The translations under genes were made by a program, and so were the position numbers. DNA of 64,000 nt from Phycisphaerales bacterium (lineage in GTDB: Bacteria > Planctomycetota > Phycisphaerae > Phycisphaerales > UBA1924), in NCBI GenBank assembly GCA_029260375.1, contig JAJDDI010000071.1, positions 1 through 64,000 on the forward strand. Direction: 5' to 3'. Under the pieces are notes generated by a model that saw only the letters and a list, made by a program, of their open reading frames with translations, was not told where the DNA came from and made no database searches. Positions 1-64,000 of the stretch are shown here, piece by piece. The first letter of the stretch is position 1; every line of letters begins with the position of its first letter.

Positions 1-29
1 GGTCACAGGTTCGAGCCCTGTATCGCCCA
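1..29 (+). tRNA. tRNA 3' end, probably tRNA-Ile(GAT), cut by the window edge
   Basis: Only the T arm and the 3' acceptor strand are present. A 5-bp T stem (bases 5-9 with 17-21) closes the 7-base loop TTCGAGC, followed by acceptor strand ATCGCCC (22-28) and discriminator A29; CCA is not encoded. The implied 5' acceptor strand GGGCGAT is typical of bacterial tRNA-Ile(GAT). The anticodon lies outside the window, so the amino acid is an inference. Confidence 0.8.
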
Positions 30-37
30 CATCAGAC

Positions 38-70
38 CGGCCCCGGGGAGATCCCGGGGCCGTTGTCTTT
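38..70 (+). terminator. Rho-independent terminator after the first tRNA
   Basis: A perfect 10-bp GC stem (38-47 with 53-62) with a 5-base loop is followed by the T-rich tail TTGTCTTT. It separates the upstream tRNA from tRNA-Thr, so the two probably have separate transcripts or partial read-through. Confidence 0.75.
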
Positions 71-92
71 CCCGGGGTACGCTTCCCGGACT

Positions 93-165
93 GCCGCCTT
101 AGCTCAGTTGGTAGAGCATTGGTTTTGTAAACCAACGGTCGCCGGTTCAAGTCCGGCAGGCGGCT
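93..165 (+). tRNA. tRNA-Thr(TGT)
   Basis: A full cloverleaf can be drawn. Acceptor GCCGCCT (93-99) pairs with AGGCGGC (158-164), with discriminator T165. The D arm starts GCTC, the anticodon stem TTGGT/ACCAA encloses loop TTTGTAA with anticodon TGT, and the T arm is GCCGG-TTCAAGT-CCGGC. The tRNA is 73 bases long and CCA is not encoded. Confidence 0.95.
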
Positions 166-586
166 TTCGACCTCCCGCGCAGCCAAGTGCCCTCCGCGTC
201 CGAGCCTGAATGGGCGCCTGAACGCCTCGCGGGGGCGGTCATGGGGGGTTGGAGCGTCGACCTCAAATAGCGCCTGCCTGTCGATTCACGCTGAATCTCT
301 GGACTTGGGCAGTTCTGCGGGCGTGCCCGGAGCGTTTACCCCGCGCCTTGAGTATGACCCGGAAGTGTCCGTTATCGGTACGCGCAATCCCGTGTGATGG
401 CTTGCGTGTGTGAACATGGCGAGTTGATGCGGGCTGTGCGAGCGATCTGGGCGTGTCGCAGCGCGGACCCTGCAAAGTAGCGTGCCCCGGCTTCGTGCGT
501 TTCTGACCCTTCACCTCGCAGGATGGAATCTTAGGGACAGTGACGTTGTCGATACCGGCGCACCAAGGGCACAGGGGGTAACTTTC
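166..586. other. Intergenic, no gene recognised
   Basis: This 421-base stretch between tRNA-Thr and the fibro-slime gene has no open frame that looks like a protein on either strand and no clear hairpin with a T tail. The open frames that cross it are continuations or antisense shadows of the gene starting at 587. A promoter for that gene must lie here, but I see no convincing -35/-10 pair. Confidence 0.6.
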
Positions 587-1519
587 ATGAAGAATCACAC
601 GACGAGCGAGAGCCAGCACGCTTCGATGCAGGGCGACACGGCCCCGTTTGATCTGCTCACGAGGCGTAAGGCAGCGATCGCGTTGGTTGGTGGCTTGGCG
701 GTGCTGACAACGGGGATCTCGCTCGGGAGCGCGACGCCCCCTCAGCCTGAAACGGTCCGGCTCGGCGGTGTGGTCCGTGACATGATCTCGGCCCACTCCG
801 ACTTCGGAGTCGCTGGGGAATCCGGCCATACGGCGGCGCTTGTGTCGCAGAACCTGGGAGACAGCATGGTCCCCGTGTTTACCGGCGTGGGCCTTGAGGT
901 GTGGCAGGAGTGGTACGACCTCGATGGGCACCCGATCGCTCCGTACGGAGACGCTGGATTCATCGGCGGGCACTTCGATGTGGATGTTTACGATGCAGAA
1001 ACAGACAAGGAGGAGTACCACAAGCACCAGTACGACGATGCGTATGATGTGACGTACATCGATCTCGTGAATGATGCGCGTCTACTGCTCGGCGACATTG
1101 TCGGGAGCGGATACGCCAATCCGTTGCGCCTCGAGTTTGTGAACGCGCATAACGGCGGCGGCGGCGTGTTCGACTTCGAAGCAGGCGGCACAACGATCCA
1201 CGGCCAGACATCGCTCGGGTTTGAAACGACCTTCAATCCCGCCGAGCTCGTCGCGCTCCGTGTCCAGTTCTACTCTCTGGGTGATCTCCGAGGAACGAGC
1301 CCCGGTACGAGTCAAAGCGACGTCTCCGAACGCGACGGCGCCTTCTCGATCAGGATGTGGGACACGGTCAGCAACGAGTTGGTCTACGAGCTTGCGACCT
1401 ACCACCATGTCAAGAATGGCGTAGCAATCGAAGAGAACTTTACGGTCGATGGCATGGTCGGCGAGGACTCTTGCGGCGATCCGATCGCTGACGTTGGCGG
1501 CGCTTTCGGGGGCGCCTAA
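587..1519 (+). CDS. Exported fibro-slime-family protein, N-terminal part ending at an in-frame TAA
   Basis: The 310-residue product has a twin-charged N-terminus and a hydrophobic signal segment (about residues 28-47), so it is probably exported. The first part resembles the start of fibro-slime proteins ('VRDMISAHSDFG'), followed by a divergent insert rich in Asp, Tyr and His. The chosen ATG at 587 has a good ribosome site (AGGGGG, about 8 bases upstream) and directly precedes the signal peptide; the same frame is open farther upstream but without signal-like sequence. The frame ends at TAA 1517-1519 exactly where the conserved fibro-slime core should begin, and that core continues in the same frame to 2017. 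Either the gene is broken here or the TAA is a sequence error. TAA is also used as a normal stop in this window, for example by the gene ending at 39157. Confidence 0.75.
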   Translation: MKNHTTSESQHASMQGDTAPFDLLTRRKAAIALVGGLAVLTTGISLGSATPPQPETVRLGGVVRDMISAHSDFGVAGESGHTAALVSQNLGDSMVPVFTGVGLEVWQEWYDLDGHPIAPYGDAGFIGGHFDVDVYDAETDKEEYHKHQYDDAYDVTYIDLVNDARLLLGDIVGSGYANPLRLEFVNAHNGGGGVFDFEAGGTTIHGQTSLGFETTFNPAELVALRVQFYSLGDLRGTSPGTSQSDVSERDGAFSIRMWDTVSNELVYELATYHHVKNGVAIEENFTVDGMVGEDSCGDPIADVGGAFGGA

Positions 1520-2017
1520 ACGGGTGACATCACTGACAGCAGCTCCTTCGGACAGTGGTTCCGGGACGTTCCTGGCGTCAACATCGCTCAGCGGCAGGAT
1601 GTCACCCTGACACTCAATGCCGATGGGGACTACGAGTACACCAATAACGCGTTCTTCCCGATCGACGGCGAACAATACGGGAACGAGGGCGAGGCCCACA
1701 ACCAGAACTTCACATACTCGGTCCAGGCGGACTTCCAGTACCACTCCTGCGATGACCAGTTCTTCGAGTTCGAGGGCAGTGATGACGCCTGGGTCTTCAT
1801 CGACGACCAGCTGGTGATCGATCTCGGCGGCACGGGCTCGGGGACTAGGCAGTTCATCGCGCTGGACAGGCTGAACCTGGCTGATGGCGAGACGCACACC
1901 CTCCGACTTTTCTACGCAAAACGCCGCCCGACAGACGAATCAATCTTCAACATCCGGACGAACCTGGAGTTCGTGAACCGCCAGATTTCTCTCCCGGGTG
2001 GCGCCCTGCACGACTGA
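1520..2017 (+). pseudogene. Fibro-slime core domain, separated from its N-terminus by the in-frame TAA
   Basis: Reading straight on from TAA 1517-1519 in the same frame gives 165 residues that match the fibro-slime domain closely. They include 'FGQWFRDVPGVN', 'NAFFPIDGEQYGNEG', 'SDDAWVFIDDQLVIDLGG', 'LADGETHTLRLFYAKR' and 'SIFNIRTNLEF', ending at TGA 2015-2017. No start codon with a ribosome site sits at its beginning, so alone it would not be expressed with this domain intact. The conservation of the whole core argues that the interruption is recent, is an error, or is read through. Confidence 0.7.
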
Positions 2018-2101
2018 GTCTTGGCATGTCCGTCGGGCGCCGAGCTGGGCAGATATGGCGGACCTGAGTACCCGTTGCTGACCACACAACTTGCAAGGGA
2101 T

Positions 2102-2134
2102 ACGCCCGACCATCGCGTCGGGCGTTTCTTTTTT
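2102..2134 (+). terminator. Rho-independent terminator after the fibro-slime gene
   Basis: A perfect 9-bp stem (2102-2110 with 2117-2125) with loop CATCGC runs into TTTCTTTTTT. It lies 85 bases after the TGA at 2017, which supports transcription of the whole 587-2017 region as one unit despite the internal TAA. Confidence 0.9.
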
Positions 2135-2174
2135 CAGTCGCATGGTTTCTCGCAGGAATCGGGGGATGCATAAA

Positions 2175-2202
2175 CAGGGCGGAGCCCAGTGGCACCGCCC
2201 TG
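2175..2202 (-). terminator. Terminator-like hairpin after the 2228-4662 gene pair
   Basis: The inverted repeat CAGGGCGG (2175-2182) / CCGCCCTG (2195-2202), read on the minus strand, is followed by TTTA. It lies about 25 bases beyond the stop of the minus-strand gene at 2228 and faces the plus-strand terminator at 2102-2134 in a convergent gap. Confidence 0.6.
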
Positions 2203-2227
2203 AGTGTGATTGCGATAGGATGCGGCG

Positions 2228-2611
2228 CTAAGGCTGTCCGCTCTCGTAGCGCCGGACAAACTCGCTCAGGTCGCTTGAGTCGATGAGCCCCGAGGGAGGG
2301 GCCAGATCGGCCTTGAGATCTCCCGCGCTGAACAGGGCCATGTAGCGGGCCTTGTCCTGGGCGTCGAGGATGCCGAAGGGTTCGGCGACATCGGCACTCA
2401 CGCCGCGGGCGCTCAGCGTTCCCACGAGCGTGAGCCCCTCACCGGAGAGGACAGCGGTGGCTGGGCTCGTGTGGGCCGTGCCCGAGAGCGTGAACCCGTC
2501 GCCCGAGAGCGTCGCGAGGTTCTGGACCGAGGAGCCCTGGACCGAGCCCAGCGCCACGGACGCGAGGGCGAGGGCGGAGACGATGGATCCGCGTCGGGTC
2601 AGTCGCTTCAC
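2228..2611 (-). CDS. Small exported protein with dockerin-like C-terminus
   Basis: The 127-residue product has a signal peptide (charged MKRLTRRG, then a hydrophobic stretch to about residue 25, AxA-type end). A short repetitive Ser/Thr/Gly region contains two similar pieces ('LSGDGFTLSGTAH', 'LSGEGLTLVGTLS'). The C-terminal 55 residues form a pair of EF-hand/dockerin-like motifs ('DVAEPFGILDAQDKARYMALF', 'DLAPPSGLIDSSDLSEFVRRY'), the pattern seen at the end of many planctomycete exported proteins. Its ATG overlaps the stop of the upstream 684-residue gene (ATGA, 2608-2611), so the two are translationally coupled. The repeated sentence-like middle is unlike any domain I know. Confidence 0.8.
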   Translation of the reverse strand: MKRLTRRGSIVSALALASVALGSVQGSSVQNLATLSGDGFTLSGTAHTSPATAVLSGEGLTLVGTLSARGVSADVAEPFGILDAQDKARYMALFSAGDLKADLAPPSGLIDSSDLSEFVRRYESGQP

Positions 2612-4662
2612 GGGGTTTCTCCCAGCAGGAGTTCCTCGAGCACCATGAGGCGGGCTTCGAGCTCAAGGATGCGGGTGTTGCGGGTGTCGGTGGTGCGCGC
2701 GGGCGCGGCGCCGCCGAACCAGCCGGGCTGGACGAGGATAGTGAGCTTGCCCTGACCCTGGCTGAAGTCTTCGAGGGCGATGCCGATGGTGGGACCGGCC
2801 TGCGTCTGGACCATGGCGTGCCCGGGCGTGGCGCTGGAGGTCAGGCGGTCGCCCGCCCTGATCGCGCCGTACGAGGCGTCGACCTTCACCGGCACACGAC
2901 CGGCCAGGGCGATGGGGCGGGTGCGCTCGCGCGCGGCGCTGATCTGCCGGCGGAACTCGGTTTCGATCGCGCGTGAGACGCCGCCGTTGGTTGCGATCGC
3001 CTGGCGGCGCCAGTCCTCGGCCTCGTCGGGGATCGGGTTGCCCGCGATGAACCCGGGGTCGGTCGAGACAACGCCCACGAGCAGGTCCTGATAGGCGCCC
3101 GTGGCCTTGTGGATGCTGTCGGCGTGCCCGCGGGCCATGACGACCAGGTCGCCCGGTTCGAGTCCCTGCTCGCCGATGGTGAAGAGTTCGGCATAGTCGA
3201 ACCCGTTGGCGGTCACGTCGCCGTCGACGGTGAGCTCGGCGTCAACGCCGTTGGTGCCGGGGCCGTCGTCGAGGGTCATCTGGATGTCGGTCCCGGCATC
3301 GCTGACCCAGGAGAACAGGACGCCGGTATCGTCGTTATCGAAGTCCTTGGAGAACGTCATGTCCGTGTTGGACCCGATGATCGTCGCGTTGCTCTCATCG
3401 AAGAAGCGGAGGTTGCCGTCCTCAACGAAGATGTCGCCCTCCGAGAGGAGGCCTCCGGTGGGGGGGGTCAGGTCGGTGCCGACGGCGAGGCCGCCGCTGC
3501 TTGTGAAGCGAGCGACGGTGGTGTCGCTGACCTGCATCTCGAGGAGATCCTTCGCCCCGTCGGAGCTGATGCTGAGCTCGGCGAAGCTGTCTTCCTCGCC
3601 GATGGAGAGTCCACCCTCGACGAAGGCGCCCTGACCGCCCATGAAATAGCCGGCCCAGGCGTCGGAGCTCATGACCTCGCCGAAGATGGCGTAGTTGGCC
3701 CCTGTGGCGTTGGTGCAAAGGCCGCGGACGCCAGTGCCCGAGGCGGCGCGGGAGACGCCCGTGACGCCGAAGCCGGTGCCGAAGGTGCTGTTGGCCTGGC
3801 CGAAGACGCCGGTGCCGCGGGTGCTGAGGGACTGTCCGAAGACGCCGTAGTTGTACCCGGAGGTGGAGTTGGCGCGGGCGAAGATGGCGCGGGACTCGTT
3901 GCCATCGGCCTCGGCCTGGATGGCGAAGTTGCCGTTGGGGCCGGTCTTGTTGTTTACGGCCCAGATGACGCGTGGCGTGCGATCACGGATGTGCAGCGGC
4001 GCTTCGGGGGCGACGAGGCCGATGCCGACCTTGCCGGTGTTGAAGTAGATGTTGTTGCCGTTCATGACCCAGCCGCCGCCGCGGGACCCGCCCTGCGTCG
4101 AGGCGTTCGGGCCCGGGCGATCAGCCCCGGACGCGCCGCCCGAGGTGGTGGATGAGCCTGTGCCGTCGGACCCCGCGGGGGGTGTTGAGTCGTCGACGTG
4201 TCGGGCGGATGCGGTATCCGTGCCCGTCGCGTCGTCCGACGCGTCCTCACCAGCCGAGGCGGCGTCGTTGAAGATGGCGCCGGCGCTGATCGTCTGGCGC
4301 GGCGCCAGTGTCGTGAAGTCGCCCTTGCCCGCCGGGGAGCGGACCTCGACCTCGAGCCAGGTCGACGCGGGGAGGTCGCCGAAGTCGAGGATGACCTCGA
4401 ACGCCCCCTGGTTCACATCGACGCCCTCGAGGCTGATCTCACGCCCGACCTGCTCCCCGCCCTGTTCGGCGGTGTAGGCCCGGAAGCGCAGATCGGCGCT
4501 GGCCGAGACCGGGATGTCCAGGTAGGACAGGCGCCCCTGGTAGACGATGGGCGACGAGGCCGCGGGGGCCTTCGCGTCGATCGCGGGTTCGACGGCGAGT
4601 GCGACGACGGGCGCCGCGACGGTGAACGCGGCACACGCCGCGAGAAGTGTTCGAACGAGCAT
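2608..4662 (-). CDS. Large exported protein with tail-fibre-like repeats and C-terminal coiled coil
   Basis: The 684-residue product starts at the ATG at 4662, which has GGAGAG about 8 bases upstream and directly precedes the signal peptide ('MLVRTLLAACAAF...'). The region after the signal peptide (about residues 35-130) matches a beta-rich domain common in planctomycete exported proteins ('YQGRLSYLDIPV', 'LRFRAYTAE', 'LEVEVRSPAG', 'LAPRQTISA'). A Ser/Gly/Asp-rich linker follows, then imperfect repeats around 'GVFGQ'/'GVTGVS'/'IFGEV', like trimeric fibre shafts. The last 200 residues ('GDLVVMARGHADS', 'GRVPVKVDASYGAIRAGDRLTSSATPGHA') resemble the C-terminal chaperone-like ends of fibre proteins, with a short final coiled coil ('LELEARLMVLEELLL'). 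It is probably a surface fibre or appendage. The exact function is unknown. Confidence 0.8.
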   Translation of the reverse strand: MLVRTLLAACAAFTVAAPVVALAVEPAIDAKAPAASSPIVYQGRLSYLDIPVSASADLRFRAYTAEQGGEQVGREISLEGVDVNQGAFEVILDFGDLPASTWLEVEVRSPAGKGDFTTLAPRQTISAGAIFNDAASAGEDASDDATGTDTASARHVDDSTPPAGSDGTGSSTTSGGASGADRPGPNASTQGGSRGGGWVMNGNNIYFNTGKVGIGLVAPEAPLHIRDRTPRVIWAVNNKTGPNGNFAIQAEADGNESRAIFARANSTSGYNYGVFGQSLSTRGTGVFGQANSTFGTGFGVTGVSRAASGTGVRGLCTNATGANYAIFGEVMSSDAWAGYFMGGQGAFVEGGLSIGEEDSFAELSISSDGAKDLLEMQVSDTTVARFTSSGGLAVGTDLTPPTGGLLSEGDIFVEDGNLRFFDESNATIIGSNTDMTFSKDFDNDDTGVLFSWVSDAGTDIQMTLDDGPGTNGVDAELTVDGDVTANGFDYAELFTIGEQGLEPGDLVVMARGHADSIHKATGAYQDLLVGVVSTDPGFIAGNPIPDEAEDWRRQAIATNGGVSRAIETEFRRQISAARERTRPIALAGRVPVKVDASYGAIRAGDRLTSSATPGHAMVQTQAGPTIGIALEDFSQGQGKLTILVQPGWFGGAAPARTTDTRNTRILELEARLMVLEELLLGETP

Positions 4663-4939
4663 TGCAGTTCTCTCCAGAGTGTGGAAGACCGTCGATTCAG
4701 TCGGGGTTGATCGGACAGACGGCGGCGATGGCGCCAATGTTCGCCTCCCCAGCTCAAGTCCTCAGCTTACCACGGTTTATCGGGGAGTCGTGGGGCAATC
4801 AAGCACGGCGGGCCAGTTCTCGTCTGGCCGCGAGGCCCGCGGGGCGTGGGCCCAGAGCCCGATGCGTGGGCGCGGCGGGGAAGACGCTTGCCCGGGGCCG
4901 CCGCCGGCGCTAACTTTGACTCCCCCGCGGGGGAAGACC
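4663..4939. other. Intergenic between the fibre-like gene and tRNA-Tyr
   Basis: This 277-base stretch holds the promoter region of the minus-strand fibre-like gene and the leader of the plus-strand tRNA-Tyr. Open frames that cross it are GC-driven and show no protein-like composition. No promoter hexamers could be assigned with confidence. Confidence 0.5.
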
Positions 4940-5021
4940 GGGCGAGTACCCAAGTGGCCAACGGGGGCAGACTGTAAATCTGCTGGCATAGCCTTCGGGG
5001 GTTCGAATCCCTCCTCGCCCA
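4940..5021 (+). tRNA. tRNA-Tyr(GTA)
   Basis: Acceptor GGGCGAG (4940-4946) pairs with CTCGCCC (5014-5020), with discriminator A5021. The anticodon stem GCAGA/TCTGC encloses loop CTGTAAA with anticodon GTA. The long variable arm (class II, 82 bases in total) and T loop TTCGAAT fit bacterial tRNA-Tyr. CCA is not encoded. Confidence 0.95.
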
Positions 5022-5026
5022 CTGAG

Positions 5027-5051
5027 CGGCCCTCCCGAACCGGGAGGGCCG
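5027..5051 (+). terminator. Hairpin after tRNA-Tyr
   Basis: A perfect 11-bp stem (5027-5037 with 5041-5051) with a 3-base loop begins 5 bases after the tRNA. The following bases TTGCCGATTTT are only partly T-rich, so it may act as a terminator or as a processing barrier. Confidence 0.6.
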
Positions 5052-5079
5052 TTGCCGATTTTGGAAGGTCCAAAGGAAA

Positions 5080-5107
5080 GGGCCGGCGATCTTTCGATCG
5101 CCGGCCC
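5080..5107 (-). terminator. Rho-independent terminator of the metalloprotease gene
   Basis: A perfect 12-bp stem (5080-5091 with 5096-5107), read on the minus strand, is followed by TTTCCTTT. It lies 40 bases beyond the stop of the minus-strand gene at 5148. Confidence 0.8.
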
Positions 5108-5147
5108 GAGCTCTCAAACTCTCAATGCCGCAGAGTTGGTCGGCGGG

Positions 5148-7469
5148 TTACGGGCAACCGCCGCCGAAAGCGCCGAGGAAGGCGACCACGTCGCTGAAGT
5201 CCCAGACGCCGAAGGGTGAGGCGATGTCCGCGGCCGCGTCCATGCCCCCGAAGGCTCCGAGGAAGGCGACCACGTCGCTGAAGTCGAGCACGTCGAAGGG
5301 CTCGGCTAGGTCGGCGACGTTGCAGCCGCCTGAGGGCTCGATGAAGGTGCTCGAGACGGCCAGGTCATCGACGTACCAGTCGTCGCCGGTGTCGCTGCCG
5401 TTGGCCGAGACGCGGAGGGAGAAGTTGTTGTGGAAGCCGAGATCAGGGACCTGGAACTGGTGGAGGTCGAACTCGGTCTGGCTGGAGCCGTCGGAGGTGA
5501 TCGTTCCGAGGGTCTGCCAGTTGGTGAGGATGTCCCGCCACTCGACGGTCAGGGTCTCACCGTTCTCCACGCCCTTGTGCTGCGTGTAGAGACGGACCCA
5601 GTAGGGGGTGGGGAACTCGTTCTGCATCTGGATGCGGTAGGTGGTGACGGAGTCGGAGCTGTCAAGGTTGAGCGAGCTGGAGCCGCTGACCTCGTTGTCG
5701 GCGGCGGAGTTGGTTGTCGCGCCCGAGACACTCTCGTAGGTGAAGGCGGTGTCGAGGCCGGACTCGAAGTCGTCCAGGAAGGGGGGCAGCATGCCGCCGT
5801 AGGTGTCGATGCTGAAATCGTCGATGTACCAGTCGTCGTTGGAGGCGCTGGTCGCGGCACGGAGGCGGAAGCGGACCTCGGAGTGGAAGGCGAGCAGGGG
5901 GATCTGGACCTGGGTGAACTCGAAGTTGGACTGGCTCGAGCCGTCCGAGACCCAGGAGGTGATGGTCTGCCAGACGCCGCTGATGTTCTCGTACTCGAGG
6001 AGGAGGCTCTCGCCGTTCTCAACCCCGACGCGCTGGGTGTAGAGGCTGATGACGAGGTTCTCGCCGGCGTTGTCGCTCAGGTCGAATCGACCGGTGATGA
6101 TGGAGTCGGCGCCGTCAAGATTGAGCGAGTTGGGAGCGCTGGGCTCGTTGGAGGCGGCGGAGTTGACGATCGCGCCGTTGATCTCCTGCCAGCGGTCCAC
6201 GTCGAGCGTGGTCGAGGCGAAGTCATCGAAGACGGGGATATCAAGGAAGGGGGGCCCGGCCTTGTCGAGGCAGGAGCGGGTGTTGGCGTAGCTGGTGATG
6301 GTGTTGATAGAGGAGGCGCCGAAGCCGGAGCCGGTGACGCCGGGGGGGGAGACGCCGCCACAGCCGCCGAGTCCGGCGCACATGATGTAGCACGAGCCGC
6401 CGGAGCAGTGGGGGGCGCTGAGGTTGTGCCCGATCTCGTGGGCGGTAAGGGCGACGCGATTGTTGAAGTTGGAGGTGAAGCGGGACTCACTCAGGGCGTA
6501 GCCCAGGTTGGTCGAGCATGTGGCGGCGAGCCAGGCGATGCCGATGGTGCCGCCGCTGATGTTGCGGCCGGTGAACATGTGCAGCAGGTCGCGGGGGTTG
6601 GTACCGCCGGTGCCGATCCATTCGGCGCGGACCTGATCGAGCAGGGTGCCGGCGCTGTTCGACGTGTAGGGGTTCGATGCTAGACTGGTGCGGATGATGA
6701 TCTCGTTGATCACACAGGTGATGTTCAGGTCGCGCTCGTAGACGGTGGAGACGCCGCCGATGATGTTCTCGGTGTCGGCGATCGTCGCGGATGTGCTCGA
6801 CCCGTTGTCGATGCTGTAGAAGTGGAAGTCGCAGTCCATGACGAGCTCGAGTTCGAGGAACGACGAGCGCTGCCCGGCGTTGGCGTTCTGGTTGGGCTGA
6901 TCGACGCCCATGTCATCGCCCGCGACAATGGCGCCGCCGCACGTCGCCCCGGTGGGCATCGAGTCGGCGGAGTTGTACACGAGGTAGGAGCCCTCGTCGA
7001 GGACGGGGGCGGCCATCGCCAGCGGCTGCACGTCCCAGGACTCGCCGACGTCGCCCTCGCGGACGATCTGCCCGCGGAAGCCCTGGTCGAAGAGTGAGCC
7101 GGAGATGGACATCTCGCCGTCGATGCTGAAGCCGCGATAGGTCCTGGGCGCGGGGGCCGGGACTTCGCGGCGCACGCCATCCTCGCCGATCGTGATGACG
7201 CGGAAGCTCTCGGAGCGGATGGAGTAGGGCTGCATGGCGAACGTGTGGACGATGCCCTCGATGTTGAGTTCGAGCGAGAGTTCCTCGCCCAGGTTGCCCT
7301 GAACCACGCTCTTCTGGAGCGTGAAGTCGGAGACGTTCACGCCCGAGGTGATGGCCTGCTGGACGCCGGCGGTGGGGATGATGAGCGTTGGCTCGGCGAT
7401 CGCTGAGGCTCCGGAGCACGCGATGATCGCGGCTGCACAAAGACCGCTCCCCGTTCTGAGATTCTGCAT
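5148..7469 (-). CDS. Secreted reprolysin-like zinc metalloprotease with two beta-domains and two dockerin-like motifs
   Basis: The 773-residue product has a signal peptide (about residues 1-25) and a long propeptide-like region. A metzincin zinc site follows: H344-E345-x-x-H348 and H354 ('HEIGHNLSAPH'), then a Met-turn-like 'CYIMCAG'. The family consensus HExxHxxGxxH has Gly where this protein has Ser351. After the protease come two similar beta-sandwich domains of about 150 residues, each ending 'DDWYIDDFSI' or 'DDWYVDDLAV', probably substrate-binding. The C-terminus is two near-identical dockerin-like units ('FDVLDFSDVVAFLGAFGG', 'FGVWDFSDVVAFLGAFGG'). It stands alone, with its own terminator at 5080-5107. 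It probably degrades extracellular protein or processes surface proteins; the substrate is unknown. Confidence 0.88.
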   Translation of the reverse strand: MQNLRTGSGLCAAAIIACSGASAIAEPTLIIPTAGVQQAITSGVNVSDFTLQKSVVQGNLGEELSLELNIEGIVHTFAMQPYSIRSESFRVITIGEDGVRREVPAPAPRTYRGFSIDGEMSISGSLFDQGFRGQIVREGDVGESWDVQPLAMAAPVLDEGSYLVYNSADSMPTGATCGGAIVAGDDMGVDQPNQNANAGQRSSFLELELVMDCDFHFYSIDNGSSTSATIADTENIIGGVSTVYERDLNITCVINEIIIRTSLASNPYTSNSAGTLLDQVRAEWIGTGGTNPRDLLHMFTGRNISGGTIGIAWLAATCSTNLGYALSESRFTSNFNNRVALTAHEIGHNLSAPHCSGGSCYIMCAGLGGCGGVSPPGVTGSGFGASSINTITSYANTRSCLDKAGPPFLDIPVFDDFASTTLDVDRWQEINGAIVNSAASNEPSAPNSLNLDGADSIITGRFDLSDNAGENLVISLYTQRVGVENGESLLLEYENISGVWQTITSWVSDGSSQSNFEFTQVQIPLLAFHSEVRFRLRAATSASNDDWYIDDFSIDTYGGMLPPFLDDFESGLDTAFTYESVSGATTNSAADNEVSGSSSLNLDSSDSVTTYRIQMQNEFPTPYWVRLYTQHKGVENGETLTVEWRDILTNWQTLGTITSDGSSQTEFDLHQFQVPDLGFHNNFSLRVSANGSDTGDDWYVDDLAVSSTFIEPSGGCNVADLAEPFDVLDFSDVVAFLGAFGGMDAAADIASPFGVWDFSDVVAFLGAFGGGCP
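5158..5320 (-). repeat. Duplicated dockerin-like coding unit
   Basis: Two copies of a roughly 50-base unit encoding 'FSDVVAFLGAFGG' lie about 100 bases apart (around 5165-5220 and 5250-5305) at the 3' end of the metalloprotease gene. They are nearly identical at the DNA level ('AAGGCGACCACGTCGCTGAA' occurs in both), indicating a recent tandem duplication or gene conversion. Confidence 0.75.
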
Positions 7470-7984
7470 GTTGAACTAGCCTTTCTGAGGCGGGACGAAT
7501 GCCCTGTTCTGACTCGAGGCGAGACCCTTACGCCGCCAGAACGAAACGTCCTGACCTGCAACAGTTTACACCAATCGCACCCGGCGATCAGCTTCAGATC
7601 CATCCACCAGCGGCCACTTCAGAATACCCCTTCAGCACCTGAAACCCAAGAATTCGGGCAGGAGTCTCGAAGTTCGGTTCATGACCGGGTGTGCGATACG
7701 TATCGCTGCTGATACATCCATTCGTTTCATCATCAATCAGGTCACCCAGACCGGGTTCCCTCGGACGTCCCTCCATTCGCAGGGTCTGCCGCCCTGGTTG
7801 CAGAAGCATGCTCGGGCGGACCGCTGTTGAAGGCGTCCAGAAGAGGGCGGAGGAACACTTTTCGGACGTGGGGCGAGCCTAAGGCGTCGATCGCCCGTGG
7901 ACCAGAACGGGCTTGATCGGGGGCCATTCTCGGCCGATAGACCCAACGATTCCGGGCTTCCTCGATCCGAGTTGGGTAAGACAC
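7470..7984. other. Divergent intergenic region
   Basis: This 515-base gap separates the minus-strand metalloprotease from the plus-strand histidine kinase operon and must carry promoters for both. It is less GC-rich than its surroundings, especially 7560-7740. The only clear structure is the 14-bp palindrome at 7693-7706. Short open frames that cross it do not look like proteins. Confidence 0.55.
7693..7706. promoter_or_regulatory. Candidate operator: 14-bp perfect palindrome
   Basis: GCGATACGTATCGC is a perfect inverted repeat with no spacer, and a further GATAC half-site follows at 7711-7715. It lies in the AT-richer centre of the divergent gap, a usual place for a dimeric regulator to bind. 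No regulator gene is next to it, so the role is inference. Confidence 0.35.
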
Positions 7985-9832
7985 ATGGGCGAGATGACAA
8001 GTTCAGCGGTTCGCCCAACGGGTTCGGGGAGACGCCGTAGCGCCTCGTTCCTGGGGTCAGAGATCGGGGCGCTGCTGGCGCTCGGGCTGATCGGGGTGTT
8101 CGCGGCGGGGGCGTGGGCGATCTACGCCTCCTCGTCGCTGTCGTCCGGCTCTGACATGGCCCGTGAGCTCGCCCGGGCGACCGCGTCGTCGAGCGAGTCG
8201 CTTCTGCTCAGCGAGAATCTCTCGCAGCTGAGGCGGCACATCTCATCCGTCGGCCTGCTCGATTCGGTCGAGTCGTGCGCGGTCACGCTGCCCGATGGGT
8301 CCGTGCTGGCGCACTCCTCTCCGGGGAGCGTCTCGCTGAGCAACGCGCCGCAGGCCTGGGAGGGCGCATCGACGGAGGCGTCAGAACGTATTGAAGCTTC
8401 CACCGGGTTCCTCCGCACGGTGACGCCGTTGACGATCACCGGGCGCGGCAGCGCCTCGCTTGTCATGGTGTTTCGTCCGAGAGGGATAGGGCCGGCCAAC
8501 CCGCCGCTGCTCATCGGCGAGAGCGCGATCGTTGGGCTGCTGGCGGTCGGCGTGTTCGTGGTGATGGGCCGGATCCGGAGCCGGATCCGGGCTCTGCTGG
8601 CTGTTCGGGGGGCGTTGCTCGACGCCGGAGCGGGTGAGCGGGGGCGTGAAGCCCTGCTCGTGGACGAGCGGTTTGGCGCCGAGGCGCAGGCATGGGTCAC
8701 GCTGCTGCACGAGCTTGAGACGCTCCGGACGGCGCGGACCGATGAGGTCGTGACGGACGCGCTGGCGACGGGCGGGATCGCGGGGGGCGCCCTTGCCGAG
8801 GCGTTCGATGCGCTCTGGCAGGGCCTGCTCGTTCTTGATCCCGGGGGGAAGGTGCTGTACGCGAACGGGGCGTCGGGCGTGCTGCTGCAGGCGCGTCGCG
8901 AGACGCTGGTCGGCTCGCCGATGTCGGCGATGATCCAGGACGCCCGCGTCGCGGAGGCGATACAAAGTGTTCTCCGCGGGGCCGCATCCGGACGGCGGGT
9001 GGTCGAGATCGACCGCTCATCTGGCGAGGGGGCCGAGGAGAGCGGCGGGGTGCTGCGGCTGAGCCTGCGCCCGCTGGGCGGGGAGGACGGCGGCGCCGCG
9101 CTCGTGGTGATCGAGGATGTCACGCAGCAGCGGGTCGCGGACCAGGCGCGCAACGCGTTCGTCGCCAACGCGACGCACGAGCTGCGCACACCGCTGACGA
9201 ACATCCGCCTGTACGTGGAGGAGGCGGTGGACGCCGACGGGGATGACGCGCTGCGGGCCAAGGCCCTCAACGTGATCAACTCGGAGGCACGACGCCTGGA
9301 GCGCATCGTTTCCGACATGCTCTCGGTCTCCGAGATCGAGGCGGGGTCGATGGCTCTCAACGAGTCGGACGTCCGGACCGACGCGTTGTTCGAGGAGATC
9401 GAGCGGGACTTCGAGGCGTCCGCGCAGGAGAAGGGCATCGAGCTCAGGTTCGACCTGCCCCCGAAGATGCCGGTGCTCTCGGGCGACCGCGACAAGATCG
9501 CGATGGCGCTGCACAACCTGGTCGGAAACGCGATCAAGTACACGCCCGCGGGTGGCGAGGTCGTGGTCAAGGTCGAGGACTCGGACGGGCAATTTCGCGT
9601 CGAGGTCCGCGACAACGGGATCGGGATCTCGGAAGAGGACAGCCAGCGGGTCTTCGAGAAGTTCTACCGGGCGCGGGACAAGCGGATCAAGCACGTCACG
9701 GGGTCCGGGATCGGGCTGTCGCTGGCTCGTGAGGTCATCCGCCTGCACGGCGGGGACATCGTTGTGGAGTCCGAGATCGACGAGGGAAGCCGGTTCACGA
9801 TGAACCTTCCCGCGCCCGCCCAGGCGGCCTGA
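7985..9832 (+). CDS. Membrane sensor histidine kinase (PAS, HisKA, HATPase)
   Basis: The 615-residue product has an N-terminal membrane helix ('IGALLALGLIGVFAAGAWAIY'), a periplasmic sensor region of about 120 residues, and a second helix ('AIVGLLAVGVFVVMG'). A PAS-like domain follows ('ALWQGLLVLDPGGKVLYAN'), then the HisKA phospho-acceptor 'NATHELRTPL' with His398. The ATPase domain has an N box ('HNLVGNAIKYT'), a G1 box ('DNGIGI') and a G2 box ('GSGIGLSL'). This is the PhoR/ResE layout. The start was taken as ATG 7985; ATG 7994 is also possible and neither has a strong ribosome site. It is the first gene of the pilus operon and is followed by a STAS gene, not by a response regulator, which is unusual. 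The nearest receiver domain is at 22075 on the other strand. Confidence 0.9.
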   Translation: MGEMTSSAVRPTGSGRRRSASFLGSEIGALLALGLIGVFAAGAWAIYASSSLSSGSDMARELARATASSSESLLLSENLSQLRRHISSVGLLDSVESCAVTLPDGSVLAHSSPGSVSLSNAPQAWEGASTEASERIEASTGFLRTVTPLTITGRGSASLVMVFRPRGIGPANPPLLIGESAIVGLLAVGVFVVMGRIRSRIRALLAVRGALLDAGAGERGREALLVDERFGAEAQAWVTLLHELETLRTARTDEVVTDALATGGIAGGALAEAFDALWQGLLVLDPGGKVLYANGASGVLLQARRETLVGSPMSAMIQDARVAEAIQSVLRGAASGRRVVEIDRSSGEGAEESGGVLRLSLRPLGGEDGGAALVVIEDVTQQRVADQARNAFVANATHELRTPLTNIRLYVEEAVDADGDDALRAKALNVINSEARRLERIVSDMLSVSEIEAGSMALNESDVRTDALFEEIERDFEASAQEKGIELRFDLPPKMPVLSGDRDKIAMALHNLVGNAIKYTPAGGEVVVKVEDSDGQFRVEVRDNGIGISEEDSQRVFEKFYRARDKRIKHVTGSGIGLSLAREVIRLHGGDIVVESEIDEGSRFTMNLPAPAQAA

Positions 9833-9856
9833 TTCGAGCGTGAGAGGAGGCGTTGG

Positions 9857-10192
9857 ATGCGGATCGACGAGACCAAGCACGGCGCGGTGACGGTGCTCAA
9901 GCCCAAGGGGCCCTTGGGCGTGGACGACGCGGAGGACTTCAAGCGTCGAGCGCTGGACACGCTGGGGCTGACGCTGGGGCGGTTCGTGCTGGACGTCTCA
10001 GAGGTGCCCTTCGCCGACAGCGCGGGGCTTGAGGCGCTGGCCGACGTGGGGCGTGAGCTGAGCGAGTCTGGCCTGGCGCTCAAGCTGTGCGCCGAGAACG
10101 AGACAATGCGCGAGGTGCTCGATCTGACAGAGCTCAACTCGCTGTTCGAGCACTACGAGGACGTCTCGGGGGCGGTGAGAAGCTTTCTATGA
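9857..10192 (+). CDS. STAS-domain protein (anti-sigma-factor-antagonist-like)
   Basis: The 111-residue product is one complete STAS domain with the phosphorylatable 'ADSAGLEAL' motif (Ser55), as in SpoIIAA and RsbV. The ribosome site GAGAGGAGG is strong. Its stop overlaps the start of the next gene, the GspE/PilB ATPase (ATGA, 10189-10192), so it is made together with the motor. Known relatives switch partners by Ser phosphorylation; here the partner could be a kinase/phosphatase pair elsewhere or the pilus machinery itself. No anti-sigma kinase or sigma factor gene is visible nearby. Confidence 0.88.
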   Translation: MRIDETKHGAVTVLKPKGPLGVDDAEDFKRRALDTLGLTLGRFVLDVSEVPFADSAGLEALADVGRELSESGLALKLCAENETMREVLDLTELNSLFEHYEDVSGAVRSFL

Positions 10193-12033
10193 CGGGCGAG
10201 GATCTTCCCATCCAGAACGAGGGATCCGAGCGGGATCCCGACGCGTCTCCCTTTGCGGCGCCCGAGGCCCCCGAGGGCGAGGTCGCCCCCCGCCGTTCGC
10301 GGACGGTCCGTGTTGGCGACGTGCTGCTCAACGAGGGCCTTGTCAGCCAGGAGCAGATCTCAAAGGCGTTGGCGGCGCAGAAGAGCGCCGGCCAGAAGCT
10401 CGGTGAGGTGCTCGTCGCGCAGGGCTCGGTGTCCAACGCGGTGCTCGTGGGCGCTCTGGCGCGATCGCTCGGGGTTCGGGGCGTGCAGCTGCGGCACGGC
10501 CTGGCGGACCCGGCGCTGCTTGCGGAGATCGGTGAGGACGAGGCCGAGCGGCTGCGCGTGCTGCCCCTGTTCAAGGTGCACGGGGTGATGACGGTCGCGA
10601 TGGTGGAGCCGCAGTCGCTGCCGACGATCGACCGGCTGCGGGCGCTGACGGGCTGCAAGATCAGGCCGGTGCTGGCGCTCGAGGCGAACATCATGGAGTT
10701 CGTCAAGAAGTACGCCGGCGGTAACGTGGACGTGGACGCGTTCCTGACGAGCTTGGCCGAGTCTGACGTCGAGGTGATCGAGCGGGAGCAGATCGACGAC
10801 GAGCCCGCGGCGGACCTGGACACGATGGTCGCGGGCAGCCCGATCGTCAACCTGGTGAACGTGGCCTTGCTGACGGCTGTCAAGGACAAGGCCAGCGACA
10901 TCCACATCGAGCCCGACAAGAAGGGCACACGCGTCCGGTACCGGATCGACGGCAACCTGCGCGACCTGATGAAGCCCCCGATGGGGATGCACGCGGCGAT
11001 CGTGAGCCGTGTGAAGATTATCGGGAAGATGGACATCGCCGAGAAGCGGCTGCCCCAGGAGGGGCGTGTACGGATTGTGGCCGAGGGGCGCGAGATCGAC
11101 CTGCGGGTCAGCTCGATCCCGACGCTGCTGGGCGAGAAGCTGGTGATCCGCATCCTCGACAAGCAGAACCTGCACGTGCGCATGGAGGATCTGGGCTTCC
11201 GGACCGAGGCGCTCGATGTGTTCAAGCGGACACTCAAGCGGCCGCACGGGCTCGTGCTGGTCACGGGCCCCACGGGCTCGGGCAAGACGACCACGCTCTA
11301 CTCGGCGCTGGACCTGCTGCGCAGCCCCGAGCGGAACATGGTCACGGTCGAGGACCCGGTCGAGTACCAGCTGGACCTGGTCAACCAGATCCAGGTCAAC
11401 GAGCCCATCGGGCTGAGCTTCGCCCGGACGCTGCGGAGCATCCTGCGTCAGGATCCGGACGTGATCATGATCGGCGAGATCCGGGACGAGGAGACCGCCC
11501 GCGTGGCGGTCCAGGCGGCGTTGACCGGGCACGGCGTGCTCGCGACGCTGCACACCAACGACGCCCCGCGAGCCGTTGAACGCATGCGGGACATGGGCAT
11601 CGAGTCGTACCTGATCTCGGCGGCGCTCAACGGGGTGGTCGCCCAGCGGCTCGCCCGCTCGATCTGCCCGGCGTGCTCGACCAAGTACTACCCCAGCGAG
11701 GAAGTCCTCAAAGACGCGAGCCTCGGCGAGATGGTCGGCAAGGCCTTCCGCAAGGGCTCGGGGTGCCAGAGCTGCCACGACACGGGCTTCCAGGGACGCT
11801 TCGGGATCTACGAGGTGATGGAGATCACCTCGGCCATTCGCCGCCTGATCTACGCGGGGGCCCCCAGTCACGACCTGCGCGACCGTGTCCGTCACGAGGG
11901 CGGGCTCTCGCTGCGTGAGGAGGGCGTGCGTTGTGCGCTCGAGGGGCGGACCAGTCTCGAAGAGGTTCTGCGTGTCACCCATTCCGACGATGACATGTCG
12001 CCCGGCGATGCGCAGGTGGGGGTGGCGGCATGA
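10189..12033 (+). CDS. Type II secretion/type IV pilus assembly ATPase, GspE/PilB family
   Basis: The 614-residue product has an acidic N-terminal tail, a GspE N-terminal domain (about residues 30-200) and the hexameric ATPase core. Visible motifs are Walker A 'GPTGSGKT' (360-367), an Asp box ('TVEDPVEYQ'), Walker B 'DPDVIMIGEIRDEETA' and a His box ('ATLHTNDA'). The zinc-binding loop is complete, with C493-x-x-C496 and a later 'CQSC'. It powers subunit assembly from the inner face of the membrane. The start overlaps the STAS gene and its end overlaps the GspF/PilC gene (12030). A second GspE family member at 41424 lacks the zinc cysteines. Confidence 0.93.
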   Translation: MTGEDLPIQNEGSERDPDASPFAAPEAPEGEVAPRRSRTVRVGDVLLNEGLVSQEQISKALAAQKSAGQKLGEVLVAQGSVSNAVLVGALARSLGVRGVQLRHGLADPALLAEIGEDEAERLRVLPLFKVHGVMTVAMVEPQSLPTIDRLRALTGCKIRPVLALEANIMEFVKKYAGGNVDVDAFLTSLAESDVEVIEREQIDDEPAADLDTMVAGSPIVNLVNVALLTAVKDKASDIHIEPDKKGTRVRYRIDGNLRDLMKPPMGMHAAIVSRVKIIGKMDIAEKRLPQEGRVRIVAEGREIDLRVSSIPTLLGEKLVIRILDKQNLHVRMEDLGFRTEALDVFKRTLKRPHGLVLVTGPTGSGKTTTLYSALDLLRSPERNMVTVEDPVEYQLDLVNQIQVNEPIGLSFARTLRSILRQDPDVIMIGEIRDEETARVAVQAALTGHGVLATLHTNDAPRAVERMRDMGIESYLISAALNGVVAQRLARSICPACSTKYYPSEEVLKDASLGEMVGKAFRKGSGCQSCHDTGFQGRFGIYEVMEITSAIRRLIYAGAPSHDLRDRVRHEGGLSLREEGVRCALEGRTSLEEVLRVTHSDDDMSPGDAQVGVAA

Positions 12034-13262
12034 TCTTTCGATACTCGGGGTATGACAAGTCCGGCGCCGAGACCAAGGGCACGATCGAGTGCGCCGACGA
12101 GGGCGACGCGGCACAGAAGCTCCAGAACCGTGGCGTGTTTGTGACGAGCATCGCCGAGGCATCGGGCAAGGAGGCCGCCCCGATCGTGTCCAAGAAGCGG
12201 TCAGGCAGGTCGGTCGGGCCCAAGTACGTGGCGATGATGGCCCGCGAGCTGTCGGTGCTGGTGTCAACGGGGACGACGGTCGTTGACTCGCTCGCGGCGA
12301 TTGAGCGTCAGGCGACCGAGGAACGCTGGCGGAGCATCGTGCACGACGTGCGGACCCGCGTTGAGCAGGGAACCCAGCTGCACGAGGCGCTGGGGGCGCA
12401 CTCGGGCACGTTCGACGCGGTGTTCCGGAGTCTGGTCGCCGCGGGCGAGTCCAGCGGAAACCTCGACGAGATGCTCGGGCGACTGGCGAAGATCACCCGA
12501 CGGCAGATGGCGGCCCGGGCGAGTGTTGTCGGGGCGATGATCTACCCGACCCTGCTCATCACGGTGGCCACGATCGTGCTCACGCTGATGATGATCTTTG
12601 TGCTGCCTCGGTTCGAGGGTCTGTTCGAGACGCTGGGCGCCGACCTGCCCTCGACGACGAAGCTGCTCATGGGCGTGAGCGACGGGCTCCGGGGGTACTG
12701 GTGGGCGATCCTGCCCGGCGTGGTGGTGCTTGGCGTGTGCGCGGTGTTGTACCTGAAGACGCCCAAGGGGCAGCGGTTTCTCGGTTCGGTGGCGGTGCGG
12801 GCGCCGCAGTTCGGGAAGATCGTTCGCTCGCTGTCCACGGCGCGGCTGACCCGTCTTCTTGGGATGCTGCTCGAGAGCCGGGTGTCGATGATCGACGCGC
12901 TGACCCTGACCCGCCAGTCTATGAGCAACCACCACTACGCGGATCTGCTGACGGCGGCGGAGGACGCGGTGACGCGCGGTGAATCGATCAGCGACGCGTT
13001 CACCCGCTCTGACCTGATCGCGCCGTCAACGTGCGAGGCGATCCGAAACGGGGAGCAGTCGGGGAAACTGTCGGTTGTGCTGGTGAGCGTGGCCGAGTAC
13101 CTGGACGAAGAGAACGACGCGACGATGCGGTCGCTGGGCAGCGTGATCGAGCCGTTGATCATGATGCTCCTCGGGGTCATCGTGGGGTTCGTTGCGGTGA
13201 GCATGTTCCTTCCGCTGTTCGATCTGACCGCCTCGGCGGGGTCGAGAGGAGGATCGCCGTGA
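12030..13262 (+). CDS. Inner-membrane platform protein, GspF/PilC family
   Basis: The 410-residue product has two repeated GspF domains, each followed by membrane helices ('LLITVATIVLTLMMIFVLP', 'WAILPGVVVLGVCAVLYL', and the C-terminal 'PLIMMLLGVIVGFVAVSMFLPLF'). Characteristic pieces are 'FTRSDLIAPSTCEAIRNGEQSGKL' in the second domain and 'VAAGESSGNLDEML' in the first. It should anchor the ATPase and the growing pilus. It overlaps both neighbours by 4 bases (ATGA before, GTGA after). Confidence 0.93.
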   Translation: MIFRYSGYDKSGAETKGTIECADEGDAAQKLQNRGVFVTSIAEASGKEAAPIVSKKRSGRSVGPKYVAMMARELSVLVSTGTTVVDSLAAIERQATEERWRSIVHDVRTRVEQGTQLHEALGAHSGTFDAVFRSLVAAGESSGNLDEMLGRLAKITRRQMAARASVVGAMIYPTLLITVATIVLTLMMIFVLPRFEGLFETLGADLPSTTKLLMGVSDGLRGYWWAILPGVVVLGVCAVLYLKTPKGQRFLGSVAVRAPQFGKIVRSLSTARLTRLLGMLLESRVSMIDALTLTRQSMSNHHYADLLTAAEDAVTRGESISDAFTRSDLIAPSTCEAIRNGEQSGKLSVVLVSVAEYLDEENDATMRSLGSVIEPLIMMLLGVIVGFVAVSMFLPLFDLTASAGSRGGSP

Positions 13263-14311
13263 TCTATCCGCAGCGGTATTCTCCGATCGGGCTCGACATC
13301 GGCGCGGGGCACGCGTGCGCCGCCCAGCTTGCGGGCGGGACCCGCAGCGCCGTGGCGCACCGTCTGGCGGATTTCCCTCTGGTGGTCGATTCCTCGGGCG
13401 CCGGTGAGGGGCTTGAGCGGCTGACGGAGTTGCTGGATCGGCGAGGGTTTATGGGGCGGCGGGTGGTCCTTGCCGCGCCGAGAAGCACGGTCCGCACGAG
13501 CGTGGTCAGCGTGCCGGTGGGCGCGGCGGAGGGCGCGATCGACGCGATCGCCCGGTCGGACCTGTCCCGCAGCCACCGGCTGGACCCGGGTGCGTTCGAG
13601 CTGGCGTGCTGGACCCTGCCCGGCACGGCCGGCGCGGGCTCGGGGACGACCAGCGTGCTCGCCTGCGGGTGCCCGCACAGCGCTCTTGAGCGGACCGTCG
13701 CCTCGTTCGAAGAGGTCGGGTTGGATGTCGTTGCGATCGACCTGCACGCGCAGGCGATCGCCCGGGCGTGCCTGCCGCTGCTCAGGGCGTCTCACGGAGC
13801 GCTTCGCGTCGTCGTCGATCTCGGATGGGAGTCCACGTCGCTGATCGTGATGATGGATTCCACCGTGCTCTACGAGCGGACGCTGGCCGAGTGTGGGCTG
13901 AGCGCGCTCCGTGACGAGATCAAGGAAGCGATGAGGCTTGACACCCACACGGGCGATCACGTCCTATTCCAGCGGGGGCTGGTCGGGTTTGCCAACGAGA
14001 CGCGGGGACGCGCGCTGCGTGTCCGTTCGATCCTTGATGACTTCGTCGGCGCAGTAGGTGGCGAACTGGCGATGTCGATGGACTACGCGGCGCGACGCCA
14101 CGGCGTGGACGACGCGGCCGAGGCGCTGCTCGTCGGCGCCGGCGCCAACATCCCCGGGATCGTGGACCGGCTGGGCGAGTCGTGCCAGGTGAACGCCCGC
14201 GTGATTCGCCCGGCGGAGCTGGTTCGGTCCGAGGAGCATCACTGGCGTGCCGACGATCCCGCGCTTGTGATGGCGCTGGGCCTGGCGAGCAGAGGGAGCG
14301 GGGCCAAGTGA
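13259..14311 (+). CDS. PilM-like actin-fold assembly protein
   Basis: The 350-residue product starts with the PilM-type phosphate loop ('PIGLDIGAGHACAAQL') and has a second nucleotide-fold piece ('LRVVVDLGWESTSLIVM') and 'LLVGAGANIPGIVDRL' near the end. PilM is a cytoplasmic FtsA/actin-like protein that recruits PilN to the platform. The GTG start at 13259 overlaps the previous stop (GTGA); an upstream extension in the same frame would run back into the GspF gene and is not needed. The order PilM, PilN, PilO, PilP-like that follows is the classical alignment-complex order. Confidence 0.85.
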   Translation: MIYPQRYSPIGLDIGAGHACAAQLAGGTRSAVAHRLADFPLVVDSSGAGEGLERLTELLDRRGFMGRRVVLAAPRSTVRTSVVSVPVGAAEGAIDAIARSDLSRSHRLDPGAFELACWTLPGTAGAGSGTTSVLACGCPHSALERTVASFEEVGLDVVAIDLHAQAIARACLPLLRASHGALRVVVDLGWESTSLIVMMDSTVLYERTLAECGLSALRDEIKEAMRLDTHTGDHVLFQRGLVGFANETRGRALRVRSILDDFVGAVGGELAMSMDYAARRHGVDDAAEALLVGAGANIPGIVDRLGESCQVNARVIRPAELVRSEEHHWRADDPALVMALGLASRGSGAK

Positions 14312-14312
14312 G

Positions 14313-14897
14313 ATGAGTGCGCTTCCCACGGTCAATCTGCTGCCCAAGACGTTGCTCGCAAGGCGGGCGCGAGTCACCCTGCTCCGGGGCTGGGTCGCGG
14401 TGCTGTGCCTCGCGGTGGTGGTGGTGATGATCGGCGCGTTCGTGGTCCGGGCGCCGAGCGTGCTGAAGGAAGAGTCCCTCGGGCGCGCTTCGGCGAGCGT
14501 GAACGCGAAGATCAACGCGTTGCAGAGCGAGCTGCCGGGGCTGAACGAGCGTCTGGGTGTGCTGGACCGGCGCCTGCTCATGCTCGACACGCTCGAGGAC
14601 CGCCCGGACTGGGGCGTGCTGCTCGCGTACCTCTACGAACAGCGGGGGGAGGGCGTCACGCTCGAACGCTGCGCGCTGTCGTGGTCGCCCGAGGGGGTCC
14701 TGACCTTCTCGCTGACCGGGCTGGGGGATTCGCCCGGGCGGGAGCGTTCGCTCGTGACCGGGCTGGAAAGCTCCGGGCTGTTCAGCTCGACCACGCTGCT
14801 GGGGACCCGGCGAGAGATGACCGCCGGCGCCGAGCGGATCGTGTTCGAGATCGCGTGCGAGTTCGACCCCGCGGTCGCGGAGGCGCCAACGCCATGA
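14313..14897 (+). CDS. PilN-like membrane protein
   Basis: The 194-residue product has a cytoplasmic N-terminal 'PTVNLLPKT', which fits the PilN consensus 'xxINLLPxR' that binds PilM. One membrane helix follows ('GWVAVLCLAVVVVMIGAFVV'), then a coiled coil and an alpha/beta periplasmic domain. It is separated by one base from the PilM-like gene and overlaps the PilO-like gene (ATGA, 14894). Its role is in the inner-membrane alignment complex. Confidence 0.85.
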   Translation: MSALPTVNLLPKTLLARRARVTLLRGWVAVLCLAVVVVMIGAFVVRAPSVLKEESLGRASASVNAKINALQSELPGLNERLGVLDRRLLMLDTLEDRPDWGVLLAYLYEQRGEGVTLERCALSWSPEGVLTFSLTGLGDSPGRERSLVTGLESSGLFSSTTLLGTRREMTAGAERIVFEIACEFDPAVAEAPTP

Positions 14898-15466
14898 TGC
14901 GAGGAAACGAGAACGGGATGTCGCCGGTCGCGATCCACGGTGTGGGCGGGGCGGCGCTGCTGGCGCTGGGCGTCGGCGCCTACATGTTCGTGATTCAACC
15001 GGTGATGAACGGAAAGCTCAATCGCGTCGCCCTTGAGGAGCGCATGCAGGCCGACAGGGAACGCGTGGCGACGCTGGAGGAGACCCGGGCCTCGCTGGTT
15101 GAGACGCTCGAGCGTGGGCAGGAGCGTCTGGATGGGGCCGGCGTGTCCCTGCTCGGGCTGAGCGGGCGCAACACCCGCATGGGCGAGCTGACCGAGCTGG
15201 CGGGCGCCTGCGGGCTTCGCCTGGACAGCCTGCAGCCGGGACAGGCGACACCGGGTGAGATGTTCACCATCACGCCGATCACCATGCGGGGAGTCGGCTC
15301 GTACGACGACGTCGCCAGATTCCTGCACCGGAGCGTGCAGAGCCTGCCAGACGTGAGCACACGCTCATTCCGCGTCACGGCGCAGGGTAGCGGTGAGCAG
15401 AGAATGGCCTCGTTCGAGTTCGACCTTGCGTGGTACGCGGATCCTGCGGATCATTCGGGCGACTGA
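14894..15466 (+). CDS. PilO-like membrane protein
   Basis: The 190-residue product has a membrane helix near residues 14-33 ('GGAALLALGVGAYMFVIQPV'), a long coiled coil (about 35-80) and a small periplasmic ferredoxin-like domain. Both size and layout fit PilO/GspM. The start at ATG 14894 overlaps the previous stop; a second ATG follows directly. Identification rests mainly on position and topology. Confidence 0.75.
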   Translation: MMRGNENGMSPVAIHGVGGAALLALGVGAYMFVIQPVMNGKLNRVALEERMQADRERVATLEETRASLVETLERGQERLDGAGVSLLGLSGRNTRMGELTELAGACGLRLDSLQPGQATPGEMFTITPITMRGVGSYDDVARFLHRSVQSLPDVSTRSFRVTAQGSGEQRMASFEFDLAWYADPADHSGD

Positions 15467-15500
15467 ATCTCACAGAACGCTCGACAGCGGGGCTGGTGAA

Positions 15501-16034
15501 ATGCTCAGTATGAGCATGGAACTGTCGCGCGAACGCAAAATCTTCATCGGGGTCTTCGGGACCGCCATCGTGGCCTTTGGCATCGATCGGGGTGTGCTCG
15601 GGGCGAGCGAGGCCTCGGCCGCGGCGCCGATCGACCTCGGGGCGGTCGCGACGGCCGCCTCCAGCGAGTCCGGCGACCCCGTGCAGACGGGCGGGGTTGG
15701 GCAGACGATCTCCCTGTTTGCCGAGCGTCTCCAAACCCTCGGAAATCGGTCGGTGGACCCGATGAGCGGGGGCGACGCGTTCTCGGTCCCCGCGGCGTGG
15801 CTCGCGGTCGAGGCGGCGCCTGATGAGGCGCCCGCGCCACAGGCCACCGTCGGGCCGCCCACGCACCGTGTGACGTCGGTCATGCCGACGCAGGACGGCG
15901 GGATCGCCATCATCGACGGGCGGACCTACCGCCAGGGCGAGGCGATCGGGAGCTTTGTGCTCGAGACGGTCGAGCCGCGCTCGGTGGTCCTCAGGCGCGG
16001 CGATTCGCTGTACCGGGTGGGACTCGCTGATTAG
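15501..16034 (+). CDS. PilP/GspC-like bridge protein
   Basis: The 177-residue product has a single N-terminal membrane helix ('KIFIGVFGTAIVAFGIDRGVL'), a flexible Ala/Pro-rich stretch, and a small C-terminal beta domain ('VMPTQDGGIAIIDGRTYRQGEAI', 'VEPRSVVLRRGDSLYRVGL'). That domain matches the homology-region fold of GspC/PilP, which binds the secretin N0 domain. The start could be any of three in-frame ATGs (15501, 15510, 15516). By position it is the fourth member of the PilM-N-O-P set. A similar beta domain is fused to the GspM-like protein of locus 2 (51601). Confidence 0.65.
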   Translation: MLSMSMELSRERKIFIGVFGTAIVAFGIDRGVLGASEASAAAPIDLGAVATAASSESGDPVQTGGVGQTISLFAERLQTLGNRSVDPMSGGDAFSVPAAWLAVEAAPDEAPAPQATVGPPTHRVTSVMPTQDGGIAIIDGRTYRQGEAIGSFVLETVEPRSVVLRRGDSLYRVGLAD

Positions 16035-16193
16035 TCCTGACGCCTGTACGGCCTGTGACGCCTGCGTGCCCGTGGGTGCCCGACGCACGGACGATGACCT
16101 CAAGCGACCAGTACTTCTTGCCGAGTTTCATCGTGGCCCCCATTTGGGTGGACCGTGTCATCGTGGGATTCAACAAGCCAAGGAGGCTATGGG

Positions 16194-16673
16194 ATGCAAG
16201 CCGTGAGAACCAAGAACCGCGCGTTCAGCCTGATCGAACTCGTCATTGTGGTCGTGATCCTGGGGATCATCGGGGCGATCGCGATCCCCCGCATGAGCCG
16301 CGGTGCCGCGGGCGCTGCGGACTCGGCCGTGATGGCTGACATCGCCACGCTCCGCAACGCGATCGAGATGTACCGCGCCGAGCACAACGGCGCCTTCCCG
16401 ACCGATGACACCACGATCACCAACCAGCTCACCCAGTTCACCGACACCGCCGGTGCCGCGCAGGCGGCCAAGGACGCGACCCATGTCTACGGTCCCTACC
16501 TGCACGCGATCCCGCGTCTGAAGGTCGGCGCCCAGCTGGGCAAGAACGGCGTGTCCGCCGTCGACGGCACCGCGACCGCCGGCTGGATCTACCTCTCCGC
16601 GACGGGCAAGATCTACGCCAACACCGCCGTCGGCGTGGCTGACCAGAACGGCATCGACTACCGCGACTATTGA
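16194..16673 (+). CDS. Major pilin/GspG-like pseudopilin of locus 1
   Basis: The 159-residue product has a short charged leader, the cleavage site 'KNRA|FSLIELV' with Glu at +5 (Ala rather than Gly at -1), and a hydrophobic N-terminal helix ('VIVVVILGIIGAIAIP'). The C-terminal domain has GspG-like features ('NAIEMYRAEHNGAFPTDD', 'GWIYLSATGKIYAN'). ATG 16194 was chosen because AGGAGG (16181-16186) sits at ideal distance. It has its own 159-base leader and is followed by a strong hairpin, which suggests it is made in larger amounts than the genes after it. Confidence 0.88.
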   Translation: MQAVRTKNRAFSLIELVIVVVILGIIGAIAIPRMSRGAAGAADSAVMADIATLRNAIEMYRAEHNGAFPTDDTTITNQLTQFTDTAGAAQAAKDATHVYGPYLHAIPRLKVGAQLGKNGVSAVDGTATAGWIYLSATGKIYANTAVGVADQNGIDYRDY

Positions 16674-16704
16674 TCCGGACTCGACCATCCCACGTATGAC
16701 CAGC

Positions 16705-16760
16705 GGCCTCTCCCGGCCCGGCGTTGCGCCCCGAGCGCCAACTCCCGACCGGGGGAGGCC
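16705..16760 (+). terminator. Long hairpin after the major pilin gene (attenuator or stabiliser)
   Basis: A 12-bp stem (16705-16716 with 16749-16760, one G-T pair) encloses a smaller GGCG/CGCC hairpin. There is no T tail, and the next gene starts 25 bases later. It probably partly stops transcription or protects the pilin mRNA, giving more pilin than minor pilins. Confidence 0.55.
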
Positions 16761-16784
16761 CGCTCGATTGATGGGGGCCAGCGC

Positions 16785-17339
16785 ATGATCCACCCGCCCG
16801 CACACGCCCGAGCCAACGCCTTCACGCTGATCGAGCTGGTGTTGGTCGTCGCGATCCTGGGGATCATCTCGGCGATCGCGATCCCACGCTTCGCCAGCGC
16901 GACGACCCGGTACCGCCTCGATCTGGCCGTGTCCAGGCTCGAGGGCGACGCGGTGCTCGCGGCGGAGTGGGCCAGGGCCGCGGGCGCGGCGCACGTCATG
17001 ATCTTCGACACCGCGGCGGACCGGTACACGATCGTCGCGGGCGCCGACGGGTCGGGCGCCACCCGGGCGGATGTGGATCTCTCCGATGACCCCTACGGGT
17101 GCTCGATCGACAGCGTGACGATCTCCAGCGGTGGCGCCAGCCTCGTGTTCGACGGGTACGGGCGCCCCGTCTCGGGAGCGAGCGTCGCGCTCAGCGTTGG
17201 GAGTGAGAGCCGCAAGATCATCCTGAGCCAGGCCGTGGTTCGCCCGGCGCCGCTTACGGAGGACAAGAGCGAAATCCTGGACATCCTGGGCCTGCCGGTG
17301 GACATCATCGGGGGCCTGCTGGGGGGGCTGGGGGGATGA
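16785..17339 (+). CDS. Minor pseudopilin, GspH-like
   Basis: The 184-residue product has the prepilin signature 'ANA|FTLIELVLVVAILGIISAIAIP'. The body resembles GspH/FimT pseudopilins ('LDLAVSRLEGDAVLAAEWARAAGAAHVMIF', 'VFDGYGRPVSGASVALSVG'). It ends in a Gly/Leu-rich tail ('IIGGLLGGLLGG'-like). Its stop overlaps the next start (ATGA, 17336). Confidence 0.8.
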   Translation: MIHPPAHARANAFTLIELVLVVAILGIISAIAIPRFASATTRYRLDLAVSRLEGDAVLAAEWARAAGAAHVMIFDTAADRYTIVAGADGSGATRADVDLSDDPYGCSIDSVTISSGGASLVFDGYGRPVSGASVALSVGSESRKIILSQAVVRPAPLTEDKSEILDILGLPVDIIGGLLGGLGG

Positions 17340-19015
17340 GCGTGCGAGGATCACATGCCCGGCGGGCCTTCACGCTGATGGAGCTGACCGTCTCGCTGGC
17401 GGTCAGCGCGATGCTGATGGCGGCGCTGGGATCGGCGGTGGCGATCGCCGCGGCGGCGCTGCCCGCGGAGAACTCCGTTCAGACGCGCGTGCTGGACACG
17501 AGCCGGGCGCTCGAGCATCTGAGCGCCGATCTGGAGAGCGCGGTCTACGTGCTGAGCACGAACGCCACCTCGCCGGGCCTGGGCATCCCCGACCGGAACA
17601 ACGACGGCGCCCCCGATACGCAGGTGATCTCCTGGGCGGGCAAACGCGGTGACCCGATCCAACTCGTCGAGAACGGGGCCACGCCCGAGACGGTGCTGGA
17701 CAGCGCGTCGGCGTTCAGCGCCTCGTTCCGCGGCTTGGACGTCAGCGAGGGTCTCGGCTCGGTTTCGCAGACGTCGAAGGAGATCAAGACCGCCTCCTTC
17801 CCGGGCGCTTCGGGCAGGGGTGAGACCAGGCTTGAGCTTGACACGCTCTGGGGGGTGGTCCTGCAGCCCCAGATTCCGGTGGGGGCAACGGGCTGGAGTC
17901 CGACCCGTGTCGAAATCGCGGTGAAGAACTCGGGTCCGCGGGATGATGAGATCACGGCCCAGGTCCGGGACGTGACCGCGGACGCCGAGCCGGGTGAGAG
18001 TGTGCTTGCCGAGGGCGTCATCCTCGAGACGGCCCTCCCGAGTAGCTTCGAGTGGGTCTCGATCGACCTGGCGGGCGAGTCGATCCTGAACCCGGCGATG
18101 CGGGTCTCGCTCGTGATCGGCAACACCGGGTCGGACAACGACGCGGGCAAGTTCGAGTACGGGCAGGGGGGGAGCGGGCTCTGGCGCAAGGAGTTTCCCG
18201 ACGGGGGGCTGCTCGGTGGCCTGCTCGGTGGCGGCTCCGACTCGGAGTGGACCATGTACAGCTCTTCGCGCGAGCTGTTCTACAGGCTCTACGGCACGTA
18301 CACCACGCCGGGCCCGGTCGAGAGTGTCACGCACCACTTCATGACCTCCGCCACGCTCTTCCTCTCGGCGACGGGTGATACGGACATTGACATGGACACG
18401 ACGGTCAACCTGGTCAACCGCCCGCAGCTCGTGCACTCGATCTGGGAGGCAGAGTTCGCGACCGATCCGACGCTGCACGACATCAACGCCGACGGGATCG
18501 GGGACTGGGTCATATCGCCCGCGGGCGCGTTCCCGACCGGGAACCTGGCCGGGGGTGTCTGGGACGCCAGGACCGCCATCAAGACGAATCCGCCCAAGGA
18601 CATGCCGGGCGTGGTGATCGGCGAGATCCGCTGGCGATGCACCGACCTCTCGCAGCCGGGCGCCTCGTGGACGCTGAACTTCGACCAGGCGGGCGGCGTG
18701 CAGGGGAATGTCACGATCCGGATCGCCAGGCCCAACGCGAGCGAGCAGTCGCTGGCGATGACCACCTCCGACGGCGCCGGCACGACCAACGTGCTCGTCT
18801 CGATGGGTGGGTTGCCGTTGGAGATGTTTGAGGTGCGCGTGCTGATCGACCCGGCGAGTGACTCGGTGGCGCTCCAGATCGATGGGGTGGAGGTCGGGGC
18901 GTACCTGTACCTCTCAAGCCCCTACGCCGATGACGAGCGTGTGAGCACCGTGTCGTCCATGGGGACGGGCGTCGAGGTGGACTCTGTCCGCATCCGCGAG
19001 GGGGGGGCGCCGTGA
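17336..19015 (+). CDS. Very large minor pilin with an added beta-sandwich (LamG-like) domain
   Basis: The 559-residue product has a prepilin leader and helix ('RRA|FTLMELTVSLAVSAML'), as in GspJ, but is more than twice the usual 200-residue size. Residues about 110-300 form a beta-rich segment with a Gly-rich linker ('LLGGLLGGGSD'). The last 200 residues ('WEAEFATDPTLHDINADGIGDW', 'VRVLIDPASDSVALQIDGVEVG', 'EVDSVRIREGG') resemble concanavalin/LamG-type binding domains. It would sit at the pilus tip with the other minor pilins, where the extra domain could bind a surface or polymer. The GspJ call comes from position and leader only. Confidence 0.75.
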   Translation: MSVRGSHARRAFTLMELTVSLAVSAMLMAALGSAVAIAAAALPAENSVQTRVLDTSRALEHLSADLESAVYVLSTNATSPGLGIPDRNNDGAPDTQVISWAGKRGDPIQLVENGATPETVLDSASAFSASFRGLDVSEGLGSVSQTSKEIKTASFPGASGRGETRLELDTLWGVVLQPQIPVGATGWSPTRVEIAVKNSGPRDDEITAQVRDVTADAEPGESVLAEGVILETALPSSFEWVSIDLAGESILNPAMRVSLVIGNTGSDNDAGKFEYGQGGSGLWRKEFPDGGLLGGLLGGGSDSEWTMYSSSRELFYRLYGTYTTPGPVESVTHHFMTSATLFLSATGDTDIDMDTTVNLVNRPQLVHSIWEAEFATDPTLHDINADGIGDWVISPAGAFPTGNLAGGVWDARTAIKTNPPKDMPGVVIGEIRWRCTDLSQPGASWTLNFDQAGGVQGNVTIRIARPNASEQSLAMTTSDGAGTTNVLVSMGGLPLEMFEVRVLIDPASDSVALQIDGVEVGAYLYLSSPYADDERVSTVSSMGTGVEVDSVRIREGGAP

Positions 19016-19533
19016 CTCGATCTGCACGCGGCATGACGATGATGGAGGTGGTGCTGTCGATCGCGCTGGTGGGCATCGTGCTCTCGGCGGCGCTCAACAC
19101 CGTGGGCGGCGCCCGCGTGGCCCGGGCGCAGACGGCGGACCTGTCCGTCGCGGGTGTGCTCTGTGACTCGCTGCTGAGCGAGATCCTGTCCCAGGCCTAC
19201 GAGGGCGCCGACGAGGGCGTGGGCAGCTTCGGGCGCTCGCTGGCGGAGACCGGCGACCTGACACGGGCCTCGTTCGATGACGTGGACGACTACGACGCCT
19301 GGACGTCGTCACCGCCGCAGGACAAGGACGGGGCGCCCATCGCGTGGGCAACGGGGCTGACCCGGAAGGTGCAGGTCCGGTGCGTTGATTCGTCGGATCT
19401 TGCGGAGACAACGCCCGACGGCGCCTGCATCAAGCGCATCCGGGTCACGGTCTCCAGGAACAAGAAACCGCTGTTCGAGATGGAGGCGTTCCGCTCGCCG
19501 ATCTGGCCCGACCCGGGGGAGGCGACGCCATGA
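19012..19533 (+). CDS. Minor pseudopilin, GspI/PilV-like
   Basis: The 173-residue product has prepilin sequence 'SARG|MTMMEVVLSIALVGIVLS' with Glu at +5 and Met in place of the usual Phe at +1. Next comes 'NTVGGARVARAQTADLSVAGVLCDSLLSEILSQAY', which fits GspI/PilV. The GTG start overlaps the previous stop (GTGA). It overlaps the next gene by 4 bases. Confidence 0.78.
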   Translation: MTRSARGMTMMEVVLSIALVGIVLSAALNTVGGARVARAQTADLSVAGVLCDSLLSEILSQAYEGADEGVGSFGRSLAETGDLTRASFDDVDDYDAWTSSPPQDKDGAPIAWATGLTRKVQVRCVDSSDLAETTPDGACIKRIRVTVSRNKKPLFEMEAFRSPIWPDPGEATP

Positions 19534-20450
19534 GCACGACGAGACGAGGCGGCGTGTATATCGCGGTTCTCGGGGTCACGCTGTTCGTGACGCTGATCGG
19601 CCTGTCGGCGATGCTGCTGGTCGAGACCGAGCGCGAGACCCGGATCGCGGTCAGTGAATCGCGAATCGCGCGGACCGACGCCCGGTCGGTGATGGAGATC
19701 GCGCTCAGCCGAGTCGCGGAGGACCCGGCCTGGCGGTCAAGCCACCGCTCGGGGGCGTGGACCGAGACCCAGACGCTGGGCGATACCAAGTGGGGGTACG
19801 TGCTCGAGTACGACGAGGGCACGCCCGCGGACGAGACGGTGTCGGTGTCGATGCTCGTCGGCGCGAGGCGGAACGAGTCGGCCCGGTTCTTCTCGGTGGA
19901 CGCGGATGTGCCGCCTCCGGGGACCAATCTGGGAGCGAACGCCGTGGGGAACTCGGACTTCGAGGGAGGGATCTCGCCCTGGACCGGGTACATATCCAGG
20001 GTCGAGTCGGACGCCCTCGCGGCGCACGGTGGGACACGATCTCTCTTGTGCCGCTCTCGGTGGTTCGTCAGCGGCGGCTCACGCCTGAGCGTGACCGGGG
20101 CGGTCAACGACAACACCGATTACGAGCTCTCGGCCTGGGTCCTGCTGCCCAACGGGGCGTCCGACGAGTTCCTCTTCTCGCTCAACGCGGTCGTCGGCTG
20201 GAGCTCGACCGAGGACAGGTTTACGAGCGAGACGATCACGGGTGGCGTCTGGACCCGGGTCACCGGGACACTCCGGGCCGACTGGGCGAACGGGTACACG
20301 CCCAGCTCTGTCACGCTGATGGTGCAGACCGAGAACACCAAGACCGATTTCCAGCTCGACGACGTCACGCTCCGAGAGATCCTCCCGGACACGGGATTGG
20401 CGGATGTCCGCCCGATCGTCGGCACGTTCCGTCAGCGTGTGGTCGAGTAG
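19530..20450 (+). CDS. PilX/GspK-like minor pilin with carbohydrate-binding-like domain
   Basis: The 306-residue product starts with a short basic leader and a membrane helix ('GGVYIAVLGVTLFVTLIGLSAML'), followed by 'ESRIARTDARSVMEIALSRVAED', typical of PilX/GspK N-termini. Residues about 135-290 look like a CBM4/9-type beta-sandwich ('NSDFEGGISPWTGY', 'YELSAWVLLPNG', 'WTRVTGTLRADW', 'TDFQLDDVTLREI'). GspK proteins normally carry a helical insert here instead. It is the last gene of locus 1, with 8 bases to the convergent HD-GYP gene and no room for a separate terminator. Confidence 0.75.
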   Translation: MSTTRRGGVYIAVLGVTLFVTLIGLSAMLLVETERETRIAVSESRIARTDARSVMEIALSRVAEDPAWRSSHRSGAWTETQTLGDTKWGYVLEYDEGTPADETVSVSMLVGARRNESARFFSVDADVPPPGTNLGANAVGNSDFEGGISPWTGYISRVESDALAAHGGTRSLLCRSRWFVSGGSRLSVTGAVNDNTDYELSAWVLLPNGASDEFLFSLNAVVGWSSTEDRFTSETITGGVWTRVTGTLRADWANGYTPSSVTLMVQTENTKTDFQLDDVTLREILPDTGLADVRPIVGTFRQRVVE

Positions 20451-20458
20451 GCCCGGGC

Positions 20459-22078
20459 TCAGGCCGCGTCGGACTCGCGGAGGATCAGCGGGCCGGCGTG
20501 CTCGCGGACCAGGCGGTCGTACTCCGACAGGTCCAGCGTCAGGAACACATCGACGAGCGACGCGTCGAGCTGGGTCCCGGCGCACCGGCGCATCTCGGCG
20601 AGCACCTGATCCCGGTTCATCGCGGGTCGGTAGGAGCGGGTGGAGCTCATGGCGTCGAAGGTGTCGGCGACGCCGATGATCTTGGCCATGAGCGGGATGT
20701 CCTCGCCCGCGAGCCCGTGGGGGTAGCCCTTGCCGTCGATGCGTTCGTGGTGATGCATGACGCCGGGGAGGATGTCCTTGAGCGACGGGATGCCGGCGAG
20801 GATTCGATGCCCGATCTCGGGGTGCTCGCGGATCTGGTCGAACTCGTCATCGGTCAGGCGCCCGGGCTTGCACAGCACGGCCTCGGCGACGCCGATCTTG
20901 CCCACGTCGTGGACGAGGCCCGCGACGTGGATCCGTTCGCACAGCGCCTCGTCGAGCCCGGAGGACCGCGCCAGCTCGGCGCTGAGGTACGCCACTCGCT
21001 CGGAGTGGCCGCATGTGTAGCGGTCCTTGGCGTCGATCGCGGCGGTCATCGCCTGGATCGTGCCCATGAAGGTCTGACGCTGGTCGTCGTACAGCTCGAC
21101 GTTCTCAAGGAACGCGGTCAGGTACCCGCCCGCGGCCTCGAGCAGGAGCGTCTCGTAGCTGCTGACCTGCGGGTCGATGCCGCCCTTGGCGCCCGCGGCC
21201 ATGAGCCCGGAGGCCATGCCGTTGCGCCCGACCGATCGCGTGACGATCTGCGGGCCGATCGACGCGGGGTCCTCGGCACGCAGGGGGCTGATGGTGCAGC
21301 TGTCGCTGAGCGGGTCGTGCCCGACGGATGTGATGGCGGTTCGCAGCAGTTCCGTGTCGCAGCCCGGGTCCCCGGCCAGGTACAGGCGGGGGGCCGCGTC
21401 CGAGTCCCGGGGCTTGATCATCACCGCGACCCAGCCGAACTCGAGCGTCTTCTGGACACGATCGATGACCAGCTCGATGAAGCGGTCGGGCTCGTTGAGG
21501 CCGCTCATGGAGCGACCGATCTCGTAGACCGTATGGATTGTCTCGTACGATTCGGACAGCTGCGTCGTGAACGTCTCCAGCGCGGTCTGGCCCTTGGCGT
21601 ACACCTCGAGGTCCGCGTGCATCCAACGGAGCATGCTCAGCGTGCGGTTCGACTCGTCGCGGGTCATCGACGCGCTATCGAGCAGCGCCCGCCTGGCCGA
21701 GGGCTGATCGATGCATGCGGACACGCACCCGAGTGTGAACTCGTCCGACTCGAGCGCTTCCGACCCGATCGCCACGGCGACGAGGTAGCCGACCGTCCTT
21801 CGGCGCCGGGTCTCGGCGATGGGCATGAGCCAGAATCCCGGGAACAGCTCGGTGAACTCGGGCTCGGCGCCGCCCGCCCAGCCCCGGACCTCCGCGGTGA
21901 TGCGTTCGGTCAGATGCGCCGAGCGGAGCCACAGGCCCAGTACACCGGCGACGGACGGCCCGGTGATCAGGCGCCCTTCGAGGTCGAAACGCCACACCGG
22001 CGTCCCGATCTCGCGACAGCGCTCGATCAGCGGATCGACGGAGCTCACGGGCGCGGCGGTTACGGCGCGAGGGATCAT
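20459..22078 (-). CDS. HD-GYP cyclic-di-GMP phosphodiesterase with N-terminal sensory domains
   Basis: The 539-residue product has a PAS-like start ('GTPVWRFDLEGRLITG'), a central GAF-like region ('LNEPDRFIELVIDRVQKTLEFGWVAVMI') and a C-terminal HD-GYP domain with 'LVHDVGKIGV', 'HPEIGHRILAG', 'HHHERIDGKGYP' and 'ADTFDAMSS'. The metal-binding His and Asp residues and the GYP triad are intact, so c-di-GMP hydrolysis is expected. It is soluble. It is coupled to the receiver gene upstream (ATGA, 22075-22078) and lies tail-to-tail with the pilus operon. Confidence 0.92.
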   Translation of the reverse strand: MIPRAVTAAPVSSVDPLIERCREIGTPVWRFDLEGRLITGPSVAGVLGLWLRSAHLTERITAEVRGWAGGAEPEFTELFPGFWLMPIAETRRRRTVGYLVAVAIGSEALESDEFTLGCVSACIDQPSARRALLDSASMTRDESNRTLSMLRWMHADLEVYAKGQTALETFTTQLSESYETIHTVYEIGRSMSGLNEPDRFIELVIDRVQKTLEFGWVAVMIKPRDSDAAPRLYLAGDPGCDTELLRTAITSVGHDPLSDSCTISPLRAEDPASIGPQIVTRSVGRNGMASGLMAAGAKGGIDPQVSSYETLLLEAAGGYLTAFLENVELYDDQRQTFMGTIQAMTAAIDAKDRYTCGHSERVAYLSAELARSSGLDEALCERIHVAGLVHDVGKIGVAEAVLCKPGRLTDDEFDQIREHPEIGHRILAGIPSLKDILPGVMHHHERIDGKGYPHGLAGEDIPLMAKIIGVADTFDAMSSTRSYRPAMNRDQVLAEMRRCAGTQLDASLVDVFLTLDLSEYDRLVREHAGPLILRESDAA

Positions 22079-22500
22079 GCTGACTTCCGCAGGCTCCCGT
22101 GGTCAGACGGAAGCAGGTCCATGACTTTGCCAAGGATCTCACGAGCGCTAAACGGCTTGCTCATGATGAAACGGATGTTCGTGGAGGCGAGCTCGCCGGG
22201 GTCCAGCACGTAACCGCGGGCGGTGAGCATGATCACCGGTGTCCGGCTGGTGGCGTCGTTGGCCTTGAGCTGGCGGGCCAGCTCGATCCCGCTCATGTAG
22301 GGCATCTGCAGGTCCGTGATCACCAGCGCCGGCGTGGTTTGCTCAGCCTGCTCGAGGGCCTCCTCGCCGTCCTCGGCCGTGATCACCTGGTACCCGTTGG
22401 CCTGGAGCTTCCGGGCGAGCACGAGCGTGATGTGCGGCTCGTCGTCGGCAAGGAGGATCAGGGCCTTCTCGCGAGATGGATCGAGCTGGGACTCGGGCAT
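22075..22500 (-). CDS. Single-domain response regulator
   Basis: The 141-residue product is a CheY-like receiver with the acidic pair 'LLADDEPH', phospho-acceptor Asp63 ('VITDLQMPYMSG'), the switch Thr in 'MLTARG' and conserved Lys in 'SKPFSAREI'. There is no output domain. It overlaps the HD-GYP gene by 4 bases, so it probably relays a phosphorylation signal to it. The histidine kinase at 7985 is a possible partner, because that kinase has no receiver beside it. Confidence 0.92.
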   Translation of the reverse strand: MPESQLDPSREKALILLADDEPHITLVLARKLQANGYQVITAEDGEEALEQAEQTTPALVITDLQMPYMSGIELARQLKANDATSRTPVIMLTARGYVLDPGELASTNIRFIMSKPFSAREILGKVMDLLPSDHGSLRKSA

Positions 22501-22670
22501 GAGCTGCGTTCCTCGCCGAGATCCGATCCCGGTGCTTTCCCTGAATCGGGCGAAGCCCGGGCAGACTTCAGCCCATGGGACGCACAGGCGGGATGCGGCG
22601 TGATCGGCCCATGCCCAGGCTCCCCCAGAAGGAGGGTCCGTGTATTCTCGGACGTTGCGGCAGACCCGGG

Positions 22671-23600
22671 CTAGCCGACCCCCGCCTCCACCGCCGCCCC
22701 GGGGGGGAGGCCTTCGTGATGGGTCGGTGGGGGGAGCCGGAGATACCGGGCCAGCGCCGGCGCCCCCAGCGAGAACGGGATCGTGTCCAGCAGCGCCATC
22801 ACCAGCTTGAAGACGTATCCCGTCGCGATGAACGCCAGCAGTTGCGGGACGATGGGGTTGTCCCGGCTCACCGGCAGCGCGTGGGCGAAGTAGTGGGTGA
22901 TGAGGATCACGGCGACCGTGTCCACGAACTGACTGACCAGCGTGGACCCGTTGTTCCGCAGCCAGAGGTGCCTGCCCTTGGTGACGCGCTTCCAGAAGTG
23001 GAAGACCTGCACATCGACGAGCTGGGCGACCAGATACGCGACCATCGAGGCAGTGACCGCGCCGAACGCCAGCGTCCGCACCTCAAAAAACACGGGCTCG
23101 CGGGCGGCCGCGTCGCTGATGCGCGCCGAGGCCTCCGCGTCCAGGGGCGTGTCGCTGGGCAACGATGCGACGATCTCCCCCACGCGGGCCAGCAGCTCGG
23201 GGTCGGCGGACTCGAAACCGGGCAGCACCCCGCCCACATAGAGAATGAGGATGACCCACACGTTGAGCAGGAGCCCGACCATCACCACGAGGTTGGCCCG
23301 CCTCCGCCCGAACAGCTCGGAGATGAAGTCGGTGCAGAGGAAGGTCACGGGGTAGGGCAGCACGCCCACGGCGACGGCGAAGGCGGTCCGCTCCGGGGTC
23401 GATGTGTCAAGGTCGAGTTCGAAGAGCTTGATGAACCGCGTGACGCCCAGAATGTTGAGCATCGCAAGCGTGCCCAGGAACAGGCCCGCGAGCACCAGGA
23501 ACACTCCCTCGCGCCGTCCGTGGAGCGTCCGCTCGCCCAGCGGCTCCAGATCCGGGTAGGTGTGCTGAACGCTGGGCAGCAGCGCGTCGGGCGTGGGCAT
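22671..23600 (-). CDS. Queuosine-precursor-transporter-type membrane protein (YhhQ/VUT family)
   Basis: The 309-residue product has six or more membrane helices and the family signature 'PYPVTFLCTDFISELFGRRRANLVV', plus 'NNGSTLVSQFVDTVAVILI'. Relatives in other bacteria import precursors of the tRNA base queuosine. The start at ATG 23600 avoids a 17-residue extension that lacks conservation. It is divergent from scpB by 56 bases. The substrate here is inferred from the family. Confidence 0.85.
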   Translation of the reverse strand: MPTPDALLPSVQHTYPDLEPLGERTLHGRREGVFLVLAGLFLGTLAMLNILGVTRFIKLFELDLDTSTPERTAFAVAVGVLPYPVTFLCTDFISELFGRRRANLVVMVGLLLNVWVILILYVGGVLPGFESADPELLARVGEIVASLPSDTPLDAEASARISDAAAREPVFFEVRTLAFGAVTASMVAYLVAQLVDVQVFHFWKRVTKGRHLWLRNNGSTLVSQFVDTVAVILITHYFAHALPVSRDNPIVPQLLAFIATGYVFKLVMALLDTIPFSLGAPALARYLRLPPPTHHEGLPPGAAVEAGVG

Positions 23601-23656
23601 GGCCAGAGCATATCGGGGCGCCCCGCCTCGCCCCGTCCCGCCTGATAGCATCCGGT

Positions 23657-24253
23657 ATGACCATGGTGACGGAACGCACAGACAAGATGGTGACGGATGG
23701 CACGGGCGCCCCGGCGCCGAGCGCGGTGCTGGAGGCGGTGCTGATGAGCGCCGACCGCCCGGCGCCCGCGGGCAAGCTGGTCGAGGCTCTGGGCGGGCTG
23801 ATCCAGCCGCCCCCCGACGAGGGGCGGGTGGAAACGCTGATCGCCGAGCTCAACGAGGTCTACGACCAGACCGGGCGGGCGTTCCGGATCGAGTCGGTCG
23901 CGGGGGGCTACCGGGTGATGACCCGCCCGGCGTACGCGACGGCCGTCGCGGTGATGCACCGCCTCAAGTCCTCGGGACGCCTGAGCCGCGCGGCGCTCGA
24001 GACGCTGGCGATCATCGCCTACCGCCAGCCGGTGACACGCGCCTCGCTCGAGGCGATCCGGGGCGTGGCGTGCGGCGAGATCCTGCGGGCGCTGCTCGAA
24101 CGCCGTCTGATCATGATCAAGGGTCGGGCCGAGGAGCTCGGGCGACCGATGCTCTACGGCACGACCAAGCAGTTTCTCGACGTCTTCGGGCTCGCGTCAC
24201 TCAAGGACCTGCCCAAGCCCGAGGAGTTCGGGCTCGGCGACTCGGACGACTGA
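23657..24253 (+). CDS. scpB: Segregation and condensation protein B
   Basis: The 198-residue product contains two winged-helix domains typical of ScpB: 'VLEAVLMSADRPAPAGKLVEALGG', 'GGYRVMTRPAYATAV', and the strongly conserved 'LSRAALETLAIIAYRQPVTRASLEAIRGV' with 'GRPMLYGTTKQFLDVFGL'. ScpB is the kleisin partner that works with ScpA and SMC to compact chromosomes. scpA is not next to it in this window. Confidence 0.93.
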   Translation: MTMVTERTDKMVTDGTGAPAPSAVLEAVLMSADRPAPAGKLVEALGGLIQPPPDEGRVETLIAELNEVYDQTGRAFRIESVAGGYRVMTRPAYATAVAVMHRLKSSGRLSRAALETLAIIAYRQPVTRASLEAIRGVACGEILRALLERRLIMIKGRAEELGRPMLYGTTKQFLDVFGLASLKDLPKPEEFGLGDSDD

Positions 24254-24281
24254 TAGGATCACCACGCAACGGAGGTTCAGC

Positions 24282-24707
24282 GTGAGACACAGGCGATCTG
24301 GCGGGCGAAGGCTCATCTTGGCGGGCGGCGCGATCGGCGCTCTTGCGGCGTCCACCCTCGCCGGCTGCGGGGCCGCGACCATCGCGGGCAAGGTCATGCG
24401 GGGCGACATCGGGCGGGTGGTGATCGTGGACGGATCGGACAAGCGCCTGCTGGAACCGGGGCTCGCGGGCATCCAGGTGCAGATGAGCACCCCCGTGTTG
24501 GGTCGGGGCGGGAAGGCCGTGCTGGGCGAGAGCGTGACCGACGAGACCGGGTCGTTCCGACTCAAGGTGGACGGCGGCGCCAAACTTCCGACGCGGGTGT
24601 CGATCCGCGCGAGCGGCTCAGGCGAATATGAGGTGAACAACAGCATCTTCCGCCCCCGGCCGGGCGAGCAGGTGCTCGTGCTCATGCGACCCCCGAAGTC
24701 GCCCTAG
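24282..24707 (+). CDS. Small lipoprotein with beta-sandwich domain
   Basis: The 141-residue product has a basic N-terminus, a hydrophobic stretch and lipobox 'STLAGC', so it should be a lipid-anchored protein. The rest resembles a carboxypeptidase-regulatory-type beta-sandwich ('AGIQVQMSTPVLG', 'SVTDETGSFRLKVDGG'). It starts with GTG at 24282 after a ribosome site (GGAGG). It precedes the DUF58 gene by 6 bases. The specific function is unknown. Confidence 0.75.
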   Translation: MRHRRSGGRRLILAGGAIGALAASTLAGCGAATIAGKVMRGDIGRVVIVDGSDKRLLEPGLAGIQVQMSTPVLGRGGKAVLGESVTDETGSFRLKVDGGAKLPTRVSIRASGSGEYEVNNSIFRPRPGEQVLVLMRPPKSP

Positions 24708-24713
24708 GGAGCA

Positions 24714-25967
24714 ATGGCAGCACAGAACACGAGGATCAGAACGTCTCTGCAACGCTCGGAAGGGCGGCTGTGGGGGCGTCCTGTCGCCCGGCGGTACGAG
24801 CTCCGCCCCGGCGGACTGCTCTACATCGCGATCACCCTCTTTGTCGCGATCGGGGCGTTCAACAGCCAGAACAACCTGCTGTTCTGGCTGTTCGGAATGG
24901 CCGTGGGGGCGATCATCATCTCCGGGATCGCCAGCGGCGCGGCGATGATGGGCCTGCGCGGGCGCCGCCTGGCGCCGCCCGTGGTCGAGGCGGGCGCCCG
25001 GGCGCCCCTCACGTACGAGCTGCGTCACCGGGGGCGGTTCATCCCCGCGTTTGCGCTGCTGATCCGCGAGCTGCCCGGGGCGTCGCTGCCCGAGGGGCGG
25101 GTGGGCGTGCTCGAGCCCGCGCTGGCGCACATCGATCATCTCTCGCCCGGGTCCCGGGGGAGCGGGCACTGCTGGGCGATGGCCGGGCGGCGTGGCCTGG
25201 TCCGTCTGGAGCGTTTCGAGGTCTCGACCGTCTTTCCGTTCGGACTGTTTCGCAAGTCACTGATCTTCGAGCAGCCGGCGGAGATCTCGGTCACGCCGGT
25301 GCGGCTCACGCTGCGTGACCGGTTGCTCGAGACCATCGCCGCAGGCTCGGACCAGGGCGCGCTGCGCACGTCACAGACGGGGATCAGCGACGAGTTTTTC
25401 GGGCTCCGGGCGTACATGCCGGGCGACAGCCCGAGAACCATCGCCTGGCGGCGCTCGGCGGCGATCGGGGAGCTGGTGGTCCGTCAGTTCTCGGCGCCGA
25501 TGCCCCCGAGGGTCATCCTCGAGCTGCACCCGGGCCTGGGCGAATCGAGCGAGCAGACGCGGGAGGTGGCGATCGCGATGCTCGCGACGCTCTCGGCCGA
25601 CGCCAGCGCCAGCGGGTACAGCGTGGGCATTGACGCGTCATGGGCGGGGTACCGGAGCCCGCTGGGCGGGGGCGTGCGTCTGACGCGTCGGCGCTTGCGC
25701 GAGCTGTCCAGCCTGGAGCTCGTCGCGAAGCCGGGCGCTCGGGCGCAGGCGCCGCTGAGCCGGGGCGCCGGGCGGACGATTCTCTCCGACGGCGCCGCGG
25801 GCGACGGTCGTGCGGAGCACCCGGTCATCGATGTGTCTGACGAGACTTCGTGGCTTCTCCCTGGGGCGGCGCTGCCCCGTGTGCTGGGCCCGGCTGAGAC
25901 GCCCAAACAACGCGGCAGAACTCGGGCTGGGCGCCCGAGGAACGTCCGCGCCGCGGTGGGGTCCTAG
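24714..25967 (+). CDS. DUF58-domain membrane protein
   Basis: The 417-residue product has two N-terminal membrane helices ('GLLYIAITLFVAIGAF', 'LLFWLFGMAVGAIIISGIA'), a beta-rich region, and the DUF58 core with 'LRAYMPGDSPRTIAWRRSAAIGELVVRQF'. DUF58 proteins commonly occur beside MoxR ATPases and transglutaminase membrane proteins; the transglutaminase follows 2 bases later, but no MoxR gene is seen here. The role is probably in cell-envelope processing, but unproven. Confidence 0.88.
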   Translation: MAAQNTRIRTSLQRSEGRLWGRPVARRYELRPGGLLYIAITLFVAIGAFNSQNNLLFWLFGMAVGAIIISGIASGAAMMGLRGRRLAPPVVEAGARAPLTYELRHRGRFIPAFALLIRELPGASLPEGRVGVLEPALAHIDHLSPGSRGSGHCWAMAGRRGLVRLERFEVSTVFPFGLFRKSLIFEQPAEISVTPVRLTLRDRLLETIAAGSDQGALRTSQTGISDEFFGLRAYMPGDSPRTIAWRRSAAIGELVVRQFSAPMPPRVILELHPGLGESSEQTREVAIAMLATLSADASASGYSVGIDASWAGYRSPLGGGVRLTRRRLRELSSLELVAKPGARAQAPLSRGAGRTILSDGAAGDGRAEHPVIDVSDETSWLLPGAALPRVLGPAETPKQRGRTRAGRPRNVRAAVGS

Positions 25968-25969
25968 GC

Positions 25970-28213
25970 ATGAACCGACGCCTCGAAAGATCGATCCTCG
26001 CGACGGCGCTCATCGCCGCGATCGCGTACGGCGTCGCTGACGAGAACCCGGGCCTGCTCCTGCTGGGTGTGGTGAGCGTCTTGGCGTCGTGGATGATCTT
26101 TCGAGCGCGCGGCGGGCGGGCACTGCCCATGAGCGTGACGATCCCGCTCACGCTGGCCGCGGTAGGGTACGCGATGATCCTCCTGGCCAGCGAGGGTTTC
26201 AAGGTCGGGGTGTTCAGCGAGTTCGTGCTGGCGCTGATCGTGGTCAAGCTCGTGGACCGCCGGTCGGCGCGCGACAACGCGCAGCTGCTGCTCCTGAGCG
26301 TGTTCCTCGTGGTCGGGGCGATCCTGACGAGCAATCGACTGGTGCTGGGCCTGCTCATCCTCGCGTTCGTGCCGGTGTTTGGAACCACCGTGGTGCAGCA
26401 CCAGATCGAGTCGGCGCGCCAGGCGGCTTCTCCCGCGGCCGTGGGGCGGCGGTCCCACGCGTCTCTCCAGGAACGGGCGGATCTGCGCCGGCTGGTCTGG
26501 TTTTCCACTCTGGCGTGTCTGGTGATCAGCATCGGGGTGTTTGTGATCATGCCGCGCGGGGTCGGGATGCAGGCGTTTGGGGCGTGGGGCAACACGTCGC
26601 TTGGGCAGGTCACCTCGTTTACCGACGAGGTGGAGCTCGGGCGGGGCGGGCTCATCAGCCAGTCGAGCACGCCGGTGCTCGATCTGGAGGTGCGCAACGC
26701 CCAGGGCGAGACGCTGGGATCGGCGAGCGAGGTGTTCTACCTGCGGGGCGCGGTGCTGGATGAGTATGACGACGGGCGTTGGTCGCGCGGGAGCGGCAGG
26801 GGTGACCCGCTCAAGCAGTCGGCGAGCTACGTCGGCGCGAACACCCCGCACACGATTGGGCGATTTGAGAACTTCTCTGGTCGCGAGTCCCGGCTTGCCG
26901 ACCACGAACTCCGCGTGACCCTCCGGAACGCGAGGCGGGGCGAGACGCACTTGTTCTCGCTCTGGCGCCCGATCGAGATCGAGACGCTCAAGCCAACGGA
27001 CATCAAGCACGATCCGACGGACGGGACGATCATTCGGGAGAGCCGTCAGTCGGGCAAGTTTGAGTATCTCGTCCGTTGCCGGGTCGGGGAGACCCGGTCG
27101 GGGCAGCGCGAGACGGCGGGGCCACCTCCCACGTTCGGGTCAGCCAGGATCACGACCCTGACCCAGCAGATCCTGCGTAACGAGGACACGCCCGTCGATC
27201 CGGACCCGCGTACGCGGCCGTTGGGAGACAACTTCAGGGCGGTTCGCATGATCCGCAGCTATCTGGTTGAGAACTACGCGTACTCGCTCGAGACACGGAC
27301 GGCCCCGCCCGGGCAGGACCCGATCGAGTGGTTCCTGTTCGGCGAGGACAAGCGGGGGCACTGCGAGTACTTCGCCGCGGCGATGACCGCGATGTGCCGC
27401 AGCGTGGGCATCAACGCGCGGGTGGTGACCGGGTATGTCGCGACCGAGTGGAACGCGCCCACGGGGCACTACATCGTGCGTGAGTCGAACGCGCACGCCT
27501 GGGTCGAGGTGGAGGTGCAGCCCGGGCTCTGGCAGCGACGCGATCCGACCCCGACCACCGAGTTCATCTCGATCCACGAGCCGTCGCGTTCGATGGTGGC
27601 GCGCCTTCGCCGGCTGATGGACACAGCCGAGTACGCCTGGATCAACTCCGTCGTGGGCTTCAGCCGGCGGAGCCGGTCGGGGAGTATGGATGCGGCCGTG
27701 GAGGGCGCGTTCTCCGGATGGGCCCAGAGCATCGGGGGACGGATCCGGACCGGGGGCGTCGGTCTGCTTGTGCGCGCCGCGGGTGCGGGGCTGATCGCGT
27801 TCGCGGGCGCCGCGGTCCTCGGGTTCTTCGCGGTCTGGCTGGCGCGAGGACCATGGCGGGGCGCAGCGAGCCGGTTCAGCGGTGTCACCTCGAGGCTCCT
27901 GGGGCGGGCCAGCCTGAAGCGGAGCGCGAGCACGCACGAGACGCTCCGGCGCGAGCTGCTGGCGTTGTTTCAAAGGCTGGGGCGTCCCAAGCCCGCCTGG
28001 CGCCCGCTGCGCGCCCACGCCGAGTCGCTGCGCGACCAGGCGGCGTTCAAGGACCTGGACCTCCCCGCGGCGAGCGGCGTGGCGGACACGATCTACCTCG
28101 AGCGGTTCGGCGACAAGGCGATCGAGCCCGAGACCGCCTCGAGCGCGAAGGACGATCTCAGGTCGATCGCTCGCAACGCCCGGCGCGCCAGGTCACGCAG
28201 GGCTCGAGACTGA
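25970..28213 (+). CDS. Membrane transglutaminase-like protein (TgpA type, DUF3488)
   Basis: The 747-residue product has a block of N-terminal membrane helices (about residues 8-190), a periplasmic transglutaminase core with an intact catalytic triad, Cys465 ('RGHCEYFAAAM'), His509 ('SNAHAWVEVEV') and Asp525 ('RRDPTP'), then a final helix ('LIAFAGAAVLGFFAVWLA') and a cytoplasmic DUF4129-like tail. Relatives include the essential Pseudomonas protein TgpA. It sits directly after the DUF58 gene, the usual pairing. The substrate is unknown. Confidence 0.9.
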   Translation: MNRRLERSILATALIAAIAYGVADENPGLLLLGVVSVLASWMIFRARGGRALPMSVTIPLTLAAVGYAMILLASEGFKVGVFSEFVLALIVVKLVDRRSARDNAQLLLLSVFLVVGAILTSNRLVLGLLILAFVPVFGTTVVQHQIESARQAASPAAVGRRSHASLQERADLRRLVWFSTLACLVISIGVFVIMPRGVGMQAFGAWGNTSLGQVTSFTDEVELGRGGLISQSSTPVLDLEVRNAQGETLGSASEVFYLRGAVLDEYDDGRWSRGSGRGDPLKQSASYVGANTPHTIGRFENFSGRESRLADHELRVTLRNARRGETHLFSLWRPIEIETLKPTDIKHDPTDGTIIRESRQSGKFEYLVRCRVGETRSGQRETAGPPPTFGSARITTLTQQILRNEDTPVDPDPRTRPLGDNFRAVRMIRSYLVENYAYSLETRTAPPGQDPIEWFLFGEDKRGHCEYFAAAMTAMCRSVGINARVVTGYVATEWNAPTGHYIVRESNAHAWVEVEVQPGLWQRRDPTPTTEFISIHEPSRSMVARLRRLMDTAEYAWINSVVGFSRRSRSGSMDAAVEGAFSGWAQSIGGRIRTGGVGLLVRAAGAGLIAFAGAAVLGFFAVWLARGPWRGAASRFSGVTSRLLGRASLKRSASTHETLRRELLALFQRLGRPKPAWRPLRAHAESLRDQAAFKDLDLPAASGVADTIYLERFGDKAIEPETASSAKDDLRSIARNARRARSRRARD

Positions 28214-28356
28214 GCGTCCGAGAACGCGCCCGCACGGCCCACACGCCCAGCCGAGGTATGCGCAACGATCCGTGAAGCGGCCTGGTCGTGTTGATCCGAG
28301 ACACCGGGCGTTCGATGGCGATCGGGTTCAGAGCCCGCAATCATCGGAGACCAGAC

Positions 28357-29202
28357 ATGCCCGCAAGCAGATCACGGACCGAACGCTGGCGCGACACGCT
28401 CGCGAGGATCCACCAGCGGGGCGGCGGGCTGGAGTTCACCGCGGATACCGCGGATGTGGGTGGCGAGCCCGACGCGGGCAACCTCGTCTGGCGCGTTCGC
28501 CTGCTGAACATCAGCGAATCCGAGCTGCTCGTGGAGGCGCCCGGGGCGATGGGCACGCGGTTCTCGGTCCACGCGGGCGCGCGACTCATCGGCATCATGA
28601 ACGTCGGGCAGAACCGGTGGATGTTCCGCACCGAGGTGCTCGGACGCACGAGCGGCCAGAGTCCGGCGTTGCGCCTGGCGATGCCTGAGCGCGTCGAACG
28701 CTGCATGCGTCGGAGCTTCGACCGCGTCTCCGACGCCTCGATCTCGCTGCCCAGCGTTGAGTGCTGGCCCCTGCTCGACCCCCGATCGGCGGTCCCGGCC
28801 GAGGTGGCCAACCGGGTCAAGATCCTCGACCAGCTCGACTCGGACATCGTCGGAGCAATCTCGGACGGGTCGATCGATCCGGTGGAGCTGCCCGAGGTGG
28901 GCACGAGGTTCACCGCGGAGTTGGCCAACATCGGCGGGGGCGGCGTCGGTCTTCGCATCGAGCGGGACTCGGGCCCGACCATCGAAGGCTCGCACTTTTT
29001 CTGGATCCGGATGGACCTCCGCCCCATCGTGCCTACGCCGCTGGCGCTGACCGCCCGCCGAGCGCACACGCACATCGACAGCTCGCAGAACATCTACGCG
29101 GGCATGGCGTTCGAGTTTCAGCTCAACCCGGCCCACAAGCAGTTCGTCATCGAGCAGGTCAACCGCTACTTCGAGGCGGGCCAGCGCCGAGCCGCGGCCT
29201 AG
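28357..29202 (+). CDS. YcgR/PilZ-like c-di-GMP effector
   Basis: The 281-residue product has two domains. The N-terminal part ('TADTADVGGEPDAGNLVWRV', 'GARLIGIMNVGQNRWMFRTEVLGRT') resembles the YcgR N-domain. The C-terminal part carries PilZ-type marks: an Arg pair in 'MRRSFDRVSDA' and 'ANIGGGGVGLRIE' for the (D/N)xSxxG loop, though Ser is replaced by Gly, so ligand binding is uncertain. The start at ATG 28357 has GGAGA upstream; the frame is open farther 5' without a good site. It could act as a brake or switch for surface machinery, and the HD-GYP enzyme at 20459 would alter its ligand. Confidence 0.65.
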   Translation: MPASRSRTERWRDTLARIHQRGGGLEFTADTADVGGEPDAGNLVWRVRLLNISESELLVEAPGAMGTRFSVHAGARLIGIMNVGQNRWMFRTEVLGRTSGQSPALRLAMPERVERCMRRSFDRVSDASISLPSVECWPLLDPRSAVPAEVANRVKILDQLDSDIVGAISDGSIDPVELPEVGTRFTAELANIGGGGVGLRIERDSGPTIEGSHFFWIRMDLRPIVPTPLALTARRAHTHIDSSQNIYAGMAFEFQLNPAHKQFVIEQVNRYFEAGQRRAAA

Positions 29203-29222
29203 CCGGCCCCCCGAAACAGAAA

Positions 29223-29250
29223 GGGCGCCCACCCGCGAGGGTGAGCGCCC
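29223..29250. terminator. Bidirectional terminator between convergent genes
   Basis: An 11-bp stem with one mismatch (29223-29234 with 29239-29250) closes the tetraloop GCGA. On the minus strand it is followed by TTTCTGTTTC, a good tail; on the plus strand the tail is weaker (ATGACGTTT). It sits in the gap between the genes ending at 29202 and 29277. Confidence 0.8.
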
Positions 29251-29276
29251 ATGACGTTTGCACTGTGCGGCGGGCT

Positions 29277-30143
29277 TTAGTCGAAGAACGAGAACGCGGG
29301 ACCGACCGAGTGGGTGCGGGGGTTCTCAACGACCTTGACGAGCGCGTCACGCTTGCCGGCGAACAGATCGATCCGGTTGCCGCCGTCGTTCCAGACGCCC
29401 GTCCAGTGGTGCTCCGTGGGGTTCACGCGTATCACGCGCCCGAAGGCGGTGTTGAACGCGGCCTTGCCCTCGGGGCTCTGGATATCCAGCGTGCCACGAG
29501 ACTCCGGGGGAACGACGAGGTAGACCGGGCCGACCGAGGAGGTCAGGCGGACGGGTTCAACCAGGGGTTCAACGGCTCTGACCTCGACACGGCCGCCCTC
29601 GCCGCCGGCGAAGCCGTTTTCGACGGTGATGGCGCCGCGGATGCCGTTGATCTCGACGTCACCGCCCGAGTTGCGGACGAGCAGTCCGTCACAGATCGGC
29701 GTTTTGATGGTGATGTTGACGCGCGGGTGAAAGCCGCTCTCGAGGGGCGCGTTGAGCGTGGTGACGCGGAGGATTGACCGGTCCGGGCCGGCCTCGTGGA
29801 CCGCCTCGACCCAGTACGTGCTGTCGGTGGGGTCGATCCCGTACGAGGCGACCTCGGCGCGATCGCCGCGGGGGATGCTCCATTCGATGACGGCCTCGGA
29901 GAGCTTGTCGCTGGCCTCGATGGTGACCGAGCCGTTCTGGTTCTCGATATCCAGGGCGGTGAACCGTCCGCGGACGACGGGCGGCCCCTCGATCTCGACC
30001 ATCTTCGAACGCTGGATGGTGACCAGGCGGCTGCGCATCCCGCCCTTGCGACACCCGGTGAGCATGAGCACGCCCGGAAGCGCAATCGCGCAGACCAGAA
30101 GGCCCAGCGTGACCCGGGCGCTTCGATTCGTATTGGTATTCAT
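29277..30143 (-). CDS. DUF4097-like lipoprotein
   Basis: The 288-residue product has a signal peptide with lipobox 'VLMLTGC' (Cys about 31). The rest is a right-handed beta-repeat of the DUF4097 type ('ALDIENQNGSVTIEASDK', 'LLVRNSGGDVEINGIRGAITVENGFAG', 'VRLTSSVGPVYLVVPPESRGTLDIQSPEG'). ATG 30143 was chosen because AGGTGG lies at normal distance; a GTG four codons upstream is less likely. It is a single gene with a terminator at 29223-29250. The function is unknown. Confidence 0.78.
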   Translation of the reverse strand: MNTNTNRSARVTLGLLVCAIALPGVLMLTGCRKGGMRSRLVTIQRSKMVEIEGPPVVRGRFTALDIENQNGSVTIEASDKLSEAVIEWSIPRGDRAEVASYGIDPTDSTYWVEAVHEAGPDRSILRVTTLNAPLESGFHPRVNITIKTPICDGLLVRNSGGDVEINGIRGAITVENGFAGGEGGRVEVRAVEPLVEPVRLTSSVGPVYLVVPPESRGTLDIQSPEGKAAFNTAFGRVIRVNPTEHHWTGVWNDGGNRIDLFAGKRDALVKVVENPRTHSVGPAFSFFD

Positions 30144-30728
30144 GGATCGGTCCACCTGTCTGTTGCTCGGATGAGTTTCTGGAAATGTTCGGGTAGGCCC
30201 CGGGGCCGTTCGTGCTGTCTATCGACCGAGAACCCCGGTTCCCTGATCGAGATCCGGTCTCCGGGTGCAAGTTTCGGGGCGCCCGGCCCGGCTCGGAATC
30301 GCAGGGCAGCGGGGCTGACGCCCTGAAATCAGCCCTGACGCGTGGTAGGATCCATCCGTAGGACTCGAGACGCCCCGGGGTTCGGTGAATCCTGACGATG
30401 GGCGGTTGACTGATATGAGGGCGGTGGATTCCGCCACGGACGGTATAACGGATGACCCGAGTCGCCCGCCCGGAGGGCGGCGCGTTCGCGGGATGAACTT
30501 GGGCTGGCGCAACGGGGATCGTGCGGCTTTGATCATTTTCAGCGAACTTCTTTCGGCGCACGCTCCCTCCTGACGTAACAGCCGCCCAATCTGGCACGCC
30601 TGAACCGGGCGTGTGGCTGGTCCCGCCCGTGGGGCGGGGTTGGCCGCATCCACTCCGTCCAATGAACTCGGCGGCTCGTGCGCGCTGGCGCCCGGGCCAG
30701 AACTGGCGCCATCGGCGCGGGGGCAGAC
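30144..30728. other. Long intergenic region upstream of rny
   Basis: This 585-base divergent gap has no convincing protein-coding frame. It contains a GGCCCCGGGGCC palindrome (near 30196), a GGCGG/CCGCC hairpin (30420-30434) and a TATAAC hexamer (30444-30449). TTGACT at 30406-30411 is 32 bases from TATAAC, too far for a standard promoter pair. An unrecognised small RNA or a long regulated leader for rny is possible, but I cannot name one. Confidence 0.45.
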
Positions 30729-32330
30729 GTGGACGCACATTCCAATCTCATGCTTGCCCAGGCGGGCGGGGCGAGCGGCACGATTCTCTGGGCGCTGCTC
30801 GGTCTGGCGCTGGGCATCGCCCTGGGCGCTCTGGGCGCCCGGTTCCTCGGGGCCAAGCGTCTGGCCGACGCCAAGGGCGAGGGCGAGCGGATCCGGGCCC
30901 AGGCTCGCGACGAGGGCGAGACGATCCGCGAGAAGGCGAAGGTCGAAGCGGAGAAGCTGGCGCTGGAGCGCAAGTCCGAGTTCGAGAAGGAGGCCGAGGA
31001 GGCCCGGGCGGAGCTGCGCGATCGCGACCGGCGCCTGACCAAGCGCGAGGACCAGTTCGATCGCAAGGAGCAGGGGCTCGACGATCGGGAGCAGAGCCTC
31101 AAGTCGCAGGGCGCGGGCCTCGACGCTCGGGCGGTGACGCTCGAGCAGCGGGAGGCGGAGGTCGAATCGCTCATCGAGCGGCAGACCGAGAAGCTGCACC
31201 AGGTGGCCGACCTGAGCCCGGGCGCCGCCCGAGAGCTGCTGCTCGAGCGCGTCGAGGAGAAGTGCCGCGACGAGGCGGCCAAGCTGACGCGGAAGATCAT
31301 CGAGGAGGCCGAGGAAGGCGCCCGCGAGAAGGCGAACGAGATCACCCTGCAGGCGATCCAGCGGTACGCCAGCGAGACGACCAGCGAGTCAACCGTGCGG
31401 ACGGTCGCGATCCCGTCGGACGACATGAAGGGGCGGATCATCGGCCGCGAGGGGCGGAACATCCGAGCGATCGAGAAGGCGACGGGCGTGGACATCATCG
31501 TGGACGACACGCCGGGCGTGATCGTGGTGTCCTGCTTTGACAAGGTACGCCAGGCGGTCGCGGTGGAGTCGTTGAACCGCCTGATCGCCGACGGTCGCCT
31601 GCACCCGACGCGGATCGAGGAGGTCGTGGAGAAGGTCCGCGGCGAGATCGAGGAGGGCGTGATCAAGACGGGCAAGGAGGCCGCGATCGAGGTGAAGCTC
31701 AAGGGCTTCCACCCGAAGGTGATCGAGGCGATGGGCAAGATGCGGTACCGCACGAGCTACGGGCAGAACGTGCTGCGTCACTCGATTGAGGTCGCGTTCC
31801 TGAGCCAGATCATCGCCGAGCAGCTCGGGCTCGACGGGCGCCTAGCCAGGCGGGCTGGGTTCCTGCACGACATCGGCAAGGCGATGGACCACGAGATGGA
31901 GGGCGGGCACCCGAAGATCGGCATGGAGTTCGCCCGCCAGTACGGCGAGAAGGACGAGGCCGTGCTCAACGCCATCGGCGGGCACCACGCCGACATCCCC
32001 GCGACGACGTGGTACACCCCGATCGTGATGGCCGCCGACGCGGTGAGCTCCGCCCGGCCCGGCGCGCGTCGCGAGTCGATGGAGCGGTACGTGCAGCGTC
32101 TCAACGAGCTGCAGGACATCGCGATGAGCCAGCCTGGCGTGATCGAGGCGTACGCGATCCAGGCGGGTCGCGAGGTGCGCGTGATGATCGACGCGGACCG
32201 GGTGAGCGACGACGAGGCGTACCTGATCGCGCACAACATCGCCAAGCGCGTCGCCGACGAGATGACCTTCCCGGGCGAGATCCGCGTGACGGTCCTGCGG
32301 GAGACGCGGGCGATCGAGGTGGCGCGCTGA
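30729..32330 (+). CDS. rny: Ribonuclease Y
   Basis: The 533-residue product has an N-terminal membrane helix ('ILWALLGLALGIALGALGARFLG'), a long charged coiled coil (about residues 45-200), a KH domain ('MKGRIIGREGRNIRAIEKATGVDIIVDDTP') and an HD domain ('LHDIGKAMDHE', 'IGGHHADI'). RNase Y is a membrane-bound endonuclease that starts mRNA decay. The start could be GTG 30729, which follows a G-rich ribosome site, or ATG 30750. The family's usual length of about 520 residues fits either. Confidence 0.93.
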   Translation: MDAHSNLMLAQAGGASGTILWALLGLALGIALGALGARFLGAKRLADAKGEGERIRAQARDEGETIREKAKVEAEKLALERKSEFEKEAEEARAELRDRDRRLTKREDQFDRKEQGLDDREQSLKSQGAGLDARAVTLEQREAEVESLIERQTEKLHQVADLSPGAARELLLERVEEKCRDEAAKLTRKIIEEAEEGAREKANEITLQAIQRYASETTSESTVRTVAIPSDDMKGRIIGREGRNIRAIEKATGVDIIVDDTPGVIVVSCFDKVRQAVAVESLNRLIADGRLHPTRIEEVVEKVRGEIEEGVIKTGKEAAIEVKLKGFHPKVIEAMGKMRYRTSYGQNVLRHSIEVAFLSQIIAEQLGLDGRLARRAGFLHDIGKAMDHEMEGGHPKIGMEFARQYGEKDEAVLNAIGGHHADIPATTWYTPIVMAADAVSSARPGARRESMERYVQRLNELQDIAMSQPGVIEAYAIQAGREVRVMIDADRVSDDEAYLIAHNIAKRVADEMTFPGEIRVTVLRETRAIEVAR

Positions 32331-32409
32331 TCGAAGTTCAGGATTGTTCGCGTCGAGGTGTGCAGTTAGACTGGCTGACTGGCCTGAAGCCTGATCGGAG
32401 GTCTCCGCC

Positions 32410-33816
32410 ATGCAGAGTTTGTCGTTGATGGTTGTTGCGGTCGTCTTGCACGGGTCATTCCTAACACACCTTGGCGCCGCCCAGCCCCTCAACGACGGCG
32501 GCCTACATGTCGTCCGTTACGATGGGCGCCTGATTGCCAGCGTTGATGCCACGTCGGCGGGCGATCTGGACCGCCTCGAGGAGATCGGCGCCGAAATGAT
32601 CTCATGTGAGCTGTCGCCGGCAGGCGGTGACTTTATCCTCACGCCCGTTCAGCTGTTGGCAGTCAAGGCCATGGGCTATCAAGCGGAGGTCAAGCAGCCT
32701 GATCTCCAGGCGGCGATCGATCTCGAGTCGGCCCGCATCCGCGAAAGTCTTGTGAGCTATCGCCAACGAGGCGTCAACAGCGATGGCTTCTTCGATGACT
32801 ATCGCCCGTTACCGGAGATTGACGCGTTTATCGATGACCTGGTTGCGCGCCGACCCGATCTGGTCTCACGGTTCGAGATCGGGCAGTCCTTCGAGGGACG
32901 CACGATCTGGGGACTTCGCATTTCCGCGGACACTTCCGGATGCAAGCCCGCGTTCGTGCTCAACGGCATCACCCACGCCCGCGAGTGGCTCACTGTGATG
33001 AATGTGCTTTATTTGGCGGAGCAGCTTGTTGACGGATACGGGGTGGACGAGGAGATCACCGATATCGTGGATCGGGTCGAGTGGCTCATCATCCCTGTAC
33101 TCAACCCCGACGGGTACGAGTACACCTGGACTACGAGCAGATTCTGGCGTCACAACCGGCGACCGCCCGGCGGTGTCGATCTCAACCGGAACTACTCGGT
33201 GCAGTGGCGCCCGAGCGGTTCACATGGCGCCGGACCATTCTCCGAGCCTGAGACGGCTTCGCTTCGGGACTTTGTGCTGAGCAATCCTCAGGTCCGGGCC
33301 CACAACGACACGCACAGCTACAGCAATCTCGTGCTCTTTCCCTGGGCTTGGCTGACTCAGCCCTGCCCCGATCACGAGGAGTATCAAGCACTCGGAGACG
33401 CGATGAACGCCCGGATTGCTGTGGCGAATCCAGGGAACCAGCCCTGGGAAGTCGGGCCTCTCTCGACAACGCTTTACCGAATCGCGGGCGGGTCAACGGA
33501 CTGGTTCTACGTCGAGGCCAATGCCATGAGCTTTCTGTACGAACTCCGTGGTTCGGGCTTTGACCCGCCGCCCTCGAGCATTCTCCCGGGCAGCCGAGAC
33601 ACGTTTGGCGCCACGCTTCTCCACGCGAAGCACGTCGCGGACCGTTCCACGTTCCGCGCGGATATCGATGGCAACTGTGTCTTCGATCTCGATGATGTTC
33701 TGGCGTTTCTCATCGCGTTCGCGTCCGACGAGCCGAGAGCTGATTTCGATCTGGACACCGATGTCGACTTTGACGACGTGCTCGCCTTCCTCGTCGCGTT
33801 CGGCGAGATGTCCTGA
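32410..33816 (+). CDS. Secreted M14 zinc carboxypeptidase with dockerin-like tail
   Basis: The 468-residue product has a signal peptide (to about residue 26), a propeptide region and an M14 carboxypeptidase domain. Zinc ligands are H189 and E192 ('THAREW') and H302 ('THSYSN'); the substrate-binding 'DLNRNYSVQW' and catalytic E378 ('YELRGSGFD') are present. The C-terminal 50 residues hold two Asp-rich dockerin-like motifs ('DIDGNCVFDLDDVLAFLIAF', 'DLDTDVDFDDVLAFLVAF'). It should trim C-terminal residues from peptides outside the cell. It lies 10 bases from the convergent UbiA gene. Confidence 0.92.
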   Translation: MQSLSLMVVAVVLHGSFLTHLGAAQPLNDGGLHVVRYDGRLIASVDATSAGDLDRLEEIGAEMISCELSPAGGDFILTPVQLLAVKAMGYQAEVKQPDLQAAIDLESARIRESLVSYRQRGVNSDGFFDDYRPLPEIDAFIDDLVARRPDLVSRFEIGQSFEGRTIWGLRISADTSGCKPAFVLNGITHAREWLTVMNVLYLAEQLVDGYGVDEEITDIVDRVEWLIIPVLNPDGYEYTWTTSRFWRHNRRPPGGVDLNRNYSVQWRPSGSHGAGPFSEPETASLRDFVLSNPQVRAHNDTHSYSNLVLFPWAWLTQPCPDHEEYQALGDAMNARIAVANPGNQPWEVGPLSTTLYRIAGGSTDWFYVEANAMSFLYELRGSGFDPPPSSILPGSRDTFGATLLHAKHVADRSTFRADIDGNCVFDLDDVLAFLIAFASDEPRADFDLDTDVDFDDVLAFLVAFGEMS

Positions 33817-33826
33817 CGCTCGGCGG

Positions 33827-34711
33827 TCAGGCCAGCGCGATCATCGCGCCCACAAGCATGACGCAGGCCGGGCGGAGATCGATGAACGTCTTGATGACAC
33901 GGGTCGGCGCCAGGGCCGCCGCGATCGCGCTCCCGGCGAGCGTCAGGGTCCAGAGCAGGATGAGAGCGCCGCGCTCGACCGGCTCGACCAGGAGCAGCGA
34001 CCCCCCGCCCAGCGCCATGACGCCGATGGCCAGCGCCGAGGCCCGCCCGGCGCCGATCAGCACCGGGACCGTGCGCACGCCGAACCGACGATCGATCTCC
34101 ATGTCCGGCAGGTCGCAGAGCATCGCGTCGCAGGTGACCGAGGCCAGCAGGAACGCGATCACCGCGAGCACCGCCTGAGAGCGGAGCGCCGAGAGGTCAC
34201 GCCCATACACAACAGTCGCGGAGAGCCCGACAAGCCCAAACGCGACGAACGCGTTCTTGCACACGGGGATGTCTTTGAGGCGCCACGCCAACGGGCCCCG
34301 CCCCGCGGGCCTGCCCGCGTAGAGCCCCATCGCGCCGTAGCCCAGCAGCACGCCCCCGCTCCCGACCGCCCCGCCGACAAACCACGCCGCGATCGCCCCG
34401 ACCAGGGCGGACAGGACCACGACCCCGCGCCAGCGGCGCGTGTTGGGGCGGAGGAAGGCGATGCGTCGCGGGTCCGCGGCCTCGTCGCCCGGGTCGAGCA
34501 GCGCGTCACGCCACTTGACCCGGTCCAGGAGCATCATGCCGAACGCGCCCACGAGTGTGGCGCCCAGCGCGAGCGTGATCTGTCGCGGCGCGACCCCTTC
34601 CCAGCGGCCGGTGAGCTGGAGCAGTGCGCCCGTGATGCCGCAGGCGTAGGTGGCGGGGCCGAGTCCCGCGTGCCAGAGCCCGCGCCAGAAGGGGTAGGGT
34701 GGGTGTGTCAC
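33827..34711 (-). CDS. UbiA-type prenyltransferase
   Basis: The 294-residue product has about eight membrane helices and two Asp-rich motifs in the UbiA positions: 'MMLLDRVKWRDALLDPGDE' and 'CDLPDMEIDRRFGVRTVPVLIG'. The family joins a polyprenyl chain to an aromatic or similar acceptor in the membrane, for quinones, hemes or lipids. The acceptor cannot be read from context. The GTG start at 34711 overlaps the stop of the upstream peptidyl-prolyl isomerase gene (GTGA, 34708-34711). Confidence 0.8.
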   Translation of the reverse strand: MTHPPYPFWRGLWHAGLGPATYACGITGALLQLTGRWEGVAPRQITLALGATLVGAFGMMLLDRVKWRDALLDPGDEAADPRRIAFLRPNTRRWRGVVVLSALVGAIAAWFVGGAVGSGGVLLGYGAMGLYAGRPAGRGPLAWRLKDIPVCKNAFVAFGLVGLSATVVYGRDLSALRSQAVLAVIAFLLASVTCDAMLCDLPDMEIDRRFGVRTVPVLIGAGRASALAIGVMALGGGSLLLVEPVERGALILLWTLTLAGSAIAAALAPTRVIKTFIDLRPACVMLVGAMIALA

Positions 34712-35736
34712 CCGCCGGCGCCCCGGCCCTCCCACGACCATGCGAGGGACGGGTCGAGCACGCTGACGCTTGCGCGATCGAGCAGCCCGTCAGCGAGGCG
34801 ATCCATCTCGAGGCGCTGCTTGCGCCGCAGCAGCTCGCGCTCGACCACGGCGCGCCGGGAGCTTCCGGTGGACTCGCCGGCGAGGTCCTGCTCGACGATG
34901 AGGATCGCAAACCCGCCGTCGATGGCCAGGACGCTCGAGACCTGACCGGGCGCGAGCGTGCTGAGGGCCTGCCGAAGTGAGTCGGGGAACGCGGGGTCAT
35001 CGGGGCTGACGCCGCCGATCTGGCCGCCGCGGGCGCCGGAGGCGTCGATCGATCGGGTCGCGGCGCGGGCGGTGAAGGCGTCGAGGCGGTTTCCCAACGC
35101 GTCAAGGATCTCGCGTCTGAGCGCCGCGACCTCACGCTCGCTCGGGGTGACGATGATGCGCGCGAGCTTGCGCGGGCCGTGGCGGATCCGCATGGCCAGC
35201 TCGACCTCACGCTCTTCGACGCGCACGCTCGGGGTGACCAACGCCCGGAGCTTGGCGTTGCGCTCGAGCAGGCGCCGGAAGCCGAGCTCGCCCAGGCCCC
35301 GCTGTCGCCTGACGATCGTGAGTACGTCCGCGCTGGTTGACTTGTCCCCAGAGGTATCGAGCTCGGCGAGCAGCAGGGCTCGTTCCTGGGCGATGGCGTC
35401 GGGCGCCAGTGTGATCCCGGCGCGTTCCAGCTCGCGCGTCAGGGCGCGGTCGAGGATGATCTCTTCCAGGGCGACGGCGCCGCCGATCTCGCTGGTCCGG
35501 TCACGCAGCTCCGACCAGGAGACGGTTTGCCCGTCGATGATCGCGGGGACCCGCGAGGGCTGGGCGCCTGACTCTGCGGAGACGCCGATCGATGAGCTGG
35601 GCGCCAGTCGGGGTCGCCCGGCGGTCGGCGGCGCGGGAGAGCAGGCGCCGAGGAGCAGCAGGGCGGCCCCGCAAAGAACGATCCGTCGGGCGTGTCCCCT
35701 TGACGCGGAGCCAGCCGATGCGCACAGTCGTTTCAT
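34708..35736 (-). CDS. SurA/PpiC-like periplasmic chaperone lipoprotein
   Basis: The 342-residue product has a signal peptide with lipobox 'LLLLGAC', a helical SurA-type N-domain ('VPAIIDGQTVSWSELRDRTSEIGG', 'LDRALTRELERAGITLAPD') and a parvulin-like domain ('KLARIIVTPSEREVAALRREI', 'FPDSLRQALSTLAPGQVSSVLAIDGGFAILIV'). Such proteins help exported and outer-membrane proteins fold. ATG 35736 was chosen because it directly precedes the signal peptide; the frame is open far upstream but without protein-like composition. It is translationally coupled to the UbiA gene. Confidence 0.82.
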   Translation of the reverse strand: MKRLCASAGSASRGHARRIVLCGAALLLLGACSPAPPTAGRPRLAPSSSIGVSAESGAQPSRVPAIIDGQTVSWSELRDRTSEIGGAVALEEIILDRALTRELERAGITLAPDAIAQERALLLAELDTSGDKSTSADVLTIVRRQRGLGELGFRRLLERNAKLRALVTPSVRVEEREVELAMRIRHGPRKLARIIVTPSEREVAALRREILDALGNRLDAFTARAATRSIDASGARGGQIGGVSPDDPAFPDSLRQALSTLAPGQVSSVLAIDGGFAILIVEQDLAGESTGSSRRAVVERELLRRKQRLEMDRLADGLLDRASVSVLDPSLAWSWEGRGAGG

Positions 35737-35894
35737 GGCGGGATCTGAGCCCCCGGGCGCCCCGAGGTCAACCGGCGGCGTGTCGGACGCGTACGGACCG
35801 ATAGAGATCCCCGGGGCCTCCCGGGTCGGGAAGGCCGCTGAGCCCCTTGAAAGGGGCGGGCGCGGGCCCACCGCGGGAAGGCGCGAACGCGAAC

Positions 35895-36974
35895 ATGACC
35901 CAGCCCAATCCGATCCAGGACGCGCCCGAGACACCCGCCCGCGCCCGCCCTGCGCCCACGCCGCAGCCCCGGGCGATCGTCTGCCCGTACTGCGGCGCGA
36001 TCTCGGGCAACACCACCCGTTGCGACTCGTGCTCGGGGCGGTTCGATCCGCTCTCGCGTCAGGCGACCCAGAACGCGATGGGGCCCTGGTTCGTGCGCGA
36101 CGAGGCGAACCCGACACTCCCGGGCTGCGCCTATGACACGCTGGTGTCGCGGATCGACCTGGGCAAGGTCAACGCCGGAAGCGTCGTCCGCGGGCCGACC
36201 ACGCGACAGTTCTGGATGCTCGCCAAGCGCGTCCCGGGCGTGTCGCACCTACTCGGATTCTGTCACGCCTGCCAGGCGAGCGTCAGCCCGGATCAGTACG
36301 CGTGCACGTCGTGCGGCGCCGTGTTCCAGGTTGATCGTGACCGCCAGCACCTGGGGCTGGGCCCGGCGCGCTTGCTGCCGGGCCAGGGCTCACCCGAGCG
36401 AATCGCGGCGTTCTCGCAGGCGTCCGACGCCGCGGTCGAACGCCCAAGCTGGGCCTGGGCGCCCGGTGAGGCGCCCGCGCCGGGACCCGCACAATCGTGC
36501 GGCGCCGCTCCCGCCAGCGCCGAGCTGAAGCTCAAGCGGCTCGAGCGGGCCTTGGCGCGACAGCGGGCCGCGTCGCACACCCTGATCGGGGCTTGCGTGA
36601 TCCTTCTGGCGGCGGTGTTCGTGGTGAGCGTCATGTCCCGCTCTGGCTCCAGGAGCGCGCCGACCCCTGAACAGCCCGGGCTCGGCGCCGTCGAGGCGGA
36701 TCGAAGGCCCGAGGTGGGAGACGCCGGGGCGTCGCCCGGCGCGGCGGTGTCACCCATCGATGAGCTCGGGTCGCTCGGCGCCGAGCCGGAGTGGCCCGCG
36801 GTGCGGGACCGGGTGATGACGCTGATCGCACAGGGCTCGAGCGAATCGCTCAGCGCCGGGGTGCTGGAGCTCGAGGCGCTCATGCGCCGGGGCGAACTGC
36901 CCGCAGAGGGTGTGGAGCTGCTGGAGCGCCTGCGAACGGAGATGGACGACGGGCGCCTTCGGAATATCCCCTGA
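35895..36974 (+). CDS. Zinc-ribbon membrane protein of planctomycete type
   Basis: The 359-residue product has two zinc-ribbon motifs, '[17 protein letters not shown]' near residue 37 and '[18 protein letters not shown]' near 132, then a Pro/Ala-rich linker, a helical segment and one membrane helix ('[18 protein letters not shown]') near residue 245, with an acidic C-terminal domain beyond it. This layout recurs in planctomycete genomes but has no known function. The start at ATG 35895 was chosen as the first ATG preceding the conserved part. Confidence 0.72.
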
Positions 36975-37051
36975 TCGGGAGTCGGCGCGCGGAGGTTGGA
37001 GGAGCACGAGGTTCGGGTATGCTGCGTCGTGTGCCCAAGAGCGGAGCCCGC

Positions 37052-38080
37052 ATGACCCAGCGGAGAACAGTTCGCGCGTTCACGCTGATCGAGCTGTTGG
37101 TGGTGATCGCGATCATCGCCCTGCTGCTGGGGATCCTGCTGCCGGCGCTCTCGTCGGCGCGGAACACCGCGCGAACGGCGGTCTGCCAGTCGAATATGCG
37201 TCAGCTGGGTATCGGGGCCAGCAACTACGCTTCAACGTTCGACGACTCGGTGCCGAGCTTCTCGTGGAAGGGCGGGGACGCTCTGTTGCCGTCGAAGTAC
37301 GCGGACCTGCGAGACGGGAACTCGAATGACCGGCTCGCGACGGCCTTCCAGGCGATCGACATCATCCGGACGCGGACCGGGCACGACACGGTCCCGCGCG
37401 GCAGCACGCAGAACCCGTGGTTTGCTCACCTCTGGTTCACCCACCTGACGTTCCTTGACTTTCTGAGCGGCTCGGCCCAGGACTCGAGCGCCGCGTGCCC
37501 GGAGGACGCGGTGCAGACGGAGCGATCTCAGACCCCGGTCGCCGAGTTCACACCCAGCCTGATCAGGCGGAAGTTCGAGAGCTCGTACGAGACGACGACG
37601 GTTGCATACTCAGTCGATGTCCCGACAGGGAACAAGATTCCGTTCGATCAGAACGGATCGAGCTGGGTGGCTTGGTCCAACGGTGCGGATTACGCGAACT
37701 ATCTGACGCGCAGACGCTACACTGAGGTTGTGTTCCCGTCGGGGAAGGCCCACATGTTTGATTCATACGACCGCCATTTCTCGGGCTCGAAGACCAGCTC
37801 CGAGTCGGGTGAGGGGTACTTGTTCTTTAACGATGACGCCCGCCAGCCGGTCTTGGCGTTCGACGCCTCGGTCACGGTACGGGACACGAGCGAGTCCAAC
37901 CCGGGATTCCGCCCGATGAACCCGACCTCGCCCGAGCCAACGACGATCCGCAACATCATTCCGGGCGTCGGGTCCCGCGAATACACCGGCTACTACCGCT
38001 GGACGCGGGGCGGGCTCCGGGGCATCGACTTCGGGGGCTCCGAGATCAACACCGGCCAGCCCCGCGACGCCGCCCCCTGA
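37052..38080 (+). CDS. DUF1559-like protein with prepilin-type leader
   Basis: The 342-residue product has a prepilin cleavage region '[36 protein letters not shown]', then '[18 protein letters not shown]', the mark of the large planctomycete DUF1559/H-X9-DG family; the C-terminal '[21 protein letters not shown]' is variable. These proteins probably form or decorate pilus-like surface structures. ATG 37052 has GCGGAG close upstream; ATG 37019 in the same frame is the alternative. It belongs to neither pilin locus. Confidence 0.82.
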
Positions 38081-38173
38081 CTGTCCTTCGGTGCGCCATG
38101 CCGCCGCCCGATGCGAGCTACCATTGCCCGGCGCCGCCCGGTGAGCGGGCGGGGCAGAGCCGGAGGACGCGCG

Positions 38174-39157
38174 TTGAAGGTGCTGATCGCCGACAAGTTT
38201 GAGGCCGAGGGGATCGCGGGGCTCGAGGCGCTTGGCTGCCGCGTGACCTCCGAGCCCGACCTGAACCCCGAGACCCTGCCCGAGGCGCTGCGCCGGACCG
38301 AGGCGGAGATCCTGATCGTCCGCTCGACCAAGGTGCCCGCGGGCGTGATCGAGGGCGCCTCGGCGCTCAAGGGCATCATCCGGGCGGGCGCGGGGTACGA
38401 CAACATCGATTTCGAGGCGGCCAAGACCAGGGGCGTGCCGGTCTGCAACTGCCCGGGGATGAACGCGGTGGCGGTGGCCGAGCTGACCATCGGGCACCTG
38501 ATCGCCCTGGACCGGCGCCTCTGCGAGCAGGACGCGGCCCTCCGCGGCGGCACGTGGGACAAGGCCGGCTTCGCCAAGGCCCGCGGGCTCAAGGGGCGGA
38601 CGCTGCTGGTCGTGGGTACCGGCGCCATCGGCACCGAGGTCATCAAGCGGGCCAAGGCCTTCGAGATGAAGATCATGGCCCAGTCCCGCTCGCTCGGTGA
38701 CGACACGGCCCGGGCTCTGGGCATCGAGCCGATCCCGTACACCCGCGAGGCGCTCATCAAGGCGCTGGGGCGGGCCGACGCGGTCTCGATCCACGTCGCC
38801 TCGACGCCCGACACCAAGAGCCTGTGCGGACCGGGGTTCTTCGCCTCGATGAATCCCGGGGCGTACTTTGTCAACACGAGCCGGGGCGATATCGTCGATG
38901 AGTCGGCTCTGCGCGAGGCTGTTGAGTCCAAGGGCATCCGCGCGGCGCTGGGCGTCTACCAGGGCCAGCCCTCGGCCAAGACCGCCGACTGGAGCACGCC
39001 CGTCGCCGACGCCAAGGGCGTTGTCCACTTCACCCATCACTGCGGCGCCTCGACCGACCAGGCGCAGCTCGCCGTCGCGGAGGAGACTGTTCGCATCGTC
39101 AAGACGGCGGTGGAGACCGGGCGGTTCATCCACTGCGTCAACGGCGTGGGCGAGTAA
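38174..39157 (+). CDS. serA: D-3-phosphoglycerate dehydrogenase-like protein
   Basis: The 327-residue product has the D-isomer 2-hydroxyacid dehydrogenase fold, with 'IIRAGAGYDNIDFEAAKTRGVPVCNCPGMN', the NAD-binding 'LLVVGTGAIGTEVI', 'INTSRGDIVDE'-like 'VNTSRGDIVDE' and a late His ('THHCGAS'). There is no ACT domain, so it is the short form. The likely TTG start at 38174 has GGAGG at normal distance and matches the N-terminus 'KVLIADKF'. It precedes serC by 43 bases; together they make the first two steps of serine synthesis from 3-phosphoglycerate. Confidence 0.88.
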   Translation: MKVLIADKFEAEGIAGLEALGCRVTSEPDLNPETLPEALRRTEAEILIVRSTKVPAGVIEGASALKGIIRAGAGYDNIDFEAAKTRGVPVCNCPGMNAVAVAELTIGHLIALDRRLCEQDAALRGGTWDKAGFAKARGLKGRTLLVVGTGAIGTEVIKRAKAFEMKIMAQSRSLGDDTARALGIEPIPYTREALIKALGRADAVSIHVASTPDTKSLCGPGFFASMNPGAYFVNTSRGDIVDESALREAVESKGIRAALGVYQGQPSAKTADWSTPVADAKGVVHFTHHCGASTDQAQLAVAEETVRIVKTAVETGRFIHCVNGVGE

Positions 39158-39200
39158 GGCACATTCAACCGGGCGCCCGGCGCCCGTCAGGAGAACGAGC

Positions 39201-40307
39201 ATGTCCGACGATCGCATCTTTAACTTCTCCGCCGGGCCCGCCTGCCTGCCCGAGCCCGTCATCCGTCAGGCCCAGAAGGACATCTGGAACATCGGGAGCT
39301 CGGGCATCGGCATCCTCGAGCACTCGCACCGCGGCAAGGTGTTCGACAAGATCACCGCCGAGACGGAGGCGGACTGCCGCGCTGTCGGCGGGATCGGCGA
39401 CGAGTACTCCGTCTTCTGGATGCAGGGCGGCGCCACGAGCCAGTGCTACTTCGTCCCCGCCAACTTCCTGCCCGAGGGCCGCACCGCGGACTACTTCGAG
39501 ACGGGAAAGTGGGCCCAGGACTCGATCAAGGACTGCCCGCACTACGGCGCCTGCCACGTCTGCGCCAGCTCCAAGGACGCGAACTTCTCGTACATCCCCT
39601 CGCCCGAGCAGACGAACTACTCGGACAACCCTGTGTACGTCCACTTCACGTCCAACAACACGATTATGGGCACGGAGTTTCATAGCGAGCCCACCCCGCC
39701 CAAGGGCGCGTTCCTCGTGAGCGACATGTCGAGCAACATCTTCTCACGCCCGCTGGACGTCTCGAAGTACGGCCTGATCTACGCCGGCGCCCAGAAGAAC
39801 CTGGGCCCCTCGGGCACGACCCTGCTCATTGGACGCAGGGAACTGGTCGAGAACCCGGTGCGGGACTTGCCGCAGATGATGAAGTTCGCCAATCACTCGA
39901 AGAAGGAGGGGCGGTTCAACACCCCCAATACCTTCGGCGTCTACCTCATGGGCCAGGTCTTCAAGTGGATCCAGGCCGAGGGCGGGCTCAGGGCGATGCG
40001 CGAGCGCAACGAGGAGATCGCGGGCGTCTTGTACTCGTTCATCGACAGCCAGGACTTCTACATCCCGCACGCGCGCCCGGACAGCCGTTCGAACATGAAT
40101 ATCACGTTCAAGTGCCCGACGCCCGAGCTGGACAAGGCGTTCATGGTCGGGGCGGAGAAGAACGGGCTTGACGGGCTCAAGGGGCACCGCTCTATCGGAG
40201 GCATGCGCGCCAGCATGTATAACGCGTTCCCGAAGGCGGGCGCCGTGGCGCTGGTCGAGTTCATGAAGACGTTCGCCCACGAGCACGCCGCCGCGGCCAA
40301 GGCCTGA
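39201..40307 (+). CDS. serC: Phosphoserine aminotransferase
   Basis: The 368-residue product starts 'DRIFNFSAGPACLPEPVIRQAQ' and contains 'GIGILEHSHRGKVFDKI', 'QGGATSQCYFVPANFL', 'DMSSNIFSRPLDVSKYGLIYAGAQKNLGPSG' with the pyridoxal-phosphate lysine at K199, and 'GGMRASMYNAFP'. It converts 3-phosphohydroxypyruvate to phosphoserine, also used in vitamin B6 synthesis. The ribosome site AGGAGAA is good. It is in an operon with the serA-like gene. Confidence 0.96.
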   Translation: MSDDRIFNFSAGPACLPEPVIRQAQKDIWNIGSSGIGILEHSHRGKVFDKITAETEADCRAVGGIGDEYSVFWMQGGATSQCYFVPANFLPEGRTADYFETGKWAQDSIKDCPHYGACHVCASSKDANFSYIPSPEQTNYSDNPVYVHFTSNNTIMGTEFHSEPTPPKGAFLVSDMSSNIFSRPLDVSKYGLIYAGAQKNLGPSGTTLLIGRRELVENPVRDLPQMMKFANHSKKEGRFNTPNTFGVYLMGQVFKWIQAEGGLRAMRERNEEIAGVLYSFIDSQDFYIPHARPDSRSNMNITFKCPTPELDKAFMVGAEKNGLDGLKGHRSIGGMRASMYNAFPKAGAVALVEFMKTFAHEHAAAAKA

Positions 40308-40313
40308 CCGGGC

Positions 40314-41378
40314 TCAACTCTTGGTGGGACCGGTTTCCAACCGGTCTCCGATCGAGTGCAAGCGTTGGGCGCAGGCCGCGACCACTTCATCGACACGGAT
40401 CCGCTCCATGAGCGCCCGGTTGGCGTCGAGCTTGTGGTTCATCGGGTCGGCGGGCTCGACGTGCTGGATGACGTCCGCCTCCCGCCGATATGGGCCGACG
40501 AGGTCAACCCGTGTGGGTCCGTACAGGGCCACGAGCGGGCGGTCGAAGCCGACGCCCATGTGCAGGGCGGCCGAGTCGTTGGCGACGAGCAGGTCGCAGC
40601 GTTCGATGATGGCCATCAGGGCGCCGATGCTTGTGGCGCCGATCAGGTTGATCACCCGCGGATCCCGGTCGCTCAGCGCGATGAGGCTGGCGCACTGCTC
40701 CGCCTCGCCGGGGCCGCCGACGAGCACGACCCGCTCCACGCCCCGATCCAGCAATCGCGAACACATCTGGGCAAACCGATCATCGGGCCACTGCTTGGCC
40801 TTCCACCGGCTCGTGGGCGCGAGGACGACGTACCCGCTCTCGTTGAGTTCCGGATGGCGTTGCGCCACCCACGCCCGCCCCGTGCCGGGCGTGTTCAGAC
40901 TCATGTCACGGACCGGCTCGATCCCGGAGCGTTCGAGCAGGGCGAGCATTCGGTCCACGCTGTGCATCGACCGATCGACCGGGTATCGCTCGTTGCAGAA
41001 CACCCAACCAAGCTCGCGAGCGTTGCGGTACCCGACCCGGCGCTCGGCGCCCGTCGCCCCGGCGAAGAGCCCCGAGCGGAACAGGCCCTGGGCGTCGATC
41101 ACCAGGTGGTAGCCCTTCCGGCGCAGGTCCGCCGCGAGTTTCCAGGTCGGCGCGAGGTTCCCGTGCCGTGACGCCCGCCCCATGCCCTTGCGATCGAACG
41201 GAACCACCGCGTGTAGGTCCGGGTGGGCACTGATCGCGTCGCTGAACGAGTCCTGTACGAGCCAGTCGATCTGCGCTTCGGGGAAGGCGCGCTTGAGCGA
41301 GACCAGCAGCGGCACGCTGCGGCAGACGTCGCCCAGGGCGCTGGGGCGGATGATCAGGATCTTCTCGGGGGGACGCAC
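40314..41378 (-). CDS. Glycosyltransferase family 9 (heptosyltransferase-like)
   Basis: The 354-residue product starts 'KILIIRPSALGDVCRSVPLLVSLKRAFPEAQIDWLVQ' and contains 'WPDDRFAQMCSRLLDRGVERVVLVGGPGE' and 'CDLLVANDSAALHMGVGFDRPLVALYGPT', all standard for ADP-heptose:LPS heptosyltransferases. It should add a sugar to the lipopolysaccharide core or a related glycan on the inner face of the inner membrane. The donor sugar cannot be told from sequence. It is a single gene. Confidence 0.9.
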   Translation of the reverse strand: MRPPEKILIIRPSALGDVCRSVPLLVSLKRAFPEAQIDWLVQDSFSDAISAHPDLHAVVPFDRKGMGRASRHGNLAPTWKLAADLRRKGYHLVIDAQGLFRSGLFAGATGAERRVGYRNARELGWVFCNERYPVDRSMHSVDRMLALLERSGIEPVRDMSLNTPGTGRAWVAQRHPELNESGYVVLAPTSRWKAKQWPDDRFAQMCSRLLDRGVERVVLVGGPGEAEQCASLIALSDRDPRVINLIGATSIGALMAIIERCDLLVANDSAALHMGVGFDRPLVALYGPTRVDLVGPYRREADVIQHVEPADPMNHKLDANRALMERIRVDEVVAACAQRLHSIGDRLETGPTKS

Positions 41379-41423
41379 GCCGTGGACGATACCGCGTCGG
41401 TGGAGCCCTGTCAGACTGACCGG

Positions 41424-43100
41424 TCAGACCGCGAGCGCCCGCGTGACCTCGTCGATTGTCGTTACGCCGGCCCGGACCTTCTCGAACCCGTCCTCACGCA
41501 GGCGGGTCAGGTCGCCGTCGCGGCCCGCCTGGGCGGCGATCTCCGGGGCGCTGGCGCGGCGCATGATCATCTCCCGCGTCGCGTCGCTCAGGCGGAGCAT
41601 CTCGTACACGCCCACACGCCCGCGGTACCCCGTGTTCCGGTTGGCCCGCGCGGGCACGCCCCGGGTCAGCTGCTCGCCCGGCGACAGCTCAAAGTCCGGG
41701 GGCAGATCCGCCGGGTCGGGCGAGAACTTCTCGTGACTCTCCGGGCAGATCCGGCGCACCAGCCGCTGGGCCATCACCCCCTCGACCGACGACGAAACCA
41801 GGAACGGCTCCACGCCCATGTCCAGCAGGCGGGTCGTGGCGCCCGGCGCGTCGTTGGTGTGCAGGGTCGAGAAGACCAGGTGACCCGTCAGCGACGCCTG
41901 CACGGCGGTCTCGGCGGTCTCCTTGTCGCGGATCTCGCCGATCATCACCACGTCTGGGTCATGGCGCAGGATCGACCGCAGCCCCGCGGCGAACGTCAGC
42001 CCGGTCTTCGTGTTCACCTGGATCTGGTTCACACCCGGCACGTTGTACTCGACCGGGTCCTCGACCGTGATCGCCTTGATCGCGTCCGTAACGATCCGCG
42101 CGAGCGAGGCGTAGAGCGTGGTGGACTTGCCCGAGCCGGTGGGGCCGGTGACGAGCAGGATGCCGTGGGGACGGGCGATGAGCGCGTCCCAGCGGTTTCG
42201 CATCGACTCGCTCATGCCCAGGTCGTCGAGCGACATGAGCACGGCCGTTCTGCTCAGCACGCGGAGCACCACGCCCTCGCCGAACATCATCGGGATGACG
42301 CTGACGCGCAGGTCGAACTCCTGGGCGGGCTTGCCCCGCTCGCGCTTGACGAACGTGATCCGCCCGTCCTGCGGGCGGCGCTTCTCGGCGATGTTCAGGT
42401 TCGCCATGATCTTCAGGCGCGAGACGATCGCCGCGGAGAAGCGGTTGATTGTGGGGGGGACGCTGGCGCGTTGGAGCACGCCGTCGATTCGGTAGCGGAC
42501 GATGAGCTCGTGCTCGTACGGCTCGATGTGGACGTCCGTCGCCCGCTCGCTGACCGCCTCGGCGAGGATGTCGTTGACGAGCTTGATGACCGAGGCCTCC
42601 TGGGCCTGCTCGATGTCCTGGTCGGCCCCCGCCTCAAGCTCGACGGGGGCGCCCGCGTCCATCTCGGCCAGCGTGTCGCCGCCCACGCCGTAGTGCCTTC
42701 GGATGAACCGGTGCAGCTCTTGCTCGTCGGCCAGCACCAGCTCGATCGAGCACCCGGTCAGCAGACGCAGCTCATCGAGGGCGGACAGCTCGAACGGGTC
42801 GCTCGTGGCGATCGTGAGCGTGCCGTTGTCTCGGCGCACGGGGACGCAGTTCTGGCGGTAGACGAGCGAGGCGGGCAGGGCCTCGAGGGTCTCGGGGTCA
42901 ATCTCCAGCTCGCTCATGTCCACGACGGGCATCTGGAACTGCTCGCCCAGGGCGAAGACGATGTCCTCGCGACGGGTGTGCCCCAGGCGGAGCAGGACCT
43001 TGTCGAGGCGTTCGCCCGAGCGTCGCTGCTCGCCGATCGCCTCGTCGAGCTGCTCGCGCGAGATCATGCCGCGCTCGATGAGAATCATGCCGATGCCCAT
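41424..43100 (-). CDS. gspE: Second GspE-family secretion ATPase (locus 2), without the zinc cysteines
   Basis: The 558-residue product has the GspE N-domain ('LIERGMISREQLDEAIGEQRRSGERLDKVLL'), Walker A 'GPTGSGKS' (319-326), 'TVEDPVEYNVPGVNQIQVN', Walker B 'DPDVVMIGEIRDKETA' and 'STLHTNDAPGATTRLLDMGVEPF'. The CM zinc loop is degenerate: 'RRICPESHEKF' keeps one Cys and the later pair is absent ('VPARANRNTGYRGRVGVYEM'). This is the likely motor for the GspF-to-GspD genes that lie on the plus strand from 44735, although it is separated from them and points the other way. It is shorter than the locus 1 ATPase. Confidence 0.93.
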   Translation of the reverse strand: MGIGMILIERGMISREQLDEAIGEQRRSGERLDKVLLRLGHTRREDIVFALGEQFQMPVVDMSELEIDPETLEALPASLVYRQNCVPVRRDNGTLTIATSDPFELSALDELRLLTGCSIELVLADEQELHRFIRRHYGVGGDTLAEMDAGAPVELEAGADQDIEQAQEASVIKLVNDILAEAVSERATDVHIEPYEHELIVRYRIDGVLQRASVPPTINRFSAAIVSRLKIMANLNIAEKRRPQDGRITFVKRERGKPAQEFDLRVSVIPMMFGEGVVLRVLSRTAVLMSLDDLGMSESMRNRWDALIARPHGILLVTGPTGSGKSTTLYASLARIVTDAIKAITVEDPVEYNVPGVNQIQVNTKTGLTFAAGLRSILRHDPDVVMIGEIRDKETAETAVQASLTGHLVFSTLHTNDAPGATTRLLDMGVEPFLVSSSVEGVMAQRLVRRICPESHEKFSPDPADLPPDFELSPGEQLTRGVPARANRNTGYRGRVGVYEMLRLSDATREMIMRRASAPEIAAQAGRDGDLTRLREDGFEKVRAGVTTIDEVTRALAV

Positions 43101-43143
43101 GGCCCCATCCTAGCGGATGCCCGGGCGACCCAGACCCCGAATC

Positions 43144-43950
43144 TCAGGCAGGGTAGGTGGCGCTGGTGCGGTCGGTCTCCCAGACACGGACGCCGGCGAG
43201 CGCCATCGCGGGGCTGACGGCGCCGATCGCGGGCGCCAGCCGCTCGTAGAAGACCCTCGCGATGTTCTCGACCGTCGGGTTGACACCGTTCTCGGACGAG
43301 AACTCGGGCGTGTCCTCGTTGAGGTGCTTGTGGTCGAAGGGGGTGATGATGGTCCGCTCGACGGCCCGCTCGATGGCGTCGGCCCAGGCGCCGGGGGGGG
43401 CGTGGGCGTCGAGTCCGACGCGGACCTCCACCCGGTAGTTGTGCCCGTGCCCGGCGGGGTTGTTGCACTTGCCGAACAGTTCGCGGTTCTGCTCGTCACT
43501 GAGCGTGGGCATGTGCAGACGGTGGGCCGCGGCCAGGTCGAACGTGGACCGCAGCAGCACCCGGCTCGGATCGGGAGTGTTCATTTTCGTCTCCATGGAC
43601 ACGGTCTGGGCCGGGCTGAGCCGCCAAACCGCGCCGCCGTAGATCCCGGGCAGAGCCTTTGGCAGGTCGGTCAACAGACCGGGCAGCGCGGTTGCGGGTT
43701 CCGTCTCGGGGTGGTCGCGGTACAGGCGCCCGAGCGCCGGGACGAACGTCGCCCGGACCGCGTCGTCGATCCGCTTGATGTCGATCAGATACCCGGTGTT
43801 CTCGTCGGGCTCGCCGCGGCAGATGACCTCGATCTCGCCCGTGAGCCCGAGAGAGCGGACCGGGGGCTTTCCCCCGTAGCCGTTGAGCCCGCCCTCGCTG
43901 GAGCCGTCCGGGGCGATCGTGAAGCGAACCGTGCGTCTGAGCTCGACCAT
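43144..43950 (-). CDS. Fused pair of 6-pyruvoyl-tetrahydropterin-synthase-like domains (QueD family)
   Basis: The 268-residue product has two PTPS-type halves. The second half (about residues 130-268) is complete: zinc His residues in 'AAAHRLH' and 'GHGHNY', catalytic 'GKCNNPAGHGH', 'TPFDHKHLNED' and Glu in 'VRVWETDRTSA'. The first half keeps the fold-like spacing ('RFTIAPDGSS', 'LIDIKRIDDAV') but has no His/Cys set, so it is probably structural. QueD-type enzymes make a queuosine intermediate, others make biopterin. The start at ATG 43950 discards an upstream extension that overlaps the start region of the divergent gene. Confidence 0.82.
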   Translation of the reverse strand: MVELRRTVRFTIAPDGSSEGGLNGYGGKPPVRSLGLTGEIEVICRGEPDENTGYLIDIKRIDDAVRATFVPALGRLYRDHPETEPATALPGLLTDLPKALPGIYGGAVWRLSPAQTVSMETKMNTPDPSRVLLRSTFDLAAAHRLHMPTLSDEQNRELFGKCNNPAGHGHNYRVEVRVGLDAHAPPGAWADAIERAVERTIITPFDHKHLNEDTPEFSSENGVNPTVENIARVFYERLAPAIGAVSPAMALAGVRVWETDRTSATYPA

Positions 43951-44044
43951 CAAGCGAACTGTAGGAAGCAGCGGGGAGGCGCCGCCAACGGGCGCGCCCG
44001 CCGTACACTGTTGCAGGGCCCACTCCGGGCGAAAGGACACGACC

Positions 44045-44716
44045 ATGCCGCTTTGCCGCTGCTCATCGAACAACCCGCTCTGGATGATGGTGATCTTCGG
44101 CGGGATCGCCGCCGCGTCGCTGAGTGGCACGAACCACGGGGAACTCTCGGGCGAGCCGGAGGGCGCGACCACAAGCGCGACGGACGCCGAGACAAACGAC
44201 CCGGCTTTCGTCCTGGGCTACGCCCTGCCCCGCATCGACGGCGAGCCCCAGGACCTGCATGAGTACAAGGGCCAGGTCGTCCTGATCGTCAACGTCGCGA
44301 GCAAGTGCGGTCTCACCCCGCAGTATGAAGCCCTCGAGAAGCTCTACCGCCAGCACAGGGACGAGGGCTTCGTGATCCTGGGCTTCCCCGCCAACGACTT
44401 CGGGAAGCAGGAGCCCGGCTCCAACGCCGAGATTCTTGAGTTTTGCACCTCCCGGTTTGATGTCAGCTTCCCCATGTTCGAGAAGATCAGCGTGGTCGGG
44501 AAGACCGCCCACCCGCTCTACCAGCGCCTGCGGGAACTGGAGATCGAGGAGATCGGGGGCAAGCCGGGCCAGCTCGGGGGTGACCCGGGATGGAACTTCA
44601 CCAAGTTCCTCGTGGACCGCTCAGGGCGGGTGGACTCGCGGTATTCCCCCCGCGTCACGCCCGATGACGAGCGGCTGACGGATCGGATCGCCGAGCTGCT
44701 CGACACCGAAGGCTGA
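44045..44716 (+). CDS. Glutathione-peroxidase-like protein, exported or membrane-anchored
   Basis: The 223-residue product has an N-terminal hydrophobic segment ('LWMMVIFGGIAAASL') and a complete Gpx domain: peroxidatic Cys88 ('VASKCGLTPQYEALE'), Gln122 ('GFPANDFGKQEPG') and Trp183 ('WNFTKFLVD'). Cys replaces selenocysteine. It should reduce peroxides using thioredoxin or a similar donor at the envelope. It lies 18 bases before gspF; whether it belongs to that operon is open. Confidence 0.9.
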   Translation: MPLCRCSSNNPLWMMVIFGGIAAASLSGTNHGELSGEPEGATTSATDAETNDPAFVLGYALPRIDGEPQDLHEYKGQVVLIVNVASKCGLTPQYEALEKLYRQHRDEGFVILGFPANDFGKQEPGSNAEILEFCTSRFDVSFPMFEKISVVGKTAHPLYQRLRELEIEEIGGKPGQLGGDPGWNFTKFLVDRSGRVDSRYSPRVTPDDERLTDRIAELLDTEG

Positions 44717-44734
44717 TCTGGGAGCCGCGGACGG

Positions 44735-45922
44735 ATGCCCACGTTCGAGTACACAGCCCTGGACACCGCGGGCGCCCGTGTGAGCGGGGCCCTCGGCGGC
44801 GCCAGCGAGAGCGCCGTGCTCGCTGAACTCGAGACGCGCCGCCTCACGCCCATCCGCGTGCGGGAGAAGCGGGAGAAGACCTCGCTGCGCCGCGGCGTGC
44901 CCGCGCGATCGCTCGCGTCGAGCTACATCCAGCTCGGCGATCTGCTCGTCGCGGGCGTGCCCGTGATGCGTTCGCTCACGCTGCTGAGCCGCCAGAAAAG
45001 CTCGCCCAGACTCTCGGGTGTGTACCGCACGATCGCGGAGTACGTCTCGGACGGCGGGGACCTGGGCGAGGCGATGAGCCAGCACCCGGACGTGTTCCCA
45101 AAGACCCACGTCGCCATGGTCAGCGCGGGCGAGAAGGGCGGCTTCCTTGAGCAGGTCTTTCAGCGCCTGGGCGCCTTCGTCCAGGGCCAGGCCGAGCTGC
45201 GCGGCAAGCTCATGGGCGGGATGATCTACCCCGCGGTGCTGGTCGTCTTTGGCGTCGCGATCCTCAGCGTGATCTTCGGGATCTTCATCCCCAAGTTCGA
45301 GCCCCTGTTCCAGCGCCTCGACGAGCTGCCCGCGATCACGTCGTTCGTGCTGGGCGTCTCGAAGCTCATCTCGGGGTACGCGTGGCTGGCCGCGATCTTG
45401 ATCGTGGGGGGCGTCTTTGGCGTCATCGCGCTGCGCCGCAGTCCGGCGGGGATGCGCCAGCTCGCGGTGCTGGTCAACCGCCTGCCGCTGGTCGGGGCGC
45501 TGACGCGGGACATCGCCGCGGCCCGGTTCTGCCGGATGCTGGGCACGATGGAGTCAAACGGTGTCCCGCTGATCCAGGCGATGAACATCGCCCGCGACGC
45601 CGCGGGGCACCTGCTGCTCGAGGAGGCGATCGAGAAGGCGATTGAATCGGTCCGCGCGGGCGAGGCGCTCGCGCCGCCGCTGGGCGCCTCGGGGATGTTC
45701 AGCGAGGACACGATCGAGATGATCTCGGTGGGTGAGGCGGCGGGGAACGTGGATCATGTGCTGCTCAACATCGCCGGCGCCATCGAGCGGCGGGTGGATC
45801 ACCAGTTCTCGATCGGGGTCCGCCTGATCGAGCCGCTGCTGCTGGCGGTGATCGCGGTGGTGATCGCGACTGTGGCCGTCTCGCTCATCCTGCCGATGAT
45901 GCAGCTCAGCGGCTCGGCCTGA
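44735..45922 (+). CDS. gspF: Type II secretion platform protein GspF (locus 2)
   Basis: The 395-residue product starts 'MPTFEYTALDTAGARVSGALGG' and has two GspF domains, each with membrane helices ('YPAVLVVFGVAILSVIFGIFIPKFEPLF', 'AWLAAILIVGGVFGVIAL', 'RLIEPLLLAVIAVVIATVAVSLILPMMQL'). 'SAGEKGGFLEQVFQRLGAF' and 'EMISVGEAAGNVDHVLL' mark the two copies. It differs clearly from the locus 1 homologue at 12030, so the two loci are distinct machines. Confidence 0.93.
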   Translation: MPTFEYTALDTAGARVSGALGGASESAVLAELETRRLTPIRVREKREKTSLRRGVPARSLASSYIQLGDLLVAGVPVMRSLTLLSRQKSSPRLSGVYRTIAEYVSDGGDLGEAMSQHPDVFPKTHVAMVSAGEKGGFLEQVFQRLGAFVQGQAELRGKLMGGMIYPAVLVVFGVAILSVIFGIFIPKFEPLFQRLDELPAITSFVLGVSKLISGYAWLAAILIVGGVFGVIALRRSPAGMRQLAVLVNRLPLVGALTRDIAAARFCRMLGTMESNGVPLIQAMNIARDAAGHLLLEEAIEKAIESVRAGEALAPPLGASGMFSEDTIEMISVGEAAGNVDHVLLNIAGAIERRVDHQFSIGVRLIEPLLLAVIAVVIATVAVSLILPMMQLSGSA

Positions 45923-45974
45923 TCCGGCGCCGCGACCGACTGTGTGAAAGTGAAGCCAGGCTCGACATTCGCCC

Positions 45975-46003
45975 TTGCGGCGGCGTTGGGGAGTTGCTAG
46001 TGT
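45975..46003 (+). promoter_or_regulatory. Possible promoter for the gspG-gspD operon
   Basis: TTGCGG (45975-45980) and TAGTGT (45998-46003) are 17 bases apart, the standard spacing. They lie in the 261-base gap between gspF and gspG. CTAGTG occurs twice just downstream of and within the -10 region. The match to the -10 consensus is only partial. Confidence 0.3.
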
Positions 46004-46183
46004 GGACTAAGACTAGTGCCGGCTAATCTCTGGAACACTCTATCTCAGAGGGATTTCCGGGGTCAGCCACTCGGGTTCCCCGGCTCCGGGGAACGACTCG
46101 ACCCGCCCGGGGGGCGGATTCAATAGACCAAGGATGGTCAGGCCCGGCTCTCGCCAGGCGCCTGAAAGAAAGGAAGCTTGCCG

Positions 46184-46714
46184 ATGCGATACCCGACCCG
46201 CCCACGCCGTCAGCCCAGGGTCGCCCGGGCGTTCAGTCTGATCGAGATCATGATCGTGTTGGCGATCATGCTGGTGCTCGCGGGCATCGTGGGGTTCGCG
46301 GTCTTCGGGCAGCGCGACAAGGCGGATATCCAGGCGACGCGGGTGCAGCTCGAGTCGTTCGAGAGCGCGATGCGCGCCTTCCGCCTCGACTATCGGCGTT
46401 ATCCCACCGAGGAGGAGGGCATCGCGGTGCTCTGGAGCAAGGAGACGCTCGATCCCGAGGCGGACACCAGCGTCTGGTCGGGCTACGTCGAGACGCCCGT
46501 GGCCCGCGATCTCTGGGGCAGCGAGTGGGGCTACTCCACCGAATCCGACGAGTTCGCAATCGACGACGAGGACACGGCCGCTGGTCCCACGTTCGACATC
46601 TGGTCCCACGGCCCGGACAAGGAAGACGGGACCGAGGACGACATCCATCTCCGAACCGGCTCCAGCGACGAGGACGAGTTCGGCGGGGACCTGCTGTCGC
46701 CAGACGGGCCGTGA
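46184..46714 (+). CDS. gspG: Major pseudopilin GspG (locus 2)
   Basis: The 176-residue product has leader 'RVARA|FSLIEIMIVLAIMLVLAGIVGFAVFG' with Glu at +5, then the GspG body: 'QLESFESAMRAFRLDYRRYPTEEEGIAVLW', 'YVETPVARDLWGSEWGYSTE' and 'FDIWSHGPDKEDGTEDDI'. The Asp-rich end is the calcium site of GspG. ATG 46184 has AAAGGA about 10 bases upstream. It has its own leader of more than 250 bases and a hairpin after its stop, as the locus 1 pilin does. Confidence 0.94.
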   Translation: MRYPTRPRRQPRVARAFSLIEIMIVLAIMLVLAGIVGFAVFGQRDKADIQATRVQLESFESAMRAFRLDYRRYPTEEEGIAVLWSKETLDPEADTSVWSGYVETPVARDLWGSEWGYSTESDEFAIDDEDTAAGPTFDIWSHGPDKEDGTEDDIHLRTGSSDEDEFGGDLLSPDGP

Positions 46715-46722
46715 TTTCCCAC

Positions 46723-46741
46723 GCGGGGCGGTCCGCCCCGC
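46723..46741 (+). terminator. GC-rich hairpin after gspG (attenuator-like)
   Basis: A perfect 8-bp stem (46723-46730 with 46734-46741) with a 3-base loop begins 9 bases after the gspG stop. There is no T tail and the next gene starts 29 bases later, so partial termination or mRNA protection is more likely than a full stop. Confidence 0.5.
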
Positions 46742-46769
46742 AGTCAGTTCACCCATCCGGCGGAGCGGG

Positions 46770-47474
46770 ATGATGCGCAGCAGGGGGTTCACACTCCTCG
46801 AGATACTTGTGGCGCTCGGCGTGCTGGGCGTCGTGCTGGGCCTCTCGTTGCCGGCCATCAGTGCACGCCTCGACCGCGGCTCGTTCGATGCCAACGCTGA
46901 GCGTCTGGTCGGCGCACTGCGTCTGGCCAGGGATGAGGCGCGTGACGCGGGGAGGCCCGTGAGCGTTCGGGCCAGGACGCCGGGGCTGGGCCCGACCTTC
47001 GTTGAGTGGTCGTTTGCGACAAGCCCTGCGGCGCGTGAGTCCTCGCCCCAGGGCGTGCCCGCTGAGCCCGCGTGGACCAAGCTGGTCGAGATTCCCAGGA
47101 GCTACTTTGTCTCTGATCAGGATCCGGCGGCGATCGATCCCAACGGGTCCGCGAGCGCGTCGCCCGATCCGCTCCTGAGTGATGCGGCGCTCGAGTCGGG
47201 GCTTGATGAGGGCGGCACGCGCACGCTCCCGGTGTGTGTCTTTACGCCGGGCGCCGAGGCGATCGTGAGCGGGCCGGTGTGGCTGGTGGACGCGGACCGT
47301 GCCCGCCTGCCCGAAGTGAATCGGTGGGTGAAGCTTACCCTCAGCCCCTGGACCGGGCGGATGAGCGTCGAGCGTGGGTTTCCCTCCAAAGCTGGCGACG
47401 TCCTCGCGCCCGAACCCGAAGAGCCCGGAGCACGCGGCGCCCCGGTCGCCACCGAACCGGGGGTGTCGCCATGA
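46770..47474 (+). CDS. Minor pseudopilin, GspH-like (locus 2)
   Basis: The 234-residue product has leader 'MRSRG|FTLLEILVALGVLGVVLGLSLPAI' with Glu at +5 and canonical Gly at -1. The body has the GspH-type 'DANAERLVGALRLARDEARDAGRPVSVRAR' and an Asp-rich insert. It starts at ATG 46770 (or 46773) and overlaps the next gene by 4 bases. Confidence 0.82.
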   Translation: MMRSRGFTLLEILVALGVLGVVLGLSLPAISARLDRGSFDANAERLVGALRLARDEARDAGRPVSVRARTPGLGPTFVEWSFATSPAARESSPQGVPAEPAWTKLVEIPRSYFVSDQDPAAIDPNGSASASPDPLLSDAALESGLDEGGTRTLPVCVFTPGAEAIVSGPVWLVDADRARLPEVNRWVKLTLSPWTGRMSVERGFPSKAGDVLAPEPEEPGARGAPVATEPGVSP

Positions 47475-48001
47475 CCACCCGGCGGGCGCGCGCGGTGCTG
47501 CTGCTCGAGGTGCTGGTATCGCTGGCGATCCTCGTCACGATGTCGATGGCGATCGGCGCGGTCGTGCGTGACACGAGTGGTCGGCTGATCCGCTCGGGGT
47601 TCCGGGTCGAGGGCGAGGACCAGGCGCGCAGCGCCCTCGCCCAGATCGAGGCGGGCATCGCCACACCCGAGTCGCTGAGCGGCCCGGTCCCCGCGTGGGA
47701 CCGCGAGGGCGCGTTGATCGAGCTTGGCGACGAGATCGGCCCACGCTCGTCCGACGAGATCGGGCTCGGTCAGGGAAGCGACGAACCCAGCGGCTGGTCG
47801 CTGGAGATCGAGACGCAGCCCTCGCCGTTCGACGGGCTGACGCTCGTCAGCGTGCGCGCCGTTCGGGACGACGACCCGGCTGTGAGCGCCGTGCTCCATC
47901 AACTGGTTCGGCTCGGGAGCGAGGGCGCCGACGGCGTGGGCGAACTCGACGAGATCACGGAGCGGGCGGGCGAGGGCGCCGGGCGGGGGCGGCGCCCATG
48001 A
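47471..48001 (+). CDS. Minor pseudopilin, GspI-like (locus 2)
   Basis: The 176-residue product has leader 'TTRRARA|VLLLEVLVSLAILVTMSMAIGAVV' with Glu at +5 but Val at +1. Its position between GspH- and GspJ-like genes and its 'SGFRVEGEDQARSALAQIEAGI' segment fit GspI. It starts ATG 47471 overlapping the previous stop (ATGA) and ends overlapping the next start. Confidence 0.75.
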   Translation: MTTRRARAVLLLEVLVSLAILVTMSMAIGAVVRDTSGRLIRSGFRVEGEDQARSALAQIEAGIATPESLSGPVPAWDREGALIELGDEIGPRSSDEIGLGQGSDEPSGWSLEIETQPSPFDGLTLVSVRAVRDDDPAVSAVLHQLVRLGSEGADGVGELDEITERAGEGAGRGRRP

Positions 48002-48690
48002 CCCGCGCTCGATCGAAACGCCGCGCGTTCACGCTGATCGAAGTGCTTCTCGCGCTCGCGTTGCTGGCGGGCGTTGCGGGCGGCGCGCTCGGGCTGCTCT
48101 CAGATCTCACACGCCGGCAGGCGCACATCCGGACGCACAGCGAGCGGTCCCTGGACGGGGGCGCCCTGATCGATCGCCTCGAGCGGGCGCTCCAGACTAG
48201 CTACGCCCAGAACGCGGCGGGCGAGCCGGGCGTTCGGGGCGACGACCATTCGATCCGGGTGATGCACCGGGGCGTGGTTGGGCATGCCGAGATGGCCGTG
48301 GGCGATCGGCGCACGCTCGAAGCGCACTGGTCCGAGACCGACCACGTCGTGACGGGCACGTTCTCGGGCGACGGCGTCGAGACCCAGTCGGAACCGCTGG
48401 CACGCCGGGTTGAGCGTCTGCGGCTGCGGTACTTCCACGGCTCCCGCTGGCTGTCGTCGTTCGACTCGGTTGGCGCCGGCGAGCTTCCCAGCGCGATCGA
48501 GATCGCGATCTGGTTCGAGCCCGCGGGCGTTGACGCAAGTACGGCGCCCGAGACCAGCCCGCTCGACGACCGGATCGACGCGTCACTGGTTCCTGAAGAG
48601 GCCACGGACCTGCCGACGCGAAGCCCGGACCGTGTGCGCACCATGGTTGTGCCCGACGCGCCGGGCGCGTCGTGGGAGGTCGGCGGATGA
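47998..48690 (+). CDS. Minor pseudopilin, GspJ-like (locus 2)
   Basis: The 230-residue product has leader 'KRRA|FTLIEVLLALALLAGVAGGALGLL'. The body 'GGALIDRLERALQTSYAQNA', 'LARRVERLRLRYFHGSRWLSSFDS' and 'LPSAIEIAIWFEP' matches GspJ, where the measured strand order ends in an 'I.I..' edge. ATG 47998 overlaps the previous stop and the end overlaps gspK. Confidence 0.85.
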   Translation: MTRARSKRRAFTLIEVLLALALLAGVAGGALGLLSDLTRRQAHIRTHSERSLDGGALIDRLERALQTSYAQNAAGEPGVRGDDHSIRVMHRGVVGHAEMAVGDRRTLEAHWSETDHVVTGTFSGDGVETQSEPLARRVERLRLRYFHGSRWLSSFDSVGAGELPSAIEIAIWFEPAGVDASTAPETSPLDDRIDASLVPEEATDLPTRSPDRVRTMVVPDAPGASWEVGG

Positions 48691-50120
48691 GCGACGCATA
48701 CCCATCCAAGCCGGCTCGGTCCCGCGCTCTGGTCATCCTCGTCGTGATGGTGGTCGTCACCCTCTCGGCCCTGATCGGTTCGTCCGTGCTGCTCATGGGC
48801 GAGAACGCCGGTGTCTCCGCGGCGCACGACCGGCGTTCGACACAGTCCAGGCTCGCGGCGTGGTCGGGCGTGCAGGCGGTCATGTCGCGGCTTCACGAGC
48901 AGCGAGACGACCTGCTCGACGGCGCGGCGCCCGTCCTCCCCGAGTCGTGGACCTTCCCCATCGAGCAGGGCGCCAGGGCGCCCGCCTTCCGCGTGGTCGG
49001 GCTGGGAGGGCAGCTTGCGGCGACCAGCGAGAACGCCAAGCTCGACGTCAACCTGGCCAGCGCCGAGATGCTCGAGGCCCTCCCCATGATCGACACGGCG
49101 CTGGCGCGGTCGATCGTCGAGGCCCGACCGTTCGAGAGCGTCGCGGAGCTGGGGTCGGTCCCCGGGGTCACACCCGAACTGCTTTACGGGGAACGAGCCG
49201 ACGGGCTCGAGTCCGGCGCGATTCCGCTCGTGGAGGTTCTGACGGTGTTTTCGTTCGATCCGAACATCCAGCTCGGAGCCGGGGAGCAGGGTGACGAGCA
49301 CCGGGGCGACCGGCGGGTGAATCTCGGGCTCGGGTGGTCGGACGCGTTGGAGGACGCCGTCGTCGATCGCTGGGACGAATCGGCCGCGGAGTTTCTGCGG
49401 ACCCTCTTCGAGCAGGGGGAGAACCTGAAACGCACCAGCGACGTCGTCGCGCTGTACCGGCGATTCGGCGCCAGCCCGGAAGACTGGGTCGAGGGGCTCG
49501 ATGCGTTGACGACGATCGACAGCGAGCATGTCCGGGGGCTGGTGGATCTGAACCGGGCGTCTCCCGAGGTGCTCGGCGCGCTGCCGGGGATCGACGAGCG
49601 TCAGGCGCGCGACATCGCCGACGCGCGTGAGCGGCTCGGGCTCGACCAACGCCGCTCGATCGTCTGGCCCGTCATCGAGGGCATCCTGACGCCCGACGAG
49701 TTCCAGGAGGCGTGCGACTGGCTGACGACGCGCTCGATGCAGTGGCGCGTCCGGATCGAGGGTGGCGCCCTGGTCGGCGATGAGGACTCGGACGAGTTCT
49801 CGGGCGGCGCCGAGATGCGGGACGCCAGTGTACTTGAGTGCGTGATTGACGTGTCTTCCAGACGCCCGCGTGTCGCGTACTTGCGTGATGTCACGGGCCT
49901 CGAGTTGGCGTTGGTCATGGGCGGCACGTCGGAGGACAAGATCGACCCGACCGACGAGGTTCGAGACCCGGCGACCGACGAGGCGTTCGACCCGGCGGGC
50001 GATGACAGGCCCGCTCCGCCCGAGCCGGTTCAGGACGAGAGCGAGCCGGAAAGCCACGGCGAGGATGTCGGCGGCGGGCGCATCGGGCGGTGGGCCGTGG
50101 GCAAGGGGGACGGGTCGTGA
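48687..50120 (+). CDS. Minor pseudopilin, GspK-like (locus 2)
   Basis: The 477-residue product has a short leader and helix ('ARSRALVILVVMVVVTLSALIGSSVLLMGE') and a large helical region with helix-hairpin-helix pieces ('LDVNLASAEMLEALPMIDTALARSIVEARPF', 'VDLNRASPEVLGALPGIDERQARDIADARERL'), the mark of GspK. It sits at the pseudopilus tip. It is longer than usual (about 330) because the helical domain is doubled. The C-terminus is an acidic tail. It overlaps neighbours at both ends. Confidence 0.88.
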   Translation: MSDAYPSKPARSRALVILVVMVVVTLSALIGSSVLLMGENAGVSAAHDRRSTQSRLAAWSGVQAVMSRLHEQRDDLLDGAAPVLPESWTFPIEQGARAPAFRVVGLGGQLAATSENAKLDVNLASAEMLEALPMIDTALARSIVEARPFESVAELGSVPGVTPELLYGERADGLESGAIPLVEVLTVFSFDPNIQLGAGEQGDEHRGDRRVNLGLGWSDALEDAVVDRWDESAAEFLRTLFEQGENLKRTSDVVALYRRFGASPEDWVEGLDALTTIDSEHVRGLVDLNRASPEVLGALPGIDERQARDIADARERLGLDQRRSIVWPVIEGILTPDEFQEACDWLTTRSMQWRVRIEGGALVGDEDSDEFSGGAEMRDASVLECVIDVSSRRPRVAYLRDVTGLELALVMGGTSEDKIDPTDEVRDPATDEAFDPAGDDRPAPPEPVQDESEPESHGEDVGGGRIGRWAVGKGDGS

Positions 50121-51604
50121 AGCGGTCTGGAACCACCATCCTGATGGACTTTGACCGCGATCACCTGGGTGCGATCGGCGTGCAGGGGCAGGGCGCGTCG
50201 GCGCGCGTCTCGGGCTGGGGACTGATCAAGCGCCCTGACAGCGTCCAGGCGGGCGAGCCCGAGGCTCTCGGGCGATGGCTGCGGCTGCAACTCGATGAAG
50301 CCGGGCTCGGGGGGGGGCGTGTCGTCATCGGCGCCCCGCGGTCCGAGGTCGTGCTCAAGCTGCTGAGCGTTCCGGGCGGGCGGGCGCTCGATGAGCACGA
50401 GCTGGCCAACGTCGTCCGCCTGCAGATGCTGCGTCAGACGGCCGTCGCGATCGAGGACGCGGTCTTTGATTATGTCCCCTTCGATGTGGAGGGCGATTCG
50501 ACCGACCGCCAGGTGCTTGTGGGCGCGATCCCGGGCGAGAAGCTCGCCTGGCGCCGGCGCGTGGTGGAGAGTGCCGGGCTCAAGCTGGGAGGGCTGCGCC
50601 TTCGGGCCTCGGGGATCGCTGAGCTTGTGGGTTCGTCGGCGGGCGCGGGCGACGCGCCGGCGCTGGGCGTGGGCATCGGACCCGCGTCGGTCGAGTTCGC
50701 GCTCGTCGAGCACGGGCGCCTGGTGTTTGCCCGGACCGCGGACCTTCCCGAGGGCGAGAGGGATGTCGCGGCGCTTGCCCGGCGGATCGCGGTCGAGGCC
50801 AAGCGCACGGCGATGAGCTTCCGCGTGGCCCAGCGGACGCCTGATGTGGGCTCCGTCGTCGTGCTCGGCGACGACGCGCTGGCGCGGAGCGTGGCCCTGC
50901 GGTGCGCGGAGGTTCTCGAGGTTCCCTGCACGACGCTGGTCCCCCCGATCGACGGTCTGGCGGAGCTGCCACCGGAGGCGGCGCGAGCGATGGCGCCCCT
51001 GGTCGGGCTCGCGATTCAGGACGCGCGCGGGCGACCGGGCCTGGACTTCATCCACCCCAGGAAGGCGCCCGACCGGATGGGGACGCCGCGACGCGCGGCG
51101 CTGCTGGGTGTGCTCGCCGTCCTGCTGATCGGCGGGGGGGGGTTCATCGCCAGGTCGATGACGCTCAGGTCGCTCAACGCCGAGCTCGAGGCGCTGAGCG
51201 CCAGGAGCAAAGCGCTGCAAAGCGACTATCTCGACGCGTTGGCCCGGGACGCGAGGGCGGAGCACCTGGAGGCGTGGATCGAGGCGTCGCCGCAGTGGAG
51301 CGTGCAGCTCGAACAGGTTGTCGCGCTCCTGCCCGCGCCCGGCGAGGGCCCTCTGGACCAGCTGATCTGCGCCAGCGAACCCGTCGTCGGGTACTCGGGC
51401 GGGAGCAAGGCGCCCTACCCAGGGTCGTGGACCTCGAACTCGGGCGAACGCATCACGCTCGACGGGCGCTCCGTCTCGCGTGACGTGTCCACGGCGCTCC
51501 GGGAGCGGATCCTGGCGGACGGTCGGTACGGACTGAGCGTTCGCGGCGCCGACGTCGCGGACCGGTTCTCGATCGAGCTTCGCGCTGAGGGGGGCGGGCC
51601 GTGA
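50117..51604 (+). CDS. GspL-like assembly protein (actin fold plus membrane and periplasmic part)
   Basis: The 495-residue product has a cytoplasmic actin-like half ('TILMDFDRDHLGAIGVQG', 'VVIGAPRSEVVLKLLSVPG', 'LGVGIGPASVEFALVEHGRL'), one membrane helix ('AALLGVLAVLLIGGGGFIA') near residue 340, then a coiled coil and a small periplasmic domain. This is a PilM-plus-PilN fusion, the definition of GspL. It should link the GspE ATPase to GspF and GspM. GTG 50117 overlaps the gspK stop. Confidence 0.85.
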   Translation: MKRSGTTILMDFDRDHLGAIGVQGQGASARVSGWGLIKRPDSVQAGEPEALGRWLRLQLDEAGLGGGRVVIGAPRSEVVLKLLSVPGGRALDEHELANVVRLQMLRQTAVAIEDAVFDYVPFDVEGDSTDRQVLVGAIPGEKLAWRRRVVESAGLKLGGLRLRASGIAELVGSSAGAGDAPALGVGIGPASVEFALVEHGRLVFARTADLPEGERDVAALARRIAVEAKRTAMSFRVAQRTPDVGSVVVLGDDALARSVALRCAEVLEVPCTTLVPPIDGLAELPPEAARAMAPLVGLAIQDARGRPGLDFIHPRKAPDRMGTPRRAALLGVLAVLLIGGGGFIARSMTLRSLNAELEALSARSKALQSDYLDALARDARAEHLEAWIEASPQWSVQLEQVVALLPAPGEGPLDQLICASEPVVGYSGGSKAPYPGSWTSNSGERITLDGRSVSRDVSTALRERILADGRYGLSVRGADVADRFSIELRAEGGGP

Positions 51605-52593
51605 GCGATCGCCGACGCCAGGTCATCTGGGGCGGTGGGGGGCTGGCGCTGGTGGTCGCGCTGTACCTGCTCGCGCGGGTGTTCGTGCTTGGTCCCGCGT
51701 GGGAGATGCGGGGCAAGATCGCCAACGCCCGTGAGATCACGGGCGGGCTCAGCACCCAGCTCGAACGCTACGAGAACGCGACAGACCGCCTGCGGGCGGT
51801 GGGCTCGACCATGCTCGCCGCGGACCGGGACGTGCTCGAGCACCGCCTGCGGGCCGGCCTGAGCACGATCGCGACAGACTCGGGCCTGTCGGAGGTGGTC
51901 GTTTCAAACTCGCCGCCGCGCGCGGTCGCCAACCCGGCCGCACAGGTGCGGATGAGCGGCGGCTGGGGCAAACTCCGCGATCGACTCCGCCGCCAGACCG
52001 ATTTCTACGTCGTGCGGGGGCGGGTGCAGGGGACGGGCACGCTGGAGTCGGCGATGCTCACGCTTGCAGCGATTGAGGCGCAGGGCTGGGTCCACCGGAT
52101 CGAGGGGCTGACCCTCCGCCCGGTGGGAGCCGAGCGGGAACTGGTGGAGTTGAAGGTCGATTTCGCGATCGCGATGGCGCCGGACCTGGCGCCCAGGGAC
52201 GCGCCGGCTCACGCGCCCGACGCGAGCGACACCGGGGACGAAGCGATCGCGGGCCTGACTCAGATCGCCCTACGCGGCTTATTCCGGGTCCCGCCCAGGG
52301 CGCCCGAGCCGGCGGTGGTCGTTGAAACCAAGCCCGAGCCCAAGCCCGATCCGGCGCCAAAGCCCCCGCCGTACGAGAACTGGCGATTGGCCGGTGTCAT
52401 GGGCGGAAACCGGGTTGAGGCGGTGGTCGTCCACACCTCCAACGGCAAGTCCCGGGTCTTGGAGCCGGGCGATCGGTTGATGGGGGCAACGTTCGAGGAG
52501 GGCTCGGGCGAGCGGGCGGTCTTCCGGATTGATGAGAAGCGGTACGAGATTCTTCTGGGTAAGTCACTCGCAGATCGACGCGAGCTGAAATAG
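51601..52593 (+). CDS. GspM-like protein fused to a GspC/PilP-type domain
   Basis: The 330-residue product has one N-terminal membrane helix ('IWGGGGLALVVALYLLARVF'), a GspM/PilO-type periplasmic domain (about residues 45-195), a Pro/Lys-rich linker ('ETKPEPKPDPAPKPPP') and a C-terminal beta domain ('LAGVMGGNRVEAVVVH', 'VLEPGDRLMGATFEEGSG', 'FRIDEKRYEILLGKSL'). The last part matches the GspC homology region that contacts secretin N0. Fusing the two would give one bridge from the inner membrane to the giant gene that follows 64 bases later. GTG 51601 overlaps the previous stop. Confidence 0.78.
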   Translation: MSDRRRQVIWGGGGLALVVALYLLARVFVLGPAWEMRGKIANAREITGGLSTQLERYENATDRLRAVGSTMLAADRDVLEHRLRAGLSTIATDSGLSEVVVSNSPPRAVANPAAQVRMSGGWGKLRDRLRRQTDFYVVRGRVQGTGTLESAMLTLAAIEAQGWVHRIEGLTLRPVGAERELVELKVDFAIAMAPDLAPRDAPAHAPDASDTGDEAIAGLTQIALRGLFRVPPRAPEPAVVVETKPEPKPDPAPKPPPYENWRLAGVMGGNRVEAVVVHTSNGKSRVLEPGDRLMGATFEEGSGERAVFRIDEKRYEILLGKSLADRRELK

Positions 52594-52657
52594 GTACACT
52601 GCGGGTGACGGGCAGGATGCCCTTCGCTCGCTTTGGGCGGACGTGACGGAGCACGAC

Positions 52658-55600
52658 ATGCAGCGGCAACTCTCAGCACGCGCCATCGCGGCGTGGAGCC
52701 TCGCGGCGACGGCCGGCCTGGCGGTCTCGGCCCGGGCGGGCCTCCAGCCCGATCCAACTCCCGGCTCCGGATCCGCCCAAGATACGGGCGATATCGGCCA
52801 GACCCAGGCCCCTCGCATCCGGTTCAACTTCATCGAGCTGCCCTTCAGCGAGGTGCTCAACTTCATGTCGCGCGAGTCGGGCCTGCCCGTCATCCGCGAG
52901 GCGCCCCTGCCCCCGGGGTCGATGACCTTCATCAGCGCTGCGGACTACTCGCTGGCGGAGGCTCTTGAGATCCTCAACCTCAACCTGGCGATGCACAACG
53001 TCCGCCTGGAGCGCGACAGCAAGTACCTCGCGCTCCGCTCGCTCGAGGACGCGGCCCGCCGCCCTACGCCCGTGCTCAGCCCCGAGGAGCTCGAGGGGAT
53101 CGACCCGAGCGAGTTCCTGACGATCTACCTGCCGCTCAACAACGCGATCGCGTCGCAGGTGAGCGAGCGGATTAGCCCGCTTATCAAGCCCCCGGGCATG
53201 GTGCAGGCGATCGACCAGCAGAACATGCTGATCATCGTGGACACCGCGGCCCAGTGCCGGCGCCTGCGTGAGATCGTCAACCAGATCGACAGCGTGCGCC
53301 CGGCGGACATCGACCTGCGCGTCTTCCCCGTGACGAGTACGACCGCGTCCGAGCTGGCCGACTCGCTGCGGGCGCTGGTGCCCGAGCGCGACCAGGTGAT
53401 GACGATCGACAAGAACGGGCTGCCCAAGATCACCGAGGACGTGTCCAAGCCGCCGCTCAAGATCCAGGCGGACGAGCGTCTCAACGCGGTCGTCGTGGTG
53501 GGGCCAAGCCAGCGGATGGGGACGGTCGAGGATCTGGTTCGTCTGCTCGACTCGCCCGAGGGCGGCAGCGCGGGCGGGACGCGGATGATGACCTTTACGC
53601 TGAGCCAGGCGGACGCCAACAGCGCCGCGGCCCAGCTCAACTCACTCTTCCAGGCGGTGCCCGATCGCCGAAGGCCCACGGTCCAGGCCCTGCCCGACGT
53701 GGGCAAGGTCGTCGTCGTCGCCTCGCCGGACCTGCTGGCCCAGTCTAAGGCGCTGCTCGAGGAGATCGACCCGGGGCTCGGATCGGGCGCGGGCGACACG
53801 GGGGATCGGTCCGCCCGCGTGCTGCCGCTGGAGCACGTGACCTCGCAGCAGGCCGAGCAGATCGTCCGGCGCCTGCTCTCGCCCCGCCAGACGCAGATGA
53901 TCCGGTTCGCGCCGCTGCCCGGGGGCTCCGGGCTGGTGGTCTCGGGCCCGAGCGCGGACGTCGAGCAGTTCGAGCAGCTCGTGCGCGGCATCGACGTGCA
54001 GCCCGACCGGCGGCATGAGGCGCGCGTCGTACGCATCAGCGAGGGTGATCCGGCGCAGATCCTGGAGATGGCCCGGGGCGTCGAGACGCTCACCGGCGAC
54101 GAGGCGCGTGACCCCGTGCGTGCCATCCTCGATCCCGAGTCGCGCACCGTCACGCTCGTGGGCACGCGTGAGGGCGTGTCACGCTTTGAGCTGCGCCTCA
54201 AGACGGCGCAGTCCCAGGCGAGCGTTGAGCTCGAAACGCGCACCTACCGCCTTGACAGCGTGAACCCGACGCAGCTCAGTGGGCGCCTGTCCCGACTCGC
54301 CAGGCCCCTGCTCACCCCGGCCGACGGGACACCCTATCGCGCGCCCTCCTTCGAAGCGCTCGATGAGCTTGGCACGATCGTCGTCCGCGCGCTCCCGGAC
54401 CAGTTCTCAACGATCGAGGGCCTGATCGACCAGCTCGACGGCGAGCAGGGCGCCGACCGGCGATTGCAGGTGCTCGACCTGCAGGGCAACGACCCCGAAT
54501 CGACGCTGGCCCGGGCGATGGCGCTCTACGAGGAGCAGACCAGGGGCCTGCCCGCGAGCGAGGCGGGTCCGATCGACGCGGAGATCGACAAGGCCGCGGG
54601 GAAGATGATCGTTCGCGCGAGCGCCGCGGGGATGACGCGGTTCACCGGGCTGCTGCGCCAGGTGCAGCAGCTCACGCCCCCGGCGCGCACGACCCGGATT
54701 ATTGACATCCAGCAGGTGGACGCCGCGGGCCTGCTCGAGCCGCTGCGCGAGTTCCTCGCGTCGGGCGACCCGGTGGACCCTGGGCGCGAAGCGCCCGAGC
54801 CGACGCTTCGGGTGATCGAGCGGACAAACTCGGTCATGGTGACGGCAGAGGACCTGCAGCACCGGGTGATCGCCGACTATGTGCGGAGGCTCGACAAGAT
54901 CGAGCCCAGCGATCTACCCCCGCTGCGACTGCTCCAGCTGCGCACGGCCGACGCGGTGAACATCGCGTCGATGCTCCAGCAGCAGTACAACAAGCGTCCC
55001 TCGGCGGACCGCCTGGCACGCCCGGTCGAGGTCCGCGCCGACGGGACGACCAACACCCTGATCGTCGCGGCCCACGAGGAGTTGCTCGCGGACATCCGCG
55101 GCTTCGTCGATGAGCTCAACACCGACGCGGACGAGCCCGAGCGGATCACGTTCCTGTTCCCGCTGAAGGTAGCTCGTGCCGTGGACGTGGCGCAGGCGAT
55201 GGACAAGCTCTACCCGCTGCCCCCGATGCCGCGGGACCGCTACAACCGCCCGATGCCCTGGCTGCAGGAGCAGAAGGAAGTGACGGTCAGCGCCGATCCG
55301 TCGAGCAACAGTCTGATCATCGACGCGGTCGCGGACCGTCGCGAATCGCTGGAAGAACTCGCCGAGAAGCTCGACCGGGTGGAGGTACCCCCGGTCGCGG
55401 ATCTGCGCACGTACCGCGTCGTCGAGGCGGATCTCAACGCGGTGGCGCGGATGCTCTCGGGCCTGGCGCGACAGGGCACGCTCGCGGGCCCGGCGCAGGC
55501 GGGCAAGGCCAAGGTGCAGGTCGTGATCGAGACCGAGCAGGCCAGCTCGACGCTCATCGTCGCCGGTGACGAGGTCACGTTCGCGAAGGTCGAGCAGGTG

Positions 55601-58600
55601 CTCCAGTCGCTCGAGGCGGCGCCCATCGAGCGCGGGCTGCGGATCGTGCCCATCGCCAACGCCCAGGCGTCGGTGATCCGCGACCGGGCGATGGCGATCT
55701 ACGACTCGCAGGTCGCCAACATCCCAGGCGCCGGTGGCGTTGATGTCTCCGTCAACGACGAGACCAACACGCTCGAGGTCGTCGCGGACGAGAACGCGAT
55801 GGTCCGGTTCATGGGGATCCTCGACGAGCTGCAGGACCAGATCGGCAGCGCCCGCGAGGTGCGGCTCATCGAGCTGCAGCTCGCGCCCGTGGGCGAGGTG
55901 ATCGGGTTCTTGGAGGAACTGGTCGATGCGACGGACTCGCTGCGCATCGGTGGTGGCCCACGTCCTGTCTTCGAGCCCATCGAGACGACCAACTCCATCA
56001 TGGTCGCGGCCCAGCCCGACCAGTTCGCCATCATCGAGCAGCTCGTCCGCTCGCTCGACGCCCAGCAGACGGGCGACCGCCCGCCGTTGCGGATTCTCAG
56101 GCTCCGTTCGACCGAGGCGAGCAATCTGGCGCAGGTGCTCAACCGCTCGTACGCGCAGCGCCCGGTGGACGAGCGCACGCTCAAGCCGGTCAACATCCAG
56201 GCGGACCCGGCGACCAACACGCTCATTGTGTCGGCCCACCCCGACGTGCTGCCCGAGATCGAGTCGATCATCTCCGAGCTCAACGACGCGCAGTCGTTCG
56301 ACGCGTCGGCCCGCCAGATCCGCATCTTCCCGCTGCGCGTGGCGCGGGCCGAGGAGCTGGCACGCACGATCGACGAGATGTACCCCGAGCCCCCGATGCC
56401 GCGGGATTCACGCGGGCGGGCGCGCCCGGACCTGCAGCTTCCCAAGGAGATCTTTGTCCGGGCGGACCGGGCGACGAACTCGCTGATCGTGGACGCCCCG
56501 ACCGAACGCCTCGCGGGGTTTGAGCAGATCGTCGAGCAGCTCGACAAGGCGAGCCTGGGCGCGGACGTCGAGCTGCGCACCTACCGCGTCGCCCGGGCCG
56601 ACCTGGCGGCTGTCGAGCGGACCATCCGTGATCTCGCGGCAAGCGGCGCCCTCGCGGCGACCGGGCAGACGCCCGTCACCGTTAGCACCGAGCCCGCGAG
56701 CCGCACGCTCATCGTGTCCGGTCCCAGTGACGTGTTCGAGCGCATCGAGTCGGTGCTGAGTGAGGTCGACGGCGGCGCCAACCGCCCGACGACCGGGCTC
56801 AAGATGTACGCCCTGGAGCACGCGCGGGCCGAGCGCCTGGCGCCGCTCTTGGAAGGATTGCTGGCGACGCGGCTGCGCGAGCAGCAACTCTCGGGCGATC
56901 AGGCGATCATCGGCGAGCCCGACACGCTGCTGGACGTCGCGTCGGACGGGGCGAGCAACACGCTGATCATCTCGGCGCCCGAGTCGATCCTGGACATCGC
57001 CGAGCAGCTGATCAACGCGCTCGACACGCAGGCCGCGAGCGTGGGACGGGCGGTCATCCGTGTGTCGCCGCTGACGTACGCCGAGGCGAGTGCGGTGGCG
57101 CAGACCATCAACCAGGCCATCCCGACGATCGAGCTGCCCTCGGGCGGACCGGTGAGCGTGATCGCGGCCGCGGGGTCCAACGCGCTGCTGCTCTCGGGCG
57201 CCGAGGCGGACCTGAAGAAGATCGAGGGGCTTATCGAGTCGCTTGACGTGCAGCCGTTCGACCCGGAGAAGCCCGCGGTCGAGACGTTCGCACTCGAGCA
57301 CGCCGACGCACGGTCGATCGCGTCCACGGTCGAGCGTCTGCTCGTCGATCAGCAGCAGACGGACCCGAGGGTGCTCGCGTTGCAGTTGCGGTATAGCCGG
57401 GGGCAGATGCCGGTCCAGCCCAAGATCCGCGTCGAGGCGGAGGGGCGGACCAACAGCCTGATCGTCTCGGGCCCGGGCTCGACGATCGAGCTGGCGCGCA
57501 CGCTCATCGACCGGCTCGACCAGGAGGGCGAGGACCCCGGGCGTTCGGTCGTCACATTCTCTCCCGCAAAGGGCGACCCAACGCGGCTGGCGCAGACGGT
57601 CAGCGAGATCATCGAGGCCACCATGCCGCAGGGGCGGCGGCCGCTCGAGCTGACGCCCGAGGCATCGTCGGGCAGCATCGTCGTGATCGGCACGGACGAG
57701 CAGGTGGCCCGCGCGGTGGCGCTGCTGCAGGAGCACGACGACCGGACGGTGGCGATGCCGCTGGTCGAGGTCCGTTCGTTCGAGATCGTGCACGCCGACG
57801 CGCAGACAGTATCGCGCACGGTGCAGTCGCTGCTGAGTGATCGGTCTCGCTGGCCCGAGGCGTTGATGCGTGCCGAACGGGCCGGGCTCTCGCTGCCCCG
57901 CCCCGCGCTCGAGGCGGACGGACAGACCTCTCGCATTATCGTCAGCGCTCCGAGCGCGCTGATGGACATGGCGGGCGAGCTGATCGCGACGCTGGACCAG
58001 CCCGCGTCGGGCGGCGGGGTCGAGGTGCGAGTCTTCACGCTCAAGGAGGGCGACGCGGACTCGGTCGCGCGGGCGTTGCAGCAGGCCTTGAGCGTGGGCG
58101 CGAAGCCCTCCGAGCCGAGGCCGAGCGTGACGTCGGAAACACGGAGCAACTCGATCGTCGTCGCGGGCTCGCGTGAGCGGGTCGAGCAGGCGATGACGCT
58201 GATCTCGACGATGGACAGCGTCGCGGTCGAGCCGAGCGAGCTGGGCGTGCGGACGATCTTCCTGACGCACGCTCGGGCCGAGTCGTTGGCGCCGATCGTC
58301 GAGGGCGTGCTGACGCAGGAGTCGGTGCTGAGCATGGCGCCGGACTGGGGTCGCTGGCAGCTGGCCAACAGCATGATCAACCGGGGGCAGAGCCCCGAGT
58401 TCAACGGCGTGAAGGTCGCGCCTGAGCGCCGCCTCAACGCGCTGGTCGTCAGCGCCCCGCTGCCGCTGCTGGAGCTGGCCGAGCAGGTTATTTCTGGGCT
58501 CGATGTTGATCCAGGTGACGGGCCGGGCGGCGGGCGCATCGTGCGGGTCATCACGCTCGTCAACGCTGACGCGCAGGAGCTGGCCGGGAACATCGAGGCG

Positions 58601-61600
58601 GTGTTCGGCGAGGACGAGTCCGGGGCCGCGGCGCCCACCGTCCGCGTGGACACGTCCAGCAACTCGCTGATCGTGCGCGCCACCAGCGAGCAGCTCGAAA
58701 CAATCCAATCGCTCGCCCAGCGGCTGGACTCGGCGACCCTCTCGACGCGATCGCAGATGCGCCTGATCCCGCTGGACCGCTCGCGGGCCGACGCGGCGGA
58801 GATGGCCCAGACGCTCAAACGACTTCTCGAACAGCGCGGGGCGGTGCAGGTCGAGGTGATTTCCGCCGAGGAGCTGCTGAGCGATTCTCCCGAGCCGGGA
58901 GCGTTTCGTCCGGTCGAGACCAACCCCTTCATCACCCCGCTCTGGGCGGACCTGTTCCGCCACGCGATGGGGCTGCTCACGCTGCAACCGATCGAGGCGG
59001 ACGAGCCCAGCGCGAGCGCCCGGGTGACGATCGCGGTGGACCCGGTGAGCAACACGCTGATGGTGATCGGCTCGCCGCGGATGACGGATCGGATCGCGTC
59101 GCTGGCGCAGGAGTTGGCCCGCCAGATGCCCGCGGAGCCCACGGGCGTGCGGATCGTCGAGCTGCCCGATCAGGCGGACCCGGCGCGCATGGCGCAGGTC
59201 GTCAACCAGACCATCCGCCAGGTCGGACGGACGAGCGCGACCAACCTGGGCGGGTTTACCGGGCGCGTCGCCGTGAGCGCGGACGTGCAGGGACAGGCGC
59301 TGATCGTGTGGGCCAACGACACCGACTTCGGGAGCGTGCGCGACCTGGTCTCGGGGCTGGCTCGCCTGGGCAAGTCCGATGAGCTGTCGGTGAAGGTCTA
59401 CCCGCTGGCCAACGTCTCGGCGCGGTCCGCCGCGACGTCGGTGCGCGACCTGGTCAGCCCTGTGCCCCAGGGTCGCCAGGCGCAGCGCGTCCGCACGCTG
59501 GACCTGAGCGTTACGGGCGACGACGGCTCGGTCGTGCGCCGCACGATCGACCCGTCCCGAGTTGGCGTAACGACCGACCCGAGCCAGACCGCGCTCATCG
59601 TCACGGCCCCCAGCGAGGCGATCCAGCTCATCGACCGCTTCGTCGAGCTCATTGATCAGAGTCCCGCGGGCGAGCGCCTGGCGATCCGCCAGTACACACT
59701 CGAGCACGCGCGGGCGACGGCGCTTTCCCGAACGCTGCAGGCGCTGTTCGACGCACAGCGACAGGGGCCTGGCGCGAACGAACGCACGCGGGCCAGGTTT
59801 GTCGCCGACGACCGGACCAACGCGCTGCTGGTAACCGCGTCAAGCGAGCAGCACGCGGAGGTGCAGCGGCTGCTGTCCGCCGCGGACATGACGATGGAGG
59901 ACGACGGCCTGGAGCTGGCGATCATCCCGCTCCAGCTCGCGCGTCCGTCGGCGGTTCGCCAGATCGTCGAGCAGGTCATCGTCGGGCGCGACCCGGGGAT
60001 GCGTGAGAAGATACTGATCTCAGCCCAGGATAACTCGGGCGTGTTCGTGGTACGGGCGCCCGAGGCGGAGATGGCCCAGATCCGTGAGATCGTGGCGCAG
60101 GTCGATACCTCGGAAGCGGCCGCGTACCCGGTCCGCTCCATCAAGCTTGAGCGAGCCGATGCGCTGAGCGTCGCCCGCTCGCTCCAGGAGTTCTTCCAGA
60201 ATCGCGCCCGCGTGGGGCGTGCCAGGAACAACGGGCGGGGCGGCGGGGACGCCGCGATCGTGGGCGATCGGCTTTCCGGCACGCTGGTGATCGCGGCCAG
60301 CGACGAGGACTTTGCGCAGATCAGCGAGCTGGCGTCGCAGTTCGACGCGCCAGCGATCGGGAAAGAGGTTCAGTACAAGATCATCCCGCTGCAGAACGCC
60401 CGGGCGACGGACATCCGCGATACGGTGCAGAGCATCGCCTACGAGCTGCAGTGGGAGCGTACCTCCCGCTCACGCGGCGGGCAGGACTCGGGCGGTGAGG
60501 ACCGCGTGCTCGTGGAGGTCAACGACCGGACGAACACGGTGCTGGTCTTCGGGCAGGGCAAGACGCTCGAGGTGGTCCAGAACATCATCGCCGACCTGGA
60601 CCGGGCGCCGGCCGAGACCGAGAAGCGGATCGTCAAGGCGATCGCGGCCGAAGGCGCGGACCTGCAGGCGCTGGCGAGACTGGTCGAGGAGGTCACCGCG
60701 TCGCCGGGCTGGCGCTGGTGGATGGGCCCGGACCTGGAGCAGGTCACGGCGGAAGTGGACGCGGACCGGCGCCTGCTGATCCTCGTGGGCGTCAAGGCCC
60801 GCGTGGACGAGGCAAGCTCGTACGTCGAGGAGATCATCGCGGCCGGCGGTGACGACGGACGGTCCATCGTCCCGATCCGCCTTGAGCACGCCCGCGCCGA
60901 TCGGGCCGCGGGTTCGTTGCAGCGGTTCTTCCGCGACCGGGCGAGGGCGGAGGGGCGGCGGGCGGACAGCGTCGCGATCATCGGATCACGCGAGGGCAAC
61001 CTACTGATCGTCAGCGCCGACGATGAGGATCTGGAGATCGTGCGGAGCCTGATCGAGCAGATCGACCTGCCCGACCTGGCCGAGGACCGGCAGGTCCGGG
61101 TGTTCGCGCTGAGCAACGCCGAGCCGCGCGAGACGGCGCAGACCATCAACCAGATGATCCCGCGCACCGGGCGAGACGAGGACCGGGTGATCATCACCTC
61201 GCAGGGCTCGATGCGGTCGCTGATCGTCTCGGCCCCGAGCGAGCGGATGGAGGAGATCGGGTCGCTCATCGCCCGCCTGGACGTGCTCCCGGGCGCCGAG
61301 CAGGGGCAGATCGAGACGGTCGCCCTCGGCGCGGCCCGGGCCGAGGCGGTCGCTCGCGAGCTGGCGTCGGCGCTGCCCGAGAGCGTGCGCGTCGAGATCA
61401 CGCCCGTGCCCCGGACCAACTCGATCATGCTCACCGGTTCGCGCGAGGCGATCCAGATCGCCCGCGAGCAGATCAAGGCGCTGGACGTGGACTCGCCCAG
61501 CGCCCCGGTCGAGTTCCGCCGGTTTGTGATCCAGCACACGACCGCGACTGACGTGGCGTACTCGCTGTCGGCGCTCATCCGCAACCGCCCGCGCGACGAG

Positions 61601-64000
61601 GGCGAGCCGATCCCGGTCGTGGACGCGAGCTTCAACGACGACGTGCTGAGCGTGACGGCCGGCAGCGACGAGATGCGGTTCATCGAGTCGCTCGTCGAAC
61701 AGCTCGACGTGCCCCAGCAGATCGCGCGGACGACCGAGTTCATCAAGCTCGAGTTCGCGGGCGCGGCGCAGGCGGCCGACGCGCTGAAAGTCTTCTACGG
61801 CCCATTCGCCCCCGAGGCCCGCACGCCCGCTGAGCGCAACGTGACCATCGTTGCCGACCCAGCCTCCAACTCGCTGGTCGTCAGCGCCGACGAGAGCGTC
61901 TGGTCCGGCCTGCGGGGGCTGCTGGAGAAGCTCGACACCGCGGAGTACGACACGACGCAGCAGCTCGTGGTCATCCAGCTCAAGCACGCGAGCGCCACGA
62001 GCGTGGCGCGGGCCCTGAACGAGGGCCTGCGGGCGCCGCTGGAGAACCAGCTCGAGCGTGAGCGTGTGCGGCTCGAGGCCGAGCGTCGCGGGCAGAACGG
62101 TCGGGACAACGCGTTCGCCCCGGCGGTGCTCATCGACGCCGAGGGGGTGCCGACGGTCTCGGCCGAGCGTGAGACCAACTCGCTGATCGTCTTCGCGGGG
62201 CGCAAGGACCTGGATCGCATCCGCGGGATCGTCGAGCAGCTCGACGTGCCCGACATCCTCAAGCTCCCCGAGGCGAGGCTGATCGCGCTTCGTTCCGGGC
62301 GGGCGAGCGTGCTGGCCGAGGCGGTTCGCCGGGTGTTCCTGGCGCAGGACGACCCGGACAACCCCCGCCGCGTCATGGTGTACGGCGATGACACGGCCAA
62401 CGTGATTATTGTCCGGGCCGAGGACGAAGAGTTTGAGCAGATCGCGCAGCTCGCGGACCAGCTGCAGAACCAGGCGGCGACCGCCGAGTCCACGCCCCGC
62501 GTGATGAAGCTTCGCAACGTCCCCGCGGCCCGCGTGCAGCAGACGGTCCTTCGCACCTTTGCGCCCATCGCGCAGCAGCGGGGCGAGAGCTTCGCCGTGG
62601 AGATCGACCGCGGTTCCAACAGCCTCGTCATCGCCGCGAGCGAGACGCTCTTCGAGCAGATCGAACGCATCATTGAGGAGCTCGACAGCGCGGGCGAGCC
62701 CGAAGACGGAGAGCAGGGCGGCGGGATCGGGCAGAACATCTCGATCGTCGAGGTCGCCAACAACGACCCGGCGGACATCGTGGCTTCCTTGGTCGCCCTG
62801 GGCGTGACGCAGAACCAGCCGGCGGACCGTCCGGGTCTGGTCGCCGAGCCGGTCCGTCTCGTCGCGCTCACGACGCGCCGGGCGATCAGCGTGCTGGCCA
62901 ACCCGGCCGACGGACGCGCCATCGAGCGGCTGATCCGAGAGCTTGACACGCAGCCGATCCGCCCTGACGAGCAGATCAAGGTCGTGAAGCTGCACCAGGC
63001 CGAGGCGCAGTCTCTTGCGCGTCTGCTGGGCGAGATGCTCACGCTCGACCCCCGCGGCGAGCGCTCGGGCGCCGCCAGCGGGCTCGTCGAGCAGGTGCGC
63101 CGGATGAATCTGATGCGGACCGGCATCGACGACGCGCCCGTGCGACTGGATCTGACCCGTCCGATCCGCCTGATCCCCGACGCGCAGACCAACGCGATCA
63201 TCGTGGGCTCGTCGGCGGCCAACGCGATCGCGGTCGCCGAGCTGATCCGGACCTTCGACACGCTGCCCATGGGCGAGGCGGTCACCATCCGCGTCTTCCC
63301 GCTCGAGAACGCCTCGGCGATGCGCCTGCGCTCGATCATCGAGGACCTGTTCCGTCGCGGCGAGGAGATCCGGCGCATCCCGGGCACGACACGCCAGGGA
63401 TTGCCTACCACGACTGTCGGGCGGGCGCTGGCGGGTTCGATCGCCGTCACGGTCGATGAGCGCACCAACGCGCTGGTCATCGCGGGGCGTGAAGAGGCGT
63501 TGGCGCTTGTCGAGGTGCTGCTCAAGGACCTGGACGACGGCGACGCCGACCGCGGCTGGATCGAGACCGAACTGACGGTGCTCGAATACGCCGACGCGGT
63601 CTCGCTGGCTGAGAAGCTCAGGCGCGTGCTGGTCGAGGGGCTGGGCGAGACGCCCGACGAGATCGGGCTGCGGACGCAGGTCGGGCGGCTGCGGGTGGCG
63701 CTGCGCGAGGGCGGCGAGGCGATCGTGAGCGACCGCTACGCGTTGATGTCCGGGCTGGTCATCGAGCCCGAGGAGGACCTCAACGCGCTGATATTGGTGG
63801 GCACGCGATCGAACCTCGACGCGGTCGGCGAGCTGGTACGCATCCTCGACGTTGAGCAGGCCTCCGCGGCCGGCACCGTCCGCGTGATCCCGCTCGAGCA
63901 CGCATCGGCCGACCGCGCGGCGCGGATCATCGAGGACGTCTTCTCCCGGCGCGAGGGCCAGCGCTCGTCGCGACCCGAGGACCGCGTCATCGTCTCGGTC
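52658..64000 (+). CDS. Giant secretin-like (GspD-position) protein with about 44 N1-like domains, 3' end outside window
   Basis: The frame from ATG 52658 (GGAG 8 bases upstream) stays open through the last base, giving at least 3781 codons. Residues 1-30 are a signal peptide. Residues about 45-120 match the secretin N0/STN domain ('IRFNFIELPFSEVLNFMSRESG', 'LAEALEILNLNLAMHNVRL'). From about residue 150 on, one small domain of roughly 80 residues recurs about 44 times, each with an 'x-A-D/E-x-L-A-x-x-L' helix, a '(T/S)N(S/T/A)LIV' strand (for example N799, N1187, N3174, N3604) and an 'I..LI..LD' helix: the secretin N1/NolW-type fold. Ordinary GspD/PilQ secretins are 600-800 residues with two to four N-domains. 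It occupies the gspD place at the end of the gspF-M operon. The pore-forming secretin domain, if present, is beyond the window. A pure periplasmic scaffold without pore is the alternative. Confidence 0.9.
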   Translation, partial: MQRQLSARAIAAWSLAATAGLAVSARAGLQPDPTPGSGSAQDTGDIGQTQAPRIRFNFIELPFSEVLNFMSRESGLPVIREAPLPPGSMTFISAADYSLAEALEILNLNLAMHNVRLERDSKYLALRSLEDAARRPTPVLSPEELEGIDPSEFLTIYLPLNNAIASQVSERISPLIKPPGMVQAIDQQNMLIIVDTAAQCRRLREIVNQIDSVRPADIDLRVFPVTSTTASELADSLRALVPERDQVMTIDKNGLPKITEDVSKPPLKIQADERLNAVVVVGPSQRMGTVEDLVRLLDSPEGGSAGGTRMMTFTLSQADANSAAAQLNSLFQAVPDRRRPTVQALPDVGKVVVVASPDLLAQSKALLEEIDPGLGSGAGDTGDRSARVLPLEHVTSQQAEQIVRRLLSPRQTQMIRFAPLPGGSGLVVSGPSADVEQFEQLVRGIDVQPDRRHEARVVRISEGDPAQILEMARGVETLTGDEARDPVRAILDPESRTVTLVGTREGVSRFELRLKTAQSQASVELETRTYRLDSVNPTQLSGRLSRLARPLLTPADGTPYRAPSFEALDELGTIVVRALPDQFSTIEGLIDQLDGEQGADRRLQVLDLQGNDPESTLARAMALYEEQTRGLPASEAGPIDAEIDKAAGKMIVRASAAGMTRFTGLLRQVQQLTPPARTTRIIDIQQVDAAGLLEPLREFLASGDPVDPGREAPEPTLRVIERTNSVMVTAEDLQHRVIADYVRRLDKIEPSDLPPLRLLQLRTADAVNIASMLQQQYNKRPSADRLARPVEVRADGTTNTLIVAAHEELLADIRGFVDELNTDADEPERITFLFPLKVARAVDVAQAMDKLYPLPPMPRDRYNRPMPWLQEQKEVTVSADPSSNSLIIDAVADRRESLEELAEKLDRVEVPPVADLRTYRVVEADLNAVARMLSGLARQGTLAGPAQAGKAKVQVVIETEQASSTLIVAGDEVTFAKVEQVLQSLEAAPIERGLRIVPIANAQASVIRDRAMAIYDSQVANIPGAGGVDVSVNDETNTLEVVADENAMVRFMGILDELQDQIGSAREVRLIELQLAPVGEVIGFLEELVDATDSLRIGGGPRPVFEPIETTNSIMVAAQPDQFAIIEQLVRSLDAQQTGDRPPLRILRLRSTEASNLAQVLNRSYAQRPVDERTLKPVNIQADPATNTLIVSAHPDVLPEIESIISELNDAQSFDASARQIRIFPLRVARAEELARTIDEMYPEPPMPRDSRGRARPDLQLPKEIFVRADRATNSLIVDAPTERLAGFEQIVEQLDKASLGADVELRTYRVARADLAAVERTIRDLAASGALAATGQTPVTVSTEPASRTLIVSGPSDVFERIESVLSEVDGGANRPTTGLKMYALEHARAERLAPLLEGLLATRLREQQLSGDQAIIGEPDTLLDVASDGASNTLIISAPESILDIAEQLINALDTQAASVGRAVIRVSPLTYAEASAVAQTINQAIPTIELPSGGPVSVIAAAGSNALLLSGAEADLKKIEGLIESLDVQPFDPEKPAVETFALEHADARSIASTVERLLVDQQQTDPRVLALQLRYSRGQMPVQPKIRVEAEGRTNSLIVSGPGSTIELARTLIDRLDQEGEDPGRSVVTFSPAKGDPTRLAQTVSEIIEATMPQGRRPLELTPEASSGSIVVIGTDEQVARAVALLQEHDDRTVAMPLVEVRSFEIVHADAQTVSRTVQSLLSDRSRWPEALMRAERAGLSLPRPALEADGQTSRIIVSAPSALMDMAGELIATLDQPASGGGVEVRVFTLKEGDADSVARALQQALSVGAKPSEPRPSVTSETRSNSIVVAGSRERVEQAMTLISTMDSVAVEPSELGVRTIFLTHARAESLAPIVEGVLTQESVLSMAPDWGRWQLANSMINRGQSPEFNGVKVAPERRLNALVVSAPLPLLELAEQVISGLDVDPGDGPGGGRIVRVITLVNADAQELAGNIEAVFGEDESGAAAPTVRVDTSSNSLIVRATSEQLETIQSLAQRLDSATLSTRSQMRLIPLDRSRADAAEMAQTLKRLLEQRGAVQVEVISAEELLSDSPEPGAFRPVETNPFITPLWADLFRHAMGLLTLQPIEADEPSASARVTIAVDPVSNTLMVIGSPRMTDRIASLAQELARQMPAEPTGVRIVELPDQADPARMAQVVNQTIRQVGRTSATNLGGFTGRVAVSADVQGQALIVWANDTDFGSVRDLVSGLARLGKSDELSVKVYPLANVSARSAATSVRDLVSPVPQGRQAQRVRTLDLSVTGDDGSVVRRTIDPSRVGVTTDPSQTALIVTAPSEAIQLIDRFVELIDQSPAGERLAIRQYTLEHARATALSRTLQALFDAQRQGPGANERTRARFVADDRTNALLVTASSEQHAEVQRLLSAADMTMEDDGLELAIIPLQLARPSAVRQIVEQVIVGRDPGMREKILISAQDNSGVFVVRAPEAEMAQIREIVAQVDTSEAAAYPVRSIKLERADALSVARSLQEFFQNRARVGRARNNGRGGGDAAIVGDRLSGTLVIAASDEDFAQISELASQFDAPAIGKEVQYKIIPLQNARATDIRDTVQSIAYELQWERTSRSRGGQDSGGEDRVLVEVNDRTNTVLVFGQGKTLEVVQNIIADLDRAPAETEKRIVKAIAAEGADLQALARLVEEVTASPGWRWWMGPDLEQVTAEVDADRRLLILVGVKARVDEASSYVEEIIAAGGDDGRSIVPIRLEHARADRAAGSLQRFFRDRARAEGRRADSVAIIGSREGNLLIVSADDEDLEIVRSLIEQIDLPDLAEDRQVRVFALSNAEPRETAQTINQMIPRTGRDEDRVIITSQGSMRSLIVSAPSERMEEIGSLIARLDVLPGAEQGQIETVALGAARAEAVARELASALPESVRVEITPVPRTNSIMLTGSREAIQIAREQIKALDVDSPSAPVEFRRFVIQHTTATDVAYSLSALIRNRPRDEGEPIPVVDASFNDDVLSVTAGSDEMRFIESLVEQLDVPQQIARTTEFIKLEFAGAAQAADALKVFYGPFAPEARTPAERNVTIVADPASNSLVVSADESVWSGLRGLLEKLDTAEYDTTQQLVVIQLKHASATSVARALNEGLRAPLENQLERERVRLEAERRGQNGRDNAFAPAVLIDAEGVPTVSAERETNSLIVFAGRKDLDRIRGIVEQLDVPDILKLPEARLIALRSGRASVLAEAVRRVFLAQDDPDNPRRVMVYGDDTANVIIVRAEDEEFEQIAQLADQLQNQAATAESTPRVMKLRNVPAARVQQTVLRTFAPIAQQRGESFAVEIDRGSNSLVIAASETLFEQIERIIEELDSAGEPEDGEQGGGIGQNISIVEVANNDPADIVASLVALGVTQNQPADRPGLVAEPVRLVALTTRRAISVLANPADGRAIERLIRELDTQPIRPDEQIKVVKLHQAEAQSLARLLGEMLTLDPRGERSGAASGLVEQVRRMNLMRTGIDDAPVRLDLTRPIRLIPDAQTNAIIVGSSAANAIAVAELIRTFDTLPMGEAVTIRVFPLENASAMRLRSIIEDLFRRGEEIRRIPGTTRQGLPTTTVGRALAGSIAVTVDERTNALVIAGREEALALVEVLLKDLDDGDADRGWIETELTVLEYADAVSLAEKLRRVLVEGLGETPDEIGLRTQVGRLRVALREGGEAIVSDRYALMSGLVIEPEEDLNALILVGTRSNLDAVGELVRILDVEQASAAGTVRVIPLEHASADRAARIIEDVFSRREGQRSSRPEDRVIVSV
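53100..64000 (+). repeat. Array of about 44 divergent N1-like coding repeats
   Basis: The repeat is visible at protein level only; DNA identity between units is low apart from shared codons for the 'TNSLIV' strand. Mean spacing of the strand motif is about 245 bases, with units ranging from about 200 to 380 bases because of loops and inserts (for example near 58300-58450 and 58860-59030). The first few units (53200-54600) have weaker strand motifs ('QNMLIIVD', 'LNAVVVVG'), and later ones are closer to consensus. No unit is identical to another, so the expansion is old. Confidence 0.85.

Follow-up and report, generated by a model that had tools for sequence, protein, structure and literature searches.

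A giant GspD-type secretin with fifty ring-type N-domain units in a Phycisphaerales type II secretion operon

Results and discussion

We describe an extreme, new form of the known secretin GspD, about seven times the usual size, which about 70 of the Phycisphaerae genomes sampled encode. Textbook secretin channels have two to six rings in the periplasm. The giant protein is the gspD product of an otherwise ordinary type II secretion system (T2SS) operon (gspF-G-H-I-J-K-L-M-D), with a greatly enlarged N-module in front of a secretin domain. We consider it rather probable that this expanded N-module stacks into a periplasmic tube more than 100 nm long, which would run from the inner-membrane platform to the outer-membrane pore.

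Extent and integrity of the giant gene

Within the 64,000-nucleotide stretch of DNA analysed here (the window), the initial annotation had noticed a reading frame from position 52658 that stayed open for at least 3781 codons. The ATG at 52658 on the forward strand indeed opens a frame without a stop through 64000 (3,781 codons within the window), and on the same contig (C71 of genome G000, 85,304 bp) this frame runs on beyond the window to a stop at 66415. Neither a stop nor a frameshift, the outcomes that the annotation had named as speaking against its reading, was found in the 4,585 codons. The product has 4,585 aa, 496 kDa and a pI of 4.8. The source is a draft genome of 3.39 Mb in 99 contigs and 92% complete.

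DNA of 68–69% GC yields long frames easily, as the relative G004 (locus L044) shows: antisense to its giant gene runs an open frame of 4,634 codons. ORF length alone is therefore no evidence. The third-position GC of the giant gene is 92%. An artefact of assembly, annotation or frame, in which genes were fused or a repeat was inflated, could be suspected from the draft metagenome-assembled genome (MAG) in 99 contigs, from the spurious long frames that high GC produces and from frame breaks in another genome, G038. However, recognisable domains fill the entire frame, and no exact direct repeat in the 13.8 kb gene is longer than 19 bp, which makes repeat-driven misassembly unlikely. The gene also recurs in dozens of independent genomes, and several giants sit in single-contig genomes. 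In comparison with a same-genus genome, dN/dS was 0.07 (1,579 shared residues) and low in every segment, which points to strong purifying selection on the units. On conservation, repeat length and dN/dS we rejected an artefact or a chance frame, whose probability we consider close to nil. The G038 giant (L190, G038:C1:2223700-2243699), from a long-read MAG of two contigs, has about 56 units in series with two frame changes, which reflect either sequencing error or a pseudogene.

Domain composition of the giant protein

Searching the full protein against Pfam, we obtained significant Secretin_N matches over 39 stretches (1,230 bits) and, close to the C-terminus, a single Secretin domain matched over its full length (PF00263; 176.5 bits, model positions 1–168 of 169). 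Both searches had been proposed as checks in the initial annotation, the first on the units and the second past position 64000, and both agreed with its assignment. By using a repeat (N1) model purpose-built from the giant protein and its relatives, we resolved 50 head-to-tail units, which make up about 90% of the protein and continue without gaps up to the secretin domain. As a control, the same model found exactly three units (N1, N2 and N3) in E. coli K-12 GspD. The mean pitch of the units is about 82–84 aa with a 5–95% range of 67–112 aa, since linkers and loops vary, and the mean unit-unit identity is about 27–29%. The array ends at contig position 65479, and 44 complete units fall inside the window, matching the count of about 44 that had been made from the letters alone.

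The single N0-like domain that had been proposed was not detected with Pfam alone. An N-terminal profile built from 18 sequences aligned, from N0 on, with the solved GspD chains 5wq7 (N0-N1-N2, E 2.7e-22), 5wln and 6hcg, and this bears out the proposal. By eye, the N-terminus of the translation looks like a Sec signal peptide. The features of the giant gene inside the window are as follows.

52658..64000, + strand: giant GspD-type secretin gene, N-terminal 3,781 of 4,585 codons (frame, Pfam, equivalog model)
52658..52738, + strand: signal-peptide-like N-terminus, MQRQLSARAIAAWSLAATAGLAVSARA (translation judged by eye)
52814..53060, + strand: N0 domain, limits approximate (profile match to solved GspD chains; fold match to GspD N0-N1-N2)
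53075..64000, + strand: array of N1-type ring-building units, units 1–44 complete and unit 45 partial (N1 model, Pfam, AlphaFold2)

Identity as GspD and the T2SS operon

Among the secretin models, the GspD equivalog TIGR02517 scored best on the giant, at 1,211 bits (cut-off 351), a score that stems in part from the many repeated stretches. The PilQ model TIGR02515 reached 406.7 bits, above its own cut-off and far below GspD, and the SctC model also scored well below the GspD model. Profiles of the C-terminus and of the mid-array region matched solved GspD best (E 3e-65 and 3.5e-22, respectively). The giant is thus almost certainly a T2SS secretin. A type IV pilus secretin PilQ was rejected, as gspF-M rather than pilMNOP are the neighbours and the PilQ model was not the best-scoring one. 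The surrounding genes are listed below.

41424..43100, − strand: gspE/pilB-type secretion ATPase (MshEN + T2SSE; Pfam T2SSE 422 bits)
44735..45922, + strand: gspF inner-membrane platform protein (Pfam T2SSF 158 bits; synteny in relatives)
46178..46714, + strand: gspG major pseudopilin (Pfam T2SSG, N_methyl)
46770..47474, + strand: gspH minor pseudopilin (Pfam GspH, N_methyl)
47465..48001, + strand: gspI-like minor pseudopilin (position, hydrophobic prepilin-like N-terminus, synteny; no Pfam match)
47998..48690, + strand: gspJ-like minor pseudopilin (prepilin-like N-terminus RRAFTLIEVLLALALL; operon position)
48672..50120, + strand: gspK minor pseudopilin (Pfam T2SSK; synteny; co-occurrence with the giant)
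50090..51604, + strand: gspL-like (PilM-fold) platform protein (weak Pfam PilM_2, E 2e-4; synteny at most giant loci)
51601..52593, + strand: gspM-like protein, proline-rich linker and C-terminal domain (synteny; C-terminal domain alignment)
contig C71 67028-74131 (L058:1028-8131), downstream of the window: pstS, pstC, pstA, pstB operon (sequences read)

The placement of a secretin in the gspD position, as the initial annotation had it, is therefore borne out by the secretin domain, the equivalog match and the gspF-M genes upstream, and the C-terminus and neighbours unrelated to secretion that would have spoken against it did not appear. Its further suggestion of a possibly undescribed secretion or envelope-bridging system fell away: the operon is recognisable as that of a T2SS, and we rejected a novel secretion system. 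Downstream, the giant gene is followed by a small lipoprotein-like ORF and then by the pst-type phosphate uptake operon.

The gspF-M order 5' of the giant also appeared in most relatives with enough upstream sequence, so the conserved neighbourhood that had been suggested as a check in other Phycisphaerae does exist. In the window's family, gspK was present in 10 of 10 giant-bearing genomes, and in one of the 20 genomes without a giant match. In this exception, gspK lies less than 900 bp from a contig end, and the secretin was probably cut off. Members of the family from many genera (G119, G125, G140, G146, G011, G218 and others) have neither the giant nor gspK. The T2SS of this family thus seems to come and go as a single module.

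No gspC (PF11356) match above cut-off was present in the source genome (92% complete). The C-terminal domain of the gspM-like protein (about the last 75 aa) gave a weak T2SSB (GspB) match in 3 of 21 members (best E 3.4e-4), and a PDB search with it returned no T2SSB- or GspC-type match. For a GspC HR domain on this protein, the Pfam and PDB searches gave only the weak GspB-type match. We suggest that the C-terminal domain may replace GspC in the contact with N0; if so, N0 would lie near the inner membrane and the array would span the rest of the periplasm.

Origin and conservation of the array

For unit 1 of compact GspD proteins, the best match in most giants is unit 1, and for the last unit it is the last; the compact second unit finds its matches in various inner units of giants. 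Since unit 1 thus corresponds to N1 and the last unit to N3, it is the N2 region that expanded. In the window's family, 49–50 of the 50 units found their reciprocal best match in the unit of the same number in all six fifty-unit relatives tested, against a chain of about 11 units expected by chance. Exactly 50 units were found in 8 of the 18 full-length genes of this family, and relatives with fewer units lack whole blocks; G001, for example, lacks units 7–15 and 33–34.

Colinearity drops markedly beyond the closest families. Between families, the middle of the array is less well conserved than unit 1 and roughly the last dozen units, and every giant family examined can be seen to share the characteristic loop-length series of the last dozen units, together with the last units themselves. 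When the secretin domain was placed in a tree, the multi-unit proteins all fell into a single clade, split from compact GspDs and E. coli with a support of 0.999. These comparisons fit best with an ancestor that may have had perhaps at least 10 units and been extended separately in several lineages.

Units 8–11 of the giant resemble units 13–16 (an offset of five units, about 54.6–56.8 kb), the sole clear internal block duplication. Recent tandem amplification was rejected, as the units are old and diverged and only this single block duplication is clear. A two-unit periodicity in loop length, of which there was a hint within the window's family (z of about 2–3 at lags 2, 4 and 6 in the source genome), was also dropped, because it is not general across families.

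Spread among planctomycetes

We surveyed the phylum Planctomycetota. An open frame of 3,100–5,018 aa with a secretin domain was found in 21 of 40 genomes, the window's own among them. For 297 Phycisphaerae genomes, 150 matches were listed, 72 of them in frames of 3,000 aa or more. A further 38 lie in frames of 1,400–2,000 aa, for which family f19 with about 15–17 units is typical, and other matches are compact (685–1,000 aa, about three units). The unit number of the giants ranges from 30 to 63, the largest having 6,169 aa and 63 units. Outside Phycisphaerae, most of the expanded members have 1,200–1,500 aa. Moderately expanded secretins have 7–13 units in other classes and 15–17 in families f17, f19 and f21.

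According to the GTDB titles of the best 80 matches, the nearest loci come from uncultured organisms, almost all marked as metagenome-assembled. Most titles name Phycisphaerales, Phycisphaeraceae or Phycisphaerae, some only Planctomycetota, Planctomycetaceae or bacterium, and two are cyanobacterial, presumably mislabelled. Secretin-domain ORFs of another group, about 1,300–1,630 aa long, occur in G038 (L060, G038:C1:2481587), G026, G030, G032 and G034; in the one examined, that of G038, the N1 model found no N1-type unit. In the literature outside subscription journals and preprints, we found no published description of giant or multi-N secretins in planctomycetes or Phycisphaerae.

Predicted structure and arrangement of the units

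We modelled two parts of the giant with AlphaFold2: seven mid-array units (41 sequences; mean pLDDT 80.7, pTM 0.31) and the N-terminal part, made up of N0 and units 1–4 (mean pLDDT 75.2, pTM 0.43). Every unit modelled, the seven of the mid-array among them, showed the beta-alpha-beta-beta-alpha fold of the GspD ring domain, and the top Foldseek matches of both models were secretins. Superposed on GspD as rigid multi-domain blocks, both models fitted poorly (rmsd mostly 9–47 Å). Given the low pTM and the poor superposition, single-chain models leave the mutual packing of the units undefined.

The N-domains of known T2SS secretins form stacked rings that lie between the platform in the inner membrane and the barrel in the outer membrane (PMC6882859, PMC10550240), and planctomycete periplasms can be greatly enlarged (PMC5394234). 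Together with the precedent of Thermus PilQ, this makes a secretin tube lengthened about tenfold the simplest reading. Duplication in the N2 region would have enlarged the N-module from three units (N1-N2-N3) to about 50, while N1 stayed first and N3 last. As in other secretins, about 12–15 copies would assemble, each unit forming a ring and successive rings stacking; N0 would be kept close to the inner membrane, and the secretin barrel would sit in the outer membrane. With a rise of about 2.5–4 nm for every ring, a value extrapolated from PilQ and other known secretins, we infer a tube of more than 100 nm and, for 13–15 copies, a complex of 6.5–7.4 MDa. The role of such a tube would be to lead folded exoproteins, along with a long pseudopilus, through an unusually wide periplasm. 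A length above 100 nm far exceeds any described secretin, and would require a matching pseudopilus and a peptidoglycan gap; both points count against the tube.

As the main alternative, the array could work as a string, in which N0-N1, the last few units and the secretin domain form the usual short channel while the other units serve as an extensible tether between the inner-membrane platform and the outer membrane, across a periplasm of variable width. The units are predicted to be well folded with undefined mutual orientation in the single-chain model (pTM 0.31), the pitch varies with linkers and loops, the middle units are less conserved across families than the first unit and roughly the final dozen, and unit number differs among giants from 30 to 63; all of this would suit a tether. 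A passive spacer, however, needs neither the one-to-one identity of 49–50 of 50 units over divergent genera nor strong purifying selection, and the unit fold is that of ring-building domains, so we regard the string as rather unlikely. A scaffold that binds polysaccharide, peptidoglycan or cargo, whose length would set binding capacity instead of distance, strikes us as very improbable. Planctomycetes do degrade polysaccharide and take glycans into the periplasm (PMC5394234, PMC8882080), and the unit surfaces are diverse, as the low mean identity indicates. Yet only secretin N-domains were matched, besides overlapping matches to KH-like folds, and the position in a T2SS operon is conserved. 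Of the arrangements raised in the initial annotation, among them a ring stack, a periplasmic ladder and a span across a wide envelope, homology and whole-unit conservation favour the ring stack.

As a tentative extension of the ring-stack reading, stacked-ring tubes of more than 100 nm may bridge a greatly widened periplasm in uncultured Phycisphaerae, with their length tuned by the gain or loss of whole units, and shorter members of the clade might sit in the membrane-linking crateriform structures of other planctomycetes. No envelope images of the giant-bearing uncultured lineages were found in the literature.

Comparison with known systems

Divergent genera have kept the expanded array of 30–63 ring domains unit for unit, which implies that protein length is under selection. 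Unit number is then a countable feature that can be linked to how membranes connect across the very wide planctomycete periplasm, and it bears on how folded proteins or fibres cross it. If the ring stack is real, it would be the longest channel of the secretin type known, its length written in the number of ring units that the gene encodes.

Crateriform structures of Planctomycetes, the phylum of the giant, link the outer and cytoplasmic membranes and are associated with pili-like fibres (PMC5394234), but cultured Phycisphaeraceae lack these structures of other planctomycetes (PMC8882080, PMC7783415), and a link between them and expanded secretins is speculation. The moderately expanded planctomycete secretins fall in the same clade as the giants and, in Phycisphaerae, share with them a C-terminal loop-length fingerprint; they differ in having fewer units and an upstream operon that is less well recognised with the window's proteins.

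With GspD itself (E. coli GspD, Klebsiella PulD; PDB 5wq7, 6hcg), the giant has in common N0, N1-type units and the secretin domain, as well as the operon with gspF-M and its best structural and profile matches. It differs in having 50 ring-type units instead of three and 4,585 aa instead of 650, and its genome has no separate GspC above the family cut-off. The range of two to four N-domains that the initial annotation had given for known secretins is too narrow, as Thermus PilQ reaches six stacked rings that span most of a wide periplasm (PMC5745081), in a channel about 35 nm long (PMC4463427). Like the giant, the PilQ of Thermus thermophilus has extra N-rings tied to a wide periplasm (PMC5745081, PMC4463427). 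It is, however, part of a type IV pilus system, with N0 plus five ring-type units, whereas the giant has about ten times more.
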